This document shows, one piece after another, positions 1-64,000 of a DNA stretch of 64,000 bases (positions are counted from its first letter, which is position 1; each line of letters opens with the position of its first letter). The position numbers and the translations under genes are program-made. The stretch is taken from the NCBI RefSeq assembly GCF_031157355.1, contig NZ_JAVIFT010000003.1, positions 1-64,000 on the forward strand. The letters are read 5' to 3'. The stretch comes from Hyphomicrobium sp. LHD-15. GTDB lineage: Bacteria; Pseudomonadota; Alphaproteobacteria; Rhizobiales; Hyphomicrobiaceae. The notes beneath the pieces were generated by a model. It was not told the DNA's origin. It made no database searches and saw nothing but the letters and a program-made list of their open reading frames with translations.

Positions 1-1
1 C

Positions 2-112
2 AAGGGCCCCGGCCGTGGCGGCCCCGGCGCTGGTCGTTCGGCTGGCGGCAGCAGCGGCGGCGGTTTCGGCGGTGGCGCTGGCGGTGGTGGCGGCGGCTAC
101 GGCAGCCGCTAA
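2..112 (+). CDS. C-terminal fragment of a glycine-rich protein
   Basis: Only the last 36 codons lie in the window; the frame starting at base 2 reads to a TAA at 110-112. The visible tail is almost entirely Gly, Ser, Ala and Arg, with a GGGGGGYGSR end. Such low-complexity RGG-like tails are found on RRM RNA-binding proteins, DEAD-box helicases and single-strand DNA-binding proteins, but the folded domain lies upstream of the window, so the function cannot be stated. A strong hairpin with a T-run follows at 156-190 and fits the end of this transcript. The composition explains the apparent repeats in the first 110 bases. Confidence 0.6.
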   Translation, partial: KGPGRGGPGAGRSAGGSSGGGFGGGAGGGGGGYGSR

Positions 113-155
113 GCGCTCGGCCTTTCGGCCTGACGCCTTCAATTCGATTTGAGAG

Positions 156-190
156 CAGCCGCTGGCAGTTTGCCGGCGGTTGTTTTTTTT
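156..190 (+). terminator. Intrinsic terminator after the glycine-rich gene
   Basis: A 12-bp stem (156-167 with 171-182, including two G-T pairs) closes on the 3-base loop GTT and runs into eight T residues at 183-190. This is a textbook Rho-independent terminator on the plus strand. It separates the truncated upstream gene from the M48 protease gene that starts at 323. Confidence 0.8.
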
Positions 191-322
191 GAGCAGCGCC
201 ACATCGACGTGCCAATCCCGCCTAACTCCGTACACGGACCTCGACTATTGCTCGGGAATCGGCGCGACTGACGCTCGACCGGCAAGTTGAGCTTCGATCG
301 AAGCAGGAATGGACGTGCTCTG

Positions 323-1942
323 ATGGCCAAACTCTATTTCGCTTCCCTCGTCACGCTCTCGCTGTTGACCGCCATGGTCGCGGGCGTCGTGATCGCAGCC
401 CTCGTCGCCATGGGCTCTCTCGACGTCGGCATGGCGCTCCTGATGGTGCTGGCGATCAACACGCTGATCTTCTTCATCAGCCCCTGGCTCACCGACCTGA
501 TGCTGAAATGGGTGAACCAGGTCGCCTTCATCGACGACAAGATGCTCGCGGCCCGATACCCGCACATCCACGCCATCATTCACGACGTGGCACGCGAGTA
601 CGGCTTCACGGCGCCGTCCGTCGGCATCATCCCGGATCGCAACCCGACCGCCTTCACCTACGGCCTCTTCCGCTCAAATGCCCGCATCATCCTGACCGAC
701 GGCATTTTCGAGTTCCTCAACGAGGAGGAAGCCCGCGCCGTCACCGCCCACGAGCTTGGCCACATCGTCAACCGCGACTTCCTCGTGATGACCGTCGCCG
801 GCACCCTCGTGCAGATGCTTTACGTGATCTATTCGAGCCTCACCCGCAGGCCTTCGGGCGGCGGCAACTCCAAAAGCAAGAACAACCTCTTCATCGTCGG
901 CATCGTCGCCTATGTGATGTATCTGCTCGGCACCTACATCCTGCTCTACCTCAGCCGCACCCGCGAATATCTAGCCGACAGCTTCTCGGCCGAACGCGTC
1001 GAGGCGCGCCATCTCGCCAACGCGCTGGTGAAAATTGCCTACGGCATCGCCGAAGCCGCCGACACGGAGCAATCCCGCGAGCTTCTCGCCTCCACCCGCC
1101 ACATGGGCTCGGTCGACTTCAAGGGTGCGCGCCACCTCGGCCTTGTCGTCGAAGCGTCGAAGACCCATCCCGAGGCGACCGCCAATGCCATGCTGTTCGA
1201 CATCTACAATCCCTGGGCCAAGCTGATCGAACTCAGCTCCACCCATCCGCTGACCGGCAAACGCATCCAGGCATTGGCAACGATCGCAAACCACAAACGC
1301 CAGGCGTTCCCCGACATCGACGTCGAAGCAGCGGCCAAGCGCGCCAACGTCAATCCGTCCGCGCTCTGGACCAAATTCTGGCGCGAGGTCGGCGTCCTCG
1401 TGCTTCCTGTCGTCGTCGCGGCGATCGTTGGACTTTGGGGCCTTGCCAGCGAGACGCCAGCCCTTGCCCTGCTCGCGGTGCCGGCCGGCATCTTCGCCTG
1501 GCTCGCCTTCATTCCGATCATCTATCCATCGTCAGCCCCCGCCAACGAAACCGTCGTCGATCTGATGGGCGACGTTGCCGCGTCTCCAGTCATCGGCCGC
1601 CCGGTGCGCCTCGAAGGAGAGGTGATCGGCCGCGTCGATGCCGGCTCCGTATTCGGCGAGGACACCGTCTTCGCGGACCCCTCCGGCCGCATCAACGTCG
1701 ATTTCCGCTCGCTTCTAGGACCGCTCGGCGACCTTTGGACCGGCTGGCGGCGGATCAAACCGCACATCAATCAAAAAGGCAGCGTAACGGGCTGGTTCCG
1801 CCGAGGCATGGGCGGCTTCGTGATCATGAAGGAACTCGACACCACGGCCGGCCGCGTGCGCGCCTATCCGTATTTCGCCGGCATCGGCACCGCCGTGTTC
1901 GTGCTGCTGCTCGTTGGCGTCATCGCCCTCTTCACCACTTGA
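323..1942 (+). CDS. M48 (HtpX-like) membrane zinc metalloprotease with an extra C-terminal region
   Basis: Predicted integral-membrane gluzincin of 539 residues. The zinc site is visible as HELGH (His143, Glu144, His147) with the third ligand Glu215 in an REYLAD motif after a membrane hairpin. Hydrophobic helices lie at about 5-33, 36-58, 153-172 and 189-210, followed by two more near 365-400 and 510-538. HtpX-type enzymes, which degrade damaged membrane proteins, are usually near 290 residues; here about 250 more follow, with a soluble stretch between the last helices. The ATG at 323 is preferred (AGGAA at 305-309); an in-frame TTG at 287 would add 12 residues before the first helix. The active site faces the cytoplasm in the family. 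Family assignment is secure; the target proteins are unknown. Confidence 0.88.
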   Translation: MAKLYFASLVTLSLLTAMVAGVVIAALVAMGSLDVGMALLMVLAINTLIFFISPWLTDLMLKWVNQVAFIDDKMLAARYPHIHAIIHDVAREYGFTAPSVGIIPDRNPTAFTYGLFRSNARIILTDGIFEFLNEEEARAVTAHELGHIVNRDFLVMTVAGTLVQMLYVIYSSLTRRPSGGGNSKSKNNLFIVGIVAYVMYLLGTYILLYLSRTREYLADSFSAERVEARHLANALVKIAYGIAEAADTEQSRELLASTRHMGSVDFKGARHLGLVVEASKTHPEATANAMLFDIYNPWAKLIELSSTHPLTGKRIQALATIANHKRQAFPDIDVEAAAKRANVNPSALWTKFWREVGVLVLPVVVAAIVGLWGLASETPALALLAVPAGIFAWLAFIPIIYPSSAPANETVVDLMGDVAASPVIGRPVRLEGEVIGRVDAGSVFGEDTVFADPSGRINVDFRSLLGPLGDLWTGWRRIKPHINQKGSVTGWFRRGMGGFVIMKELDTTAGRVRAYPYFAGIGTAVFVLLLVGVIALFTT

Positions 1943-1963
1943 TCGCAAAGAGCTTCGCTTGCG

Positions 1964-2797
1964 CTATCCCGGCTGCCGTGCGCCCTCGGCACGGCGTAGC
2001 GCTGCGATCCACGCGTAAAGCGCATCGTAGGATCCGAACAGGTAATGGTCGGCGTGCCCGGCCCCCTGAAACGTCCGGATCGTCTTCGGAGCGTTCGCCA
2101 AGTTGAAAATCTCGCGCCCCATGGCGACCGGAACGATGTCGTCGATCTCGCCATGCAGGATCAGCAGCGGCGCGGCGACGGCTTTGATGTGCCGGCGCGT
2201 TTCGTAGCGATCGGTCATGAACCATCGCCCGGGAACCCACGGATAATGCAGCGCCGCCAGATCGACCATCGACGTGTACGGCGCATCGAGCACGATACCG
2301 GCGACCTCGCGCGCTTCCGCAACCTGCACCGCAACGCTGGTGCCGAGCGACTCCCCGTACAAGATGATGTCGGCGGGCGCGATGCCGAAGCGCTCCGTCA
2401 GCGTGTCGTAGGCAAGCCTGGCATCCGCGACATTCGCCGCTTCCGACGGCTCCCCGCTGCTGCCGCCGAAGCCGCGATACGTCATCATGAACACGCCGAG
2501 CCCGCGCGCCATGTATTTCCGGATCCTCTCGATGCGTGTCTCGAGCGAACCGGCATTGCCGTGAAAATAGAGAAGCGTCGGCTGCCCGGCCTTGGCAGGC
2601 GCATACCACGCCAGCACGCGCGCGCCGTCCGGCGTCTCCAGCACCTCTTCCGAAACGCCCGTGAGTCCGGCTGATTTCGGCGTGAAGTAGGTGGTGTCCG
2701 GAAAGTACATGAGATGACGCTGCAGGGTGGGAACGATTGCAGCCAACAGACCCATCACCAACGCCACTCCGACTGCCGTTCCGAGCACCAGCTTCAA
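1964..2797 (-). CDS. Membrane-anchored alpha/beta hydrolase (Bem46/ABHD13-17 type)
   Basis: Serine hydrolase of about 277 residues with an N-terminal signal anchor (residues 2-22). The oxyanion-loop motif HGNAGS is at 79-84, the nucleophile elbow GESLG puts Ser at 150, the acid is Asp219 or Asp220 in GEIDD, and the base is His248 in GAGHADH. This layout matches Bem46/YfhR-like hydrolases, whose natural substrates are mostly unknown. A TTG at 2797 with GAGGGAG seven bases upstream is the best-supported start; a GTG at 2860 would add 21 basic residues before the anchor. The gene converges on the M48 protease gene and is divergent from the LysM lipoprotein gene. The fold is certain; the substrate is not. 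Confidence 0.85.
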   Translation of the reverse strand: MKLVLGTAVGVALVMGLLAAIVPTLQRHLMYFPDTTYFTPKSAGLTGVSEEVLETPDGARVLAWYAPAKAGQPTLLYFHGNAGSLETRIERIRKYMARGLGVFMMTYRGFGGSSGEPSEAANVADARLAYDTLTERFGIAPADIILYGESLGTSVAVQVAEAREVAGIVLDAPYTSMVDLAALHYPWVPGRWFMTDRYETRRHIKAVAAPLLILHGEIDDIVPVAMGREIFNLANAPKTIRTFQGAGHADHYLFGSYDALYAWIAALRRAEGARQPG

Positions 2798-2935
2798 GGA
2801 CGCACTCCCTCGCCGACAACGCGCCTGAACGCGCTCGAGCCTCCGTACAAACCCTACCACGCCCTTATGCTTAAGGCTCGATTAACCAAAAGCTGCGCTT
2901 GTTGTGTGGGTATGCGTCTCGCGGAGTTTTTGGTC

Positions 2936-3586
2936 ATGCGTTCCCGTCCCCGCTCGATCTGCGCCAGCGCGCTGATCCTCTCCGGCCTTGCGGCCACCCT
3001 AGCCGGTTGCAGCTCCGGCGGCTCCCAGGAATCCTTCACGACGAGCAACCTCGGCCCGCGCCCGCAAGAGGGCATGTCGCGCACCTATCCCGACGGCTCG
3101 ACCGCAGGGCGCCCCTACTCCAACGGATCCTACTCGGACGGCACCTACGGTCGCCCCTATGCGGAAGCTCCGCGCCGCTATGTCGATCCCGGTCAGCCGA
3201 CACCGCGCCAGGTCGCAACGGCCACGCCTTACTACGGCGGCCAGGCGGGATACGGGCAGCAGCCGACCATCCAGACGGGCAGCGTTGGAAATTCCGGCAA
3301 CACCGCGCCGAACGGCTACGACAATAACGGACGCTGGCAGCAGACACCGCCGTCGCGCTGGTCGCAACCGGCCCCCGTCACAGCCACAGGTCCGGTCGAC
3401 AGAGGTCCGGCCGCTGGCTATGCGCCGAGCAATCCGCAGGTCGTCGAAGTCCGCGAGGGCGATACCCTCTACGGTCTCTCGCGCCGCTACAATATCCCGG
3501 TGAGCGATCTGATTGCCGCCAACCGCCTCCCGAATGAGCGCATCGCCATAGGCCAGCGTCTCGTCATACCTACGCGCTATCGCTGA
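2936..3586 (+). CDS. LysM-domain lipoprotein
   Basis: Predicted outer-membrane or periplasmic lipoprotein of 216 residues. The signal peptide ends in a lipobox (LAGC, Cys25), followed by a long Gly/Tyr/Pro/Gln-rich, probably disordered linker. One C-terminal LysM domain (about 170-213) begins VREGDTLYGLSRRY and should bind peptidoglycan. No peptidase M23 domain follows, unlike NlpD-type activators, so it is more likely a wall-binding anchor than an amidase activator. The start at 2936 has GGAG ten bases upstream; an in-frame ATG at 2912 is a weaker alternative. It is divergent from the alpha/beta hydrolase gene. Confidence 0.85.
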   Translation: MRSRPRSICASALILSGLAATLAGCSSGGSQESFTTSNLGPRPQEGMSRTYPDGSTAGRPYSNGSYSDGTYGRPYAEAPRRYVDPGQPTPRQVATATPYYGGQAGYGQQPTIQTGSVGNSGNTAPNGYDNNGRWQQTPPSRWSQPAPVTATGPVDRGPAAGYAPSNPQVVEVREGDTLYGLSRRYNIPVSDLIAANRLPNERIAIGQRLVIPTRYR

Positions 3587-3692
3587 CGGGTTTGTCTCGT
3601 TCGGAAGCAAACTTTCCCCGCGTGAAACGCCTGCCCACCGTCGTGTCGTTACCGGCGCCAAGCGGCGTTGACCGGCGTGCACGAACGCGCCA

Positions 3693-3731
3693 CTGTTTTT
3701 TGCGTCCGTAGATTTAGAACGCAAAAAACAG
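3693..3731. promoter_or_regulatory. Perfect 13-bp inverted repeat upstream of a small membrane protein gene
   Basis: CTGTTTTTTGCGT at 3693-3705 is the exact reverse complement of ACGCAAAAAACAG at 3719-3731, separated by 13 bases. The right arm ends nine bases before the AGGGGA ribosome-binding site of the gene at 3755. The T- and A-runs lie inside the arms, so it does not look like a terminator. It could be an operator for a dimeric repressor or a 5' UTR hairpin; the sequence does not decide. Confidence 0.6.
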
Positions 3732-3754
3732 AGATAAGCAGGGGAATCCGAAAT

Positions 3755-4162
3755 ATGGCAGCACGCAGCGGCGTCATCTCGACAAGTATCATTGTCCTCG
3801 TTCTGATCGCGACAGCGATCGGGGCATTGATCGGCTTAGCACTCGACGGCGTTTTGCCGGGCACGCGCTCGCTCGCCATCACGGCCGGTCTCACCGCTAC
3901 GATCATTGCCTCCATCGCACGCTACAAGATCGTATTCCTCGGCGCAGGCAAAGGCGTCGACGAGTCGAAGGTGCCGGGCGTGCTCGTCGTCAACGCCGCG
4001 ATCGCATCGATTGCCGGTAGCCTCGCCGCGCACGACCTCGCCGGTCTCGTTGCGAGCCCGCCCTCGTCGGTCCTCGTCGGCACGTTCGCCGGTCTCTTGT
4101 CTGCCGTGCTGATGGCACTCTTGATGATCACGTACCACACCAACGCGACCCCGGCGCGCTGA
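3755..4162 (+). CDS. Small membrane protein of unknown function
   Basis: A 135-residue, mostly hydrophobic protein. Helices can be drawn at about 8-32, 38-58, 78-97 and 103-127, with a short charged loop (GAGKGVDESKVPG) between the second and third. I do not recognise a family; nothing resembles a catalytic motif. ATG 3755 is chosen because AGGGGA lies at 3740-3745. The gene is flanked by a perfect inverted repeat upstream (3693-3731) and a strong hairpin downstream (4185-4227), so it is probably a single-gene transcription unit. Confidence 0.75.
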   Translation: MAARSGVISTSIIVLVLIATAIGALIGLALDGVLPGTRSLAITAGLTATIIASIARYKIVFLGAGKGVDESKVPGVLVVNAAIASIAGSLAAHDLAGLVASPPSSVLVGTFAGLLSAVLMALLMITYHTNATPAR

Positions 4163-4184
4163 CGCGAGCACGCTTGAAGCTGAG

Positions 4185-4227
4185 AAGGCCGCGCGGCGAA
4201 CCGAGACGGAGCGCTGCGCGGCCTTTT
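4185..4227 (+). terminator. Terminator after the small membrane protein gene
   Basis: A 14-bp stem (4185-4198 with 4212-4225, one G-T pair) has a 13-base loop and overlaps a run of four T residues at 4224-4227. It lies 22 bases after the TGA at 4160-4162. The loop is long for a canonical terminator but the position fits. Confidence 0.6.
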
Positions 4228-4327
4228 ACTTTGCAGGCTCGTCGTATGTCTCGGCTCAACGAGACAGCCCAAGCGCGTGATAGTTTTTGATCGAGCGGAA
4301 CCGCCGCAGCACGCACCCAAAAACGCG

Positions 4328-4867
4328 CTATCGGCTGAAGGCGGCTTGCGTACCCTCGGTGCGCGGCTCGTCGAAGCATTTGAGCAGGTAGGCTTGCCGC
4401 TCAGGCCCCGGAAGATGCCCATACTTCGAGCCGCGGCTGCTCGCGAAATGCGGAGCGAACCCCTCGATGTCGGCGCGCGTGAACAATCCCGCCCAGCGGC
4501 CGTAATCGATCGCCCAGCAGTCGGCTTCGCGCTCGCTTTCGAGCGTCGGCCGGATCACGTGCCCCAGCACGTGGTGGGCACATTCGTGCATGTAGAAGAA
4601 CACCTGCATCTTCGCGGGCAATGTCGCCAGCCGATCGGTATCGAGCGAGATGATGGGCATCCGCGCGATGATCGAGGCGCGCCCCACGTCGCCGAGCTCG
4701 GACGTGCGCAGCGTCCGCACCACCGCGCCCCGGTAGTCGTAGCACCGCATCGGATTGCCGCCGATCACCGGCTGCACCACCAGCTCGTCGGCCGCGCGCG
4801 CGCGTTCGCTCGAAGCGAACGTCGTGAGACAGATGACGAGTGCCAGTACTCCAGTGAGTGCCCGCAT
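4328..4867 (-). CDS. Secreted HExxH metalloprotease-like protein
   Basis: An exported protein of 179 residues. The N-terminal signal peptide runs to about residue 26 (SERARA-AD). A zinc-binding HECAHH motif is followed about 20 residues later by ESEREADCWA, which supplies the Glu/Asp typical of the third ligand in M48-like gluzincins. The protein has only the catalytic core and no membrane helices beyond the signal peptide, so it probably acts in the periplasm. Four Cys residues in the mature part could form disulfides. ATG 4867 is preferred over an upstream start at 4906 because it begins the signal peptide and has AGAGG about nine bases upstream. The substrate is unknown. Confidence 0.75.
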   Translation of the reverse strand: MRALTGVLALVICLTTFASSERARAADELVVQPVIGGNPMRCYDYRGAVVRTLRTSELGDVGRASIIARMPIISLDTDRLATLPAKMQVFFYMHECAHHVLGHVIRPTLESEREADCWAIDYGRWAGLFTRADIEGFAPHFASSRGSKYGHLPGPERQAYLLKCFDEPRTEGTQAAFSR

Positions 4868-5247
4868 GCGGCTAGCCTCTTGGATTGGTCCGAATGTCCC
4901 TCTCACATACGAAGGCTAGAGGCTGACCGATCCCCGCCGCAAGGGGATAACATTGACGCACCGGCCGGCCTGTGCACACGCAGCGCACAACATCCTGAAA
5001 CCGAACGTCAATCCCGAGATTGACGCGGCCATGCCCGAGACACGGCCTCGACCGGATAGCCGCCATCTCGCCACGCGACAAACCCACCACCGAACTAAGC
5101 GACGGGCGCAAGTCCCATATTTTGCACGGCCTGAGTCGCCAGCGCCGAGCAGTGATCTCGGCATTGGCTATGTCGAGGAGCTATCGATAGCTGATTTTGA
5201 TGTCGTCACGGCGCACGGCGGCAAAAAGACGACCGCCATATCGGGCC
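4868..5247. other. Intergenic stretch between pntB and the secreted metalloprotease gene
   Basis: About 380 bases with no convincing gene on either strand. The only structure I see is a nested inverted repeat at its right edge: GGCGCAC (5210-5216) with GTGCGCC (5251-5257) around GGCGG/CCGCC (5217-5221 / 5233-5237). It overlaps the pntB stop codon and might help end the pnt transcript, but it lacks a T-run. Confidence 0.4.
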
Positions 5248-6651
5248 CTAGTGCGCCATCGCCTTGGCGATCTCCTCGGTCATCTTCTTGGCATCGCCGA
5301 GCACCATGACCGTGTTGTCGCGATAGAACACGGGATTGTCGATGCCGGCATAACCGGACGCGAGCGAGCGCTTGTTGAAGAACACGGTCGCGGCCTTCCA
5401 GACCTGAAGCACCGGCATGCCGTAGATCGGCGAGGTCTTGTCATCCTCGGCGGCCGGGTTCACGACGTCGTTGGCGCCTATGACATAGACGGCGTCGGCC
5501 TGCGCGAACTCCGAGTTGATGTCCTCGAGTTCGAACACCTCGTCGTAGGGAACGTTGGCTTCCGCAAGCAGCACGTTCATGTGCCCCGGCATGCGTCCGG
5601 CGACGGGATGGATCGCGTACTTCACCTCGACGCCGGCTTTCTTCATGGCGTCCGCCATCTCGCGCAGCGCATGCTGAGCCTGGGCGACGGCCATGCCGTA
5701 GCCGGGTACGATGATGACCTTGGAAGCGTTCTTCAGCACATAGGCAGCGTCCTCGGCGGAGCCAAGTTTCACCGGCTTCTGCTCGCCGCCACCCGAAGGT
5801 CCTGCCGTCTCGCCGCCGAACCCGCCGGCGATCACCGACAGGAAGCTGCGGTTCATGCCCTTGCACATGATGTAGGACAGGATCGCGCCCGACGAGCCGA
5901 CCAGCGCGCCGGTGATGATCAGCGCGATATTGCCGAGCGTGAAGCCGATACCGGCCGCGGCCCAGCCCGAATAGGAGTTCAGCATCGACACGACGACCGG
6001 CATGTCCGCGCCGCCGATCGGAATGATGATGAGCCCGCCGAACACCAGCGCGATCAGCGTGATCGTCCAGAACAGCGTCGGATCGCCGCCCGAATTGCAG
6101 AACTGATAGACGAGCACGATCAACGCCGCGAGCAGGCCGAGATTCACAAAATGGCGGAATGGCAGGATGATCGGCGCGCCCGACATGCGTCCCGAAAGCT
6201 TCGCGAACGCGATGACCGAGCCCGTGAACGTGATGGCGCCGATCGCAAGGCCGATACCCATCTCGATGAGGCTCGCCGCGCCGATCGAACCGGGATGCCC
6301 GATACCGAAGGCTTCCGGCGCATAGAGGGCAGCAGCCGCGACGAACACCGCCGCAAGGCCGACCAGCGAATGGAATGCCGCCACCAGCTCCGGCATCTGC
6401 GTCATCGGGATCTTTTTCGCGATGACGGCGCCGATCGCAGCACCGAGACCGAGGCCGCCGAGGATCAAGACCCAGCTCAGCACGTCCTTCGGCGCCGATA
6501 CGGCCAGCGTCGTCGCCACCGCGATCGTCATGCCGATCATACCGTAGAGATTGCCTTTACGGCTTGTCACCGGATGCGAAAGCCCGCGCAGCGCGAGAAT
6601 AAACAACACGCCCGAGACGAGATAAAGGAACGAAGCGGCATTTGCGGTCAT
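5248..6651 (-). CDS. pntB: NAD(P) transhydrogenase subunit beta
   Basis: Membrane subunit of the proton-translocating transhydrogenase, which uses the proton gradient to reduce NADP+ with NADH. The 467 residues show the PntB layout: about eight to nine membrane helices in the first 280 residues, then the NADP-binding domain III with the fingerprint GYGMAVAQAQ. That domain also contains HPVAGRMPGHMNVLLAEA and the late VIGANDVVNPAA motif. It ends an operon whose order is pntAA, pntAB, an unknown exported protein, then pntB, with six bases between the unknown gene and this start. Length and motifs are as expected for the family. Confidence 0.97.
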   Translation of the reverse strand: MTANAASFLYLVSGVLFILALRGLSHPVTSRKGNLYGMIGMTIAVATTLAVSAPKDVLSWVLILGGLGLGAAIGAVIAKKIPMTQMPELVAAFHSLVGLAAVFVAAAALYAPEAFGIGHPGSIGAASLIEMGIGLAIGAITFTGSVIAFAKLSGRMSGAPIILPFRHFVNLGLLAALIVLVYQFCNSGGDPTLFWTITLIALVFGGLIIIPIGGADMPVVVSMLNSYSGWAAAGIGFTLGNIALIITGALVGSSGAILSYIMCKGMNRSFLSVIAGGFGGETAGPSGGGEQKPVKLGSAEDAAYVLKNASKVIIVPGYGMAVAQAQHALREMADAMKKAGVEVKYAIHPVAGRMPGHMNVLLAEANVPYDEVFELEDINSEFAQADAVYVIGANDVVNPAAEDDKTSPIYGMPVLQVWKAATVFFNKRSLASGYAGIDNPVFYRDNTVMVLGDAKKMTEEIAKAMAH

Positions 6652-6657
6652 GACGAA

Positions 6658-7227
6658 TTAGTCCTTCATGGCTTCGACCGAGCCAGCGGGGAACACCACG
6701 CCGGCGAACTCGGGATAGACCTTCCTCAGAATTTCGATCTGCTGCGCTTCGCTCACGCGCAGCAGATACCAAGTGCCGTTGTCGATCAGCGCGAGCGTAT
6801 GGGAGTTCACCGAGATCTTGCCGTTTCCGGCATCCATCACGGTGAGGGTCGGGATCAGCGCGAACGGTGTTCCATCGGCAAGCTGCTTCTGGTCCAGCTT
6901 GTCGGTATCCATCCCGAAAGAGACGAGCTTCACTGCCGCAAGCGTCTGCTTCATCGTCGCGATGACGAAGGTGCGTAGCTTGGCTCTTTCGAACCCGGAC
7001 TGTTCGGCGATGTGGGCCAGCACGCGCGGCGGAATGGTGTCGACAACGACCTCGTAGTTGCTGCCGTGCATCGCCGCGTCGAACCGCGTGACGGTCTCCT
7101 TGAGCGAGCTGACTTCGGCGCTGCTGAGATCACGCGCCGCGGCAGCCCTGTCCCACCCGTGAACGAGCACGAGCGCCAGCGCCAACACAGCCGAAAGCCG
7201 CAGCGTTTCTCCCAACGGACGAAGCAT
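6658..7227 (-). CDS. Exported protein of unknown function inserted in the pnt operon
   Basis: A 189-residue protein with a signal peptide (hydrophobic stretch about 9-24, AAA-RD cleavage near 28-30). The mature part has no motif I recognise. Its make-up (an N-terminal helical segment, then strands such as KISVNSHTLAL and TWYLLRVSE) would suit an NTF2- or cystatin-like alpha+beta fold, which is only a guess. Its ATG overlaps the pntAB stop by one base (TGATG) and its stop lies six bases before pntB, so it is translationally coupled and co-transcribed with the transhydrogenase. A periplasmic partner is not part of the standard transhydrogenase, which makes the placement noteworthy. Confidence 0.85.
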   Translation of the reverse strand: MLRPLGETLRLSAVLALALVLVHGWDRAAAARDLSSAEVSSLKETVTRFDAAMHGSNYEVVVDTIPPRVLAHIAEQSGFERAKLRTFVIATMKQTLAAVKLVSFGMDTDKLDQKQLADGTPFALIPTLTVMDAGNGKISVNSHTLALIDNGTWYLLRVSEAQQIEILRKVYPEFAGVVFPAGSVEAMKD

Positions 7228-7658
7228 CAGTGACGCCCGCCCTTGCCGCCGGAGCTGTCCTTTTTCTTGTACATGGCAAGCATGCGGCTGGTGACGAGGA
7301 AGCCGCCGAAAATGTTGACGGAGGCCATCACCAGCGCGAGGAAGCCGAAGATCCGCGCGAGCGTCGTGCCCTCGGCCACCAGCTCGAGCCCGACAGCTAG
7401 AAGCGCGCCGACCACGATCACCGAGCTGATGGCGTTGGTAACGCTCATCAGCGGCGTATGCAGCGCGGGCGTGACGCTCCACACCACGTAGTAGCCGACG
7501 AAGATCGCCATCACGAACACCATGAGGCGGTAGATGAACGGATCGACCGCGCCGCCGATGCCTTCGCTCGCCATTGCCGCCGACGGCAGCAACGCGAGAG
7601 CGACAACCGCGCCAAGGCCACCAACGATCAGTGAGTGGAAGTGCGAAGCCTTCTTCAT
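7227..7658 (-). CDS. pntAB: NAD(P) transhydrogenase subunit alpha part 2
   Basis: The separate membrane half of subunit alpha, 143 residues, as found in three-subunit transhydrogenases of Rhodospirillum rubrum type. It begins with a hydrophobic leader-like segment (about 9-30), followed by three helices; the diagnostic stretch FVGYYVVWSVTPALHTPLM is visible in the middle. It ends in a Lys/Gly-rich tail. It starts 12 bases after the pntAA stop and overlaps the next gene by one base. Together with PntB it forms the proton channel. Confidence 0.95.
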   Translation of the reverse strand: MKKASHFHSLIVGGLGAVVALALLPSAAMASEGIGGAVDPFIYRLMVFVMAIFVGYYVVWSVTPALHTPLMSVTNAISSVIVVGALLAVGLELVAEGTTLARIFGFLALVMASVNIFGGFLVTSRMLAMYKKKDSSGGKGGRH

Positions 7659-7670
7659 GGCTGAAAACCC

Positions 7671-8810
7671 TCAGGCGGCGGATTGCGGGACGAGGTTGGG
7701 ATGCACGATGCGGCCGTCCTTGGCCACCAGCGTGCCCTTTATGATCTCGTCGTCCCAGTTGACCTTGAACGACTTGTCTTTCTTGTCGAAAAACAGCTCC
7801 AGAAACGCATAAAGGTTTTTCGCGTAAAGACTGGAGGCGTTCACCGGCACCGTTCCCGCGAGGTTGAGCGGCCCGACGATCTTTACGCCGCCAACCTCAA
7901 CCGTCTGGCCCGGCACGGTCGCTTCGCAGTTACCGCCCCGCTCCGCCGCGAGATCGACGATCACCGATCCCGGCTTCATGCTCTCGACCATCGCCCGCGT
8001 GATAAGGCGCGGCGCTGGACGGCCCGGAATGAGCGCCGTCGTGATGACGATGTCCTGCGCCTTGATGTGATTGGCGACCAGCTCGGCTTGCTTGGCCTGA
8101 TATTCCGGCGACATCGGCTTCGCGTATCCGGCGGCCGTCTGTGCCTGCTTGAATTCCTCGTCCTCGACGGCGACGAACTTCGCGCCGAGCGACTGCACCT
8201 GCTCCTTCGTAGCGGGTCGAACGTCGGTCGCCGAGACCACGGCGCCGAGACGGCGCGCGGTTGCGATGGCCTGCAGGCCCGCAACGCCGACGCCCATGAT
8301 GAAGGTCTTCGCGGCAGGTACCGTACCGGCCGCCGTCATCATCATCGGCAGCGCCTGGCCGAACAGCGACGCGGCATCCACGACGGCCTTGTAGCCGGCG
8401 AGATTCGCCTGGCTCGACAGCACGTCCATCGACTGCGCGCGACTGATGCGCGGCACGAATTCCATGGAGAAAAGACTGGCACCCGTCCCGGCCAGCGGCT
8501 CGAGAGCGGCCTTGTCGAAGGGATCGAGGAGCGCCGCAACGAAAGCGCCAGGCTTCAGCTGCTTAACTTCATCGGACGACGGCCGGCGCACCTTGAGCAG
8601 GATGTCCGCGCCCGCGAGGGCCTCAGCGGCAGACGCCGCGATCTCCGCACCCTGTGCTTTCAGGGTGTCGTCGGAAAACCGCGAGCGAAGCCCCGCCCCG
8701 CTCTGGACGCGAACCTTGGCGCCGAGAGCTAAGAGCTTCTTCACCGTCTCGGGCGAAACGGCGACGCGCGGCTCATCTGGCCCCTCGGCCGTGACAGCAA
8801 TGGTAACCAT
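7671..8810 (-). CDS. pntAA: NAD(P) transhydrogenase subunit alpha part 1 (NAD-binding)
   Basis: Soluble domain I of the transhydrogenase, about 379 residues, which binds NAD(H) and passes hydride to NADP+ in PntB. It belongs to the alanine dehydrogenase/PntA family: the N-terminal region reads EPRVAVSPETVKKL and the Rossmann fingerprint is GVGVAGLQAIATARRLGA. The motif RPATKEQVQSLGAKFV and the later GSVIVDLAAERGGN are typical. ATG 8810 aligns with the family start and has GGGGA seven bases upstream; ATG 8828, also with GGGGA, would add six residues. First gene of the pnt operon. Confidence 0.95.
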   Translation of the reverse strand: MVTIAVTAEGPDEPRVAVSPETVKKLLALGAKVRVQSGAGLRSRFSDDTLKAQGAEIAASAAEALAGADILLKVRRPSSDEVKQLKPGAFVAALLDPFDKAALEPLAGTGASLFSMEFVPRISRAQSMDVLSSQANLAGYKAVVDAASLFGQALPMMMTAAGTVPAAKTFIMGVGVAGLQAIATARRLGAVVSATDVRPATKEQVQSLGAKFVAVEDEEFKQAQTAAGYAKPMSPEYQAKQAELVANHIKAQDIVITTALIPGRPAPRLITRAMVESMKPGSVIVDLAAERGGNCEATVPGQTVEVGGVKIVGPLNLAGTVPVNASSLYAKNLYAFLELFFDKKDKSFKVNWDDEIIKGTLVAKDGRIVHPNLVPQSAA

Positions 8811-8991
8811 CAAACTATCCCCAGACATGCGTTCCCCGACAGGAGACACGCTCTCGATGAGACCGGCCGTGCCCGTCGGGCCAAGCCCGGCAGGCGCAGC
8901 GCAACCAGCATCCCAGTAGGACAGGCGGCACTAAATTCAGAACGTCGGCGCGCCGTCGTGGTCCCGGAACACGCGAAGTCGAATTGGTGAA

Positions 8992-9135
8992 TTAGACGAG
9001 GAAGAAGGCCATGCCGGCAAGCAGCAGAACCAGAAACACGACGGCGACCTTGGTCCAGCCGAGGAAGTTGGCGTACGTGCGGTTATGCTCGGCATAGTCC
9101 ATGGCAGGATGACCGCCCGACGTGTTGACCCCCAT
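8992..9135 (-). CDS. aa3-type cytochrome c oxidase subunit IV (short)
   Basis: A 47-residue single-span membrane protein. After a short polar N-terminus containing AMDYAEHNRTY, a helix of about 20 residues (VAVVFLVLLLAGMAFFL) reaches the C-terminus. The motif MDYAEHNRTYxxF followed by one helix is characteristic of the small fourth subunit of alphaproteobacterial aa3 cytochrome c oxidases. GGAGG lies six bases before the ATG at 9135. The other oxidase genes are not in the window. It is upstream of, and on the same strand as, pntAA but 181 bases away, so probably separately transcribed. Confidence 0.85.
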   Translation of the reverse strand: MGVNTSGGHPAMDYAEHNRTYANFLGWTKVAVVFLVLLLAGMAFFLV

Positions 9136-9339
9136 AAAAGCCTCCCTGATTTGCTTTGGCTGATTTGCTTACTTGTGTTGCTTGGTAGCTCAAGGCTTTC
9201 CTGGCATCAAGTCCGCCAAAAGACCAGACAATCCGTTCGGGGGAGGAACGCACGGGCGCGAAGGGCCTAAATCTCGGCAAATTCGAGTGTCAGTACCGGC
9301 AGGCTGCAAGGATCCCGACCAAAGGCCAAGGCACCGCCG

Positions 9340-10137
9340 ATGTTCAGACGCCCGACTGCAAGCCCCGAAAAAGGCTGGCGCGCCCGTTGGTTCGGCCTCG
9401 GCGCCGGCATCTTCGCCTTGGTCGCCGCAGCCGGCACCGGCCAAGCGCTCGAGGAGCCCCCCGGCGAAGCCGCCGAGCTCAAGGCCTGCGAAAAGCGCGT
9501 CTGCACGATGATCCTCGAAAAGAACCCCAAGGGCGACGACCTCAAATGCGACGTCCAGAAGACCTGGGCAAAATCGACCCTCGAGGAAGGCAAAAGCAAG
9601 GGCGTCTCGTGGGGCTTCGGCGACGCGCGCTGCAAGGCCAACATCAAGCTTGAACGCGCCGATATCATCGCGGCCCTCACCCAGCCGAAGCACACCATCC
9701 GCATTCCCGCCCAGCAGGTGAATTGCGTGATCGAGCGCGAAGGCGAGATCAAGCCGCTCACCATCAAGCTCGCGCCCAAGCTCACCTTCAAGAACGGCAA
9801 GGCCGACAAGGTCTGGATCAATCTCGAAAGCATCGAAGGCCCGTCGGATGTGAAATCGACGATCTGGACCGCCGCCAAGCTCGAGGACACCATCGGGATT
9901 TTCCATCGCCCGATGCTGAAATCCATCGACAAGTTCGTGCACAAGCAATGCGCGAAACGCTACGGCCCCAACGCCAAGCCGGAAATCGCCGACAAGAAAG
10001 ACGCCAAGGACGGCAAGACCAAAGTCGCCAGCCCCGCCGTAAAACCGCCGGTTGCTAAGCCCGCAGCACCCAAGACCGAAAAGGCAGCTCCCGCCGCCGC
10101 GGAAACACCAGCGAAAGCGTCCACGTCGACGCCCTGA
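9340..10137 (+). CDS. Exported Cys-containing protein with a Lys/Ala/Pro-rich tail
   Basis: A 265-residue protein of no family I recognise. A hydrophobic segment at about 18-36 ending near GQALEEP suggests a signal peptide or signal anchor. The core (about 45-200) has conserved-looking Cys residues (CEKRVC, KCDV, ARCKA, VNCVIE, KQCAKRYG) that could form disulfides. The last 60 residues are Lys, Ala and Pro rich and probably disordered. The ATG at 9340 lacks a strong ribosome-binding site. It converges on the DUF1285 gene with nine bases between the stops. Confidence 0.75.
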   Translation: MFRRPTASPEKGWRARWFGLGAGIFALVAAAGTGQALEEPPGEAAELKACEKRVCTMILEKNPKGDDLKCDVQKTWAKSTLEEGKSKGVSWGFGDARCKANIKLERADIIAALTQPKHTIRIPAQQVNCVIEREGEIKPLTIKLAPKLTFKNGKADKVWINLESIEGPSDVKSTIWTAAKLEDTIGIFHRPMLKSIDKFVHKQCAKRYGPNAKPEIADKKDAKDGKTKVASPAVKPPVAKPAAPKTEKAAPAAAETPAKASTSTP

Positions 10138-10146
10138 TCGAGCCCT

Positions 10147-10692
10147 TTATCCGGCCTCCGGCAGCGGAAAGAACGTGCCGTCGCTCCAGAGGCCGAGACC
10201 CGCGCCGTCTGGACCTCGATCGGCAAGCTCGACGAGATCGTAGACCAGCGCCCGCGCCACCAGCGCCTCGAGTCGCCCGCGCACATGAACATAGGGTTTG
10301 AGCCCGTGATCCGGCTCGCCCGCGACGAACCTCAACGGATGCTCCGCTCCGCATTTGATGACGTCGTCGACATTGGTCCGAAACAACAGCGATTGCGAGC
10401 GGCCCCGGCCAGATGCCTGCATCTCGACCGCAATGAACGGCGCGTCGGCGACCGCGACATCCACCTTCTCTGCAGGCGTTACCAGGAAGAAGCGGCCATC
10501 TTCGTCGCGCCGCAGCACGCGCGCGAACAGCTTGACCAGCGCAGGCCGCGGAATCGCGCTTCCCTGATAGTGCCACTGCCCATCGCGCAGAATGCTGAGC
10601 CCGATGTCGCCGCAATAGGGGGGATCCCACCGCTCGACCGGTGCCGGACTGTCGCCCTGGGCTTGCTTGAGAAGGTCTTCGAGCTTGTTCAT
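10147..10692 (-). CDS. DUF1285 domain protein
   Basis: About 181 residues. The features of DUF1285 are visible: CGDIGLSILRDGQWHYQGS near the N-terminus, then IPRPALVKLFARVLRRDEDG, then FFLVTPAEKVDVAVADAPF. The family is conserved in alphaproteobacteria and forms compact soluble proteins of unknown function. No signal peptide or membrane helix. The ATG at 10692 is preferred to an in-frame TTG at 10719, though neither has a clear ribosome-binding site. It is divergent from the MoxR operon. Confidence 0.85.
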   Translation of the reverse strand: MNKLEDLLKQAQGDSPAPVERWDPPYCGDIGLSILRDGQWHYQGSAIPRPALVKLFARVLRRDEDGRFFLVTPAEKVDVAVADAPFIAVEMQASGRGRSQSLLFRTNVDDVIKCGAEHPLRFVAGEPDHGLKPYVHVRGRLEALVARALVYDLVELADRGPDGAGLGLWSDGTFFPLPEAG

Positions 10693-11061
10693 GTCGCCGA
10701 AGCGATCACCTTTGTTCAAAAACGTGAATATCGCGGCACATCAAAACGCTGATGCTGTCCGCACCGCCAGGCGCCAGCAACGCCGGTGCCAGGAACTTCT
10801 GGCAACGCCAGGCTCATAGTCCCCAAACGCTCCGATGAGGCAAAGGTCGCCGAGAGGCCCCATATTGTGTGAAAATAAAACTTGCGCGATGCGGCCGGTC
10901 TTTCAACGGCTAACTTTCAACGGCTAAGTAGCCCACCGCACGGCGACTTACCGAGTATTAACTTGACCTCGGCCCCCGCCAGCCGGTCACATCGCCTGTA
11001 ATGCGCGTCAGGCCTGCCCGACGTTGCGCCCTTCAACATGAGAACCGGGCCCTTTCGATCC
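10693..11061. other. Divergent promoter region between DUF1285 and MoxR genes
   Basis: About 370 bases without a supported gene. It must contain the promoters of both flanking units. An AT-rich patch at 10862-10881 is the most promoter-like spot. A short inverted repeat (TGCCAG 10787-10792 with CTGGCA 10799-10804, 6-base loop) has no T-run and no clear role. Confidence 0.35.
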
Positions 11062-12060
<999 letters not shown>

Positions 12061-12065
12061 GCAGG

Positions 12066-13061
12066 ATGGCGGCATCCCGCGGCCGTGAAACTGGACAGTC
12101 GGCCGTCAGCCACGACGCAAGCATCTTCGCGGTCGAGCGCGATGCCCATGGCGTGGCCGACCGCCTGCCGGATCTGTTGCTGGAAGCCGATCGCATCGCC
12201 CAGACCGTCGCGCACGGCATTCACGGCCGGCGCCGCTCGGGTCCGGGCGAAACCTTCTGGCAGTTCCGCACCTATGAGCCGCAGGATTCCGCGCAACTGA
12301 TCGACTGGCGCCGCTCCGCCAGCTCCGACCACCTTTACGTGCGCGAGCGTGAATGGGAGGCCGCCCACACCCTGTGGCTCTGGCCGGATCTCTCGCCATC
12401 GATGAATTTCCAGAGCCACCTCGCGCCGGTGACGAAGCGCGACCGTGCGCTCGTGTTGACCCTTGCTGCTGCCGAGCTCCTCGTCCGCAGCGGCGAGCGC
12501 GTCGGCCTCCTGGGGCTCACGCTTCCCACGTCCAGCCGCCGCGCAGCCACGCGCCTCGCCGAAACCATCGCCTCCCATGCGGACGCGCCGCAGCTCGCGT
12601 CCGGTAAGCCATCGAACGCTCGCGTCAGCCGCTTTTCCGGCCTCATCCTCGTCAGCGACTTCCTGGATCCGATCGAGAACCTGCGCGAGAGCATCGAGGT
12701 TCTGGCCGCCAATGGCGCCACCGGCCACCTCATCCAGGTGCTCGACCCGGCCGAGGAAACGCTCCCCTACGAAGGCCGCACCGAATTTCTCGGGTCCGAA
12801 GGCGGCGAGAGCTGGATCGCGGATCGCGCCGAAAGCCTGCGTACTCGCTATCAGGCGCGCCTCAAGGCCCATCGCGACGAATTGCAGGCCCTCGCCGTAC
12901 GTCTCGGCTGGTCGTTCCTGGTCCATCACACCGATCGCCCGCCGACTGAGCCGCTTCTGAACCTGATCATGCGCCTCGAAGGCCGCGATTCCGGCTACCG
13001 TTGGCAGGGCCCGGCCACCGGAGCGACGCCGGGCGCTCAAGGCACGGAAGGAAGTTCATGA
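12066..13061 (+). CDS. DUF58 domain protein
   Basis: A 331-residue soluble protein. The DUF58 signature lies at about 55-95 (RRSGPGETFWQFRTYEPQDS followed by IDWRRSASSDHLYVREREWE), with a vWA-like fold after it (LWPDLSPSMNF resembles a degenerate MIDAS DxSxS). It follows moxR by five bases, and its stop overlaps the next start (ATGA), so the genes are translationally coupled. DUF58 proteins are the usual partners of MoxR ATPases. The true role in this organism is unknown. Confidence 0.9.
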   Translation: MAASRGRETGQSAVSHDASIFAVERDAHGVADRLPDLLLEADRIAQTVAHGIHGRRRSGPGETFWQFRTYEPQDSAQLIDWRRSASSDHLYVREREWEAAHTLWLWPDLSPSMNFQSHLAPVTKRDRALVLTLAAAELLVRSGERVGLLGLTLPTSSRRAATRLAETIASHADAPQLASGKPSNARVSRFSGLILVSDFLDPIENLRESIEVLAANGATGHLIQVLDPAEETLPYEGRTEFLGSEGGESWIADRAESLRTRYQARLKAHRDELQALAVRLGWSFLVHHTDRPPTEPLLNLIMRLEGRDSGYRWQGPATGATPGAQGTEGSS

Positions 13062-15943
13062 GCCTCGGCGCTTTGACATTCCTCAATCCCTGGCTGCTGG
13101 CGGGGCTCGCCACGCTTCCGCTCATCTATTGGCTGCTCAAAACCGTTCCGCCCCGCCCGAAGCAGGTGGCGTTTCCGGCCACGCGCATTCTCGTCGGCCT
13201 CGAGAACGAGGAAAAGACACCCGCCAAGACACCCTGGTGGCTGCTGCTGATCCGCTTGTTGGCGGCCGCCCTCGTGATCCTTGCGCTCTCCGAGCCAGTG
13301 CTGAACCCCGCCCGCGAGCGCGCGTTGACTGGAACCGGCCCCGTCGTGCTCGTCGTCGACAATGGCTGGGCGGCAGCCTCCGGCTGGGCGCGCCGCACCG
13401 CGCTGGCACAAGAAATTCTCGCCGATGCCCAGCGCCAGAACCGCGCCGTGGTGATCGCCGACACGGCACCGGCCACGAAATCGCGCACGTTCAAGCTCGA
13501 AGCCCCAGGCGAAGCGCGTGCCACGCTGGCTGCGCTCGAACCACGTCCGTATGCGCCGGATCGCAAGGCGACCCTCGCGACCCTCAATGAAACGCTGAAG
13601 GCCACCAACGTAACGGCGGCCAGCATTCTTTGGCTCGCTGATGGCATCGATCACAAGGCCGATGCGTCGGCCTTCGCAGACGGCCTCCAGCAGGCTGCAG
13701 GCAGCGGCACCTTCGCGGTCGTCGAGGACACCGGCGGCGAGGAGCCGCTTGGCTTGACCGCAGGCCTCGGCCCTGACGGCAAGCTCGTTGCCACCGTCCT
13801 GCGCACCGGCGGCCCCGCAAGAACCGGCCGTATCGACGCGTTTTCGGCACGCGGCCAGCGCATGGGCGAAGCGATCTTCACACTGTCGTCCGGCACCCGT
13901 TCGGCCGAAGTGACGTTCGATCTGCCGCTCGAGTTGCGCAACCAGGTGACGCGCCTCGAAATTGCATCCGACCGCTCCGCCGGCTCCGTGAGCCTGCTCG
14001 ATGGCCGTTCCCAGTGGCAACGCGTCGGCATGATCTCGGGCGAAAGCCAGGAGCAGTCCCAGCCATTGCTCGCCCCCCTCTACTATCTCGAAAAGGCGGT
14101 TCAGCCTTACGCCGAGATCATTCGCCCCAAGGATCACAACCTCGCCCAGGGCATCGACGCGGTTTTGAAGCAGAAGGCGAGCGTTCTGATGCTCGCCGAT
14201 ATCGGCACACTGTCGGGCGAGGTGAAGGACCGCGTGAAGGCGTGGGTCGAGAGCGGCGGCGTGCTTGTCCGCTTTGCCGGGCCCCGCCTCGAAAGCGGCG
14301 GCGACGATCTGCTGCCAGTGGCGCTGCGCATCGGCGGACGAACGCTCGGAGGCGCACTCTCGTGGTCGAGCCCGCAACCGCTCGCCGACTTCGACACCAC
14401 TAGCTTGTTCTCCGGCATCGCCGTTCCCAAGGACGTCGCCGTCAACCGCCAGGTCCTCGCCGACCCCGCACAGCTGACGGCCTCGGTCAACGTCTGGGCT
14501 CGCCTCGGCGACGGCACGCCGCTCGTCACCGCGACCACGCTTGGCGCCGGGCAAGTCATCCTGTTCCACGTCACCGCCAATTCGGATTGGTCGAACCTCC
14601 CGATCTCGGGCCTTTTCGTCGAAATGCTGCGCCGGATCACAGCGCTCGGCAGCCTTGCGCCCATCGGTTCGGGCGAGGAAGCCGCCGCCGACAAAGCGGC
14701 AGCGGGCGAGGCACCCCCCGTCAACCTGGACGCCTTCGCACCGGTCCAGACGCTTGATGGCTTTGGCATTCTGAGGCCTCCTCCTCCCACGGCCGAGGCC
14801 ATCCCGACCGAAAAACTGGCGTCCGCAGAGGCTAGCCTTGTGCATCCGCCCGGCTACTATGGGGCGCAAGGAAGTCCGCGCGCGCTCAACGTTCTTGGCT
14901 CCAAGAGCGAGCTCGCGCCGCTTCCCGCTCGGCCGTTGGGAGCCTCGCGGATGCTTTACGAAAGCCAACCTTCGACGCCGCTCGCGCCTGCCCTGCTCAC
15001 GGGCTCGCTGGCCCTCATCTTCGCCGATATTGTGGCCGTCATCGCCCTGCTCGGCGCGCTCGGCTGGCTCGCGTCCTGGCTGAAGCCGCGCGCACGGCCC
15101 GCTGCAGGCGCGCTGCTCGTGGCGCTTCTGTCCGCAACCGCTTTCACGCCGGACGCAGCCCACGCCCAGACGTCCGTGGAAGAGCTGCCGGGCGGCGCCA
15201 CCGCGCAAAAGGCAACCGAGAATGTCACCCTCGGCTATGTGCTGACCGGAGATCCAACCACCGACGCGACCAGCAAGGCTGGGCTTTCGGGCCTCTCGCG
15301 CATCCTCGCCGTGCGCACCGCCGTCGAGCCTGGCGAGCCGATCGCCGTCGACATCGTGAAGGATGAGATTGCCTTCTTCCCGGTCCTCTATTGGCCGGTT
15401 GTCGAGAACGCCAAGCCTCTGCCGCAGCCTACGCTTGCGAAGATCGACGCCTATATGAAGCAGGGCGGCCTGCTGATTTTCGACACCCGCGATTTCGGCA
15501 CAGGTATGCCCTCCGGCACGACGCTCGAAGGCAAGAACGGCCTCGCGCTGAAGCGCTTGATGGGCTCGCTCGACGTACCGCGGCTGGAGCCCGTCCCCGA
15601 GGACCACGTGCTGACCAAATCGTTTTACCTCTTGCGTTCGTTCCCCGGCCGCTGGGAAGGCGGACAGCTCTGGGTCGAAGCGCGCGAGGATCACGAAGGC
15701 GACAGCCGCAAGGCCCGCCGCGCCGACGGCGTGACTTCGATCATGATCACGTCCAACGATTTCGCCTCCGCCTGGGCGCTCGATAGCAGCGGCCGCCCGC
15801 TCTATCCGGTCGTGCCCGGCGGCGAGAGCCAGCGCGAGATCGCGATGCGGACCGGCGTCAACATCGTGATGCATGCGCTGACCGGCAACTACAAGGCCGA
15901 CCAGGTGCATGTGCCCGCGCTGCTCGAGCGCCTGGGCCAGTGA
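13058..15943 (+). CDS. BatA-N / DUF4159 membrane protein
   Basis: A 961-residue protein. The N-terminus is the BatA/aerotolerance-type membrane module: FLNPWLLAGLATLPLIYWLL, then a second helix near 65-83. A large periplasmic region follows with vWA-like and glutamine-amidotransferase-like segments. Two more hydrophobic segments lie near 645-700, and the C-terminal third is DUF4159, containing FFPVLYWPVVENA, GGLLIFDTRDF and RNGVNIVMHALTGNYKADQVH-like elements. ATG 13058 overlaps the DUF58 stop by four bases. Part of the MoxR operon; likely the membrane client or scaffold of that system. The function is not established. Confidence 0.88.
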   Translation: MSLGALTFLNPWLLAGLATLPLIYWLLKTVPPRPKQVAFPATRILVGLENEEKTPAKTPWWLLLIRLLAAALVILALSEPVLNPARERALTGTGPVVLVVDNGWAAASGWARRTALAQEILADAQRQNRAVVIADTAPATKSRTFKLEAPGEARATLAALEPRPYAPDRKATLATLNETLKATNVTAASILWLADGIDHKADASAFADGLQQAAGSGTFAVVEDTGGEEPLGLTAGLGPDGKLVATVLRTGGPARTGRIDAFSARGQRMGEAIFTLSSGTRSAEVTFDLPLELRNQVTRLEIASDRSAGSVSLLDGRSQWQRVGMISGESQEQSQPLLAPLYYLEKAVQPYAEIIRPKDHNLAQGIDAVLKQKASVLMLADIGTLSGEVKDRVKAWVESGGVLVRFAGPRLESGGDDLLPVALRIGGRTLGGALSWSSPQPLADFDTTSLFSGIAVPKDVAVNRQVLADPAQLTASVNVWARLGDGTPLVTATTLGAGQVILFHVTANSDWSNLPISGLFVEMLRRITALGSLAPIGSGEEAAADKAAAGEAPPVNLDAFAPVQTLDGFGILRPPPPTAEAIPTEKLASAEASLVHPPGYYGAQGSPRALNVLGSKSELAPLPARPLGASRMLYESQPSTPLAPALLTGSLALIFADIVAVIALLGALGWLASWLKPRARPAAGALLVALLSATAFTPDAAHAQTSVEELPGGATAQKATENVTLGYVLTGDPTTDATSKAGLSGLSRILAVRTAVEPGEPIAVDIVKDEIAFFPVLYWPVVENAKPLPQPTLAKIDAYMKQGGLLIFDTRDFGTGMPSGTTLEGKNGLALKRLMGSLDVPRLEPVPEDHVLTKSFYLLRSFPGRWEGGQLWVEAREDHEGDSRKARRADGVTSIMITSNDFASAWALDSSGRPLYPVVPGGESQREIAMRTGVNIVMHALTGNYKADQVHVPALLERLGQ

Positions 15944-15992
15944 ATGAGATTTGATTGCGGCGAAGAAATCGCCGCGTGAGGATACCTGACGT

Positions 15993-18116
15993 ATGAATTG
16001 GTCGATCGAGTTCGCGCCGCTTGTTCCGGTCCCCCTGATTTGGGCGGCCGCGGCAGCAGCTGTGCTGCTCGTCGCCATCCTGCTGTTCCGCAAGAGCCGT
16101 GGCGCCCTCTGGCGCGGGCTTGCGCTCGCCGCCTTGATCGCGGCCCTCCTCAACCCAACGCTGCGCGAGGAAGAGCGCGAAAGCCTTGCCAACATCGCCC
16201 TCGTCGTAATCGATGAGAGCACGAGCCAGGCGCTCGACAAACGCCCCGAGCAGCGCGCCGCCATCAAGACCGATCTCGAGCAGCGCCTCGGCAAGATCAA
16301 GAACCTCGAAGTCAAATGGGTGACCGCCGCCAAGCAGGACGCAACGACGGCGCAAGGCACGCAGCTGTTCGCAGCGCTGAACCAGGCCCTCACCAACACG
16401 CCTCCGGACCGCATCGCCGGCGTCATCTTCGTCACCGACGGCCAGGTCCATGACATTCCGAAGTCCACCTCCGCCCTCGGCTTCGACGCGCCGGTTCATG
16501 CCCTCCTCACCGGCACTCCGAACGAGTTCGACCGGCGCATCGAAACGCTGAAGGCGCCGCGTTACGGCCTCGTCGGCCAGTCCCGCGATATCGAGATTGC
16601 GGTTCGCGAAAGCGGCAAGTCGGCCCTGGCCTCAGGCAGCCCGGTGACGCTCAAGGTGCGCCGCGAAGGCCGCCCCGACGAAGTGCGAACAGCCGCCATC
16701 AACGAACCCGTCTCGATCGAGATGCCGTTCCCGCATGCCGGCACCAACATTCTCGAAGTCGAGCTTGAAACCACTCCAGGCGAGCTGACGCCCGCCAACA
16801 ACCGCGTGGTGATTGTCGCTGAAGGCGTGCGCGAAAACCTGCGCGTGCTCCTGGTCTCGGGCGAGCCCCACGCCGGCGAGCGCACCTGGCGCAACCTCCT
16901 GAAATCGGACGCCGCGGTCGATCTCGTCCACTTCACCATTCTGCGCCCGCCCGAGAAGCAGGACGGCACGCCGATCAACCAGCTCTCGCTGATCGCCTTC
17001 CCGACCAAGGAGCTGTTCTCGGACAAGATCAAGGATTTCGATCTCATCATCTTCGATCGCTACGAGCATCGCGGAATCCTGCAGCTGATCTACTACGACA
17101 ACATCTCCCGTTACGTGGAAAACCACGGCGGCGCCGTACTCGTGGCCGCGGGCGACGACTACGCCGGCATGACCAGCCTCTACCGCACGCCCCTATCGCC
17201 CATTCTCCCTGCCGCGCCCACGGGGCGTGTGTTGGAGGAGCCGTTCCGCGCAAAAATAACTGACGAAGGCTTCCGTCATCCGGTGACCCAGGGCCTCATC
17301 GGCGCCAACGCGATCGGGCCGGATCGTCCCGCCACCTGGGGCCATTGGTTCCGCCAGGCAGAGGTGCGCCCGGACCGCGGTCGCGTGGTGATGGAAGGCG
17401 CCGAGGATCGCCCCCTGCTCGTCCTCGATCGCAAGGGCAAAGGCCGCGTCGCACTTCTCACGTCCGACCACGCCTGGCTGTGGGCGCGCGGCTACGAAGG
17501 TGGCGGCCCCCACACCGACCTCCTGCGCCGTCTCTCGCACTGGCTGATGAAAGAGCCCGATCTCGAAGAGGAGCGGCTGATCGCGTCCGCACGCGGGCTC
17601 AAGCTCACCATCGAGCGGCGCACGCTGGAAGATAAGGTCGCCCCCGTCACCATCTCCGCCCCCGGCGGCGAGAAGAGCGAAGTCACGCTCGAACGGGAAC
17701 GCCCCGGCGTCTGGAAAACCACGATCGATGTCAAGTTGCCAGGCCTCTACAAGGCCGAGAGCGAAGGCCCCTCGGGCCTTCTCACCGCCGTTGCCCATGC
17801 CGGCATCGAGGATCCGCGCGAGATGAGCGAGGTGGTCGCCACGGACCAGAAACTGAAGCCGCTGCTCGAAGCAACCGGCGGCGGTCTCTACTGGACGCGC
17901 ACCGATCCGACGAGCGCCGGAGGCGACGTCACGCTGCCGCGCGTCGCACTGATGTCGGGCGCCCGCGTGCTGTCCGGCACCGGCTGGATGGGCTTGCGCG
18001 ACCGCGAGGCCTTCGTGACCAAGGGCGTGAAGCTGACGCCGATGTTCACCGGCGGCTTCGCCCTCGCCGCACTGCTCGCCCTCATGGCCATGGCCTGGTG
18101 GCGCGAAGGTCGCTGA
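15993..18116 (+). CDS. Large membrane protein of the MoxR operon (glutamine amidotransferase-like)
   Basis: A 707-residue protein with two N-terminal membrane helices (about 15-33 and 40-54), a large periplasmic portion and one C-terminal helix (about 686-704). Residues 60-165 resemble a vWA domain with the start IALVVIDESTSQ in place of a perfect DxSxS. The middle (about 285-520) has the layout of class I amidotransferase-like domains (LRVLLVSGEPHAGERTWRNLL, LIIFDRYE, GGAVLVAAGDDYAG) but no obvious catalytic Cys, so it is probably non-enzymatic. It is 49 bases after the DUF4159 gene and ends the operon. Confidence 0.82.
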   Translation: MNWSIEFAPLVPVPLIWAAAAAAVLLVAILLFRKSRGALWRGLALAALIAALLNPTLREEERESLANIALVVIDESTSQALDKRPEQRAAIKTDLEQRLGKIKNLEVKWVTAAKQDATTAQGTQLFAALNQALTNTPPDRIAGVIFVTDGQVHDIPKSTSALGFDAPVHALLTGTPNEFDRRIETLKAPRYGLVGQSRDIEIAVRESGKSALASGSPVTLKVRREGRPDEVRTAAINEPVSIEMPFPHAGTNILEVELETTPGELTPANNRVVIVAEGVRENLRVLLVSGEPHAGERTWRNLLKSDAAVDLVHFTILRPPEKQDGTPINQLSLIAFPTKELFSDKIKDFDLIIFDRYEHRGILQLIYYDNISRYVENHGGAVLVAAGDDYAGMTSLYRTPLSPILPAAPTGRVLEEPFRAKITDEGFRHPVTQGLIGANAIGPDRPATWGHWFRQAEVRPDRGRVVMEGAEDRPLLVLDRKGKGRVALLTSDHAWLWARGYEGGGPHTDLLRRLSHWLMKEPDLEEERLIASARGLKLTIERRTLEDKVAPVTISAPGGEKSEVTLERERPGVWKTTIDVKLPGLYKAESEGPSGLLTAVAHAGIEDPREMSEVVATDQKLKPLLEATGGGLYWTRTDPTSAGGDVTLPRVALMSGARVLSGTGWMGLRDREAFVTKGVKLTPMFTGGFALAALLALMAMAWWREGR

Positions 18117-18170
18117 ACCCTCGCGCTTGCGCCGTGAATCCAGCGCACACGCGCCAGAGCCCGCTGTTCT

Positions 18171-19418
18171 CTAAAGCGTAGCCTGGCTGCTCTTTACGAC
18201 GACGCGATAGCCGGAAGCTTCGAGCCGCGCGAGCACTGCTTCGAGGTTCGAGCGGTCCCGCGTCTCGATCACGAGATTGAGCTCGGTCCCGCGCGCCGGT
18301 AGATCCGTGAACACGCGCTGGTGATAGACCTCGACGATGTTGGCGCCGGCTTGCCCCACCACGCCGGAAACGCGCGACAGCTCACCCGGCCGATCCGGAA
18401 TGTCGATGGTGAGACGCGACAGGCGCCCTTCGCGCGCAAGCTCGCGCGTCAGCACGCTCGCGAGCAATCTCGGATCGATATTGCCGCCGGTCAGCACGAG
18501 CCCGATCTTGCGGCCCTTCCAACGCTCTTTGTCGGCCATCATCGCGGCGAGCCCGGCAGCACCTGCCCCTTCGACCACGGTCTTCTCGATCATCAGCAGC
18601 GCGAACGTCGCCCGTTCGAGATCCGTCTCGCTGACGAGCACGATGTCGTCGACGAGGCGGGAGATGATCTCGGTCGTGATATCGCCCGGGTTCGCGACCG
18701 CGATGCCTTCGGCCAGCGTATCGCCGCGCGTTGGCAGATGCGTGCCCTTGATCTTGTTGTAGATCGAGGGATAGAGCGCCGCCTCGACGCCAATGATCTC
18801 GATGTCCGGCTTGATCGCCTTCGCCGCCACCGCCATGCCGGCGATGAGCCCGCCACCGCCGACCGGTACGATCAGAACGTCCAGATCCGGCACCGCTTCC
18901 AGCACCTCGAGCGCAACCGTACCCTGCCCCGCGATCACCAGCGGATCGTCGAACGGATGCACGAACACCAGTCCCTGCTCTTCGCCATAGGCGCGGGCGA
19001 AGCGCGCGGCTTCCTCGAGCGTCTTACCTTCGAGGATGACATGCGCGCCCCAGCGCTTGGTGTTCTCCGCCTTCACCGCCGGCGTCCCTTCCGGCATGAC
19101 GATCGTCGCCGGAATGCCGAGACGGCCCGCGTGATAGGAAACGCCTTGCGCATGATTGCCGGCCGACATCGCGATGACGCCCCGCTTGCGCTCAGCCGGC
19201 GAAAGCGCGGACAGCCTGACGAGCGCGCCACGCTCCTTGTAGGCGGCGGTGAACTGCAGGTTCTCGAACTTGAGCCAGATGTCGGAGCCGAGATCGTGGC
19301 CGAGCGTCCGGCTCCGGTCGCAGGGCGTTCGCACCACCGCGCCTTCGATGATCTTTGCCGCGCGCCGCACATCCTCGAGCGTGACCGCGACCTGAGCATC
19401 CGAGCTGTTCTTGACCAT
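18171..19418 (-). CDS. Threonine ammonia-lyase (PLP-dependent, with ACT domain)
   Basis: Deaminates L-threonine (and serine) to 2-oxobutyrate (pyruvate) and ammonia. The 415 residues contain a fold-type II PLP domain with Lys61 in FTAAYKERGA, the SAGNHAQG substrate loop near 85-92 and the PVGGGGLIAG phosphate loop. A C-terminal ACT domain (about 335-410) begins RLTIDIPDRPGELSRVSG. The single short ACT domain is that of the shorter TdcB/YbgE-like and archaeal-type enzymes rather than the two-domain E. coli IlvA; whether it serves isoleucine synthesis or catabolism is open. ATG 19418 is chosen over an upstream in-frame start at 19538. Divergent from the dehydrogenase gene at 19523. Confidence 0.92.
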   Translation of the reverse strand: MVKNSSDAQVAVTLEDVRRAAKIIEGAVVRTPCDRSRTLGHDLGSDIWLKFENLQFTAAYKERGALVRLSALSPAERKRGVIAMSAGNHAQGVSYHAGRLGIPATIVMPEGTPAVKAENTKRWGAHVILEGKTLEEAARFARAYGEEQGLVFVHPFDDPLVIAGQGTVALEVLEAVPDLDVLIVPVGGGGLIAGMAVAAKAIKPDIEIIGVEAALYPSIYNKIKGTHLPTRGDTLAEGIAVANPGDITTEIISRLVDDIVLVSETDLERATFALLMIEKTVVEGAGAAGLAAMMADKERWKGRKIGLVLTGGNIDPRLLASVLTRELAREGRLSRLTIDIPDRPGELSRVSGVVGQAGANIVEVYHQRVFTDLPARGTELNLVIETRDRSNLEAVLARLEASGYRVVVKSSQATL

Positions 19419-19522
19419 GGGTCCTTGCCTTGAGAGATCCCGCCGCATCGATCGGGGGTAGGAGGCGGGTGCGGGATTCGATACAACGACCCGCGTCATA
19501 ACCGAAACGAGGACCGAAGGGC

Positions 19523-20410
19523 ATGGCCAAAGTTGCATGGATCGGATTGGGGGTCATGGGTTACCCGATGGCCGGGCACCTCCTGAAGCGGGGCGGCCAC
19601 GACCTGTCCGTCTACAACCGCAACGGCGCCAAGGCCCAGGCCTGGGTCACGGCCCAGGGCGCGGGAAGCGCCCATTCGACGCCCGCCGCCGCTGCCGAAG
19701 GCGCCGATTTCGTCTTTGCCTGCGTCGGCAACGACGACGACCTGCGCCAGGTCACGACCGGTCCTGACGGCGCGTTTACCACGATGCGCCCCGGCGCCGT
19801 CTTCATCGACCACACGACAGCCTCGGCCGACGTCGCCCGCGAGTTGCATAGTGGCGCCAAGGAAAAAGGCATCGCCTTCATCGACGCGCCCGTATCGGGT
19901 GGTCAGGCCGGCGCCGAAAGCGGACAGCTCACCGTCATGTGCGGCGGGGATCAGGAAGCCTTCCACGCCGCCGATCCGGTGATCCGCTCGTTCGCCAAGG
20001 CCGTGCGCCTGATGGGCCCGGCGGGCTCTGGCCAACTCGCCAAGATGGTCAATCAGATCGCCATCGCGGGCCTCCTCCAGGGCCTCTCCGAGGCCATCGC
20101 CTTCGCCGAGAATGCCGGGCTCGATGTGGCCGCCGTCATCGACACGATCTCGAAGGGCGCTGCGCAATCGTGGCAGATGGAAAACCGCTGGAAGACCATG
20201 CATGAACGTAGCTTCGAGTTTGGCTTCGCCGTCGATTGGATGCGCAAGGATCTCGGGATCTGCCTCGCCGAAGCGCGCCGCAACGGCTCGAAGCTGACTG
20301 TCACGGAACTGGTCGATCAGTATTATAGTGACGTTCAGAAGCTCGGCGGCAGCCGCTGGGATACGTCGAGCCTGATCGCACGCCTGCCTTCGCCCGCGAC
20401 CACCAAATAG
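19523..20410 (+). CDS. NAD(P)-dependent beta-hydroxyacid dehydrogenase (3-hydroxyisobutyrate dehydrogenase type)
   Basis: A 295-residue enzyme of the 6-phosphogluconate dehydrogenase-like family, which oxidises beta-hydroxyacids or reduces the semialdehydes. The Rossmann motif GLGVMGYPMA is at 8-17, the substrate-binding DAPVSGGQAGA at 121-131, and the catalytic Lys is Lys174 in GSGQLAKMVNQ. The specific substrate (3-hydroxyisobutyrate, tartronate semialdehyde or another) cannot be read from the sequence. It is 104 bases from the divergent threonine ammonia-lyase start. Confidence 0.9.
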   Translation: MAKVAWIGLGVMGYPMAGHLLKRGGHDLSVYNRNGAKAQAWVTAQGAGSAHSTPAAAAEGADFVFACVGNDDDLRQVTTGPDGAFTTMRPGAVFIDHTTASADVARELHSGAKEKGIAFIDAPVSGGQAGAESGQLTVMCGGDQEAFHAADPVIRSFAKAVRLMGPAGSGQLAKMVNQIAIAGLLQGLSEAIAFAENAGLDVAAVIDTISKGAAQSWQMENRWKTMHERSFEFGFAVDWMRKDLGICLAEARRNGSKLTVTELVDQYYSDVQKLGGSRWDTSSLIARLPSPATTK

Positions 20411-20476
20411 CCTCAGCCGACCGCAAGCATCGAAAGACCACGGGGACCTTCACACACATTTGCAACGGGTCATGCC

Positions 20477-20872
20477 ATGCCGATCACCGCCTTCTACGCG
20501 TCGCTCCTGGCCTTCCTGTTTCTGCTGCTGTCGGTACGCGTAATCGCCCAGCGCCGCGAGGCGCGCGTCGAGATCGGCCATGGCGAAAGCGCCGAGCTTC
20601 TGCGCCGCGCTCGCGTCCACGCGAATTTCGCCGAATACGTGCCGCTTGCGCTTCTGCTGCTGGCTTTCGCCGAAAGCCTGAAAGCGCCGTCGGCCTTCTT
20701 GCACGCGCTCGGGCTTGCCTTGGTGGCCGGCCGCTACGTCCACGCCTATGCACTCTCGCAGACGCCGCACAATCTGAAGCTTCGCACGCTTGGCATGATG
20801 CTGACGTTTGTCGCGATCGGCTTCGCGGCCTTTATTTGCTTCGCGTTCGCGGGCCTCAACCTGATCGTGTAG
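20477..20872 (+). CDS. MAPEG family membrane protein
   Basis: A 131-residue protein with four predicted helices, the size and layout of the MAPEG superfamily (membrane-associated proteins in eicosanoid and glutathione metabolism). The motif RRARVHANFAEYVPLALLLL after the first helix is the family's conserved region, followed by HALGLALVAGRYVHAYAL. Bacterial members are often glutathione transferases or of unknown role. It lies 66 bases after the dehydrogenase gene on the same strand. Confidence 0.88.
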   Translation: MPITAFYASLLAFLFLLLSVRVIAQRREARVEIGHGESAELLRRARVHANFAEYVPLALLLLAFAESLKAPSAFLHALGLALVAGRYVHAYALSQTPHNLKLRTLGMMLTFVAIGFAAFICFAFAGLNLIV

Positions 20873-20898
20873 ACCGACGATACGACGCCAAGCGGACG

Positions 20899-21390
20899 TC
20901 AGCCGCTGCGCCGCTTTTCCGAAGGCGCGCGCGCGAAGTTGAGCGGCAGCGCCGTTGTATGCTTGATCTCTTCCATCGCGAACGCCGACGACACCTTTGC
21001 GATCTCGACGTGGGAAATGAGCTTTTTATAGAAAACGTCATAAGCGGCGATATCCGGGACCGCCACGCGAAGCAGATAGTCGACCTCGCCGGACATCCGG
21101 TAGAACTCGACGACTTCCGGAAAATCCGAGACCGCGCCGTGAAAGCGCTCGAGCCAAGCAAGGCTGTGCTTGTCGGTCTTGATCGAGATGAAAACGGTGA
21201 CGCCGGCATTCACCTTGACGGGATCCAGAACCGCAACCCGCCGCTTGATGACGCCAAGCTCCTCGAGCTTCTGAATGCGCCGCCAGCAGGGCGTTGTCGA
21301 AAGGCCCACCTCTTTCCCGATTTCGGCCACCGGCCGCGTGCAGTCCTCCTGCAGGATCGCGAGAATTTTGACGTCCATGTCATCGAGCAT
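20899..21390 (-). CDS. Lrp/AsnC family transcriptional regulator
   Basis: A 163-residue regulator. The N-terminal winged helix-turn-helix reads MDVKILAILQEDCTRPVAEIGKEVGLS and then TPCWRRIQKLEELGVI (about 4-50). The C-terminal RAM/ACT-like effector domain begins VNAGVTVFISIKTDKHS and contains SGEVDYLLRVAVPD. Lrp proteins assemble as octamers and usually sense amino acids. ATG 21390 is preferred; an in-frame upstream start at 21507 would add 39 residues unlike the family. No obvious amino-acid gene is adjacent, so the target is not given by context. Confidence 0.9.
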   Translation of the reverse strand: MLDDMDVKILAILQEDCTRPVAEIGKEVGLSTTPCWRRIQKLEELGVIKRRVAVLDPVKVNAGVTVFISIKTDKHSLAWLERFHGAVSDFPEVVEFYRMSGEVDYLLRVAVPDIAAYDVFYKKLISHVEIAKVSSAFAMEEIKHTTALPLNFARAPSEKRRSG

Positions 21391-21582
21391 ACGGCAACCG
21401 CAGAGTTGGAATGGATTTTCCGAATAAGGAGCAAACGCAAGATCAGTTTGTTCGGGCTCTGCGGTCAAGCGATTTAATTGAGGCAATTTTACTGTTTGGA
21501 CGAACAATCTGGCGCGTTAGCGGCCCATCGCGCTCAATCCGCCCAAGGAGCGAGGAGCGGCGGCAACTCGAGAGCCCCGCTG

Positions 21583-22326
21583 TCAGAGGTCGAGCTGGAG
21601 CCCGTCCTCGGCAATCGCAACAATTGGATGACGGATCGCCCCCTGGTTGGCGAGGGCTTCCGGGCCCAGATGCGTCAGCAGAACCTTCTTGGCGCCGAGC
21701 CGTTCCAGATTGGCCTCGATCGTCCGCCAGTTGAGATGGTACCGGGCGGCCTGCTCGAACGCGAAGCATTCGCAAATGAAGAGATCAGCCCCGTTTGCAG
21801 CGCCAATCAGGCTTTCGACCCACTCCGTATCGCCGGAGAAGGTCAGAATCTTGCCGTCGACCTCGAAGCGGAGCGCATAGGACGTCGCGCCCGACGGATG
21901 GCTGACGACAAACGGCGTAACTTTCACGCCGCCCGCCTCCAGCGGCACGAAATCCTCGTAAGTCCGAAAAACCAGATCGAACCGCCGCGCCACTGCCGTC
22001 GAGCCTGGAAAAAGCGCCTCCGCAGCGGCGTTGAAGCGGGCTTCGATCCCTGCTGGGCCGACCACGGTCAACGGCTTGGTGCGTTTCACGAGATGCACGG
22101 CATGGATCAGCCACCACACTAGACCCGCAAAATGATCGCCGTGCAGATGCGTGATAAAAATCGTTGAAATATCATTCGGATCAACGTGTTGCCGCTCGAG
22201 CCCGATCAACGACGTGGCCCCGCAGTCGATCAGGAACTGCCCCGCGTCCGAAGCCACGTGGAAGCACGTTTGAAGACGTCCTCCGGAGCCGAAGGCGTCG
22301 CTGGATCCGATAATCGTAACCTTCAT
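21583..22326 (-). CDS. Metallo-beta-lactamase-fold hydrolase
   Basis: A 247-residue hydrolase. The zinc motif HLHGDH is at 60-65 (His60, His62, Asp64, His65); further ligands follow in VSHPSG, FSGDTEW and THLG. The overall sequence resembles the RNase Z / AtsA-like branch of small MBL hydrolases rather than beta-lactamases or glyoxalases. There is no signal peptide, so it is cytoplasmic. ATG 22326 matches the family N-terminus (MKVTIIGSSDAFGSGG); an upstream start at 22365 is unlikely. The substrate is unknown. Confidence 0.88.
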   Translation of the reverse strand: MKVTIIGSSDAFGSGGRLQTCFHVASDAGQFLIDCGATSLIGLERQHVDPNDISTIFITHLHGDHFAGLVWWLIHAVHLVKRTKPLTVVGPAGIEARFNAAAEALFPGSTAVARRFDLVFRTYEDFVPLEAGGVKVTPFVVSHPSGATSYALRFEVDGKILTFSGDTEWVESLIGAANGADLFICECFAFEQAARYHLNWRTIEANLERLGAKKVLLTHLGPEALANQGAIRHPIVAIAEDGLQLDL

Positions 22327-22575
22327 GCCCGCTCCCGCACGCGCATTTTCCGAATAATCCCGCACATTGCCTGGCGGCGCGCCACCGGACTGTTCCGTTG
22401 GGAACAGGCGGAATATCCAACTCGACCCGTGGGTAAACTCATCGTTAGCGAATTCTGGTGAGATTAGCGGTGGGCAGACACACGACCTATCACTCTCGGC
22501 GGGCTAGCGACAAGCACCCCCAATACCGGGAGCGACTGGGCCATTTGGCCGTCGTGAACGCTGCGCGGCGGAAGC

Positions 22576-24195
22576 ATGGACAAAGAAACGCGAAAACAAA
22601 TCCTCGCCGAGCTTAGAACGCGTCACGCCGCGCGCAAACGCACGGACGACGACGTGAAGGCTGCCCGCGATCGCCTGACCCGAGGCAGCGAAATCAAGCC
22701 CGAATTCGAATACGAGCTCATGGCGATGTTCGCCCGGAACGAGCTCTCGGCCGCCGTCACGATCTGGGCCCTCGCTGCCATCTTTTCCCTCGCATCCATG
22801 TTCTGGGCGCCTTGGGCGGAAGGCTGCATGTGGCTTCTGCTGGTCATCGGCTCGAAGGTCGTCCTGCTTCAACTGTGTCGCCGTTTCGAGCGCGAAGCCC
22901 GCCCCGATGGCGATCTCGGTGTCTGGCGCCGGCGCTTCCTTCTCGCCGAGTTGTTCAACGGAGTCGTCTGGGCAGGCTTCGCCCTCGTCGGAATGGACAG
23001 TCAGTCTCCGCTCGAGCAATCGGCGGTATTTTCATCCCACGTTTTCATCTTCGCTTCGCGGATCGTCCTGCTCGCCGTCCGGATGACCTTCACGTCGTCG
23101 ATGATGAGCTTGCTCTACGTCGGCACCATCCCGATGACGGTCGCCGTCGCCACCCGGCTCATCCTGCTGCACGAGCCGTTCTACTACGCACTCGCCACCA
23201 TGGCGGTGGGCGTCCACGTCTACTTCATCTTCCTCGCCAAGGGCCTGCAGCAGACAACGCTGCAGATGCTCGAATTCCGCGCGCAGAAGGACATCCTGAT
23301 CGCCGAGCTCGACGAGGAGAAGCTCGTCAGCGACGAGGCCCGCAAGCGCGCCGAAGCCGGCAGCAAGGCCAAATCCCGTTTTCTCGCGACCATGAGCCAC
23401 GAGCTGAGAACGCCGCTCAACGCCATCATGGGTTTCTCGGAGGTCATGAAGGACGAGCTGTTCGGCGAGCACGCCACGCCGCTCTATCGCGACTACTCAC
23501 GCGATATCTACGAGAGCGGCCGCCATCTGCTCCAGCTCATCAACGAGATCCTCGATCTCTCGCGCATCGAAGCGGGCCGCTACGAACTTGTCGAGGAACG
23601 CGCCCACTTGGGCGACATCGCCGAGGATTGCAAGCGCCTGCTCGCGCTCCGCGCCAGCGGCAAGGGCCTGCAAGTTACTCTCGACATCGCGGCTGACTTG
23701 CCCCAGGTCTGGATCGATGTCCGCGCCATGCGCCAGATCTGCCTCAACCTCCTGTCGAACGCGATCAAGTTCACGCCGAAAGGCGGAAACGTCACGATCA
23801 CTGTCGCGCAGACACCAGACGGCGGCCAGCGCATGGCCGTCCGCGACACCGGGCCCGGCATTCCCGAGGACGAAATCCCCAAGGTGTTGCAAGCCTTCGG
23901 CCAGGGGTCACTCGCCCACGAGACCGCGGAAGGCGGAACCGGCCTCGGACTGCCGATCGTGAAAAGCCTCGCCGAGTTGCATGACGGCGTTTTTGAGCTG
24001 CAATCCGAACTCCGCAAGGGCACCGAGGTCTCCGTTACGCTGCCCGCCAAGCGCGTGCTGGCGACTGTCGCGCCGCTGCAGCCGCTCGGGGCCGAGCGGC
24101 ATCGCCAGGCGGTGCCCCCACCGTCGAGCCGCCAGCCGCGCCTCCGCATCCCCCCCAAACCCACGTCGCCGACGCGGCCGCCCCGCGTCGCCTGA
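22576..24195 (+). CDS. Membrane sensor histidine kinase (DivJ/PleC-like kinase core)
   Basis: A 539-residue kinase. About six membrane helices lie between residues 57 and 220 with almost no periplasmic loop, followed by a coiled coil (about 225-265). The dimerisation domain carries the phospho-acceptor His275 in MSHELRTPLNAIMGFSEVM. The ATPase domain shows the N-box NLLSNAIKFTP, the G1 box DTGPGIPEDE and the G2 box GGTGLGLPIVKSL. The tail is Pro/Arg rich. The kinase core resembles the alphaproteobacterial DivJ/PleC/PdhS cell-cycle kinases. No response regulator is adjacent, so the partner is probably encoded elsewhere. Confidence 0.9.
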   Translation: MDKETRKQILAELRTRHAARKRTDDDVKAARDRLTRGSEIKPEFEYELMAMFARNELSAAVTIWALAAIFSLASMFWAPWAEGCMWLLLVIGSKVVLLQLCRRFEREARPDGDLGVWRRRFLLAELFNGVVWAGFALVGMDSQSPLEQSAVFSSHVFIFASRIVLLAVRMTFTSSMMSLLYVGTIPMTVAVATRLILLHEPFYYALATMAVGVHVYFIFLAKGLQQTTLQMLEFRAQKDILIAELDEEKLVSDEARKRAEAGSKAKSRFLATMSHELRTPLNAIMGFSEVMKDELFGEHATPLYRDYSRDIYESGRHLLQLINEILDLSRIEAGRYELVEERAHLGDIAEDCKRLLALRASGKGLQVTLDIAADLPQVWIDVRAMRQICLNLLSNAIKFTPKGGNVTITVAQTPDGGQRMAVRDTGPGIPEDEIPKVLQAFGQGSLAHETAEGGTGLGLPIVKSLAELHDGVFELQSELRKGTEVSVTLPAKRVLATVAPLQPLGAERHRQAVPPPSSRQPRLRIPPKPTSPTRPPRVA

Positions 24196-24318
24196 ATTCG
24201 GCCCCGGTTCGCGGCCCTATGCGTGTTTGCCGCGCTTTCCGGGCATTGAGGCGTGAGGCCGGACTGACTAAATTGCACGCCGACTGACACAATACGGAGC
24301 GCGCCACCGCGGCGACCG

Positions 24319-24486
24319 ATGGAATCTCCCTGCATAAAAACCTGCGTGATCAATCCGAAAGACGGCCTCTGCGACGGCTGTTTCCGCTCCCGCCATGAGA
24401 TCGCCTGCTGGTCGTCCTATTCCGACGCTGAACGCCGGACAATCATGCAGGAGCTGAAACTCCGTCGTGTACGGGCCAATGGCTAG
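24319..24486 (+). CDS. DUF1289 small cysteine-rich protein
   Basis: A 55-residue protein running from ATG 24319 to TAG 24484-24486. It carries the DUF1289 pattern SPCIKTCVINPKDGLCDGC followed by EIACWSSYSDAERRTIM. The Cys residues at 5, 9, 18 and 21 probably bind a metal. The family is widespread in proteobacteria and its function is not known. It is 123 bases after the histidine kinase gene and on the same strand. Confidence 0.85.
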   Translation: MESPCIKTCVINPKDGLCDGCFRSRHEIACWSSYSDAERRTIMQELKLRRVRANG

Positions 24487-24628
24487 ACCACGCGCTCCAA
24501 TCGTCGCGCCCCTATCGGGCGCGGCGTGAATCGGCAGCGCAGGAAATGCCTGAAGCGTGAATAGTAGGCCTCATCTCCCCCTGGGCCGCATGTCGATGGA
24601 TCTCAACGAATGATGGAAACGCCCTGAC

Positions 24629-25336
24629 ATGCTCGCCGTCCTGATTGCCATCCTGCTGGGTCTGGTCGCGCTCTATTGGAGCCTCAGCGGCGATACGGAT
24701 TCCTTCTCGGCCCTCGCCGGCGAGAATGCCCCCTACATCGTCGGCGCGCTCGCGCTGGCCGCGCTCTATCTCTTGACCCTCAGCGGCGACTATCAAGGGA
24801 GGCGGCGCGACGCCGTGCGCCACGCCGCCACCTGGATCGGGATCGGACTGGCGCTGATCGTCGCTTACACCTACCGCGAGGAAATAAAGACGGTCGCCTA
24901 TCGCGTCGCCGGCGAGGTGCTTCCGCCCGGTCATTCGCTCCTCGTCGAGACGGCCCCCACAGGCGAACAGGCCGTGCGCCTGCGCCGCCATGACAACGCG
25001 CATTTCATCGCCCGCGGCGCAGTCAACGGCGTGACAATGTCGTTGCTGGTCGATACCGGCGCCTCGACCGTGGTCTTGAAGCCAGCCGACGCCGAGCGTG
25101 CCGGGATCGACACCAAGTCGCTGTCTTTCACCACCCCCGTCTCGACCGCGAACGGCAGCACCTTTGCGGCACCCATCCGGCTCAAGACCATCTCCGTCGG
25201 CCCGCTCGAAGTCCGCGACGTCGAAGCCCTCGTCGCCCAACCCGGCGCGCTCTCGGAAAACCTGCTCGGTATGAGTTTCTTAAAGCGTTTGCGCTCCTAT
25301 GAGTTTTCCGGCGACTTCCTCACCCTCCGAGGCTGA
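24629..25336 (+). CDS. TIGR02281-type clan AA (retropepsin-like) aspartic protease, first copy
   Basis: A 235-residue membrane-anchored protein with hydrophobic helices near 2-17, 36-50 and 69-82 and a single-lobe retropepsin-like domain at about 120-235. The active-site motif is LLVDTGAST (Asp142). Single-lobe enzymes of this kind work as homodimers. The C-terminal ENLLGMSFLKRL is typical of the family. It lies 60 bases before a second copy at 25396, indicating a tandem duplication. The substrates are unknown. Confidence 0.9.
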   Translation: MLAVLIAILLGLVALYWSLSGDTDSFSALAGENAPYIVGALALAALYLLTLSGDYQGRRRDAVRHAATWIGIGLALIVAYTYREEIKTVAYRVAGEVLPPGHSLLVETAPTGEQAVRLRRHDNAHFIARGAVNGVTMSLLVDTGASTVVLKPADAERAGIDTKSLSFTTPVSTANGSTFAAPIRLKTISVGPLEVRDVEALVAQPGALSENLLGMSFLKRLRSYEFSGDFLTLRG

Positions 25337-25395
25337 CGGCCGGCCTCTGAGCCCCTCCGAAAGCGCGTGGGGTGCCTCCACGCGGGAGCGTTTGA

Positions 25396-25962
25396 ATGGC
25401 TCTTTCATCCGGAGCACGGTCTTTCTTCGGAGAAGTCGCAAGCTGGGCGGCAGCAGCCCTGATCCTGGGCTTGGGCGCGGCCCACTATGACACTCTGCGC
25501 GCAGAACTGAGCGGCATGCTTGGCGTCGCGAGCACCCCCACCACGACGCAGGAAGAAGCCCGCGCCGACCCGCAAGAGCCGGCTCCACGAGGTGGCACCG
25601 AGCAGCTGCGAGCTGCTGCCGACGGCCACTACTATGCCGAAGCCGAGATCAACGGCCGCTCGGTCGACGTCATGGTCGATACCGGCGCGTCCATGGTTGC
25701 ATTGACATACGAGGATGCCGAGCGCGCGGGCCTGCGGCTCAGGCCGTCGGATTTTACCGGCCGGGTGAACACTGCCAACGGCGTGGCTTCCGTCGCGCCC
25801 GTGACCCTCGACCGGATCACCATCGGCCGCGTCACCGTCCGCGACGTCCGCGCCGCCGTCTGCGAACGCGGGCGCCTCAATAAGACATTGCTCGGCATGA
25901 GCTTTCTGTCACGCCTCGACCGCGTCGACATCTCCCAGGGCCGCTTGACCTTGGTCGAATAA
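25396..25962 (+). CDS. TIGR02281-type clan AA aspartic protease, second copy
   Basis: A 188-residue paralogue of the preceding gene. It has one N-terminal anchor (about 14-30), a low-complexity Thr/Glu/Pro linker (about 45-70) and the retropepsin-like domain with VMVDTGASM (Asp95). The ending NKTLLGMSFLSRL mirrors the first copy. The two differ in the membrane part (three helices versus one), so they have diverged since duplication. They could form a heterodimer, since each supplies one active-site Asp, but this is inference. Confidence 0.9.
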   Translation: MALSSGARSFFGEVASWAAAALILGLGAAHYDTLRAELSGMLGVASTPTTTQEEARADPQEPAPRGGTEQLRAAADGHYYAEAEINGRSVDVMVDTGASMVALTYEDAERAGLRLRPSDFTGRVNTANGVASVAPVTLDRITIGRVTVRDVRAAVCERGRLNKTLLGMSFLSRLDRVDISQGRLTLVE

Positions 25963-26198
25963 CCTCATCTGACATGTAAATTCGGGCTTCTCGTCAAAGA
26001 CACGATGCGCGAACCGTCTTAAGCCTTCGCGCATTAAAGCAACGTGCCCCCTAGCGAATGTTATACGCGTGTGGTGCATAAGGAAAAAAACGTCCACGGA
26101 CGTCATCACTTCCGCACCGTATTTCGCCGTATTCCGCCTCCATGAGCCTGCCCGTTCGCCGGAAATTTCGCCGGTGAGTCCCAGAACAAGGTCTCTCG

Positions 26199-27698
26199 AT
26201 GTTTCCCAAACCCCGCGCCGATCTCGTCCCCAACACCGCCGACTTCGAACGCCTGCCCCTCGTCAAGCCCACCGGCTTCCGCGAGTACGACGCCCGCTGG
26301 CTGTTCCCGCAAGAGATCAACCTCATGGGGCTCAACGCAGTTGGCCTCGGCATGGCGGTCCTTTTCGAAGAGCGCGGCGTCAAGAAACGCATCGTCGTTG
26401 GCCATGATTTCCGCTGGTATTCCGCGTCGGTGAAGCAGGCCCTGATCACCGGTCTTCTGGCCGGCGGCTTCGAAGTTCACGACATCGGCCTCGCGCTTTC
26501 GCCGATGGCCTACTACGCCCAGTTCGCGCTCGACGTGGAAGGCGTGGCGATGGTCACCGCCTCCCACAACGACAACGGCTGGACCGGCATCAAGATGGGC
26601 CTCAATCGCCCGCTGACCTTCGGCCCCGACGAGATGAGCCGCCTCAAGGAAATCGTGCTCGCGGGCAACTTCAAGCCGCAGGACGGCGGCCGCTACTTTT
26701 TCGTACCCGACCTCGCCGAGCGCTACATGGCCGCCCTCGCCGACCGCCCGAAGCTCAAGCGCCGCCTCAAGGTCGTCGCCGCTTGCGGCAACGGCACCGC
26801 TGGCGCATTCGCGCCCAAGGTTCTCGAAGCCATCGGCTGCGAGGTCGTCCCCCTCGACGCCGAGCTCGATCACAGCTTCCCCCGCTACAATCCGAACCCC
26901 GAGGACATGAAGATGCTGCACGCCATCGCGGAAGCGGTGGTGAAGCACAAGGCAGATGTCGGTTTCGGCTTCGATGGCGACGGCGACCGCTGCGGCGTGG
27001 TCGACAACGAAGGCCACGAGATCTTTGCCGATACCGTCGGCGTCATGCTCGCCCGCGATATCTCGGCCCGGCACAAGGACGCCGTGTTCGTCGCCGACGT
27101 CAAATCGACCGGCCTTTTCATGACCGACCCTGTTCTGCAGGCAAACGGCGCCAAGACCCTCTACTGGAAGACCGGCCATTCCTACATGAAGCGCTACACC
27201 TTCGAGCAGAAGGCACTCGTCGGCTTCGAGAAGAGCGGACATTTCTTCTTCCAGCCGCCGCTCGGTCGCGGCTATGACGACGGCCTCGTCGCGGCCCTCG
27301 CCGTCTGCGACATGCTCGAGCGCGCCGAAGGCAAGACCGTCGCCGACCTGCGCCGCGCACTGCCCAAAACCTACCAGTCGCCGACGATGTCGCCTCACTG
27401 CGACGACGAGAAGAAGTACGGCATCGTGGAGAAGGTCGTCGCGGACTACGAGGGCATCGCGAAGAACGGCGGAACCATTGCCGGCCAGAAAATCCGCGAT
27501 CTCGTCACCGTCAACGGCGTCCGCGTCACGCTGGAAGACGGCACCTGGGGCCTCGTTCGCGCCTCGTCCAACAAGCCCGAGCTGGTGATCGTCGTCGAAA
27601 GCCCGGTGTCGGAAGCCAACAAGGTCGCGATCTTCCGCGATATCGAAGCCCGCCTCGCCAAGTTCCCCGAGGTCGGCGAGTACAACCAGAAGATTTGA
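26199..27698 (+). CDS. Phosphomannomutase/phosphoglucomutase
   Basis: Interconverts the 6- and 1-phosphates of mannose or glucose for sugar-nucleotide and polysaccharide synthesis. The 499 residues show the four-domain alpha-D-phosphohexomutase layout: phosphoserine loop TASHNDNGWTG (Ser122), metal loop DGDGDR (259-264), sugar-binding loop EKSGHFFF, and a C-terminal phosphate-binding RASSNKPELVIVVES. The motifs match PMM/PGM (AlgC/ManB type) more than phosphoglucosamine mutase. It stands alone, with no capsule genes beside it. Confidence 0.94.
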   Translation: MFPKPRADLVPNTADFERLPLVKPTGFREYDARWLFPQEINLMGLNAVGLGMAVLFEERGVKKRIVVGHDFRWYSASVKQALITGLLAGGFEVHDIGLALSPMAYYAQFALDVEGVAMVTASHNDNGWTGIKMGLNRPLTFGPDEMSRLKEIVLAGNFKPQDGGRYFFVPDLAERYMAALADRPKLKRRLKVVAACGNGTAGAFAPKVLEAIGCEVVPLDAELDHSFPRYNPNPEDMKMLHAIAEAVVKHKADVGFGFDGDGDRCGVVDNEGHEIFADTVGVMLARDISARHKDAVFVADVKSTGLFMTDPVLQANGAKTLYWKTGHSYMKRYTFEQKALVGFEKSGHFFFQPPLGRGYDDGLVAALAVCDMLERAEGKTVADLRRALPKTYQSPTMSPHCDDEKKYGIVEKVVADYEGIAKNGGTIAGQKIRDLVTVNGVRVTLEDGTWGLVRASSNKPELVIVVESPVSEANKVAIFRDIEARLAKFPEVGEYNQKI

Positions 27699-27706
27699 GG
27701 CATCGA

Positions 27707-27748
27707 GGCAATCCCCGGTTAACCGCCGCAACGGGATCGGGGATTGCC
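27707..27748. repeat. Inverted repeat downstream of the phosphomannomutase gene
   Basis: GGCAATCCCC (27707-27716) is the exact reverse complement of GGGGATTGCC (27739-27748), with a 22-base loop containing the palindrome GGTTAACC. It sits eight bases after the stop codon. There is no T-run, so it may be a Rho-dependent end or an mRNA-stabilising hairpin. Confidence 0.5.
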
Positions 27749-27825
27749 CACAGCCTGCGTTAAGCGAACGCACGCAGTTTGGCGCCCATAGTTGCCGCTC
27801 TTGCAGAGAGAGCAGAGACGGCACG

Positions 27826-28458
27826 ATGAGGTTCAGCAAGCAACCAACCCTCCGTTCGGCCGCGAGCTTCGGCCGCCGCGAAGCCGTGAAGCCACGCCAG
27901 GCTTCCGCGCGTCCAGCGCCGCATCGGCGCCCGACGATCTCGAACCGCCCGGAGGCGCGAACCCGCGAAGCGCTTGCCCAAGCAGCCGAGGTCGTGACAA
28001 CTGACGTGACCACTGCCGCCTCGCGCGGAAAAGCCTATTTCAACGCGTGCCTCGCCGGCACCGCCGCCTTCGTCGCCGCGCTTTTCTTCCTTAGCGGCGT
28101 CGAGAACCGCGTGTTTCAGGCCGGCCCCGTGCTTTTGTTCCTCGCTATTCCTATCCTGCCGACGCTCGCGCTGATCCTCTACATTCCGACGGTGGCGCTG
28201 TCGGATCTCGCCCGCCTTCTTCGCGTGCCGCGTGGCTGGGCGGATATCGGCATCGGCCTGGTACTTGGCGCCGGGCTTGGAATTGCTTTTGGGATGTCGA
28301 GCGAACCGGACGGAAACAAGTCTGCGATGATGGCGCTCGCCATGACGACAGGCGGCTTCGTTGGCGGCTTCGCTTTCTGGCGTGCGCAGGGCTATCCCGG
28401 CACGACGTCGGCCGGCACCGCAGCCGCGTTCGACGCAGTCTACGAGAAGATGACCTGA
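27826..28458 (+). CDS. Membrane protein of unknown function
   Basis: A 210-residue protein. The first 65 residues are basic and Arg/Ser/Ala rich, probably cytoplasmic and disordered. Four helices follow (about 73-93, 99-123, 139-157 and 168-187). No family is recognised; the hydrophobic part loosely resembles small permease-like or DUF membrane proteins. It ends 11 bases before the convergent TauE/SafE gene. The start at 27826 has only a weak ribosome-binding site, so an internal start near the first helix is possible. Confidence 0.65.
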   Translation: MRFSKQPTLRSAASFGRREAVKPRQASARPAPHRRPTISNRPEARTREALAQAAEVVTTDVTTAASRGKAYFNACLAGTAAFVAALFFLSGVENRVFQAGPVLLFLAIPILPTLALILYIPTVALSDLARLLRVPRGWADIGIGLVLGAGLGIAFGMSSEPDGNKSAMMALAMTTGGFVGGFAFWRAQGYPGTTSAGTAAAFDAVYEKMT

Positions 28459-28468
28459 CGCAGCACCG

Positions 28469-29296
28469 TTAAAGCGTCGAGATCAGAAGCCGCATCGAGA
28501 CGACGAACAGAAACGCCGCGAACGCCAATTCCAGCTTGCGACGGGAAATGCCGTGCGCCACGCGCACCCCGTACGGGGCCGCCAGAACGCTCATCGGAAT
28601 GATGAGCGTAGCGCCGAGCACGCTCACGAACCCGAGCGACACCGGCGGCAAGTCCGGATTGCCCCACCCGGCCCACACATAACCGAGCAAACCCGGGATT
28701 GCGATGAACGGCCCGAACCCGCTCGACGTCGCCACCGCCTTCAGGATCGACCAGCCGCACAGCGTGAACATCGTGACGATGAACATACCGCCACCGATGC
28801 TCATCAGCGTCGAAATGAGACCGATGAGGAACGCCACAGCGCGCACGATCCAATTGTCCGGCACGTCGTTGGCGAGCCGCCAGTCCTCGCGCCCCAGCGC
28901 CATCTTGATCGAAAGCAGGCCGCCGCACACGATCCAGACCCACTTCAGGCCGCCGCTCGAAACAAGAGAAACCAGCGTGATGCCGAGCAGGACACCAGCG
29001 ACCACATAGGGAACCAGCCGTTTGAGCACGGTCTCGTCGACAGCACCCTTTGCCCGGTGTGAACGAAAAGATTGGATCGCCGTCGGCACGATCACCGCAA
29101 ACGACGTGCCGAGCACCATGTGCATGCGAATGGCGTCCGGCACATGCAGGAACGTGAACGTTTCGTAGAGCACCGGCACCAGCACACCGCCGCCGCCGAT
29201 GCCGAGCAGACCCGCGAGAAAACCTGTCATCAGGCCGGCCGCGAGCAGCGCCACGACGAGCCAGGCGAGTTCGCCGTTGCCAAGAGCGAGATCCAT
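28469..29296 (-). CDS. TauE/SafE family sulfite/anion exporter
   Basis: A 275-residue permease with about eight helices in the two-repeat TauE/SafE arrangement. The first repeat holds GFLAGLLGIGGGGVLVPVL, and the second repeat holds the matching GLISTLMSIGGGMFIV; these Gly-rich loops are the family hallmark. Members export sulfite, sulfoacetate or other organosulfonate-derived anions. The gene starts 12 bases after dusA on the same strand, so the two are probably co-transcribed. The substrate is not indicated by its neighbours. Confidence 0.92.
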   Translation of the reverse strand: MDLALGNGELAWLVVALLAAGLMTGFLAGLLGIGGGGVLVPVLYETFTFLHVPDAIRMHMVLGTSFAVIVPTAIQSFRSHRAKGAVDETVLKRLVPYVVAGVLLGITLVSLVSSGGLKWVWIVCGGLLSIKMALGREDWRLANDVPDNWIVRAVAFLIGLISTLMSIGGGMFIVTMFTLCGWSILKAVATSSGFGPFIAIPGLLGYVWAGWGNPDLPPVSLGFVSVLGATLIIPMSVLAAPYGVRVAHGISRRKLELAFAAFLFVVSMRLLISTL

Positions 29297-29308
29297 GTTC
29301 GAGATTTC

Positions 29309-30331
29309 CTATTCCGCGGCGAGAGCGCCAGCGGCGCTGTCACGCGCAGCATCGTTCACGCGCCCTTCGGCGAGCGCGATCGCCTGGAGCAAAACGTCGA
29401 TCCCAGGCCCTTCGCCGACACCATGCTCGGAAAGATGCCGCCGGAACACCCGCGCGCGCGGCTGCCCGTGATAGACGCCGAGGACATGCCGCGTGACGGA
29501 ATTGAGCCGCCCACCTTGCGCGAGATGGTCCTGCACATAGGGCACGAGACGGCGAAGCACCTCGCCACGCGACAGCGGAGGTTCGGTCGAGCCGAACAGC
29601 AGTTGGTCGACATCAGCGAGCAGATAGGGCGTCTGATACGCCGCGCGCCCCAGCATCACGCCATCGACGTGCTGCAGATGCGCGGCCGAAGCCTCGAGCG
29701 TTTCGACACCACCGTTGATGATGATGGTGAGATCCGGCCGCGCCGCTTTGAGACGATACACGCGTCCGTAATCGAGTGGCGGGATCTCGCGGTTTTCCTT
29801 CGGTGAGAGCCCCTTGAGCCACGCCTTGCGCGCATGGACGATGAAGATGCGAGCCCCCGCATCCGCGACCGTTTCGACGAAGCGGGTGAGGTCTGCTTCG
29901 CTGTCCTGGTCGTCGATGCCGATCCGGCATTTGACCGTGACGGGAATGGCGACGCGCTTCTGCATCGCAGCCACGCTCGCTGCTACGAGGTCCGGCTCCG
30001 CCATCAGGCAGGCGCCGAACCGGCCCTCCTGGACGCGGTCCGACGGGCAGCCCACATTGAGATTGATTTCGTCGTAGCCGGCAGCCTCGCCAATCGCCGC
30101 CGCCTCGGCGAGCTTGGCCGGATCCGAGCCGCCGAGCTGCAGGGCAATCGGATGCTCCTCGGCGCCGAACCCGAGCAGACGCGCGCGTTCGCCGTGGATC
30201 ACGGCATCGGCCGTCACCATCTCCGTATAAAGGCGCGCACTCCGGCTCAGGATGCGATGGAAGACCCGGCAATGCCGGTCCGTCCAATCCATCATGGGTG
30301 CCACGCAGAAGCGGTGACTTGAATGGCTCAT
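29309..30331 (-). CDS. dusA: tRNA-dihydrouridine(20/20a) synthase DusA
   Basis: FMN-dependent reductase that makes dihydrouridine at positions 20 and 20a of the tRNA D-loop. The 340 residues include the N-terminal VAPMMDWTDRHCRVFHR, the catalytic Cys95 in NLNVGCPSDRVQ, and the FMN-binding HARKAWLKGLSPKENR and INGGVET. The APMMDWTDRH start is diagnostic of DusA over DusB and DusC. It is divergent from aldA across a 432-base region. Confidence 0.95.
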   Translation of the reverse strand: MSHSSHRFCVAPMMDWTDRHCRVFHRILSRSARLYTEMVTADAVIHGERARLLGFGAEEHPIALQLGGSDPAKLAEAAAIGEAAGYDEINLNVGCPSDRVQEGRFGACLMAEPDLVAASVAAMQKRVAIPVTVKCRIGIDDQDSEADLTRFVETVADAGARIFIVHARKAWLKGLSPKENREIPPLDYGRVYRLKAARPDLTIIINGGVETLEASAAHLQHVDGVMLGRAAYQTPYLLADVDQLLFGSTEPPLSRGEVLRRLVPYVQDHLAQGGRLNSVTRHVLGVYHGQPRARVFRRHLSEHGVGEGPGIDVLLQAIALAEGRVNDAARDSAAGALAAE

Positions 30332-30516
30332 GTCAGGTCGATCTTCCTTGCCAGCCGCCGCCGCGCATGGCGTTCGGTTCGGTACAGCTGAATTTCCCGC
30401 GCCGGTTCAGCTGCCTAGCATTCCCCGGTCGCTAGCGGAACCCATCCCCTAGCCGCTTTCCCGTCGCGGCGACAACGTGCTGCGGCCGCCATCGTGCCAG
30501 GCCGATTGCCGGAGAC

Positions 30517-30558
30517 GTGTCACCCGCGGACGTAACACCCCCCAACCTCATGTGACAC
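30517..30558. promoter_or_regulatory. Candidate upstream activator sites for the aldA sigma-54 promoter
   Basis: GTGTCAC (30517-30523) is the reverse complement of GTGACAC (30552-30558), and GTAACAC (30532-30538) forms a near-palindrome with the first. The cluster ends 113 bases before the sigma-54 -24 element at 30671, the usual distance for an enhancer-binding protein. It shares the word TGTGACA with the element at 42678-42716. The likely ligand is the AcoR-like activator encoded at 33331-35319. Confidence 0.5.
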
Positions 30559-30670
30559 GCCAAGACGGCGCGCCACAAACCGATCGGCACGCGAACGAAA
30601 TCAAAATAGCCGATCCGTCCCAACATCTTGCGCACGCCGGGGCCGCTCACACCTCACGTTATTCCCCTAT

Positions 30671-30686
30671 TGGCATAGCGCTTGCT
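30671..30686 (+). promoter_or_regulatory. Sigma-54 promoter of aldA
   Basis: TGGCATAGCGCTTGCT matches the -24/-12 consensus TGGCACG-N4-TTGCW at nine of eleven defined positions, with GG and GC exactly ten bases apart. Transcription would begin near 30697 and leave a leader of about 67 bases to the aldA ATG at 30764. Confidence 0.7.
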
Positions 30687-30763
30687 GACACCCCTCCGAC
30701 GCGCGACAGGCGGCCTCCGTCGCGAAGCGCCATGAAACGAAAAAATCCTGGAGGGAGAAAACG

Positions 30764-32224
30764 ATGCAACAGCTCAATGAGCGCAGCGCAACGGCGAACT
30801 ATCAGAATTTCATCGACGGAAGATTTGTCCCGAACCGCGGCGCAACGCTGGACGTCACGAACCCCGCCACCTTCGAAGTCATTGCCCGCGTACCCGAAAG
30901 CGGACCGGACGTCGTCGACGAAGCGGTGCAAGCCGCGCGGAAAGCGCAACCGGCCTGGGAAAAGCTGCCGGCAATCGAGCGCGCCCGTCATCTCAGATCC
31001 ATTTCTGAGAAAATACGCGCCAGCTCCGAGATCCTTGCCCACCTCATCTCGCAGGAGCAGGGCAAGATCCTTCCCCTCGCCCGCGTCGAGGTCAATTTCA
31101 CCGCCGACTACATCGACTACATGGCCGAGTGGGCACGGCGCATCGAGGGCGAGATCCTGACCAGCGATCGCGTCGGCGAAAGCATCTTCCTGCTGCGCAA
31201 GCCCATCGGCGTGACGGCAGGCATTCTGCCGTGGAACTTCCCGTTCTTCCTGATCGCCCGCAAGATGGCGCCTGCGCTGATCACCGGTAATACCATCGTC
31301 ATCAAGTCGAGCGAGGAAACCCCGCTCAATGCCTTCGCATTCGCGACCCTCGTCGCCGAAACCCAGCTGCCCGCAGGCGTCTTCAACCTTGTGAGCGGCA
31401 GCGGTGCCGCCACCGGGGCCGCACTATCAGGCCATCGCGATATCGGCCTCGTCAGCTTTACCGGCAGCGTCGAGACCGGCCGCAAGATCATGCAGACGGC
31501 TGCCGCCAACCTCACGCGCATCAACCTGGAGCTCGGCGGCAAGGCGCCCGCTATCGTGCTCGCCGATGCCAACCTCGATCTCGCGGCAAAGGCCATCTAC
31601 GATTCCCGCGTGATCAACACTGGCCAGGTCTGCAATTGCGCCGAGCGCGTCTACGTGCATCGCGCCGTGGCGGATGCCTTCATCGACCGCATCACGACCC
31701 TCATGCGGGCCACGCGCTACGGCGACCCGCTGGTCGACCGCGATCTTCACATGGGGCCGCTTATCAACCGTCCGAGCCTCGACAAGGTGGCAGCGATGGT
31801 TGGACGGGCCCGCGATGCCGGAGCCGAGATCGTCACCGGCGGCAAGACCGCCACCCTCGCGCGCGGCTATCACTATGAGCCGACCGTCATCGTCAACTGC
31901 CGCGCCGACATGGAGATCATGCGCAAGGAGATCTTCGGACCGGTGCTTCCGATCCAGGTCGTCGACAGCGCCGAGGAAGCGATCGCTCTCTCGAATGATT
32001 CCGACTACGGCCTGACGTCGTCGATCTTCACCAACGATCTGAACACCGCCATGCGCGCAAGCCGTGATCTTCGCTTCGGCGAAACCTACATCAACCGCGA
32101 ACACTTCGAAGCCATGCAGGGCTTCCACGCCGGCCGGCGCAAATCCGGCATCGGCGGCGCGGACGGAAAGCACGGCCTCTACGAATACACCGAAACTCAG
32201 GCCGTCTATCTCCAGCACGGCTGA
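30764..32224 (+). CDS. aldA: Lactaldehyde/glycolaldehyde dehydrogenase (AldA type)
   Basis: NAD-dependent aldehyde dehydrogenase of 486 residues. It resembles E. coli AldA closely along its whole length, for example FTADYIDYMAEWARR, ILPWNFPFFLIARKMAPAL and the C-terminal FEAMQGFHAGRRKSGIGGAD. Catalytic Cys290 lies in GQVCNC, the general base Glu257 in LELGGK, and Asn158 in PWNF. AldA oxidises L-lactaldehyde to L-lactate and glycolaldehyde to glycolate. A sigma-54 promoter lies upstream and a strong terminator downstream, so it is a single-gene unit. With the lactate permease and LutABC nearby, a lactaldehyde-to-lactate role is favoured. Confidence 0.93.
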   Translation: MQQLNERSATANYQNFIDGRFVPNRGATLDVTNPATFEVIARVPESGPDVVDEAVQAARKAQPAWEKLPAIERARHLRSISEKIRASSEILAHLISQEQGKILPLARVEVNFTADYIDYMAEWARRIEGEILTSDRVGESIFLLRKPIGVTAGILPWNFPFFLIARKMAPALITGNTIVIKSSEETPLNAFAFATLVAETQLPAGVFNLVSGSGAATGAALSGHRDIGLVSFTGSVETGRKIMQTAAANLTRINLELGGKAPAIVLADANLDLAAKAIYDSRVINTGQVCNCAERVYVHRAVADAFIDRITTLMRATRYGDPLVDRDLHMGPLINRPSLDKVAAMVGRARDAGAEIVTGGKTATLARGYHYEPTVIVNCRADMEIMRKEIFGPVLPIQVVDSAEEAIALSNDSDYGLTSSIFTNDLNTAMRASRDLRFGETYINREHFEAMQGFHAGRRKSGIGGADGKHGLYEYTETQAVYLQHG

Positions 32225-32251
32225 TAGATCGTCCTCTCCGCGGCCCGTCCT

Positions 32252-32287
32252 GCCTCTCCGGCACACCACCGGAGAGGCCTTTTTATT
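32252..32287 (+). terminator. Terminator of aldA
   Basis: A perfect 10-bp GC-rich stem (32252-32261 with 32269-32278) and a 7-base loop are followed by CTTTTTATT. It begins 28 bases after the aldA stop and separates aldA from the convergent XdhC gene. Confidence 0.88.
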
Positions 32288-32303
32288 GGCGCCGGATAAA
32301 AGG

Positions 32304-33302
32304 TCAGGCGACGAGATGGCGGGCCTTGGCTTCGGCCATAAGCTCGGCGAGGATACCCACGGCGAGCGTCGTTTTCGTTTTGGCGCCTTGAATGGATCCG
32401 ACAGGCGCACGCAGGCGTGCAAGATCCTCGGCATCGACCCCGAGAGCGGACAGAGCGTGCAAGCGCTGCGTATGGACCGCCCGGTTGCCGAGAACGCCAA
32501 TGTAAAAGCAGTCGCGCCGCAACAGCCGTGCGAGAATATCGGGCTCCACGTCGTGCTCATGGAACACGAGGACAACCGCCGAGCTGGAATCGAGCCGGTC
32601 GATCGCATCCTCGTTCAACCGCGGCTCGCCCCCGGCTTCGAGACCGGCGCTCCGGATCGCCAAGCGTGTCGCCGCGTCCGGAGACCATACTTCGGTCTCG
32701 AGACCGACGGCCTGAGCCAAACGGGCGAGCGCCGTCAGCGCCGGGCCGCTGCCCAGAAGCAAGAGGCGCATCCGCGGCAGGAACACGCGCGAGAACACAT
32801 CCCCCTCGCGCGCGCAAAGGCGGGGCGCGTCTTTTGCCAATAGCGTGACCTGACTTGATCCACCCGAAAGCGAACTTCTGAGCGCGAAGCCTTTGCGGGC
32901 CGCCCGATAGAGCGCCATTGTGCTCATCTGCTCGGAGCACAGCGTGATATCGAAGTGAAGGTCGAGCCCGCTGCCGCACGGAAGCTTGATGTCGATGTAG
33001 CGCGAGCCTCGTCCGTAGCGCACCAGTCGATTTTGCGCAGCGCGGATCACGTCCTGCGCCTCGAGCACGATCGCCTGCTCCAGGCACCCGCCGGAGAGAT
33101 AACCGACGTGGCGGCCGTCTTCGGCTACCGCCATCTGGGCGCCGAGCGGACGCGGCGCCGCGCCATCTATTCCAACCAGCGTCACCAGAGCGGTGCGGAG
33201 GCCCTGGCGATGCCACACCCACAGATCCGGCAACACGTCCTCTTCGGACAAGAGACCTGCCGCGGAGGTATCGAGCGGCGGGCATGGAAGGAGAGCACTC
33301 AT
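32304..33302 (-). CDS. XdhC/CoxF-family molybdoenzyme maturation factor
   Basis: A 332-residue protein with the XdhC N-terminal domain (VTLVGIDGAAPRPLGAQMAVAEDGRHVGYLSGGCLEQAI) and the Rossmann-like C-terminal domain (RMRLLLLGSGPALTALARLA, FYIGVLGN). XdhC proteins bind the sulfurated molybdenum cofactor and insert it into xanthine-dehydrogenase-family enzymes. The only such enzyme in the window is the molybdenum hydroxylase at 45491-48328, about 12 kb away, which is the probable client. It lies 28 bases after the sigma-54 activator gene and ends the minus-strand regulatory operon. Confidence 0.9.
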   Translation of the reverse strand: MSALLPCPPLDTSAAGLLSEEDVLPDLWVWHRQGLRTALVTLVGIDGAAPRPLGAQMAVAEDGRHVGYLSGGCLEQAIVLEAQDVIRAAQNRLVRYGRGSRYIDIKLPCGSGLDLHFDITLCSEQMSTMALYRAARKGFALRSSLSGGSSQVTLLAKDAPRLCAREGDVFSRVFLPRMRLLLLGSGPALTALARLAQAVGLETEVWSPDAATRLAIRSAGLEAGGEPRLNEDAIDRLDSSSAVVLVFHEHDVEPDILARLLRRDCFYIGVLGNRAVHTQRLHALSALGVDAEDLARLRAPVGSIQGAKTKTTLAVGILAELMAEAKARHLVA

Positions 33303-33330
33303 GATCCGAGCCCCACAATCCGACGCGCGC

Positions 33331-35319
<1,989 letters not shown>

Positions 35320-35372
35320 TTCGCCCCTCCCAACAGGTTTTTTGTATTTGTCCTGGGCGCGTTGTTGTTTTT

Positions 35373-36137
35373 CTACCTCGCCAGATAATCGCTTCGCTCG
35401 ACGCGCAGCAGAGACGCCTTGAGCCTCATGCTGTCGCGGAGGATGTCCTCGACACTAGTGAAAGTGAAGCGGACGTGATCGGTTGCAGCAGCCTCCGCCG
35501 CCTTTGGGTTGCCGGCCAGAATCGCATCTGCGATCGCCACATGCTGGGCCAGCAGCTTGGCCCGCACCGAATGACGCCCGTAGAGTTGCTCGCGGCTATA
35601 GAAGATGTTGGTCCGCAACAGCTCGGCCAGCCCGCGCATGATATGGAGCATCACCGCATTGTGCCCCGCCTCGTAAATGGCGAGGTGAAAATCGACGTCG
35701 GCCTGAGACTCCTCGGTCGGATCCTCGATCTCGTGCGCCTTTTTCATCCGCTCGATGCACCCGCGGATGGCCTCACGGTCGATGTCGGACGCTCGCAAAG
35801 CCGCGTAACGGGCCGCCTGCGCCTCGACACCCTGACGGAATTCGAAATAGTCGGCGGTAACCTGCGGATTGTCCGCGAGCAACGAGGCAAGCGGCTTGAG
35901 CAGCGGCGAGAGGAACTGCGCGACGTGAGTGCCCCCGCGCGTCGTAACCAGCAGACCGCGCTCCGCGAGCATATCGATGGCTTCCCGCAGCGAGGGGCGC
36001 GATACGTCGAGCTTTTCGGCAAGCTCGCGCTCCGGCGTGAGCCGCTCGCCCGGCCTGAGCACACCCTGCAGGATGAGCTTCGCGATATGATCCGCAATCG
36101 CCTCTGCCACGCGTTGCGGCTTGATGCGTTCAGTCAT
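35373..36137 (-). CDS. GntR-family (FadR/LldR subfamily) transcriptional regulator
   Basis: A 254-residue regulator. The winged helix reads LRPGERLTPERELAEKLDVSRPSLREAIDMLAERGLL (about 30-66) and the all-helical FCD effector domain fills the rest, with the metal-ligand pattern DxxxH (DVDFHLAIYEAG) and later His residues. This subfamily includes the lactate repressor LldR and the pyruvate sensor PdhR. It is divergent from the lactate permease, whose upstream region carries a GTTGGT-N11-ACCAAC palindrome resembling FadR/PdhR-type operators. ATG 36137 is preferred over TTG 36149. It heads the operon that continues into the AcoR-like and XdhC genes. Confidence 0.92.
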   Translation of the reverse strand: MTERIKPQRVAEAIADHIAKLILQGVLRPGERLTPERELAEKLDVSRPSLREAIDMLAERGLLVTTRGGTHVAQFLSPLLKPLASLLADNPQVTADYFEFRQGVEAQAARYAALRASDIDREAIRGCIERMKKAHEIEDPTEESQADVDFHLAIYEAGHNAVMLHIMRGLAELLRTNIFYSREQLYGRHSVRAKLLAQHVAIADAILAGNPKAAEAAATDHVRFTFTSVEDILRDSMRLKASLLRVERSDYLAR

Positions 36138-36246
36138 TGCCCTATCCAATCGGCTCCCTTGGAGACGCGGAGCACCCTGCGATCCAGCAGGAGTAATAGA
36201 ATATCCACATCTGTCAATTGAAACTATCTATTTCCCATCGCAATTA

Positions 36247-36269
36247 GTTGGTCTAATAATTTTACCAAC
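36247..36269. promoter_or_regulatory. Candidate GntR-family operator before lldP
   Basis: GTTGGT (36247-36252) and ACCAAC (36264-36269) form an exact inverted repeat with an AT-rich 11-base spacer. TTGGT/ACCAA half-sites are typical of PdhR and LldR, although the usual spacer is shorter. It lies between the divergent regulator and permease genes, so it could control both. Confidence 0.5.
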
Positions 36270-36330
36270 AAGGCGGCGGTCGGCTTCTCGAAGGGCCGAT
36301 TAGACCTCCGGATAAAGGGTGGAAAAAATC

Positions 36331-37971
36331 GTGTGGTCTCAAGTCTATGATCCCTTCGGGGACATGCTGCTGTCTGCTTGCGCGGCGGCAGTTCCGGTGG
36401 TTGTGCTGTTGGGCGCGATCGCATTTTTTGAGGTTCGGGCGCATTTCGCGGCGCTTCTCGGCCTCGCGGCAGCGCTCATCGTTGCCATCTTTGCCTTCGG
36501 CATGCCGCCTCAGATGGCCGGCCTTGCCGCCGCCTATGGCGCAGCCTTCGGCCTGCTGCCCATCGGATGGATCATCCTCAACGTCATCTTCCTCTATCAG
36601 CTGACCACAGAGAACGGCGAGTTCGAGGTCGTCCAGCGCAGCATCGGCAGGATCAGCCGCGATCGCCGTATGCAGGTGCTCTTCATCGCCTTCTCGCTCG
36701 GCGCCTTCTTCGAGGGAGCGGCGGGTTTCGGCACGCCGGTCGCCGTGACGGCCGCCATGCTCATCGGTCTGGGCTTTCCTCCGCTCGCCGCCTCCGGTCT
36801 GTCCCTGATCGCCAATACCGCGCCCGTTGCCTTCGGCGCGCTAGGCTCTCCGGTCATTGCGCTGGCAGCCGTAACCGGGCTCGATCTTCACGAACTGAGC
36901 GGCATGATCGGCCGGCAGCTTCCGCTGTTCTCGATCATCGTGCCGTTCTGGGTGATCTGGGCCTATGTCGGCTTCCGCCGCATGTTGGAGGTATGGCCGC
37001 CGATCGCAGTGGCGGGCATCTCGTTCGCGATCCCTCAATACCTCGTGTCGAACTTCCACGGTCCCTGGCTGGTCGACATCATCGCCGCCATCGTATCGAT
37101 GGCCAGCCTTGCACTGTTCCTCAAAGTCTGGAAGCCCGCGCGCGAAATGGTGGATCACGACGGCGGTTCCGCGCCAGCGAGCACCGTCGATGCCGCGCCT
37201 GCCATCCCGCGCGCGACGCTGATACGGGCGTGGACGCCATGGCTCTTCTTGAGCGTATTCGTGTTCATGTGGGGCACGCCGCAGGTCAAAGCCTACCTCG
37301 ACAGCCTCTGGGTCTATAAGCACCCCGTCGTCGGCCTCGACCAGCTCGTGCAGAAAGTGCCGCCCGTCGTCGCGACTCCCCACGCGGAAGCAGCCGTCTA
37401 CAATCTGAACCTCTTGTCCGCGACAGGCACCGGCATCCTGCTTGCCGCTCTGCTCTCAGGGCTCGTCCTGGGCCACAGCCCGTTGCGCCTCGCGCGCATC
37501 TATGCGCGTACGATCTATCTCGTCCGCTATTCTCTGATCACCATCGCCGGCATGCTCGCGATCGGGTTCGTCACCCGTTATTCCGGCACCGACGCCACGC
37601 TCGGCCTCGTCCTGGCCAACACCGGCTGGCTGTACCCGTTCTTTGGCACGCTGATCGGCTGGCTGGGCGTTGCGCTGACCGGCTCCGACACGGCCTCGAA
37701 CGTACTCTTCGGTGGCCTGCAGCGCGTCAGCGCCGAGCAGCTCGGCATCAATTCGACGCTGATGGCCGCAGCCAATAGCTCGGGCGGCGTGATGGGCAAG
37801 ATGATCGATGCGCAAAGCATCGTCGTCGCCTCCACGGCAACCAAGTGGTACGGCCACGAGGGAACCATCCTGCGCTTTGTGTTCTTCCACAGCGTCGCGC
37901 TGGCCATGCTGGTTGGACTGTTCGTGACCGCCCAAGCCTACTGGTGGCCATTCACCTTGCTCGTTCCCTAG
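36331..37971 (+). CDS. lldP: L-lactate permease
   Basis: Lactate (and glycolate) proton symporter of about 546 residues with twelve or more helices. Family features include the N-terminal WSQVYDPFGDMLLS, FFEGAAGFGTPVAVTAAMLIGLGFPPLAA, and the late GWLGVALTGSDTASNVLFGGLQ. The start is taken as GTG 36331 because GGGTGG lies eight bases upstream; GTG 36319 would add four residues. It begins a plus-strand run lldP-lutA-lutB-lutC. A GntR-type operator candidate lies upstream; no sigma-54 promoter was seen here, so it may be controlled by the divergent GntR regulator. Confidence 0.93.
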   Translation: MWSQVYDPFGDMLLSACAAAVPVVVLLGAIAFFEVRAHFAALLGLAAALIVAIFAFGMPPQMAGLAAAYGAAFGLLPIGWIILNVIFLYQLTTENGEFEVVQRSIGRISRDRRMQVLFIAFSLGAFFEGAAGFGTPVAVTAAMLIGLGFPPLAASGLSLIANTAPVAFGALGSPVIALAAVTGLDLHELSGMIGRQLPLFSIIVPFWVIWAYVGFRRMLEVWPPIAVAGISFAIPQYLVSNFHGPWLVDIIAAIVSMASLALFLKVWKPAREMVDHDGGSAPASTVDAAPAIPRATLIRAWTPWLFLSVFVFMWGTPQVKAYLDSLWVYKHPVVGLDQLVQKVPPVVATPHAEAAVYNLNLLSATGTGILLAALLSGLVLGHSPLRLARIYARTIYLVRYSLITIAGMLAIGFVTRYSGTDATLGLVLANTGWLYPFFGTLIGWLGVALTGSDTASNVLFGGLQRVSAEQLGINSTLMAAANSSGGVMGKMIDAQSIVVASTATKWYGHEGTILRFVFFHSVALAMLVGLFVTAQAYWWPFTLLVP

Positions 37972-37985
37972 CTCAAGTCCGGCAG

Positions 37986-38792
37986 ATGCCCTCGATGACA
38001 GACAATTCTGCTCCAGCGCCTGAGACGAAGAGTGGCCCGCGTGTCGCCCTCTTCGTCACCTGCCTGGTCGATCTCTTCCGCCCGAGCATCGGGTTCGCCG
38101 CGGTCAAACTGCTCGAAGATGCAGGATGCCGCGTCGAGGTTCCAAGCCAGCAGGTCTGTTGCGGGCAACCGGCTTACAACAGCGGTGATGCGGCCTCGGC
38201 GCGCCGCATTGCCAAACAGGTGATCGAGACCTTCACCGGCTTCGACTACGTCGTCGGCCCTTCCGGCTCGTGCATGGCCACGATCCGCAAGGAGTACCCG
38301 GCGATGTTCAAGGACGACGCGGCCTGGGATGCGCAGGCGCGGGCTCTGGCGGAACGCAGCTACGAGCTGATGTCGTTCCTCACGGACGTGCTCGGCGTTT
38401 CAACGGCCAAAGTCCACTTCCAGGGCCACGCAACCTATCACGACAGCTGCTCCGGCCTGCGCAGCCTCGGCATCAAGGAACAGCCGCGCCGCCTGCTCTC
38501 TGCGGTCGATGGACTGACGCTCACCGAGCAGCAGGATTCCGAAACGTGCTGCGGCTTCGGCGGCACGTTCTGCGTCAAATACCCGGAGATCTCCGTCAAA
38601 ATGGTCTCCGACAAGGTCGGCAATATCGACATGACCGGCGCCGATACGCTGCTCGGCGGCGACCTCGGTTGCCTCATGAACATTGCCGGCAGGTTGCGGC
38701 GCCTCGGCAAGACCGTCCGTGTCTACCACGCCGCCGAAGTACTGGCCGGCATGGCAGACCGCGCCGGCATTGGCGATCCGGAGACGCGCTGA
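37986..38792 (+). CDS. lutA: Lactate utilization protein A (Fe-S oxidoreductase)
   Basis: A 268-residue CCG-domain protein, the LutA/LldE subunit of the flavin-free L-lactate oxidising complex. Two Cys-rich CCG motifs are visible: QQVCCGQPAYNSG in the first half and ETCCGFGGTFCVKYPEIS in the second. These bind an iron-sulfur cluster similar to that of heterodisulfide reductase HdrB. The start is ATG 37986 or 37995, 15-24 bases after lldP; neither has a strong ribosome-binding site. Its TGA overlaps the lutB start by one base (TGATG). Confidence 0.92.
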   Translation: MPSMTDNSAPAPETKSGPRVALFVTCLVDLFRPSIGFAAVKLLEDAGCRVEVPSQQVCCGQPAYNSGDAASARRIAKQVIETFTGFDYVVGPSGSCMATIRKEYPAMFKDDAAWDAQARALAERSYELMSFLTDVLGVSTAKVHFQGHATYHDSCSGLRSLGIKEQPRRLLSAVDGLTLTEQQDSETCCGFGGTFCVKYPEISVKMVSDKVGNIDMTGADTLLGGDLGCLMNIAGRLRRLGKTVRVYHAAEVLAGMADRAGIGDPETR

Positions 38793-40213
38793 TGCAAACC
38801 ACCAACGAGGATTTCAGCGCGAGAGCCTCTAAGGCGCTCGGCGACGCGAGCCTTCAGCAGTCAGTCTCGAACCTGAAGCGCGGCTTCGTCGCAGCCCGCG
38901 CTCGCGCGGTTGCAGCGCTTCCCGAATACGAGGCCATGCGCGACGCAGGCGCGGCAATCAAGGATCACACCCTCGACAACCTCGATTTCTACCTCGAACG
39001 CTACGAACGCGAAGTGGTTCGGCTCGGCGGACACGTCCACTGGGCCGCCGACGCCGACGAGGCTTGCCGGATCGTGCGCGAGATCTGCGCACGCGCCGGT
39101 GCCAAGACCATCGTCAAAGGCAAGTCGATGGTCTCGGAGGAAATCGCCCTCAACGAAGCGCTCGAAGCGGACGGCCTCGAGGTCGTCGAGTCGGACGCAG
39201 GCGAATACATCGTGCAGCTCGCCAAAGAGGCGCCGAGCCACATCGTCATGCCGACCGTGCACAAGACGACGGAGGACATCGCCGACCTCTTCCACGAACA
39301 CCATCGCGCCTATGGCTTCACTGACCGCGTAACCGACGCGGCCGAGCTGATCGGCCAGGTGCGCACCATCCTGCGTGACAAGTATTTCGCAGCCGATGTC
39401 GGCATCACCGGCGCAAACTTCCTCGTCGCCGAGACCGGCTCGAACATCATCGTGACCAATGAGGGTAACGGCGATCTCACCTCGACGCTGGCCCGCGTTC
39501 ACATCGTAACCGCCGGCATCGAGAAGGTTGTACCGACGCTGAACGATGCCGCCGTTCTCCTGCGGCTCCTGGCGCGCAGCGCGCTCGGCATGGAGATCAC
39601 GAGCTACACGACGTTGTCGACCGGGCCGCGCCGTTCGGGCGATCTCGACGGTCCCGAGGAATATCATGTCGTGCTCGTCGACAATGGGCGCTCGAAGATG
39701 CTCGCCGGTGCGTTCCGGCCGATGCTTCGCTGCATCCGGTGCGGTGCCTGCATGAACCACTGCCCCGTCTATCTGTCAGTCGGCGGCCATGCCTACGGCT
39801 GGGTCTATCCCGGGCCGATGGGCGCGGTGCTGACGCCGATGATCGCACGCCACGAGAAGGCGAGCGAGCTGCCGCACGCCTGCACGCTCAACGGCCGCTG
39901 CCAGCAAGTCTGTCCTGTCAAAATTCCCCTCCCCGATCTCCTGCGCCGATTGCGCCATGAGCAGTGGGAAGCGGGCTTCATCAAAAGCAAGGTCCGCTGG
40001 GGCGTGGGCCTGTGGGCGTGGTTTGCAACGCATCCGGCGGTGTATCGCACGGCGACGCGCCTCGCCGCCGCGGTTCTCGGACGGCTGGGAAAATCCAACG
40101 GCCGCATGAGACGCTTGCCACTCGCGGGCGGATGGACAGCAGGACGCGACATGCCCGCGCCGCAAGGGACGACATTCCATGCGGCGTGGGCCAAGAGGAA
40201 CCAGCAGCGGTGA
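38792..40213 (+). CDS. lutB: Lactate utilization protein B (LUD domain and ferredoxin)
   Basis: A 473-residue iron-sulfur protein. The N-terminal LUD domain contains KSMVSEEIALNEALE and VGITGANFLVAETGS. Two [4Fe-4S] motifs follow: CIRCGACMNHCPVY near 310-325 and a second ending CQQVCPVKIPLPDLL. The C-terminus carries an amphipathic segment (RWGVGLWAWFATHPAVYR) that could touch the membrane. With LutA and LutC it oxidises L-lactate to pyruvate and passes electrons to the respiratory chain. It starts within the lutA stop and overlaps lutC by four bases. Confidence 0.94.
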   Translation: MQTTNEDFSARASKALGDASLQQSVSNLKRGFVAARARAVAALPEYEAMRDAGAAIKDHTLDNLDFYLERYEREVVRLGGHVHWAADADEACRIVREICARAGAKTIVKGKSMVSEEIALNEALEADGLEVVESDAGEYIVQLAKEAPSHIVMPTVHKTTEDIADLFHEHHRAYGFTDRVTDAAELIGQVRTILRDKYFAADVGITGANFLVAETGSNIIVTNEGNGDLTSTLARVHIVTAGIEKVVPTLNDAAVLLRLLARSALGMEITSYTTLSTGPRRSGDLDGPEEYHVVLVDNGRSKMLAGAFRPMLRCIRCGACMNHCPVYLSVGGHAYGWVYPGPMGAVLTPMIARHEKASELPHACTLNGRCQQVCPVKIPLPDLLRRLRHEQWEAGFIKSKVRWGVGLWAWFATHPAVYRTATRLAAAVLGRLGKSNGRMRRLPLAGGWTAGRDMPAPQGTTFHAAWAKRNQQR

Positions 40214-40860
40214 ACGGAACACGACGCGACGACATGCTGGCGCGGATCAGAGAGGCCCTCGGTGATCGGCAACGCACCCCTGAGGCCGTCGAAGAACTCG
40301 AGCAGCGGCTCACTCGCCCACCCACCGGCCCGCGTCCCCGATTGGACGCAGACCGGCTCGGACAGTTCGTCGCCAAGGCCGAAGCCAATCTGATCAAGGT
40401 CGAGCGCATTGCCTCGCTGCAAATGCTGGTGCCCGCCGTGCGAGTGCTTTTGCCTTCAACGTCCGATGCGCCCGATATCAGCGTCGCACCGGAACTCGAA
40501 CATTTGGGATGGCCGAGTACCTGGCACGTCAACTTCGGCGCCGGACGAAAGATCGAGCCGTTGAGCGTCACCATGGCTGTCGCCGGCATCGTGGAAACCG
40601 GGAGCATCATCCTGCGATCATCCCCGGCGTCTCCGACGACGCTCAACTTCCTGCCCGATGTTCACGTCGTCGTGCTGAGGACCTCGGATATAGTCGATTA
40701 TCCAGAAGATGTCTGGGCCCGCGCGCGATCCGAAAGCGAGGACTGGCCCCGTACGGTCAATATCATCTCGAGCCCCTCGCGCACGGCCGACGTCGGCGGC
40801 ATCATCGTGCGCCCCGCTCACGGCCCCAAGAGCGTTCACCTGATGCTTTGCGACGGCTGA
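40210..40860 (+). CDS. lutC: Lactate utilization protein C (LUD domain)
   Basis: A 216-residue LUD-domain protein, the LutC/LldG subunit. The characteristic VTMAVAGIVETGSIILRSS and LNFLPDVHVVVLRTSDIV are visible. The frame opens at GTG 40210, overlapping the lutB stop (GTGA), and an ATG eight codons later at 40234 is an alternative. The overlapping starts across lutA, lutB and lutC indicate tight stoichiometric coupling of one complex. Confidence 0.92.
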   Translation: MNGTRRDDMLARIREALGDRQRTPEAVEELEQRLTRPPTGPRPRLDADRLGQFVAKAEANLIKVERIASLQMLVPAVRVLLPSTSDAPDISVAPELEHLGWPSTWHVNFGAGRKIEPLSVTMAVAGIVETGSIILRSSPASPTTLNFLPDVHVVVLRTSDIVDYPEDVWARARSESEDWPRTVNIISSPSRTADVGGIIVRPAHGPKSVHLMLCDG

Positions 40861-40910
40861 GCATTCCAAGTCGCAACTTCAATCGACCAGCACCGAACCA
40901 ACCCGGACGC

Positions 40911-40941
40911 AAAAATGGGGCGATTGTTGCCAATCGCCCCA
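40911..40941 (-). terminator. Terminator of the porin gene
   Basis: Read on the minus strand, an 11-bp perfect stem (TGGGGCGATTG with CAATCGCCCCA) and a 4-base loop are followed by five T residues (40915-40911). It lies 57 bases after the porin stop. On the plus strand there is no T-run, although it may also help end the lut transcript. Confidence 0.85.
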
Positions 40942-40997
40942 AGGAACACCTCGGGAGAAGTGCCGACGAGGAAGACGCGAAGTGCCGTGACGAAGCC

Positions 40998-42350
40998 TCA
41001 GAAGAAAATGGCCGCTCCCAACGCGTAGAGGTGGAGATCCTCGAGATCCTCCGTCCCTTTCACGCCGTCAGCGACGAAATCGATGTCTCCGCCGTAGTTC
41101 TTGTACTTGAGCCAGATTGCCATCGACGCGGCATCGATCTCTTGAACCACGCCGAAGCCAAAGCGATCGAACGTCGATCCGCTCGTGTTGACGGATGCCG
41201 CAACGCCGCAGGCCGTGTCGATCTTGCCGCCCGTCCCCGCGAAGCCGTCGCAGAGGTCCGTGACGCCGCTGAACACCGCGCCACCTTCGAGGCCGCCAAA
41301 CATGTCGTTGCCGCGCCCGTACTCGCCGTAGAACACGGTCGCACCGAGCGAATTCAGGTTAGCCCGGATACCGGCCTTGAGATAAAGCTGATCGGTATCC
41401 TTGAACCCGTCCGGACTCTCGTGCCCGTAGTAGACACTGCCGAACAGGCCCGTCGGCGTGTGCAACGCCGCAAAGCTCACCTGGAAGATATCCGTGTCCG
41501 TGATCGTTTTGATGCGCGTATCCGTGTTCGACTGAAACGAAACGCCGAACGCCGTCTTGAACGAGCTGAACTCTCCGCTGTGACGCAGCGCGACATCCCA
41601 GAAGTCGTCCTGGCCCCAGCTCGCCGATCCGACAAATCCGCCGATCGTCGGCGTGTCGTAACGGACGCTGTTGGTTCTATCGCCGCCGCAATCGGCAAAA
41701 ATGCCGACGCCAATGGTGTAGCAGTTGCCGATGTCACCCCAGCGCGCCTTTGCGCGGGTCTTCGTACCCTCGGGGACGAGTTGGAAATTCTGGCCGTCGA
41801 AGATCACAAGGTTCGCGGCGAACACGCTGCCGGCGCCCGATACGTCGACCCAGGTGTCATCCGAAGCCTGGCTCTGACGACCGACGGAAACGCGTCCGAT
41901 CTTTTCGCTCTTCAGCCACCAATAGGAGTTCAGCGTGCCGGGCGGACCCTCGCCGCCATTGCTGTTGGAAGCATCCTGCACGAAGCCGTTGGCACCCGTG
42001 ACGTCGATCCGCAGGCTGAAGCCCGCGGAAAACTGGCTATCGATCTTTGCGCTTCCATCGAAGTGGAGGCGGTTGCCGAGATCGTTCAAGCTCGTTCCGA
42101 CATAGGCGTCGGAGCCGACGCCATCATCCCAACCCAGGATCTGTTCGGTGATCCAGCCTGAGATGGCGAGCGACACTTTGCGGTTCCCCTTCCGCGCCGT
42201 CGTCGCTTCGAGCTCCGCAACCCGTTCTTCGAGATCCGCGCAGCAATCTCCCCCGAGATCCGCGGCCAGCACGCTGTCGCTTATCAGCGCCAAGGCGGCC
42301 GCACCAACCAGTGCCGCGCTTGAAAATTTTCTTTTACGTCCCCCACCCAT
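40998..42350 (-). CDS. Outer-membrane porin
   Basis: A 450-residue beta-barrel porin of the alphaproteobacterial type. The signal peptide ends near residue 29 (SVLA-AD), and a short coiled coil (DLEERVAELEATTARKG) precedes the barrel. The many alternating strands and the C-terminal Phe (ALGAAIFF) are typical. Several Cys pairs sit in loops. GGAGA lies five bases before the ATG. A near-perfect sigma-54 promoter at 42451-42466 points at this gene, so it is probably induced together with the PQQ-dehydrogenase operon and admits its substrate. That role is inference. Confidence 0.88.
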   Translation of the reverse strand: MGGGRKRKFSSAALVGAAALALISDSVLAADLGGDCCADLEERVAELEATTARKGNRKVSLAISGWITEQILGWDDGVGSDAYVGTSLNDLGNRLHFDGSAKIDSQFSAGFSLRIDVTGANGFVQDASNSNGGEGPPGTLNSYWWLKSEKIGRVSVGRQSQASDDTWVDVSGAGSVFAANLVIFDGQNFQLVPEGTKTRAKARWGDIGNCYTIGVGIFADCGGDRTNSVRYDTPTIGGFVGSASWGQDDFWDVALRHSGEFSSFKTAFGVSFQSNTDTRIKTITDTDIFQVSFAALHTPTGLFGSVYYGHESPDGFKDTDQLYLKAGIRANLNSLGATVFYGEYGRGNDMFGGLEGGAVFSGVTDLCDGFAGTGGKIDTACGVAASVNTSGSTFDRFGFGVVQEIDAASMAIWLKYKNYGGDIDFVADGVKGTEDLEDLHLYALGAAIFF

Positions 42351-42450
42351 TCAGGTCTCCTTTTCCAATTTCCTCGCGTCATCTGCGCGATCGTCGCCGT
42401 GTTTTTCCGTTACTCTTGAATGACGCTTTGAACTGCACGGGGAGCAGAAA

Positions 42451-42466
42451 CGCAAAGGACGTGCCA
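42451..42466 (-). promoter_or_regulatory. Sigma-54 promoter of the porin gene
   Basis: On the minus strand bases 42466 to 42451 read TGGCACGTCCTTTGCG, matching TGGCACG-N4-TTGC at every defined position except the final W. GG and GC are ten bases apart. The start point would be near 42440, about 90 bases before the ATG at 42350. Confidence 0.78.
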
Positions 42467-42677
42467 AGAGCGAGCGAGCTCGGCATGTAAAATAATTCCC
42501 ATCGGCTGACGGGAGCCGCCGCAACACCGAATTTTCAGGAAGACGAGCACTTTACGCGACGAGGCCAGCCTGGAAGCCGCGAGATAAAACCATCCGTTTG
42601 CAGAAGGGATGTGCCTCGCGCGCCACAACGCACGGCAGATACTCCGCACCCTGAGCTGTCAACCCCAACCGCACCGC

Positions 42678-42716
42678 GTCACACTGTGACATCACAGCGG
42701 GTCTGCGTGATGTAAC
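42678..42716. promoter_or_regulatory. Palindromic activator site between divergent sigma-54 promoters
   Basis: GTCACACTGTGAC (42678-42690) is a perfect 13-base palindrome. It overlaps CATCAC (42690-42695), which pairs with GTGATG (42707-42712), and GTAAC follows at 42712-42716. It lies about 167 bases before the Rieske promoter and 212 bases before the porin promoter, so one activator could serve both. TGTGACA is shared with the element upstream of aldA. Confidence 0.55.
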
Positions 42717-42882
42717 GTGGTCTACCGGCGACGTACATTCGACTGGCCATCGCAGCTCAAAACGCGCGCTCGGAAGGCCAAATAGACCAACGTCGATTCC
42801 CACGAATTCGCGCGCATTCTCGCGACGTTAGCCCCGCCTGCAGCAGCGGTTCCCACAGCGTCCCGCGTCGCACGCGAACTGC

Positions 42883-42898
42883 TGGCACGATTCATGCT
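42883..42898 (+). promoter_or_regulatory. Sigma-54 promoter of the Rieske-PQQ dehydrogenase operon
   Basis: TGGCACGATTCATGCT matches TGGCACG-N4-TTGCW at all defined positions but one (A for the first T of TTGC). GG and GC are ten bases apart. The start point would be near 42909, about 77 bases before the Rieske ATG at 42986. Confidence 0.78.
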
Positions 42899-42985
42899 GA
42901 CCACCTCTCTTTGCGGGGAGGATGTCGCGTCGAGCGCCAGCCGTTCCGCGTCTCGCACGACAATGAAAAAGAGATCGGGAGGACC

Positions 42986-43597
42986 ATGTCGAAGGATACA
43001 CGAGCTGGCCACACGGCCGGTCGGGAGAGCGGGGGCGCACCTGAAGTCGGCCGCCGCACCATCATACAAGGACTTGCCGTTTCTGGATGTCTGGCCGCGT
43101 CCGGCTTGCTGGGAAGCTCCCCGGCCGGCGCCCAGAGCACGCGCCCGCAACCCGGGCACCACTTTGTCTTCATGACCGGCGACAAGGAAGGACAGCCCGT
43201 CGCTCCCGACGATGTGAAGATCGGAGAGCCGCCCCTGCTCGCCTATCCGATGGATCCGGCCACGAAGACCGTTCTCATTTCGCGAGCCAGCCTGCTGCTG
43301 CTCATGCGGCTCAAGGAAGCCGATCTGGATCCCTCCACGAAGCCGCACTCGGCCGACGGCATCGTGGCCTATTCCGGCATCTGCACGCATGAGGGCTGCC
43401 CGATCTCGGGCCATCACGAAAATCAGCGCATGGCCGTGTGCAACTGCCACGGCTCGACATTCGATCTCGGCAACAACGGCGCCGTGGCACACGGACCTGC
43501 GGTGCGCAGGCTGGCCATGCTGCCGGTGACCATCACCGACGGAGCGTTGGTGGTGGCAGGAAAACTGGACGGTCCGATCGGGCCGCCAGCAGCGTGA
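42986..43597 (+). CDS. Tat-exported Rieske [2Fe-2S] protein
   Basis: A 203-residue electron-transfer protein. The Tat-type leader has GRRTIIQGLAVSG at 22-34 followed by a hydrophobic stretch to about 50 (AGAQ). The Rieske site is CTHEGC (Cys133, His135, Cys138) and CNCH (Cys152, Cys154, His155): Cys133/His135 and Cys152/His155 bind the cluster, and Cys138/Cys154 can form the disulfide seen in bc1-type Rieske proteins. GGGAGG lies just before the ATG. It is the first gene after a sigma-54 promoter and precedes the PQQ dehydrogenase by 64 bases. No cytochrome b or dioxygenase gene is near, so it may be the electron acceptor of the PQQ enzyme or the Mo hydroxylase. Confidence 0.88.
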   Translation: MSKDTRAGHTAGRESGGAPEVGRRTIIQGLAVSGCLAASGLLGSSPAGAQSTRPQPGHHFVFMTGDKEGQPVAPDDVKIGEPPLLAYPMDPATKTVLISRASLLLLMRLKEADLDPSTKPHSADGIVAYSGICTHEGCPISGHHENQRMAVCNCHGSTFDLGNNGAVAHGPAVRRLAMLPVTITDGALVVAGKLDGPIGPPAA

Positions 43598-43661
43598 GGC
43601 CACGCTTCAACAGGCTTCACGTCAATCGAAGAGACTAAAAAAACGCATTGGAGGAAATCTC

Positions 43662-45386
43662 GTGAAACTAAGGACATCCGTCGCAGCCTTCGCGCTCGTC
43701 GCGACGTCGGCATTGCATGCCGCCGATTACAAGCCGGTCACCGAGCAACGGTTGGCCAACCCGGAGCCCGAGAACTGGCTGCTGACGAAGGGCAACTATC
43801 AGGGCTGGAGCTACAGCCCCCTCGAACAGATCACGCCCGCGAACGCCGCCAAGCTCAAGCCTGTTTGGTCGGCCGCCACCGGCATCTCCTCGGGCCACGA
43901 AGCCCCGGCCATCGTCAACGGCGACTACATGTTCGTCGCGACACCGCGCAACCAGGTGTTGGCATTCGACTCGAAGACCGGCCGACTGCTGTGGCGCTAT
44001 CAGCGCGAGCTGCCGGAAGGCTTCGGCACGTTGCACATGACCAATCGCGGCGTCGCACTGTGGGGTGACAAGGTCTACGTCGCCAGCATCGACTGCATGC
44101 TGACCGCGCTCAATCCCAAGACCGGTGAAAAGATCTGGGAATCGCAGGTCTGCGATTGGGAGAAGGAAAGCGCTTACATCACCTCGGCACCGCTGGCCGT
44201 GAAAGGCAAGATCATCGTCGGTCCGTCCGGCGGCGAGTTCGGCGTGCGCGGCTTCATCAAGGCATTCGACGCGGAGACCGGAAAACTTGCGTGGACGCGC
44301 TACAGCGTGCCCGCTCCCGGCGACGCAGGCTCCGAGACGTGGCCGCAGGAAGGCCGCTGGAAGGACGCCTGGAAGAACGGCGGCGGCACGATGTGGATGC
44401 CGGGCAACTACGACGCGAAGAACGACGTCATCTACTGGGGCGTCGGCAACGGCGCGCCGTGGCTCGGCGATCAGCGTCCCGGCGACAACCTGTATTTGGC
44501 GTCCGTCATTTCGATCAACCCGGACAACGGCGATTTGGTCGGCCACTTCCAGTACCACTGGAACGACTCGTGGGATTGGGCCGGCATGAACGCCCCGACG
44601 CTTGTCGACTTCGACCGCGGCGGCAAGAAGGTCCCCGGCCTCATCAGCGCACAGCGTAACGGCGTGCTCTATTGGCTGGAGCGCGATGCCAAGGGTAAAA
44701 TTACTTACGATAAATCCCAGATGTACGTGAAGAACAACGTCTTCACCAGCATCGACCCCAAGACTGGCCGCCCGACCTACAACGAGGCCGCCAAGCCTGG
44801 CACCGACAAGACGGCGACCTACTGCCCGAGCTTGTGGGGCGGCAAGGACTGGCCCTTCGAATCCTATAGCCCGAAGACGGGAATGCTCTACATTCCCTTC
44901 AACGACAACCACTGCATGACGCTCACCGGCATGATCCAGCCGATCGTGCCCGGCCAATGGTCTGCAGGCGTCGACATCAAGCGTCTCGACCTCAAAGTCG
45001 ACGACAACTTCCCCTTCATCGGCGGCATTCAGGCTCGCAACGTCAGCGACGGCAAGGAAGTCTGGCGTGAAACCTACAAGGGATCGTGGAACTGGGGTTC
45101 GATCCTGACCACCGGCGGCGGCGTCCTGTTCGCTGGCGGCACCAATGACCGCATGTTCCGCGCTTACGACGAAAAAACCGGCAAGCTGCTTTGGGAGTTC
45201 CCGACGCCGTCCGGCATTATTTCGCCGCCGAGCAGCTTCTCCATCGACGGCAAGCAGTACATCGCCGTAGTCTCCGGTTGGGGCGTTGATGCTCAATGGA
45301 TCCAGGGCAAGATGCACGAGCAGGCCGGCTGGGAGAAATGGGTTCCCGAAGGCGGCTCGGTTTGGGTCTTCGCGCTCGGTGACTAA
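43662..45386 (+). CDS. PQQ-dependent alcohol dehydrogenase (methanol/ethanol family, no heme domain)
   Basis: Periplasmic quinoprotein of 574 residues with a Sec signal peptide (to about Ala20). Eight-bladed propeller docking motifs are visible, for example AFDSKTGRLLW, ALNPKTGEKIW, AFDAETGKLAW and AYDEKTGKLLW. Metal and catalytic residues are Glu192 (SGGEFGVRG), Asn263 (GVGNGAPW) and Asp305 (DSWDWAG). Residue 307 is Ala, not the second Asp that marks lanthanide (XoxF-type) enzymes, so Ca2+ is predicted. The vicinal Cys pair usually placed just before a VNRG-type motif is absent; the aligned stretch reads LHMTNRG (124-130). There is no C-terminal cytochrome c domain and no cytochrome gene beside it. 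The substrate is unknown; alcohols or 1,2-diols are likely. Confidence 0.92.
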   Translation: MKLRTSVAAFALVATSALHAADYKPVTEQRLANPEPENWLLTKGNYQGWSYSPLEQITPANAAKLKPVWSAATGISSGHEAPAIVNGDYMFVATPRNQVLAFDSKTGRLLWRYQRELPEGFGTLHMTNRGVALWGDKVYVASIDCMLTALNPKTGEKIWESQVCDWEKESAYITSAPLAVKGKIIVGPSGGEFGVRGFIKAFDAETGKLAWTRYSVPAPGDAGSETWPQEGRWKDAWKNGGGTMWMPGNYDAKNDVIYWGVGNGAPWLGDQRPGDNLYLASVISINPDNGDLVGHFQYHWNDSWDWAGMNAPTLVDFDRGGKKVPGLISAQRNGVLYWLERDAKGKITYDKSQMYVKNNVFTSIDPKTGRPTYNEAAKPGTDKTATYCPSLWGGKDWPFESYSPKTGMLYIPFNDNHCMTLTGMIQPIVPGQWSAGVDIKRLDLKVDDNFPFIGGIQARNVSDGKEVWRETYKGSWNWGSILTTGGGVLFAGGTNDRMFRAYDEKTGKLLWEFPTPSGIISPPSSFSIDGKQYIAVVSGWGVDAQWIQGKMHEQAGWEKWVPEGGSVWVFALGD

Positions 45387-45409
45387 TCAAGCATCGCGCT
45401 TATGAAGGG

Positions 45410-45446
45410 CGTCGATCCGCACCAGATTTTCAGGTGCGGATCGACG
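45410..45446. repeat. Perfect 14-bp hairpin between the PQQ dehydrogenase and Mo hydroxylase genes
   Basis: CGTCGATCCGCACC (45410-45423) pairs fully with 45433-45446 around a 9-base loop. It sits 23 bases after the PQQ dehydrogenase stop. No T-run follows, so it is more likely an mRNA stability or processing element inside an operon than a terminator. Confidence 0.65.
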
Positions 45447-45490
45447 TGCTCTACCACTGACCAACGATCGGAAGAAGGACAGTGAACGTC

Positions 45491-45943
45491 ATGCTTACCC
45501 TCACAGTGAACGGCCAGGAACGCCAATTCGATGGCGATCCGAACACGCCGCTGCTTTGGTTCGTCCGCGACGAACTTGGGCTCACGGGAACGAAATTCGG
45601 ATGCGGAGCGGGCCTTTGCGGAGCCTGCACGGTCCACCTCGATGGCGTCGCCGTACGCGGCTGCCTGACGACGATAAGCGAAGCCAACGGCAAGAGCGTC
45701 ACCACGATCGAGGGCCTGAGCCCGGACGGCAATCATGTGGTGCAGAAAGCCTGGCGTCAGTTGAACGTACCGCAATGCGGCTACTGCCAGGCCGGCCAGA
45801 TCATGCAGGCCGCTTCCCTGCTGACCAAGAACCAGGCGCCGAGCGATGCCGAGATCGTCGACGAGATGGCGGGAAACATCTGTCGTTGCGGTTGCTATCA
45901 GCGCATTCACGCCGCCGTTCGCCTCGCAGCCGGAGGAGTGTAA
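45491..45943 (+). CDS. Molybdenum hydroxylase small subunit ([2Fe-2S] x2, IorA type)
   Basis: A 150-residue iron-sulfur subunit of the xanthine oxidase family. The plant-type cluster ligands are Cys38, Cys43, Cys46 ([12 protein letters not shown]) and Cys58; the second cluster is bound by CGYC near 97-100 and CRCG near 132-134. It moves electrons from the molybdenum subunit to an external acceptor. The start may be ATG 45491 or GTG 45482, three codons upstream, next to AAGGA. It ends three bases before the large subunit gene. Confidence 0.93.
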
Positions 45944-45946
45944 GCC

Positions 45947-48328
45947 ATGTATCACTTCATCGAGAAAGAAATACGATCCACGCAAGGCAACGTTACCTCA
46001 CAGGCTCTCATCGAGAACGTGAGCCGACGCAGCTTCCTCGGCGGCGTGCTGAAGACCTCCGGCGTGGTGCTTGCCCTGCAGGTTGTCCCAGGCGGCGCAG
46101 CCGGCGCCTTTGAGTCCTATCCGACGGGTGCCGCTGGCATGCCGCGCGGCGTGGTCAACGATCCGCACGTCTTCGTCGCCATCGATGCGGACGGCGTCGT
46201 CACCATCGTCGCGCACCGCTCCGAGATGGGAACCGGAGCCAAGACCAGCCTGCCCATGGTCGTTGCCGACGAGATGGAGGCTGACTGGTCTCAGGTTCGC
46301 GTCATCCAGGCTCCCGGAGACGAGCCGCGCTACGGCAACCAGGACACCGACGGCTCGCGCAGCGTTCGTCACTTCCTCCAGCCCATGCGCGAATGTGGCG
46401 CCGCGATGCGCTACATGCTGGAATCTGCAGCCGCCGCCAAGTGGGGCGTGGACCGCTCGCTCTGCAAGGCGAAATTGCATCACGTCGTATTGCTGGAGAA
46501 AGGCAAGACAGCCGGCGAGATGGTCGAGACCAAGACCCAGCTCGGCTTCGGCGAACTCGCCGCAGCGGCGATGAGCCAGCCTGTTCCCTCACGTGACAAG
46601 CTCGCATTCAAGCAGCCGAAAGACTTCCGCTACATCGGCAAGGGCACGACCCCGATCGTCGATCTCCACGGCATTACGGTCGGCACGGCCCAGTATGGAG
46701 CCGACGTACGCGTGCCCGGCATGAAGTATGCGGTCATCGCCCGTCCGCCCGTGGTCGGTGGAAAGGTCAAGAAGTATGACGCTACCGCAGCGCTGAAGGT
46801 GCCCGGTGTCGAAGCCGTCCACGAGATCGAAGGCCACGCTCCGCCCGCCAAGTTTCTGCCCCTCGGCGGTATCGCCGTCGTCGCACGATCGACGTACGCC
46901 GCCATGCAGGGCCGCGATGCGCTGGTGATCGAGTGGGAGGACGGTCCGCATGCGGGCTACAATTCCGCCGCCTTCCGCGAAGAAATGACCGCAACGGCCG
47001 CCAAGCCCGGAAAGGTCATTCGCAACCAGGGCGACCCCGACGCCGCGTTCGCTGGCGCTGCGGAGGTGTTCACCGCCGATTACCACCAAAGCCACGTCGC
47101 TCAGGCATCGATGGAGCCGCCGGTCGCGCTTGCCCGCATTTCCGACGGCAAGATCGAGGTCTGGGCCCCGGCTCAAAGCCCCTACGGCGCACGCGAGGAC
47201 ATCGCGAAGGCGTTGGATGTGCCGATCGAGACTGTCACCGTCCACGTAACGCTGCTCGGCGGCGGCTTCGGTCGCAAATCGAAATGCGACTACATGATCG
47301 AAGCCGTGCAGCTCTCGAAGAAGCTCGGTGGAACGCCGGTCATGTTGCAGTGGACACGCGACGACGACTTGCGTCACGCCTTCTACCACACGACATCCGT
47401 CGAGCGGATCGAGGCCGCCTTGGACAAAGCGGGCAAGGTTGTCGGCTGGCGCCATCGAACGGTCGCACCATCGATCCTGTCGACCTTCGCCGCCGACAGC
47501 GGCTACCAGTTCCATATCGAGTACGGCATGGGCTTCGCCGACATGCCGTTCGAGATTCCGAACATCCGCTGCGAGAACGGGCAGGCCTTTGCGCACACGC
47601 GCATCGGCTGGTTCCGTTCGGTGTCGAACATTCCGCGCGCCTTTGCCGTGCAGTCGTTCGTCGCTGAGCTCGCCCACAAACTCGGCCGCGACCCCAAGGA
47701 TCTCCTGATTGAGCTGATCGGATCGGACCGCAAGATCGATCCGAAGTCCTCAGGCATGCCCGAGGACTTCTGGAACTACGGCGAGCCCTATGCCGAGTTC
47801 CCGATCGATACGGCGCGCCTGAAGAATGTCGTCGAAGTCGCCGCCGAGAAAGCCGGTTGGGGCAAGAAGCTGCCGCCGAAGCAGGGGCTCGGCATCGCAG
47901 TGCATCGCTCGTTCGTCTCGTACGTCGCCATGGCGGTGCGGGTCGAGATCGACGCCAACGGCATCATCCGCGTGCCTGAAGTCACGGCCGCCATCGACTG
48001 CGGTTTTTACATCAATCCGGAGCGCATCCGATCGCAGATCGAAGGCGCGGCGGTGATGGGCATGTCGACGGCCCTCTACAGCGGCATCACCTTCAAGGAT
48101 GGCCAGGTGGAGCAATCGAACTTCAGCGACTTCGAAGTCGCGCGGATGTCGAACTTTCCGCAGAAGGTCAACGTGCACATCATCGAGCCGACGTCTCCGT
48201 CGCACCACGCGACAGGCGTGGGCGAGCCGGGAGTGCCGCCATTCGCGCCAGCCCTGTGCAACGCGATCTTCGCGGCCACCGGCAAGCGCCTCCGCAGCCT
48301 TCCGACCGGAGAAAAACTCGATGCGTAG
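45947..48328 (+). CDS. Molybdenum hydroxylase large subunit (isoquinoline 1-oxidoreductase beta / aldehyde oxidoreductase type)
   Basis: Molybdopterin-binding subunit of 793 residues that oxidises aldehydes or hydroxylates N-heterocycles with water. A twin-arginine-like leader (SRRSFLGGVLKTSG, about 26-40) suggests periplasmic location. Mo-site motifs are SEMGTGAKTSLPMVVADE, LLGGGFGRKS and GVGEPGVPP, in which Glu760 is the catalytic base. The IorB branch often has a partner with c-type hemes, but none is encoded here. The likely maturation factor is the XdhC protein at 32304-33302. In this setting, oxidation of the aldehyde formed by the PQQ enzyme is the simplest role. Confidence 0.9.
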   Translation: MYHFIEKEIRSTQGNVTSQALIENVSRRSFLGGVLKTSGVVLALQVVPGGAAGAFESYPTGAAGMPRGVVNDPHVFVAIDADGVVTIVAHRSEMGTGAKTSLPMVVADEMEADWSQVRVIQAPGDEPRYGNQDTDGSRSVRHFLQPMRECGAAMRYMLESAAAAKWGVDRSLCKAKLHHVVLLEKGKTAGEMVETKTQLGFGELAAAAMSQPVPSRDKLAFKQPKDFRYIGKGTTPIVDLHGITVGTAQYGADVRVPGMKYAVIARPPVVGGKVKKYDATAALKVPGVEAVHEIEGHAPPAKFLPLGGIAVVARSTYAAMQGRDALVIEWEDGPHAGYNSAAFREEMTATAAKPGKVIRNQGDPDAAFAGAAEVFTADYHQSHVAQASMEPPVALARISDGKIEVWAPAQSPYGAREDIAKALDVPIETVTVHVTLLGGGFGRKSKCDYMIEAVQLSKKLGGTPVMLQWTRDDDLRHAFYHTTSVERIEAALDKAGKVVGWRHRTVAPSILSTFAADSGYQFHIEYGMGFADMPFEIPNIRCENGQAFAHTRIGWFRSVSNIPRAFAVQSFVAELAHKLGRDPKDLLIELIGSDRKIDPKSSGMPEDFWNYGEPYAEFPIDTARLKNVVEVAAEKAGWGKKLPPKQGLGIAVHRSFVSYVAMAVRVEIDANGIIRVPEVTAAIDCGFYINPERIRSQIEGAAVMGMSTALYSGITFKDGQVEQSNFSDFEVARMSNFPQKVNVHIIEPTSPSHHATGVGEPGVPPFAPALCNAIFAATGKRLRSLPTGEKLDA

Positions 48329-48429
48329 GTAGCAACAACGCATCGCTGGCATCTCTCCCCGAAGGGAGCGACACGCCACACTCATAAAAAACCAACCGCG
48401 GCGCGAGCCGCGATCTGCCGAGACCATCA

Positions 48430-48455
48430 CGCGGAGCAGCTGAAGCTGCTCCGCG
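48430..48455. repeat. Perfect 11-bp hairpin upstream of aceE
   Basis: CGCGGAGCAGC (48430-48440) pairs with GCTGCTCCGCG (48445-48455) around a TGAA tetraloop. There is no T-run. It lies 36 bases before the aceE ATG, so it could adjust translation or mRNA stability between the Mo hydroxylase and aceE. Confidence 0.6.
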
Positions 48456-48491
48456 AACGCGAGCGCATGCGAAACCGAAGGCTTTCACACC

Positions 48492-51164
48492 ATGGACGAC
48501 AAACCCGACGACAGAGGCCTGGAAAAGCGGGAATGGGAGGAGGCGATCTCGTCGGTCATCGCGTTCGACGGCACGCGTCGCGCCGATGAGCTTCTGACCA
48601 GCGCCGTCGAAACCGCCCGCCGCTCGGGCGCCAGCCTGCCGTTCGCCGCCAACACGGCTTACGTCAACACCATCTCGGTCGATCAGGAGCCGAAGCACCC
48701 AGGCGTGCGAGAGGTCGAGCACCGCATCCGCTCGGCGATCCGCTGGAACGCGGCGGCCATCGTCTTGCGTGCCAACAAAACCTCATCCGAGCTCGGCGGC
48801 CACATCGCGAGCTTCCAGTCCGCGGCAACCCTCTACGACACCGGCTTCGAGCACTTCTGGCATGCGCCGTCTGAAACCCATGGCGGCGATCTCCTGTTCA
48901 TTCAAGGACACTCGTCTCCCGGCATTTACGCGCGCGCCTTCCTCGAAGGCCGCCTCAGCGAGGAGCAGCTTCTGAACTTCCGCCAGGAGGTGGATGGCAA
49001 GGGCATTTCCTCCTATCCCCATCCCTGGCTGATGCCAGATTTCTGGCAGTTTCCGACCGTCTCGATGGGGCTTGGCCCGATCATGGCCATCTATCAGGCA
49101 CGCTTCCTGAAATATCTGCACGGCCGCAGCCTCGCGGACACCGACAACCGCCACGTCTGGACGTTCTGCGGCGACGGCGAGATGGACGAGCCGGAGAGCC
49201 TTGGCGCGATCGCACTCGCCGGACGCGAGAAGCTCGACAACCTGATCTTCGTCGTCAACTGCAACCTGCAACGGCTCGACGGCCCGGTGCGCGGCAACGG
49301 CAAGATCATCCAGGAGCTGGAGGGTGTGTTTCGCGGCGCCGGATGGAATGTCATCAAGGTGATCTGGGGCTCGACCTGGGATGAGCTGTTCGCACGCGAC
49401 ACATCCGGCAAGCTGCGCGAGCTGATGGAAGAGTGCGTCGACGGCGAATATCAGGATTTCAAATCCAAGGATGGCGCCTACATCCGCAAGAACTTCTTCG
49501 GCCGCTACCCGGAAACCGCGGCCATGGTCGCCGATTGGACCGACGATCAGATCTGGAAGCTGACCCGCGGCGGCCACGATCCGTCCAAGGTATTCGCCGC
49601 TTACAAAGCCGCCGTCGAGCATCGTGGCCAGCCGACCGTGATCCTCGCCAAGACCGTCAAGGGCTACGGCATGGGTAACGCCGGCGAAGCGCAGATGATC
49701 ATCCATCAGCAGAAGAAGATGGAGATCGACGCCCTGCGTCAGTTCCGCGATCGCTTCCAGGTTCCGGTCGAAGATGCAGATCTCACAAATCTGCCGCTGA
49801 TCCGCTTCCCGGACGGCTCGGAGGAAATGAATTATCTCCGCACGCGGCGCGAAGCCCTGGGTGGCTATCTGCCGGCCCGGCGGCAGCGCTCCGAAAGCTT
49901 GCAGGCGCCTCCATTGTCGGCCTTCGACGGCCAGCTCAAAGGCAGCGCCGGGCGCGAGATCTCGACCACCATGGCCTTCGTGCGCCTTCTCTTGACGCTG
50001 CTGCGCGACAAGACGCTCGGGCCGCGCATCGTGCCGATCGTGCCCGACGAGAGCCGCACCTTCGGCATGGAAGGCATGTTCCGCCAGTTCGGCATTTTCA
50101 GCCAGGTCGGGCAGCTTTATCGGCCGTCGGATGCCGGCGAGTTGAGCTTCTACAAGGAGGATCGCCAAGGCCAGATGCTGCAGGAAGGCATCAACGAGGC
50201 CGGCGCCATGTCATCGTGGATCGCGGCCGCGACGAGCTATTCGACCTCGAACGTGCCGATGATCCCGTTCTACATTTTCTATTCCATGTTCGGCTTCCAG
50301 CGCATCGGCGATCTCGCCTGGGCGGCGGGCGACAGCCGCGCGCGCGGCTTCCTGATCGGCGGCACGTCGGGCCGTACGACCCTCAACGGTGAGGGGCTGC
50401 AGCACGAGGACGGCCACAGCCACCTGATGTCGGCGACGATCCCGAACTGCGTCTCTTACGACCCGACCTACGCCTACGAGCTGGCCGTGATCATCCAGAA
50501 CGGCCTCACCCACATGATGGAGCGGCAGGAGGATGTCTTCTACTACATCACTGCGCTCAACGAGAACTATGAGCACCCCGCCATGCCGGAAGGCGTGGAG
50601 GACGGCATCATCAAGGGCATGTACCGCCTCAAGGCGCGAGCGACCGACACTAAGAAGAAGAGTGGCCACACCGTGCAGCTCATGGGATCTGGCGCAATCC
50701 TGCGCGAGGTCATCGCGGGCGCCGAGCTTCTGGAAAAGGACTTCGGCATCTCCGCCGACATCTGGAGCGTGACCAGCTTCACCGAGATTGCGCGCGACGC
50801 ACAGGCCGTGGAGCGCTGGAACCTTCTCAATCCGCTGGAGCAGCCGCGCGTGCCCTACGTAACCCAGCTTCTCAGCGAGCACGGATCTGGGCCTGTGATC
50901 GCCGCGACCGACTACATGAAGGCGTTCGCGGAACAGATCCGCGCCTTCGTACCGGGCACCTACCGCGTGCTCGGTACCGACGGCTTCGGCCGCTCCGACT
51001 ATCGGCGCAAGCTGCGCTTCCACTTCGAGGTCGACCGGCACTTCGTTGCCGTCTCCGCCCTCAAGGCGCTGGCCGACGAGAACAAGATCCCCTCGACACG
51101 GGTCGCCGAGGCGCTTGCCAAGTACGGCATCGATCCCACCAAAGCCGACCCCGTAAAAATCTAG
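48492..51164 (+). CDS. aceE: Pyruvate dehydrogenase E1, homodimeric type
   Basis: Thiamine-diphosphate-dependent E1 of 890 residues, which decarboxylates pyruvate and acetylates the lipoyl groups of AceF. The ThDP motif runs from GDGEMDEPESLGA to the NLQRLDGPVRGNG stretch. The motifs VPDESRTFGMEGMF and LIGGTSGRTTLNGEGLQHEDGH are typical of single-chain AceE. Most alphaproteobacteria use a two-chain E1 (PdhA/PdhB), so this enzyme is unusual for the lineage and may be a second, substrate-induced complex. aceF and lpd follow in the same direction. Confidence 0.95.
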   Translation: MDDKPDDRGLEKREWEEAISSVIAFDGTRRADELLTSAVETARRSGASLPFAANTAYVNTISVDQEPKHPGVREVEHRIRSAIRWNAAAIVLRANKTSSELGGHIASFQSAATLYDTGFEHFWHAPSETHGGDLLFIQGHSSPGIYARAFLEGRLSEEQLLNFRQEVDGKGISSYPHPWLMPDFWQFPTVSMGLGPIMAIYQARFLKYLHGRSLADTDNRHVWTFCGDGEMDEPESLGAIALAGREKLDNLIFVVNCNLQRLDGPVRGNGKIIQELEGVFRGAGWNVIKVIWGSTWDELFARDTSGKLRELMEECVDGEYQDFKSKDGAYIRKNFFGRYPETAAMVADWTDDQIWKLTRGGHDPSKVFAAYKAAVEHRGQPTVILAKTVKGYGMGNAGEAQMIIHQQKKMEIDALRQFRDRFQVPVEDADLTNLPLIRFPDGSEEMNYLRTRREALGGYLPARRQRSESLQAPPLSAFDGQLKGSAGREISTTMAFVRLLLTLLRDKTLGPRIVPIVPDESRTFGMEGMFRQFGIFSQVGQLYRPSDAGELSFYKEDRQGQMLQEGINEAGAMSSWIAAATSYSTSNVPMIPFYIFYSMFGFQRIGDLAWAAGDSRARGFLIGGTSGRTTLNGEGLQHEDGHSHLMSATIPNCVSYDPTYAYELAVIIQNGLTHMMERQEDVFYYITALNENYEHPAMPEGVEDGIIKGMYRLKARATDTKKKSGHTVQLMGSGAILREVIAGAELLEKDFGISADIWSVTSFTEIARDAQAVERWNLLNPLEQPRVPYVTQLLSEHGSGPVIAATDYMKAFAEQIRAFVPGTYRVLGTDGFGRSDYRRKLRFHFEVDRHFVAVSALKALADENKIPSTRVAEALAKYGIDPTKADPVKI

Positions 51165-51189
51165 GCCGCTCCCGCGCCGCAAAGCAGCC

Positions 51190-51206
51190 GCCGCAGCAAC
51201 TGCGGC
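51190..51206. repeat. Small hairpin between aceE and aceF
   Basis: GCCGCAG (51190-51196) pairs with CTGCGGC (51200-51206) around a CAA loop. It ends 18 bases before the aceF start. It is the third intercistronic hairpin in this cluster and lacks a T-run. Confidence 0.4.
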
Positions 51207-51224
51207 CGTAAGGATAAAAGCTCA

Positions 51225-52502
51225 ATGTCCATGATCGACGTGAAGGTTCCGGCCATCGGCGATTTCGCCAATGTGCCCGTGATCGAGGTTTTGGTGAAAC
51301 CGGGCGACAGCGTGAAGGCGGAGGATCCGTTGATCGCGCTCGAATCCGACAAGGCAACAATGGAGGTGCCTGCGCCATCTGCGGGCAAGGTCGCCGAGAT
51401 CATCATCAAGGTCGGCGACAAGGTGAGTGAAGGCAGCCTGATCCTCAAGCTCGTGCCGGAAGGCGGCGCCACGAGCGCGCCGGGAGCGAGCAGCGCGCAA
51501 GAGCAGCGCAAAGAGCCTTCTCCGACGCCGCAACACGCACACGAGGTCGGCCCTTCCGCCCCATCGCCGCACGCAGACGCCAGTACGCTCCCCGTTGCCA
51601 TCGACTTCGGCGGTGTTCTCGCCAGCCCCTCCATCCGCCGTTTGGCGCGCGAACTCGATATCGATATCGCCAAGATTAAAGGCAGCGGTGCGAAGGGGCG
51701 CATCACCAAGGAGGACGTGAAAGACGCACTCGGCGGCGGATCTGCTCCGGGTGCGGGATCGGGCGCCGGCATCCCCGCCATCCCGCAGCAGGACTTTTCG
51801 AAGTTCGGACCCACGACCATGCAGCCCCTGTCTCGTCTGAAGCGGCTCTCCGGGCCGCACCTCCATCGCGCATGGCTTAACGTTCCGCACGTGACCCACA
51901 CTGATGAGGCCGACATCACCGATCTCGAAGCCTATCGCAAAGAGCTCGACAACGAGGCGAAGCTCAAGGGTTACCGGGTCACGCTGCTGTCGTTCCTGCT
52001 GATGGCATGCGTCGGCGCGCTGAGACAGCATCCGGAGTTCAACGCCTCGCTGACGCCCGAAGGCGACGCGCTGATCCTCAAGAACTATTACAACATCGGC
52101 GTTGCCGTCGACACGCCGGACGGCCTCGTGGTGCCGGTCATCAAGGAGGTCGATCGCAAACGCATCCTTGAACTCAGCCAGGAGCTATCGACCGTGTCGC
52201 AGCGCATGCGCGACGGCAAGATCGCGCCTGCCGATATCCAGGGCGGCACCTTCTCCATCTCGAGCCTCGGCGGCATCGGCGGCACCAACTTTACGCCCAT
52301 CGTCAATGCGCCAGAAGTCGCGATCCTCGGCGTCGTGCGCGCAACCACGCGCCCGGTGTGGACCGGCGACACGTTCGTTCCGCGCCTGATGTTGCCGCTC
52401 TGCCTCTCCTACGATCATCGCGTCATCGACGGCGCCCTCGCCGCCCGCTTCACCCGCCGCCTCGCCGAAATCCTCTGCGACGTTCGCCAGCTGGTACTCT
52501 AA
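51225..52502 (+). CDS. aceF: Pyruvate dehydrogenase E2, dihydrolipoamide acetyltransferase
   Basis: A 425-residue E2. One lipoyl domain (about 3-77) carries the lipoyl Lys in ALESDKATMEVPAP. A flexible Ala/Pro/Ser linker follows, then an E1/E3-binding domain (ASPSIRRLARELDIDIAKIKGSGAKGRITKEDV, about 128-162) and the catalytic core ending with SYDHRVIDGALAARF, which contains the active His and Asp. E. coli AceF has three lipoyl domains; this one has a single domain. It is 60 bases after aceE. Confidence 0.95.
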   Translation: MSMIDVKVPAIGDFANVPVIEVLVKPGDSVKAEDPLIALESDKATMEVPAPSAGKVAEIIIKVGDKVSEGSLILKLVPEGGATSAPGASSAQEQRKEPSPTPQHAHEVGPSAPSPHADASTLPVAIDFGGVLASPSIRRLARELDIDIAKIKGSGAKGRITKEDVKDALGGGSAPGAGSGAGIPAIPQQDFSKFGPTTMQPLSRLKRLSGPHLHRAWLNVPHVTHTDEADITDLEAYRKELDNEAKLKGYRVTLLSFLLMACVGALRQHPEFNASLTPEGDALILKNYYNIGVAVDTPDGLVVPVIKEVDRKRILELSQELSTVSQRMRDGKIAPADIQGGTFSISSLGGIGGTNFTPIVNAPEVAILGVVRATTRPVWTGDTFVPRLMLPLCLSYDHRVIDGALAARFTRRLAEILCDVRQLVL

Positions 52503-52508
52503 GATCCA

Positions 52509-53942
52509 ATGACAAAAGCACCCGATATCGAAACCGAAATCCTCGTTCTCGGCGCAGGACCCGGCGGCTATACAGCCGCGTTCCGTGCCGCCGATCTTGG
52601 CCGCAAGGTCGTGCTCGTCGAGCGCGCCCCCGTTCTCGGCGGCGTGTGCCTCAACGTCGGCTGTATTCCCTCAAAGGCCTTGCTGCATGCCGCCAAGGTC
52701 ATTGAGGAAACCCATGAGATGACCGCCGCCGGCCTCAGCTTCACTGCGCACGCACCCGATCTCGACAAGCTGCGCGGCTGGAAAAACGGCATCGTCGGCA
52801 GGTTGACCTCGGGGCTCTCCGCCCTCGCGAAGCAGCGCAAGGTGACAGTGGTCACCGGCACCGGACGCTTCGTGTCTCCTCGCGAGATCGACGTGACACA
52901 CGACGGCAAGACGAGCCGGATCTCGTTCGAGAAGGCCATCGTCGCGGCAGGTTCCGAGCCGGTAAAGCTGCCCTTCGTCCCGAATGCGGACCCGCGCGTT
53001 CTCGACTCCACCGGAGCACTCGACCTTGCGGACATTCCGAAGCGGCTGCTCGTTATCGGCGGTGGCATCATCGGCCTCGAGATGGCGACGGTCTACCACG
53101 CCCTCGGCAGCCGCGTGAGCGTGGTCGAGCTGATGGACCAAATCATTCCCGGAGCCGACCGCGACATCGTCGCCCCGCTGATGAAGCACATCAAGGCACG
53201 CTACGAGGCCATCCACCTCACCACCAAGGTGACAAAGGTCGAAGCGACGACCGCGGGCCTGACCGTCACCCTTGAGAGCGCCGAGCAAAAACGAACCGAA
53301 ACCTTCGACAAAATCCTCGTCGCCGTCGGCCGCGTCCCCAACGGAAAGCAATTGGGCCTGGAGGCATCCGGCGTCAGCGTCGACGCGCGCGGCTACATTG
53401 CGGTCGACCGGCGGATGTGCACCAACGTCCCGCACATCTTCGCCATCGGCGATGTCGTCGGCCAGCCGATGCTCGCCCACAAGGCCGTGCACGAGGGCAA
53501 GGTCGCAGCCGAGGCCGCTGCAGGCCTCACATCCTCATTCGATGCGCGCGTGATCCCATCGGTTGCCTATACCGATCCCGAGGTTGCTTGGGTTGGGCTA
53601 ACCGAGAGCGACGCGAAGGAGAAAAACATCGCCTACGGCAAGGGCAGCTTTCCATGGGCCGCCTCGGGCCGCGCGCTGTCGCTCGGACGCGACGAGGGCC
53701 TGACCAAAGTGCTGTTCGATCCCGAAACGCATCGCATCCTGGGCTGCGGCATTGTCGGGCCCAATGCCGGAGACCTCATCGCGGAAGCCGCACTCGCCAT
53801 CGAGATGGGCGCCGATGCAGCCGACATCAGCGCGACCATCCACCCTCACCCGACGCTGTCGGAAACGTTCGCCCAGGCTGCGGAAATGTTCGAGGGCACC
53901 ATCACCGATCTGATGCCGCCCAAACGACGCACGGGAGGCTAA
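52509..53942 (+). CDS. lpd: Dihydrolipoyl dehydrogenase (E3)
   Basis: FAD-dependent E3 of 477 residues that reoxidises dihydrolipoamide with NAD+. The FAD motif GAGPGGYTAAFRAADLG is near 14-30, the redox disulfide lies in GGVCLNVGCIPSKALLH, the NAD motif is GGGIIGLEMATVYHALG, and the C-terminal HPHPTLSE supplies the catalytic His-Glu pair. It starts six bases after aceF, so the three genes form an operon encoding a complete complex. Confidence 0.96.
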   Translation: MTKAPDIETEILVLGAGPGGYTAAFRAADLGRKVVLVERAPVLGGVCLNVGCIPSKALLHAAKVIEETHEMTAAGLSFTAHAPDLDKLRGWKNGIVGRLTSGLSALAKQRKVTVVTGTGRFVSPREIDVTHDGKTSRISFEKAIVAAGSEPVKLPFVPNADPRVLDSTGALDLADIPKRLLVIGGGIIGLEMATVYHALGSRVSVVELMDQIIPGADRDIVAPLMKHIKARYEAIHLTTKVTKVEATTAGLTVTLESAEQKRTETFDKILVAVGRVPNGKQLGLEASGVSVDARGYIAVDRRMCTNVPHIFAIGDVVGQPMLAHKAVHEGKVAAEAAAGLTSSFDARVIPSVAYTDPEVAWVGLTESDAKEKNIAYGKGSFPWAASGRALSLGRDEGLTKVLFDPETHRILGCGIVGPNAGDLIAEAALAIEMGADAADISATIHPHPTLSETFAQAAEMFEGTITDLMPPKRRTGG

Positions 53943-53955
53943 GTCACCGCAACGC

Positions 53956-53988
53956 AAAAAAGCGGGGTGCCGATAAGGCGCCCCGCTT
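53956..53988 (-). terminator. Terminator of the TonB-dependent receptor gene
   Basis: Read on the minus strand, a 12-bp stem (53988-53977 with 53971-53960, one G-T pair) with a 5-base loop runs into six T residues ending at 53956. It lies seven bases after the receptor stop. It may also stop lpd transcription from the other side, though no T-run is present in that direction. Confidence 0.85.
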
Positions 53989-53995
53989 CGGCTCA

Positions 53996-56797
53996 TCAGA
54001 ACTTGAGCTGGAAACTCGCGGTCGCGGTGCGACCGGGAGCCAGGAACAAGCCTCCGGCCGGCACGTAGCGCTGGTCAGTGATGTTATCGACCGAGACCCG
54101 CAGGGTCGTGTGCTCGTCAAATCGGTACGAGCCGTAGAGATCCCAGACCGAATAGGGATCGGTCGAATCCACCACGACCAAATCGCTGCCGATGGTCACC
54201 ACCTGCCGCGTCTGCGTCGGCGTGGTATAAGTGTAACGTCCACCGAGCGTCAGCCGCTCGTCAAAAAAGCGCAGGCCCGCATCGACCGTCAGCTTGAACT
54301 CGGGCGGCACGTTGCCCGCCACCGCGAACACATCGCCATTGGTGGTAGTCGTGCCATTGGAAAACAGCTCCGTCTTCTTCGCCCACTCGGTATCGAGCCA
54401 AGTCGCCGCTGCGCCCACGTAGGCGACACGCATATCGTAGTTGCCTTCGAGCTCGATGCCGCGCATCGTCGTCGGGCCGTCCATATTGACGAAGCTCGAA
54501 TAGGTGCGGGTCGAGACATCGTCCGTGTAGATTGTGCCCATGACGATGTAGTCGTCGATCTCGCGGTGGAAAGCCGCCGCTTTCACGCGCAGGGTATCAT
54601 CGTCACGGATTACTCCGTTGCGGCTGATGTTGGCACCGATCTCGAAGGTCTCGCCAGTTTCCGGACGCAAGCTGACGTTCGGTGCGAACGCAGTACCCAC
54701 CGCATCTCCCGGTGTCCCACCCATAAGGAAAGATTCAAGAATGGTCGGCGGCCGGAAGCTCTGGCTGTAGCTCGCGTAGGGACGGAACCAGTCGACCGGC
54801 TTCAACTCGATGATCGCTGACGGAAGCCACGCACCGTCTGTACGGTCGATATCGAGTTCATATTCCGGATAGGTGGTAACATTGGTCGTCGTGCCGGCCA
54901 CTTTAACGGAGCCCGCATTGTACCAGATAAGGCCGACAGCCTCGCCTACCGCACTGAAGGTAGCGCAAGTGCTGGCTCGCTGTGAAGCTGTGACGGCTCT
55001 CCCACTTCTAGGGTTGATTCCGGTATCACAAATAGCTCTGCGTAAATTGTAAAGATCGACGTTGTTGACCTGCGCCCAGGCTCCCCAGGTGGTAACCGCC
55101 TGGGCAAGTATGTCGGGTGTGCTCGTTGAGGTGGTACGCGTGTCGTAATAGCTTGGTGTGCCTTTGAGCCTCGACCAGTCGTAGCGGACACCGCCCGAAA
55201 GCGTGATCCAGCTCGCAGGCTTCAGCTCACCGTTGAAGAAGCCGGACGCCACGTCGCGCTGTCCGGGCGGATTGAAGGCCGTGTAGCTCGTCTCCCACAG
55301 CGGATTTTCCGCAATGGTCTCGCTGGTCGCCGACGAATTCGCCTTGTCGCGGAACGCCTCGGCACCGTAGTTGAGCGTGAGCCCGCCGAGTGCCGTCTCG
55401 ATGCGGCTCGTATTCTCCAGCGTGCCACCGAAGCTCCTGTGGTCGAGATCGAGAAAGGTGTCCGGCGGCTGGCTCGTAGCCCCTCCGCTTCGGCGCGAAT
55501 CGCGCAACTCATCGGTCCGCGTGTCGTTGAGCCAAAGGGTCGCCTTGGCCTTGATCAGCTCGGACGACGGATCCCAGTCGAACATCGCTGTCACCGTATC
55601 GGTGAGGACATCCTGGTGGTTGCCCACATCATTATAGTTGGCGTACGAGAACCCCAGATCCTGACGCATCCACATGATCGACGCCTTGAAGTCCTCACGA
55701 TTGTCGAACTCAAGCTGTAGCAGAGATGACCAGGTATCACGGCCGAGCGAGTTGTTGAACGCGTAGGCATCACCCTCCTTGCCGGGCTCATACTCTCCGA
55801 CCTTGAGCTTGCTGAAGCCACCGGTCAGCGCCAAGCTCTCGCTGATCCGCACCGCCGCCAGCGCCGAGCCCTGGAAGTCGTATTCGTTGGTGCCGCGCAG
55901 CATGTTGATCTCGACGCCCGTCGTCGCGCCGGGCGCGATCAAGTCGTCGGCGCCAATCGTACGGAACGCAACACTGCCGCCGAGCGAAGCGGCATCGCCC
56001 GCCTTTGCCCCCGTCGCTTTACTGATATCCACCTCGCGGATGAACGCGCTGTCGACAAACGCCTGCCCTGAGTTCGACTGGTAGCTGCCAGAGCCGGCGC
56101 CGAAGCTCATGCCACGCTGCGCGTTCAGGCGCGCACCGTTGAGCGAGACGACGACGCGTCCCGAATCCTGAAGGCCGCGAATGTTGGGCGAAACTGTCGG
56201 GAAGCTGCCGTTACCCTCACCCGCATAGACGCCCGCCGCATTGGCCAAGAGATCGCGCGTATCGCGCGTCGGCCGCGCCTGGATCGCTTCGCGCGTGACG
56301 ACGCTCACAGAAGCCGGTGTCTCGTAGACCCAATCCGGCGTTCCCTGGTAACCGGCGCCGGTCGCGCTGCCACCCACATCGATGGTATCGAGCGCAATCG
56401 CACCCGGCAGCGTCGCAGCCTCGCTGCTGCCGCCGGCCGAGCCCTCGATCACCACCGTCTTGGCGCCAGTCATCTTGAACGAAAGCCCCGTGCCGGCAAG
56501 AATTTGCGACAGCGCCGCATCCGGCGATAGCGTGCCGTTGACACCTGACGTCGTGAGGCCGGCCGCCACCGACGGCACGTAGCTGACTTGAACACCCGCC
56601 TGCTTTCCGAAAGCAACGAGCGCGGCCGAAACTGACCCTGCAGGAACCGAGAAGCTGCGTTGCTTGCCCGCCGGGGCTTGCGATGTTTGCGCCAAAGCGC
56701 CATGGCTCGGCGCCAAAGATGACGACAGCGCCACGGCCGCCGCAAGTGCATGGACCCAGGCGGCACGCCCCTCGCCGCCTCGTCTCGAACTACGCAT
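53996..56797 (-). CDS. TonB-dependent outer-membrane receptor with N-terminal STN domain
   Basis: A 933-residue receptor for energised import of a metal chelate or similar ligand. After a signal peptide (to about LAQ-TS), an STN domain (about 45-115) begins RSFSVPAGSVSAALVAFGKQAGVQVSY. The plug (SVSVVTREAIQARPTRDTRDLL, IRGLQDSGRVVVSLNGAR) and a barrel ending in Phe follow. The barrel includes SQSFRPPTILESF and NVSLRPETGETFEIG, a pattern seen in the heme/hemoglobin receptor group. STN receptors usually work with a FecI/FecR sigma pair, but none is adjacent. ATG 56797 has GGGGAG seven bases upstream and is preferred over 56866. The ligand is unknown. Confidence 0.9.
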   Translation of the reverse strand: MRSSRRGGEGRAAWVHALAAAVALSSSLAPSHGALAQTSQAPAGKQRSFSVPAGSVSAALVAFGKQAGVQVSYVPSVAAGLTTSGVNGTLSPDAALSQILAGTGLSFKMTGAKTVVIEGSAGGSSEAATLPGAIALDTIDVGGSATGAGYQGTPDWVYETPASVSVVTREAIQARPTRDTRDLLANAAGVYAGEGNGSFPTVSPNIRGLQDSGRVVVSLNGARLNAQRGMSFGAGSGSYQSNSGQAFVDSAFIREVDISKATGAKAGDAASLGGSVAFRTIGADDLIAPGATTGVEINMLRGTNEYDFQGSALAAVRISESLALTGGFSKLKVGEYEPGKEGDAYAFNNSLGRDTWSSLLQLEFDNREDFKASIMWMRQDLGFSYANYNDVGNHQDVLTDTVTAMFDWDPSSELIKAKATLWLNDTRTDELRDSRRSGGATSQPPDTFLDLDHRSFGGTLENTSRIETALGGLTLNYGAEAFRDKANSSATSETIAENPLWETSYTAFNPPGQRDVASGFFNGELKPASWITLSGGVRYDWSRLKGTPSYYDTRTTSTSTPDILAQAVTTWGAWAQVNNVDLYNLRRAICDTGINPRSGRAVTASQRASTCATFSAVGEAVGLIWYNAGSVKVAGTTTNVTTYPEYELDIDRTDGAWLPSAIIELKPVDWFRPYASYSQSFRPPTILESFLMGGTPGDAVGTAFAPNVSLRPETGETFEIGANISRNGVIRDDDTLRVKAAAFHREIDDYIVMGTIYTDDVSTRTYSSFVNMDGPTTMRGIELEGNYDMRVAYVGAAATWLDTEWAKKTELFSNGTTTTNGDVFAVAGNVPPEFKLTVDAGLRFFDERLTLGGRYTYTTPTQTRQVVTIGSDLVVVDSTDPYSVWDLYGSYRFDEHTTLRVSVDNITDQRYVPAGGLFLAPGRTATASFQLKF

Positions 56798-57030
56798 TCC
56801 TGAACTCCCCACGCCAGCATCAATCGAGCTGGGCGCGCCGCTCCCCCCGGTTGCGGCACAGCCCATAATGTCTCGACGGAACGGCGTGGGAAATTTCTAC
56901 AAAAAAAGTCGTGAATCTTTGGGTGCGTCAAATCGTACGCGAAGCGGGCAGCCAAAACCTCACGACCGCTCCGGCTGCAGCTTCCAACAATCTGCGGTCT
57001 GATGTCCGCCACCACGCGCTCAACGCGCGG

Positions 57031-59883
57031 TCATTCCGCGGCTTTGACGTAGCTCTCCATTGGCGGACAGGAACAAACGAGGTTCCGGTCTCCATAGACG
57101 TTGTCGACGCGATTGACCGGCGGCCAATACTTGTCGACGCGGAACGCCCCAGCCGGGAAGCATGCCGCCTCGCGCGAATAGGGCCGGTTCCAATCGCCGA
57201 TCAGGTCTTCGACGGTATGCGGCGCACCCTTGAGCGCATTGTTCTGCTTGTCGGCACGACCCTCGGCGATAGCCTGCGCCTCGTCGTAGATCGCGAGCAT
57301 CGCGTCGCAGAACCGGTCGAGTTCCGCCTTGGTTTCGGATTCCGTCGGCTCGATCATCAGCGTACCGGCAACCGGCCAGCTCATCGTCGGCGGATGAAAG
57401 CCGCAATCGATGAGCCGTTTTGCGACATCATCGACAGTCACACCCGCGCGCTCCAGCAAAGGCCGCGTATCGACGATGCATTCGTGCGCGACGCGTCCGC
57501 CCCTGCCCTTGTAGAGCACGCCATAGGTGCTCTCGAGCCGCGTGGCGATGTAGTTCGCGTTGAGAATGGCGACACGCGTGGCCTGCGTGAGACCGGCACC
57601 ACCCATCATCAGGCAATAGCTCCACGAGATCGGAAGGATCGACGCCGACCCGTAGGGCGCCGCCGAAACCGTCATCGCGTTGCCGCCGGTCTCGGGATGG
57701 CCGGGCAGGAACGGCGCGAGATGCTGCTTGACGCCGATCGGCCCCATACCGGGACCGCCGCCGCCATGCGGGATACAGAACGTCTTGTGCAGATTGATGT
57801 GCCCCACGTCGGCGCCCACGTCGCCCGGCCGCGCAAGCCCGACCAGCGCATTGAGATTGGCGCCGTCGAGATAGACCTGCCCGCCGTTGGCGTGCGTGAT
57901 CGCGCAGATATCCGTCACGGTCTCTTCGAAAACGCCGTGGGTCGAGGGATAGGTGATCATCGCGGCCGCAAGCGCGCCGGCATTGGCTTCGGCCTTCGAG
58001 CGGAAATCGTCGAGATCGATGTTTCCGTTCGCATCCGTTGCGACAACGAGCACCTTCATGCCGCACATCGAAGCCGAAGCCGGATTGGTGCCATGCGCCG
58101 AAGCCGGGATGAGGCAGACGTTGCGATGGCCCTCGCCGCGGCTCTTGTGGTAGGCGCGAATGGTGAGCAGCCCCGCATATTCTCCCTGCGCGCCCGAGTT
58201 GGGTTGCATCGAAAATGCGTCGTAGCCGGTGATGCGGCACAGCTTGTCGCAAAGATCCGCGATCAGCTCGGCGTAACCGCGCGCCTGATCGGCCGGCACG
58301 AACGGATGGATCTCGGCGAACTCCGGCCACGTGATCGCCAGCATCTCCGCCGTCGCATTGAGCTTCATCGTGCACGATCCCAGCGGGATCATGGCGCGAT
58401 CGAGCGCGAGGTCGCGATCCGCAAGCCGGCGCATATAGCGCGTCATCTCGCTTTCGGCCCGGTTCATATGGAACACGGGATGGGTGAGATAAGCCGAATG
58501 ACGGATCAGCGCCTTCGGCAGGCGGTACTCCGGATAGGCGTCGCGATAGACGAGATCATAGCCCCCGAACGCACGCCACACCGCTTCGAGCGTCGCCGGC
58601 CGTGTCCGCTCGTCGACGGTGATGCCGATCCGATCCGTGCCGACCTTGCGCAAGTTGACGCCGTAGTCCACGGCGTTCTTCATGATAAGCCCTTGATAGG
58701 GCCCGACGCCAACGGTGATCGTATCGAAGAACGCCTGCGGGCGAATGTCGAAGCCCAGCGAAGCGAGCCCCTCCGCCAGCCGCGCTGCCTTGCGATGCAC
58801 GCGCTCGGCGATCGCCTTGAGGCCCTTTGGTCCATGGAACACCGCATACATCGAGGCAATGACGGCGGGCAGAACCTGCGCCGTACAGATGTTCGATGTC
58901 GAGCTTTCGCGCCGGATGTGTTGTTCGCGCGTCTGCAGCGAGAGCCGATAAGCCCGGTTCTTGCGCGCATCGATCGAGACGCCAACAATCCGCCCCGGCA
59001 GCGAGCGCTTGTAGATGTCCTTGACAGCGATGTAGGCCGCATGAGGTCCGCCATACCCCATCGGCATGCCGAACCGCTGCATCGACCCCACCGCGATATC
59101 GGCGCCCATTTCGCCGGGCGGCTTGAGCAGCGTGAGCGCCAGCGGATCGGCAGCAACGATAGCGAGCGCTTTGGCCGCGTGTAGGCGCCTGATCACCTCC
59201 GAGAAATCGTGAAACGCGCCGCTGACGCCGGGATACTGGAACAGCGCGCCGAACACGCGCTCAGGATCGAGATCCTTGAACGGATCGCCGACGATGACAT
59301 CCCAGCCCAGCGGCTCGCCGCGCGTTTTAACGACCGCAATCGTTTGCGGCAGGCACTCCGCGTCGACGAAGAATGCCGTCGCCTTCGATTTCGTCACACG
59401 ATGCGCAAGCGCCATCGCCTCGGCCGCCGCCGTCGCTTCGTCGAGCAGCGAAGCATTCGCGACATCGAGCCCCGTCAAGTCAGACACCAGCGTCTGGAAG
59501 TTGAGCAGCGCTTCCAGCCGCCCCTGGCTGATCTCCGGCTGGTACGGCGTATAGGCCGTGTACCACGCCGGGCTCTCCAGGATGTTGCGTTGGATGACGG
59601 GCGGCAGGATGGTGCCGTGATAGCCTTGGCCGATGAGCGAGGTCAGCACGCGGTTCTTGTTGGCCGTCTCGCGCAGATGATCGAGCCCGCCTCTTTCCGA
59701 CAGCGGCTTGCCGAAATCCAGCGGCTCGGCTTGTCGGATAGCCTGAGGCACGGTTTCGGCGATCAGTGCGTCGAGACTTTGCACACCCAAGACCCTAAGC
59801 ATCTCCGTCATCTCCTCAGGCGAAGGCCCGATGTGACGGCGGTTGGCGAAGTCGTAAGGCTCGTAGCTGCCCGGCAGGGTCAT
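57031..59883 (-). CDS. gcvP: Glycine dehydrogenase (decarboxylating), P-protein
   Basis: A 950-residue PLP enzyme that decarboxylates glycine and loads the aminomethyl group onto GcvH. It is the long single-chain form. The N-terminal half reads [18 protein letters not shown]. The C-terminal half holds the PLP Lys in [19 protein letters not shown], and the nearby [16 protein letters not shown] is also typical. ATG 59883 begins the family N-terminus; an in-frame start at 59979 would add unrelated residues. It follows gcvH by eight bases and ends the gcvT-gcvH-gcvP operon. Confidence 0.96.
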
Positions 59884-59891
59884 GAAATCTC

Positions 59892-60257
59892 CTATGCGCC
59901 GATGAAGGTCTTGTAGGCGGCCTCGTCCATGAGGTCCCGGAACGCGCCGACATCGGCGAGCTTCAATTTGAAGAACCACCCCGCCTTCAGCGGATCGGTG
60001 TTGACGATCGCAGGGTCCGCCACGATCGCCTCGTTGACCGCGACGACCTCACCCGTGAGCGGCGCAAAAACGTCGGACGCGGCTTTCACGGATTCGACGA
60101 CGGCCGCGCCATCGCCCTTGGCGAGCTTGGCGCCAATGTCGGGAAGCTGCACGAAGACAAGGTCTCCGAGCTGTACGGTGGCATGCTCGGTAATTCCGAC
60201 CGTCACGACGTCGCCGTCGAGTTCAAGCCACTCATGATCTTCTGTGAATTTCGGCAA
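59892..60257 (-). CDS. gcvH: Glycine cleavage system H protein
   Basis: The lipoyl carrier of the glycine cleavage system, 121 residues. It opens [22 protein letters not shown], and the lipoylated Lys lies in [14 protein letters not shown]. The C-terminal WFFKLKLAD and late [10 protein letters not shown] are typical. The start is a TTG at 60257, supported by GAGGAGG five bases upstream and by the family N-terminus; no ATG is available nearby. It sits between gcvT and gcvP. Confidence 0.93.
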
Positions 60258-60280
60258 AACGACCTCCTCGGTTGCGCGGC

Positions 60281-61438
60281 TCAGCCGCGGTGATAGCGAT
60301 GCGTAACGAACGGAAGCGTAGCCACGTCGACTGCCAATCGCTTGCCGCGCACTTCGGCAAAGAGGCGCGTACCCGGGGCCGACAACGACGACGGCAAGTA
60401 GCCCATCGCGATTGGCGCCTCGATACTCGGGCCGAACCCGCCGGACGTGACGGCGCCAACGGGATCGGGCGCTTCGAGATCGGAAAACAGCAACGCGCCC
60501 CCACGCACCGGGGCACATCCCTCGGGCCGCAAGCCGACGCGGCGGCGCGAAGCGCCTTTGTCGAGTTGATCGAGTATGACGGCTGCGCCCGGAAATCCGC
60601 CGGCCCTTTCGCCGCCATGGCGTCGTGCCTTCTGGATCGCCCACGCAAGCCCGGCTTCGATCGGCGTGGTGGCCGTGTCGATGTCGGCGCCATAAAGCGG
60701 CAGGCCCGCTTCGAGCCTCAGGGAATCGCGGGCCCCGAGCCCGATCGGCTGAACATCCGAATTCTCGAGCAAACCTTCGGCGATCTCGCGGGCCATGTCC
60801 GCTGGCGTCGAGATCTCGAAGCCGTCCTCGCCGGTATAGCCCGAGCGCGCCACAACGCAGGCCGCGCCCATGATCGACATCTCCTGGACATCCATGAACC
60901 GCATCGCGGCCGAACCAGGAGCAAGCTCAGCGAGTGCCGATTGCGCATTGGGCCCTTGCAGCGCAATTAACGCCCGATCGAGCACCTCGATCTCGCAATC
61001 GCCCGCAAGCTGCTCAGCGAGACGTGCCGCATCCGCCGCCTTGCAGGCCGCGTTGACGACGAGAAGCAGATGATCGCCACGGTTCGAGACCATCAGGTCG
61101 TCGAGAAGACAGCCGGCTTCGTTCGTGAACACGGCGTAGCGCTGCCGACCCGGCGCCAGTCCGAGAATATCCACCGGAACCAGACGTTCGAGCGCCCGCG
61201 CCGCATCGGCCACCGAGCCCGACTTAGGCCGAAGCACGATCTGCCCCATATGGGAGACGTCGAACAGACCGGCAGCCGCACGCGTATGCAAATGCTCCTT
61301 GAGCACACCGGCCGCGAACTGCACGGGCATGTTGTAGCCGGCGAACGGCACCATACGCGCGCCAAGCTCCACATGCAGGCTGTGCAGCGGCGTATGCCTC
61401 AACGGCTCGGTTGGTGTCTTGGCGTCGTCCCCGCTCAT
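60281..61438 (-). CDS. gcvT: Glycine cleavage system T protein (aminomethyltransferase)
   Basis: A 385-residue enzyme that transfers the methylene group from GcvH to tetrahydrofolate and releases ammonia. Motifs include [26 protein letters not shown], the folate-site region near SHMGQI, and [16 protein letters not shown] 61438 has GGAG six bases upstream; ATG 61471 is possible but less likely. It is the first gene of the operon and lies about 80 bases downstream of a tandem glycine riboswitch. Confidence 0.95.
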
Positions 61439-61539
61439 GCAAAGCTCCACAAGGCTCAATTCAGGCGCCATTTCGTGCGCCGATTGGAGCCCCCTCTGTC
61501 GCGGAACCTGAAAGATTAGGTGCCTGTCCGGTTAAAAAC

Positions 61540-61693
61540 CGGAGTCAGGGAAACACCGTTTCCTCGTCGGTGGGCCGGAACAAAGCCGGCCGCTTTCCAG
61601 AGTGTCTTGTGGTCTTGCGGTCCTTGGTGCCTGAGAGTTTCCGGGGCGGTTGCTCCTTCGGCGCCGGGGCTCGCCCCGGTCTCTTCCGCAAGA
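61540..61693 (-). ncRNA. Tandem glycine riboswitch upstream of gcvT
   Basis: On the minus strand the leader shows the hallmark glycine aptamer: GGAAGAG (61688-61682), CGCCGAAGGAGCAA (61663-61650), then ACTCTCAGGCA (61638-61628) and the linker AAGGACCGCAAG. A second aptamer-like unit follows, with CTCTGGAAAG (61602-61593), CACCGACGAGGAAAC and a closing TTTCCCTGA. The second lacks the exact CGCCGAAGG core. A CCGGTT-TTT-AACCGG hairpin (61540-61526) follows and may be the expression platform. Glycine binding would switch on the gcv operon. Confidence 0.88.
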
Positions 61694-61699
61694 TTGCGT

Positions 61700-62219
61700 T
61701 GACCAGAGGAGCATGGGGATTCCCGCGTTCAGGGTCAAGGCTACGAAAGTCCACGCATATGCGCGGAACATGTGGCGGCGAGCGAGATCGCGACGCCTGG
61801 TGAATGCGCACCGCACACGCGCCTTCCGGCAAACGGCGTGGCGTCGTCTGCGCTGGACGACACCTTGCGCAAACTTCACGGCGGCTCATCCACGAGCCGC
61901 CGCATGTCATCAGCTCCGAAGGACGCGGCGCCCACAGTTCCGAAAGCGGAGATGGCGGGTCTCCGCCTTGCCAGTATGAACGTTGGATCTAAAACCCTGA
62001 GCCGGCAGGCCGGGACGTCGCGAAGCCACGCACCCAGCGCTTAACGCCCAACACTGCCCGCATCCTAGCCTCTTGAGCCAGCATGAGTATCGATCGGTTC
62101 ACCCTTAAGAAAGCAGACCCCATCCGCCAAATGCACGCTCTGTGCGCGGATGCCCCAGCGCAAGTCCGAGACAAAGTGTATTATGCTTTAGGCGAGCCGC
62201 CACGCCAAGAGTCGCATCC
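61700..62219. other. Intergenic region between the gcv leader and nasT
   Basis: About 520 bases between divergent transcription units. No frame shows a recognisable protein, and the short open frames differ in composition from neighbouring genes. It must hold the gcv promoter (left part) and the nasT promoter (right part). I could not identify a convincing -35/-10 pair. Confidence 0.4.
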
Positions 62220-62828
62220 TTGCAGCCATCCGATCCTGACTCCACCCTCAAGATCCTCGTCATCGACGAGAACCCGATCCGGCGCGCCATCATTGAGGCG
62301 GGACTGAAGGAGGCTGGGTTCACGGCGGTGACCATGCTCGCCAACACCACCCGCCTCGTCGATCACATCTACAATCTCGACCCCGACGTCGTCCTGATCG
62401 ACCTCGAGAACCCGAGCCGCGACGTGTTGGAGCAGATGTTCCAGGTCTCACGCACGGTACGCCGCCCCATCGCCATGTTCGTAGACCGCAGCGAGAAGAG
62501 CGAGATCGAGGCCGCGATCGACGCCGGCGTTTCGGCCTATATCGTCGACGGCCTCAAGAAGGAGCGCGTGAAGCCGATCCTCGATATGACGGTCTCGCGC
62601 TTCCACGCCTTCAACCGCCTCCGCGCCGAGCTCGACGAGGTCAAGAGCGCGTTGAAGGACCGCAAGATCATCGAGAAGGCCAAGGGCATCCTGATGAAGA
62701 GCCGCGGCGTCGATGAGGACAAGGCCTACGACCTTCTGCGCAAAACCGCCATGTCGCAGGGAAAACGCATTGCAGATGTCGCACAGGCCCTCGTCAGCGC
62801 CGTCGATCTGCTGAAGGACCAGGGCTAG
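62220..62828 (+). CDS. nasT: ANTAR-domain transcription antiterminator NasT
   Basis: A response-regulator-like antiterminator of about 202 residues. The receiver domain (about 8-125) starts KILVIDENPIRRAIIEAGLKEAG; the ANTAR RNA-binding domain (about 135-195) reads LKDRKIIEKAKGILMKSRGVDEDKAYDLLRKTAMSQGKRI. NasT binds paired hairpins in the leader of nitrate-assimilation mRNAs and prevents termination. The start appears to be TTG 62220 (LQPSDPDSTLKILV); a GTG at 62142 is in frame but adds unrelated residues. The adjacent nasS gene supports the name. Confidence 0.88.
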   Translation: MQPSDPDSTLKILVIDENPIRRAIIEAGLKEAGFTAVTMLANTTRLVDHIYNLDPDVVLIDLENPSRDVLEQMFQVSRTVRRPIAMFVDRSEKSEIEAAIDAGVSAYIVDGLKKERVKPILDMTVSRFHAFNRLRAELDEVKSALKDRKIIEKAKGILMKSRGVDEDKAYDLLRKTAMSQGKRIADVAQALVSAVDLLKDQG

Positions 62829-62831
62829 CGC

Positions 62832-64000
62832 ATGACGGAAAAAGCAACCATCGGAACCGCCCGCAAACGCGAAATACACGCCGGATTCATTCCGCTTTCG
62901 GATTGCGCGCCCCTCGTCATCGCTTCCGAGCTCGGCTTCGACCGCCAGCACGGCTTCTCCCTCGCGCTCCATCGCGAAGCCTCGTGGGCCAACATCCGCG
63001 ACAAGGTCGACGTCGGCGCGCTCGATTGCGCGCACATGCTGGCGCCGATGCCGATTGCGGCCCATCTCGGGCTCGGGCGTGCCACGGTGCCGATCATCGC
63101 GCCGATGGCCCTGAGCCTCAACGGCAACGCCATCACGGTTTCCACCCGCCTTTACGAGGACATGCGCGCAGCCGACGAGCCGGCGACGCTGGCCGGGGGA
63201 ATGCAGGCCGCGGAGGCGCTGGCGAAGGTTGTACGCACGCGTCAGGCCGCCGGCCGCGAGCCGTTGACCTTCGGCATGGTCTACCCGTTCTCGTGCCACA
63301 ACTATGACCTGCGCTACTGGCTCGCGGCCGCCGGCATCGATCCCGACAATGACGTGAACATCGTCGTCGTGCCTCCCCCGCTGATTGCAGAGAATCTGAA
63401 GGCCGGCCGCGTCGACGGGTTCTGCGTCGGCCAGCCCTGGAACAGCGTGGCCGTTGCCGAAGCCGACGGCGTAATCGTTGCGACCAAGAGCCAGCTTTGG
63501 GCCATGAGCCCGGAAAAAGTGCTCGGCGTTCGCGAGGTCTTTGCCGAGCGCGAGCCCGAGCTTGTTCGCGATCTCGTCCGCGCCATCGTCGCCGCCGGCC
63601 GCTGGCTCGACGAGCCCGCAAACCGCAAGGATGCGGCCCGCATTCTGGCCCGTCCCGAATACATCGGCGTCGCCGAAGAGATCCTGGCGCGGCCGCTGAC
63701 GGGTGCCTTGAAGTGCGGCGGACACCAGGCCGATATCGTCGATCCGGATCTCGTGGTGTTTCACCGCGGCTTCGCAAACTTCCCGTGGCGCTCGCACGCG
63801 ATCTGGCTGATGACCCAGATGATCCGCTGGGGCCAGGTCCGCGAGCCGTTCAATCTCGAAGCCGTCGCTGAGCGCGTCTATAGAACCGATCTCTACCGCG
63901 AGGCGATGGCCGGAGAAAAGGACGCCGCACCGGCGTCCGACTACAAGCCGGAAGGCAGCGACAACGGATCGAGCCACCCGCACTTTTTCGGCGGCGAACG
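62832..64000 (+). CDS. nasS: Nitrate sensor NasS (NrtA/CmpA-like), cut by window end
   Basis: An open frame of 389 codons from ATG 62832 that runs off the window. The sequence is that of the NrtA/CmpA periplasmic nitrate-binding family: IHAGFIPLSDCAPLVIASELGFDRQHG, WANIRDKVDVGALDCAHMLAPMPIA, RVDGFCVGQPWNSVAV. It has no signal peptide, which separates the cytoplasmic sensor NasS from the transporter NrtA. In known systems NasS holds NasT inactive until nitrate or nitrite binds. It follows nasT by three bases. At this length it is probably nearly complete. Confidence 0.88.
   Translation, partial: MTEKATIGTARKREIHAGFIPLSDCAPLVIASELGFDRQHGFSLALHREASWANIRDKVDVGALDCAHMLAPMPIAAHLGLGRATVPIIAPMALSLNGNAITVSTRLYEDMRAADEPATLAGGMQAAEALAKVVRTRQAAGREPLTFGMVYPFSCHNYDLRYWLAAAGIDPDNDVNIVVVPPPLIAENLKAGRVDGFCVGQPWNSVAVAEADGVIVATKSQLWAMSPEKVLGVREVFAEREPELVRDLVRAIVAAGRWLDEPANRKDAARILARPEYIGVAEEILARPLTGALKCGGHQADIVDPDLVVFHRGFANFPWRSHAIWLMTQMIRWGQVREPFNLEAVAERVYRTDLYREAMAGEKDAAPASDYKPEGSDNGSSHPHFFGGE

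Follow-up and report, generated by a model that had tools for sequence, protein, structure and literature searches.

As shown in Table 1, the analyzed DNA of Hyphomicrobium sp. LHD-15 (64,000 nucleotides; referred to below as the window) contains a gene encoding a Rieske [2Fe-2S] protein (P0001), located 64 bp upstream of, and on the same strand as, a gene encoding a PQQ alcohol dehydrogenase (P0002). The positions given for this arrangement in the initial annotation were confirmed, and both proteins produced profile matches above the cut-off: PF00355 for P0001 (43 bits; cut-off 20.3) and TIGR03075 (PQQ-dependent dehydrogenase, methanol/ethanol family) for P0002 (501.0 bits; curated cut-off 480.05). 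Inverted repeats with different letters occupy the same place as the window hairpin in two other loci (L064 and L092; read by eye). A sigma-70 scan identified no site in the 64-bp gap and likewise none upstream of the Rieske gene, while a −24/−12 sigma-54 pattern, perhaps too strict, gave 0 hits upstream of 94 Rieske genes plus that of the window (0.15 expected in shuffles).

Table 1. Predicted genes and other features of the region surrounding the Rieske and PQQ dehydrogenase genes (window positions).
Feature	Position	Strand	Remarks
AldA-type aldehyde dehydrogenase	30764..32224	+	NF007497, 754.6 bits (cut-off 500)
XdhC-type maturation factor	32304..33302	-	Pfam above cut-off; NCBIfam models below cut-off
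Sigma-54 dependent activator	33331..35319	-	–
GntR/FCD regulator	35373..36149	-	Nearest models LldR and PdhR, below their cut-offs
Lactate permease LctP	36319..37971	+	TIGR00795 above cut-off
LutA-like Cys-rich (CCG) protein	37845..38792	+	Named from domain and place; ORF start overlaps permease, so true start later
LutB	38270..40213	+	TIGR00273 above cut-off, covering ORF residues 191-629 only; gene thus starts at about 38.8 kb
LutC-like LUD domain protein	39964..40860	+	Match in C-terminal third of ORF; named from domain and place
Rieske [2Fe-2S] protein P0001	42986..43597	+	203 aa; twin-Arg signal, ligand motif
PQQ alcohol dehydrogenase P0002	43662..45386	+	574 aa; GTG start
Hairpin, strong	45410..45446	+	17-nt arms; located between the stop codon of the PQQ gene and the Mo hydroxylase start
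Mo hydroxylase small subunit	45482..45943	+	Two [2Fe-2S] domains; start 45482 GTG or 45491 ATG
Mo hydroxylase large subunit	45947..48328	+	Tat-like N-terminus VSRRSFLGG
Pyruvate dehydrogenase E1, homodimeric	48492..51164	+	TIGR00759 above cut-off
2-Oxoacid dehydrogenase E2	51225..52502	+	Best model TIGR01348, 541.7 bits, just below cut-off 552.1
Dihydrolipoyl dehydrogenase, E3	52509..53942	+	TIGR01350 above cut-off

P0001 has the Tat export signal predicted earlier; the twin-Arg pair (R23 R24) is invariant in 64/64 aligned homologs. The protein also contains the motif AGA-Q, which looks like a cleavable signal site and which we read, from the motif, as the cleavage site. The cluster motif is complete and bc1-like: C133, H135, C152 and H155 are presumed to be the cluster ligands and C138/C154 to form a disulfide, and the cluster Cys/His residues are invariant across the aligned homologs. 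The nearest solved relative of P0001 is the Thermus Rieske protein 1nyk (41% identity over the soluble domain; Z 26.1) and, after bc1-type Rieske proteins, AioB is found among the nearest relatives. The description of P0001 as “bc1-type” thus holds for its fold and sequence, but not for membership of a bc1 complex. P0001 scored 33.5 bits with TIGR01416 (bc1 Rieske subunit; cut-off 97.4), no match to the UCR_Fe-S_N domain was detected in it, and its annotated neighbors include no cytochrome b. Among 87 Rieske relatives of P0001, the bc1 tip Leu is present in none, and Phe replaces Tyr in 80. Nor is P0001 a typical arsenite oxidase small subunit (TIGR02694, 45.6 bits; cut-off 95.65), and its neighbor is a PQQ enzyme rather than AioA. 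The predicted model of P0001 contains no helix before residue 58, but this region is of low confidence (pLDDT about 53–62) and the absence was therefore not counted as evidence of solubility. Only one further Rieske match was found in the host genome, namely the bc1 protein, which has the UCR_Fe-S_N domain and the sequence CTHLGC and adjoins cytochrome b.

P0002 has a signal-like N-terminus and lacks the CXXCH heme motif. The catalytic Glu, Asn, Asp and Arg positions, whose roles we assign by analogy with type I PQQ enzymes, are present, and the E, N, second D and R are kept in 98/98 members of its clade; an Ala stands at what we take to be the position of the Asp of lanthanide enzymes. The predicted structure (13 sequences, pLDDT 78.5) was used for fold only. 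Could P0002 be an “empty” quinoprotein? Its TIGR04528 score (Acido-empty-quinoprotein group A; 326.1 bits) is below the cut-off of 650, as are those of ten clade members from Acidobacteria, Acidimicrobiia and Entotheonella (329.6–393.9 bits), the catalytic positions are kept and the host genome contains three pqqE genes above cut-off; this possibility was rejected. In a phylogenetic tree, from which enzymes below 300 bits were left out, 98 enzymes, 86 of them with an adjacent Rieske gene, formed one group (SH-aLRT 100); the 12 unpaired rows comprise the nine exceptions and two contig edges described below, and the second tandem enzyme of L047.

A vicinal Cys-Cys disulfide near PQQ marks the cytochrome-linked type I quinoproteins (of the MxaF/ExaA/XoxF kind), and this pair is thought to matter for electron transfer to cytochrome c. 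It is absent from P0002 and from all clade members (0/98, compared to 17/22 outsiders). Two Rieske-paired enzymes located outside the main group (L052 and L149) retain it, so its loss is not strictly tied to a Rieske partner, which weakens the idea that this loss was the cause of the partnership.

A genome search for Rieske-PQQ pairs, advised in the initial annotation, revealed both gene orders and a distribution over six phyla (by label). When the dehydrogenase was used as the query, a same-strand Rieske gene was found in 69/80 loci (a count including four same-record duplicates, L076, L080, L093 and L107, all paired), in the order Rieske-PQQ in 65 and PQQ-Rieske in 4, with −7 to 254 bp (median 51) between the matched domains. 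No Rieske gene lies beside the other PQQ enzymes of the same genome (0/13 regions), which indicates that the adjacency is more than chance. In the reverse search, a same-strand PQQ enzyme accompanied all 17 other Rieske matches within the order (E≤4.1e-19; 249 genomes) and all 9 new matches within the class (E≤1e-15; 385 genomes). The PQQ gene is within 332 bp in 25 of these 26 cases; in L168 it is about 1 kb away, with an opposite-strand ORF in between. P0001 also matched 31 plasmid records, and in six of the 8 examined (L143–L147, L149) the PQQ enzyme is adjacent; none was found beside a Meiothermus plasmid Rieske (37% identity) or a Microbacterium bc1-type Rieske. Molybdopterin-enzyme neighbors occur among the next band of Rieske matches (L020 by Pfam; L021 and L022 by eye). 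The Rieske of L115 reads as two pieces. Distances among the Rieske proteins correlate with those among the PQQ enzymes (r 0.72), a value also expected from joint inheritance and weighed as a caveat. Altogether, 105 loci besides the window were collected; the counts of 99 and 88 used below omit the four duplicates and the plasmid loci without a PQQ match (L148, L150).

The Rieske-less dehydrogenase loci of the forward scan are two contig edges and nine further loci (L116, L120, L121, L122, L128, L129, L131, L140 and L141), the latter mostly acidobacterial. In the genome of one edge case (L077), another contig ends with an aldehyde dehydrogenase gene, a Rieske gene and the first part of a PQQ gene; no full-length Rieske was detected in the genome of the other (L113). 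An unlinked Rieske was considered as an explanation for all nine non-edge exceptions, but a full-length protein of the P0001 type was found only in Entotheonella (G634), where it has no PQQ neighbor and lies next to a cytochrome c that carries a fused binding domain. The other eight genomes gave partial or no Rieske matches; all nine are MAGs of uncertain completeness. These cases suggest that the dehydrogenase can occur in the absence of the Rieske protein. A weak Rieske fragment (28.6 bits) lies upstream in L122.

It is generally accepted that type I quinoprotein alcohol dehydrogenases have c-type cytochromes (cL, c550) as their partners or, alternatively, a fused heme domain. In agreement with the earlier observation that the cluster lacks CXXCH, this motif was found neither in the Rieske protein, the PQQ enzyme and the Mo hydroxylase pair, nor in any called gene (≥80 aa) located between 26 kb and the end of the window. 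A called CXXCH ORF lies within 3 kb of the pair in 8/88 cases, seven of these loci being shorter than 9 kb and some flanks incomplete. The same rule applied to the other PQQ regions of the host genome gave 7/13, although neighbor counts were not length-matched (control regions, its own paralogs, 10–13 kb; test loci 3–21 kb). Six of these seven are true cytochromes c or fused forms; the seventh (L162) is a 109-aa ORF that is truncated where its contig stops and does not resemble a cytochrome. The cytochrome near control L154 is just below the Pfam cut-off. A two-CXXCH protein is found directly behind the pair in five of seven loci with the PQQ-Rieske order.

The genes surrounding the pair offer clues to its substrate. 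AldA (substrate range: lactaldehyde, glycolaldehyde) was found at ≥64% identity in 31/99 loci and LutB in 12/99, and neither was detected in the 13 control PQQ regions. Since AldA and the Mo hydroxylase are both encoded in the window, they are not strict alternatives. In the window, the pair sits among genes for the conversion of aldehyde to lactate, lactate uptake, and the oxidation of lactate to pyruvate and of pyruvate to acetyl-CoA, which makes a short diol such as 1,2-propanediol the most likely substrate. The resulting aldehyde would be converted to lactate by AldA and the Mo hydroxylase; LctP would import lactate, LutABC would oxidize it to pyruvate, and pyruvate dehydrogenase would yield acetyl-CoA.

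Gene neighborhood and sequence features strongly support a dedicated quinoprotein-Rieske pairing. It is quite probable that the two genes form a dedicated respiratory module in which a soluble Rieske protein replaces cytochrome cL/c550 as the first acceptor. The periplasmic PQQ dehydrogenase would oxidize the alcohol, and the electrons would pass one at a time to the soluble, Tat-exported Rieske protein and from there, most likely via a general c-type cytochrome, to the oxidase. The quinoprotein-to-Rieske path put forward in the initial annotation gained support from the conserved neighborhood and the protein features; both the direct transfer and the onward acceptor are inferred. Somewhat more cautiously, we favor the view that these enzymes represent a class of respiratory alcohol dehydrogenases, present in at least six phyla, that use a soluble Rieske protein instead of cytochrome c in a previously unknown path, and that serve a 1,2-propanediol-to-acetyl-CoA pathway in Hyphomicrobium and several other proteobacteria.

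The other role once suggested for P0001, as the acceptor of the Mo hydroxylase, found no support. The hydroxylase genes do lie directly downstream in the window, and AioB, which follows the bc1-type Rieske proteins among the nearest relatives of P0001, is the Rieske partner of a Mo enzyme (arsenite oxidase AioA); however, the small subunit is encoded in only 19/99 loci, and 16 of 24 large-subunit relatives (199 genomes of the order) have neither Rieske nor PQQ genes in a flank of about 1.5 kb, or within 9–14 kb in the six that were widened. Moreover, a Hyphomicrobium MAG (L078) contains lactate, Rieske, PQQ and pyruvate dehydrogenase genes without the Mo hydroxylase, and two genomes belonging to the same family have the latter behind the lactate permease. 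The Mo hydroxylase is an optional neighbor of the pair, and its service by P0001 is very unlikely. It is also most improbable that P0001 is a spare cytochrome bc1 subunit co-transcribed by accident. While its fold and sequence, best matched among solved proteins by the Thermus bc1 Rieske, would suit such an origin, a separate bc1 Rieske is encoded beside cytochrome b in this genome, the domain, tip residue and profile score expected of a bc1 subunit are lacking, and a stray subunit would not remain beside a PQQ gene across six phyla.

An unlinked cytochrome c might instead take the PQQ electrons, with the Rieske protein helping the dehydrogenase in a side role, for example as a branch to another oxidase, in assembly or in redox sensing. 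Such a side role would accommodate the nine non-edge clade loci without a Rieske gene, eight of them in genomes that showed no full-length one, as well as the cytochrome c neighbors of other PQQ enzymes of the window genome. We consider it unlikely, given that, of the window genes compared, the one retained next to the PQQ enzyme at most loci is the one-electron carrier, that its cluster ligands are invariant and that CXXCH ORFs are so rarely nearby.

In fold, TIGR03075 score, catalytic positions and signal-like N-terminus, P0002 resembles the type I PQQ dehydrogenases (PedH 6zcv, ExaA, MxaF, XoxF), from which it differs in the accompanying Rieske protein, the missing Cys-Cys pair and the absence of a CXXCH ORF within 3 kb in 80/88 pairs. 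In AioAB, the small Rieske subunit is exported and carries electrons from the periplasmic dehydrogenase to cytochrome c. The exported Rieske protein proposed here as an intermediate carrier would resemble that of AioAB with cytochrome c552 (8ed4), the dehydrogenase being a quinoprotein and not a Mo enzyme. The Thermus bc1 Rieske (1nyk) is closest to P0001 in solved sequence and fold, but P0001 has no adjacent cytochrome b gene, a cleavable-looking signal and a replaced tip Leu.

No description of the Rieske-PQQ gene pair was found in searches of open-access literature; the pair is not described in the matching passages of PMC11102522, PMC5023235, PMC10715153, PMC12314914, PMC4013037, PMC9162365, PMC10654088 and PMC9580885. 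The nearest idea is that intracellular Rieske proteins of Bathyarchaeia might receive electrons from proteins that may themselves obtain them from quinones or PQQ-domain proteins (PMC11697101, in the matching passages of which the gene pair is likewise not described).

If true, the proposed transfer would give type I quinoproteins a further type of acceptor besides cytochromes, joining two textbook redox families, and would explain how a PQQ clade can function with neither an adjacent cytochrome gene nor the Cys-Cys pair. Both partners are encoded as (predicted) exported proteins, which places an assay at hand. The module also provides a hypothesis for the oxidation of glycol (1,2-propanediol) in methylotrophs and degraders, and the retention of the pair in distant bacteria suggests that alcohol oxidation feeds respiration by an undescribed route.

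As shown in the table below, the Rieske gene and the PQQ dehydrogenase gene lie 64 bp apart and are followed by the two genes of a Mo hydroxylase. None of the four encoded proteins contains a CXXCH motif, which agrees with the initial annotation of a cluster lacking such a gene or domain, and the motif is also absent from the called genes of at least 80 aa between position 26 kb and the window end. A strong hairpin between the PQQ and Mo hydroxylase genes may mark a transcript boundary; inverted repeats of other sequence were seen by eye at the same intergenic place in two of the loci fetched for comparison (L064 and L092).

Features of the Rieske-PQQ cluster
Feature	Position	Strand	Match or remark
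Rieske protein, 203 aa	42986-43597	+	Pfam Rieske domain, 43 bits (cut-off 20.3)
PQQ dehydrogenase, 574 aa	43662-45386	+	TIGR03075, 501 bits (cut-off 480)
Hairpin	45410-45446		RNA fold z -4.0
Mo hydroxylase, two subunits	45482-45943, 45947-48328		Behind the PQQ gene

The LHD-15 genome (4.29 Mb, listed completeness 100%) contains two Rieske matches, both above the Pfam cut-off, the second of which has a bc1 N-terminal domain, a CTHLGC motif and an adjoining cytochrome b gene. Three pqqE genes above the cut-off suggest that the strain is able to produce the cofactor PQQ. Eleven PQQ-enzyme genes (the window's, the others in regions L151-L163) exceed the TIGR03075 cut-off and approximately three more fall under it, all in a 4.3-Mb genome. 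Among named organisms, Hyphomicrobium has the enzymes closest to the dehydrogenase (85-89% identity).

The genome search for Rieske-PQQ pairs proposed in the initial annotation was run in both directions. In the forward scan, an aligned set of the dehydrogenase clade served as query against named genome contigs; among the best 80 of 520 confirmed loci 69 carried a same-strand Rieske gene, with a gap between the matched domains of -7 to 254 bp (median 51). The gene order was Rieske-PQQ in 65 and PQQ-Rieske in four of these; the latter order also occurs at L057, L144 and L147. Two of the 11 unpaired loci (L077 and L113) begin less than 200 bp from a contig end, and the L077 genome has a Rieske gene, then a PQQ gene start, at the end of another contig. 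The other nine (L116, L120, L121, L122, L128, L129, L131, L140 and L141) lie off contig edges and seven are acidobacterial by label; L122 retains a weak Rieske fragment upstream of the dehydrogenase. Five acidobacterial clade members (L120, L121, L128, L131 and L141) lack an adjoining gene of either kind, Rieske or CXXCH.

The reverse scan covered 249 genomes of the order, with other Rieske matches counted at E<=4.1e-19, and 385 of the class, with new matches counted at E<=1e-15. A same-strand PQQ enzyme accompanied all 17 order matches and all nine new class matches (26 of 26), within 332 bp in 25 cases; at L168 the distance is about 1 kb, with an opposite-strand ORF between. In the next band of order matches (L020-L022) the Rieske genes stand beside molybdopterin enzymes (L020 by Pfam, the others by eye). 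No Rieske gene was found in the 13 other PQQ-enzyme regions of the LHD-15 genome, six of which have a cytochrome c fused or within about 2.2 kb. The Rieske-PQQ adjacency is not due to chance.

According to the alternative raised in the initial annotation, the Rieske protein would serve the Mo hydroxylase. Among 24 relatives of the large subunit, sampled from 199 genomes of the order, eight do adjoin the pair, but the other 16 have neither Rieske nor PQQ genes in flanks of about 1.5 kb, and six of these widened to 9-14 kb again contained neither. Moreover, the Mo hydroxylase stands behind a lactate permease in two genomes of the window's family, and L078 carries lactate genes, Rieske, PQQ and PDH genes without a Mo hydroxylase. 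It is thus unlikely that the Rieske protein is the partner of this enzyme.

Twin Arg, the cluster Cys/His residues and two further Cys, which correspond to the disulfide pair of bc1 Rieske proteins, are invariant in 64 aligned Rieske members. The tip residue of the CTHxGC motif is never Leu (87 readable motifs of 88). In a comparison set of 14 Rieske proteins, nine have CTHLGC, including the bc1 Rieske protein of LHD-15, three are next-band proteins encoded beside molybdopterin enzymes and two are of another type. The tip Leu docks to cytochrome b. Phe is present in 80 of 87 pair Rieske proteins where eight of the nine CTHLGC sequences carry Tyr, a residue that raises the Rieske potential. The predicted structure (pLDDT 87.5) best matched the Thermus Rieske protein 1nyk (Z 26.1, rmsd 2.0, 154 residues), followed by actinobacterial bc1 Rieske proteins and then AioB. 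The designation "bc1-type" therefore holds for the modelled fold, which is bc1-like, but not for bc1 membership: on the tests applied, the protein does not class as a subunit of bc1. Since the export signals look cleavable by eye, we infer that it would be soluble after export.

In a quick maximum-likelihood tree, 98 dehydrogenases related to the window's enzyme form one group (SH-aLRT 100), 86 with an adjacent Rieske gene and 12 without, and 12 paralogs from LHD-15 fall apart from it. All 98 conserve the Glu, Asn, second Asp and Arg positions. Vicinal Cys-Cys is absent from all of them and present in 17 of 22 outside rows. Two paired enzymes outside the group, L052 (on a long branch) and L149, keep Cys-Cys, so its loss is a mark of the clade and not a strict consequence of a Rieske partner. 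The position that distinguishes lanthanide from calcium enzymes is Asp in 65 members and Ala in 33, the window's enzyme among the latter. At L047 (Methyloligella, 5960-9574) one Rieske gene precedes two tandem PQQ enzymes that differ at this metal-selective position (Ala in one, Asp in the other).

A called CXXCH ORF lies within 3 kb of only eight of 88 pairs, compared with seven of the 13 other LHD-15 regions under the same rule. Five of the eight (L057, 1997-5356; L086; L088; L124; L144), in PQQ-Rieske order, share a two-CXXCH protein of roughly 1100 aa that is encoded about 500 bp beyond the pair; the one scanned, from L057, is a fusion of MauG-like, FG-GAP and ASPIC/UnbV parts.

By record label, paired enzymes occur in Pseudomonadota, Candidatus Rokuibacteriota, Acidobacteriota (L119, L133), Actinomycetota (L138), Deltaproteobacteria/Myxococcota (L114) and Deinococcota (a Deinococcus aetherius plasmid), although several records are MAG contigs and may be mislabelled. 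The Deinococcus enzyme branches beside the group of 98 (support 94). The L135 pair comes from a contig whose title names a Klebsiella pneumoniae MAG, probably a mislabelled one. The distribution is patchy: at E<=4.1e-19 the Rieske protein was detected in 16 of the 248 further genomes sampled from the order, and in none of the nine others sampled from the window's family. Rieske and dehydrogenase distances are correlated (r 0.72, 88 pairs; largest of 999 shuffles 0.08), which is expected from joint inheritance alone too.

Upstream of the window pair are genes for an AldA-type aldehyde dehydrogenase, an XdhC-type factor, a sigma-54 activator, an LldR/PdhR-like regulator, a lactate permease and LutA-, LutB- and LutC-like proteins; three pyruvate dehydrogenase genes lie downstream of the Mo hydroxylase. 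Across 99 loci, AldA occurs in 32 (with 64-76% identity in 31 and 38% in the remaining one), an outer-membrane-like protein without a Pfam match in 23, the Mo hydroxylase small subunit in 19 and LutB in 12, and none of the four occurs in the 13 control regions; the sigma-54 activator was found in 27 loci and once in the control regions. Among these loci, none of the 31 with AldA is one of the 19 with the Mo hydroxylase (a probability of 3e-4 under independence, which does not hold for these loci); the window has both, AldA being 12 kb away. Ten of the 99 loci encode a protein of about 155 aa with an acidic C-terminus and no Pfam match, near or directly behind the PQQ gene (e.g. L054, 12159-12632). 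The aldehyde, lactate and pyruvate dehydrogenase genes fit an oxidation of 1,2-propanediol or a similar diol via lactate and pyruvate to acetyl-CoA, in which AldA or the Mo hydroxylase would act on the aldehyde; this substrate is guessed from the gene neighbourhood.

Locus L204 (Entotheonella) encodes a Rieske protein of the pair type without a PQQ gene alongside. Behind it is a fusion of cytochrome c with a periplasmic binding domain (SBP_bac_3), both being types of protein that serve as helpers of methanol dehydrogenases. Based on this locus and on the arsenite oxidase-cytochrome c552 structure (8ed4), our best guess is that the Rieske protein would pass electrons to a cytochrome c.

In those parts of the open-access literature that were covered (subscription papers lay outside the scope), no description of a Rieske-PQQ pair was found, in line with the initial annotation, which knew of no such described arrangement. 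The nearest printed idea found there concerns Bathyarchaeia, for which PQQ-domain proteins are loosely suggested as a possible electron source for the carriers that supply intracellular Rieske proteins (PMC11697101). The pair would represent a quinoprotein alcohol dehydrogenase of a known kind with a new type of electron partner.
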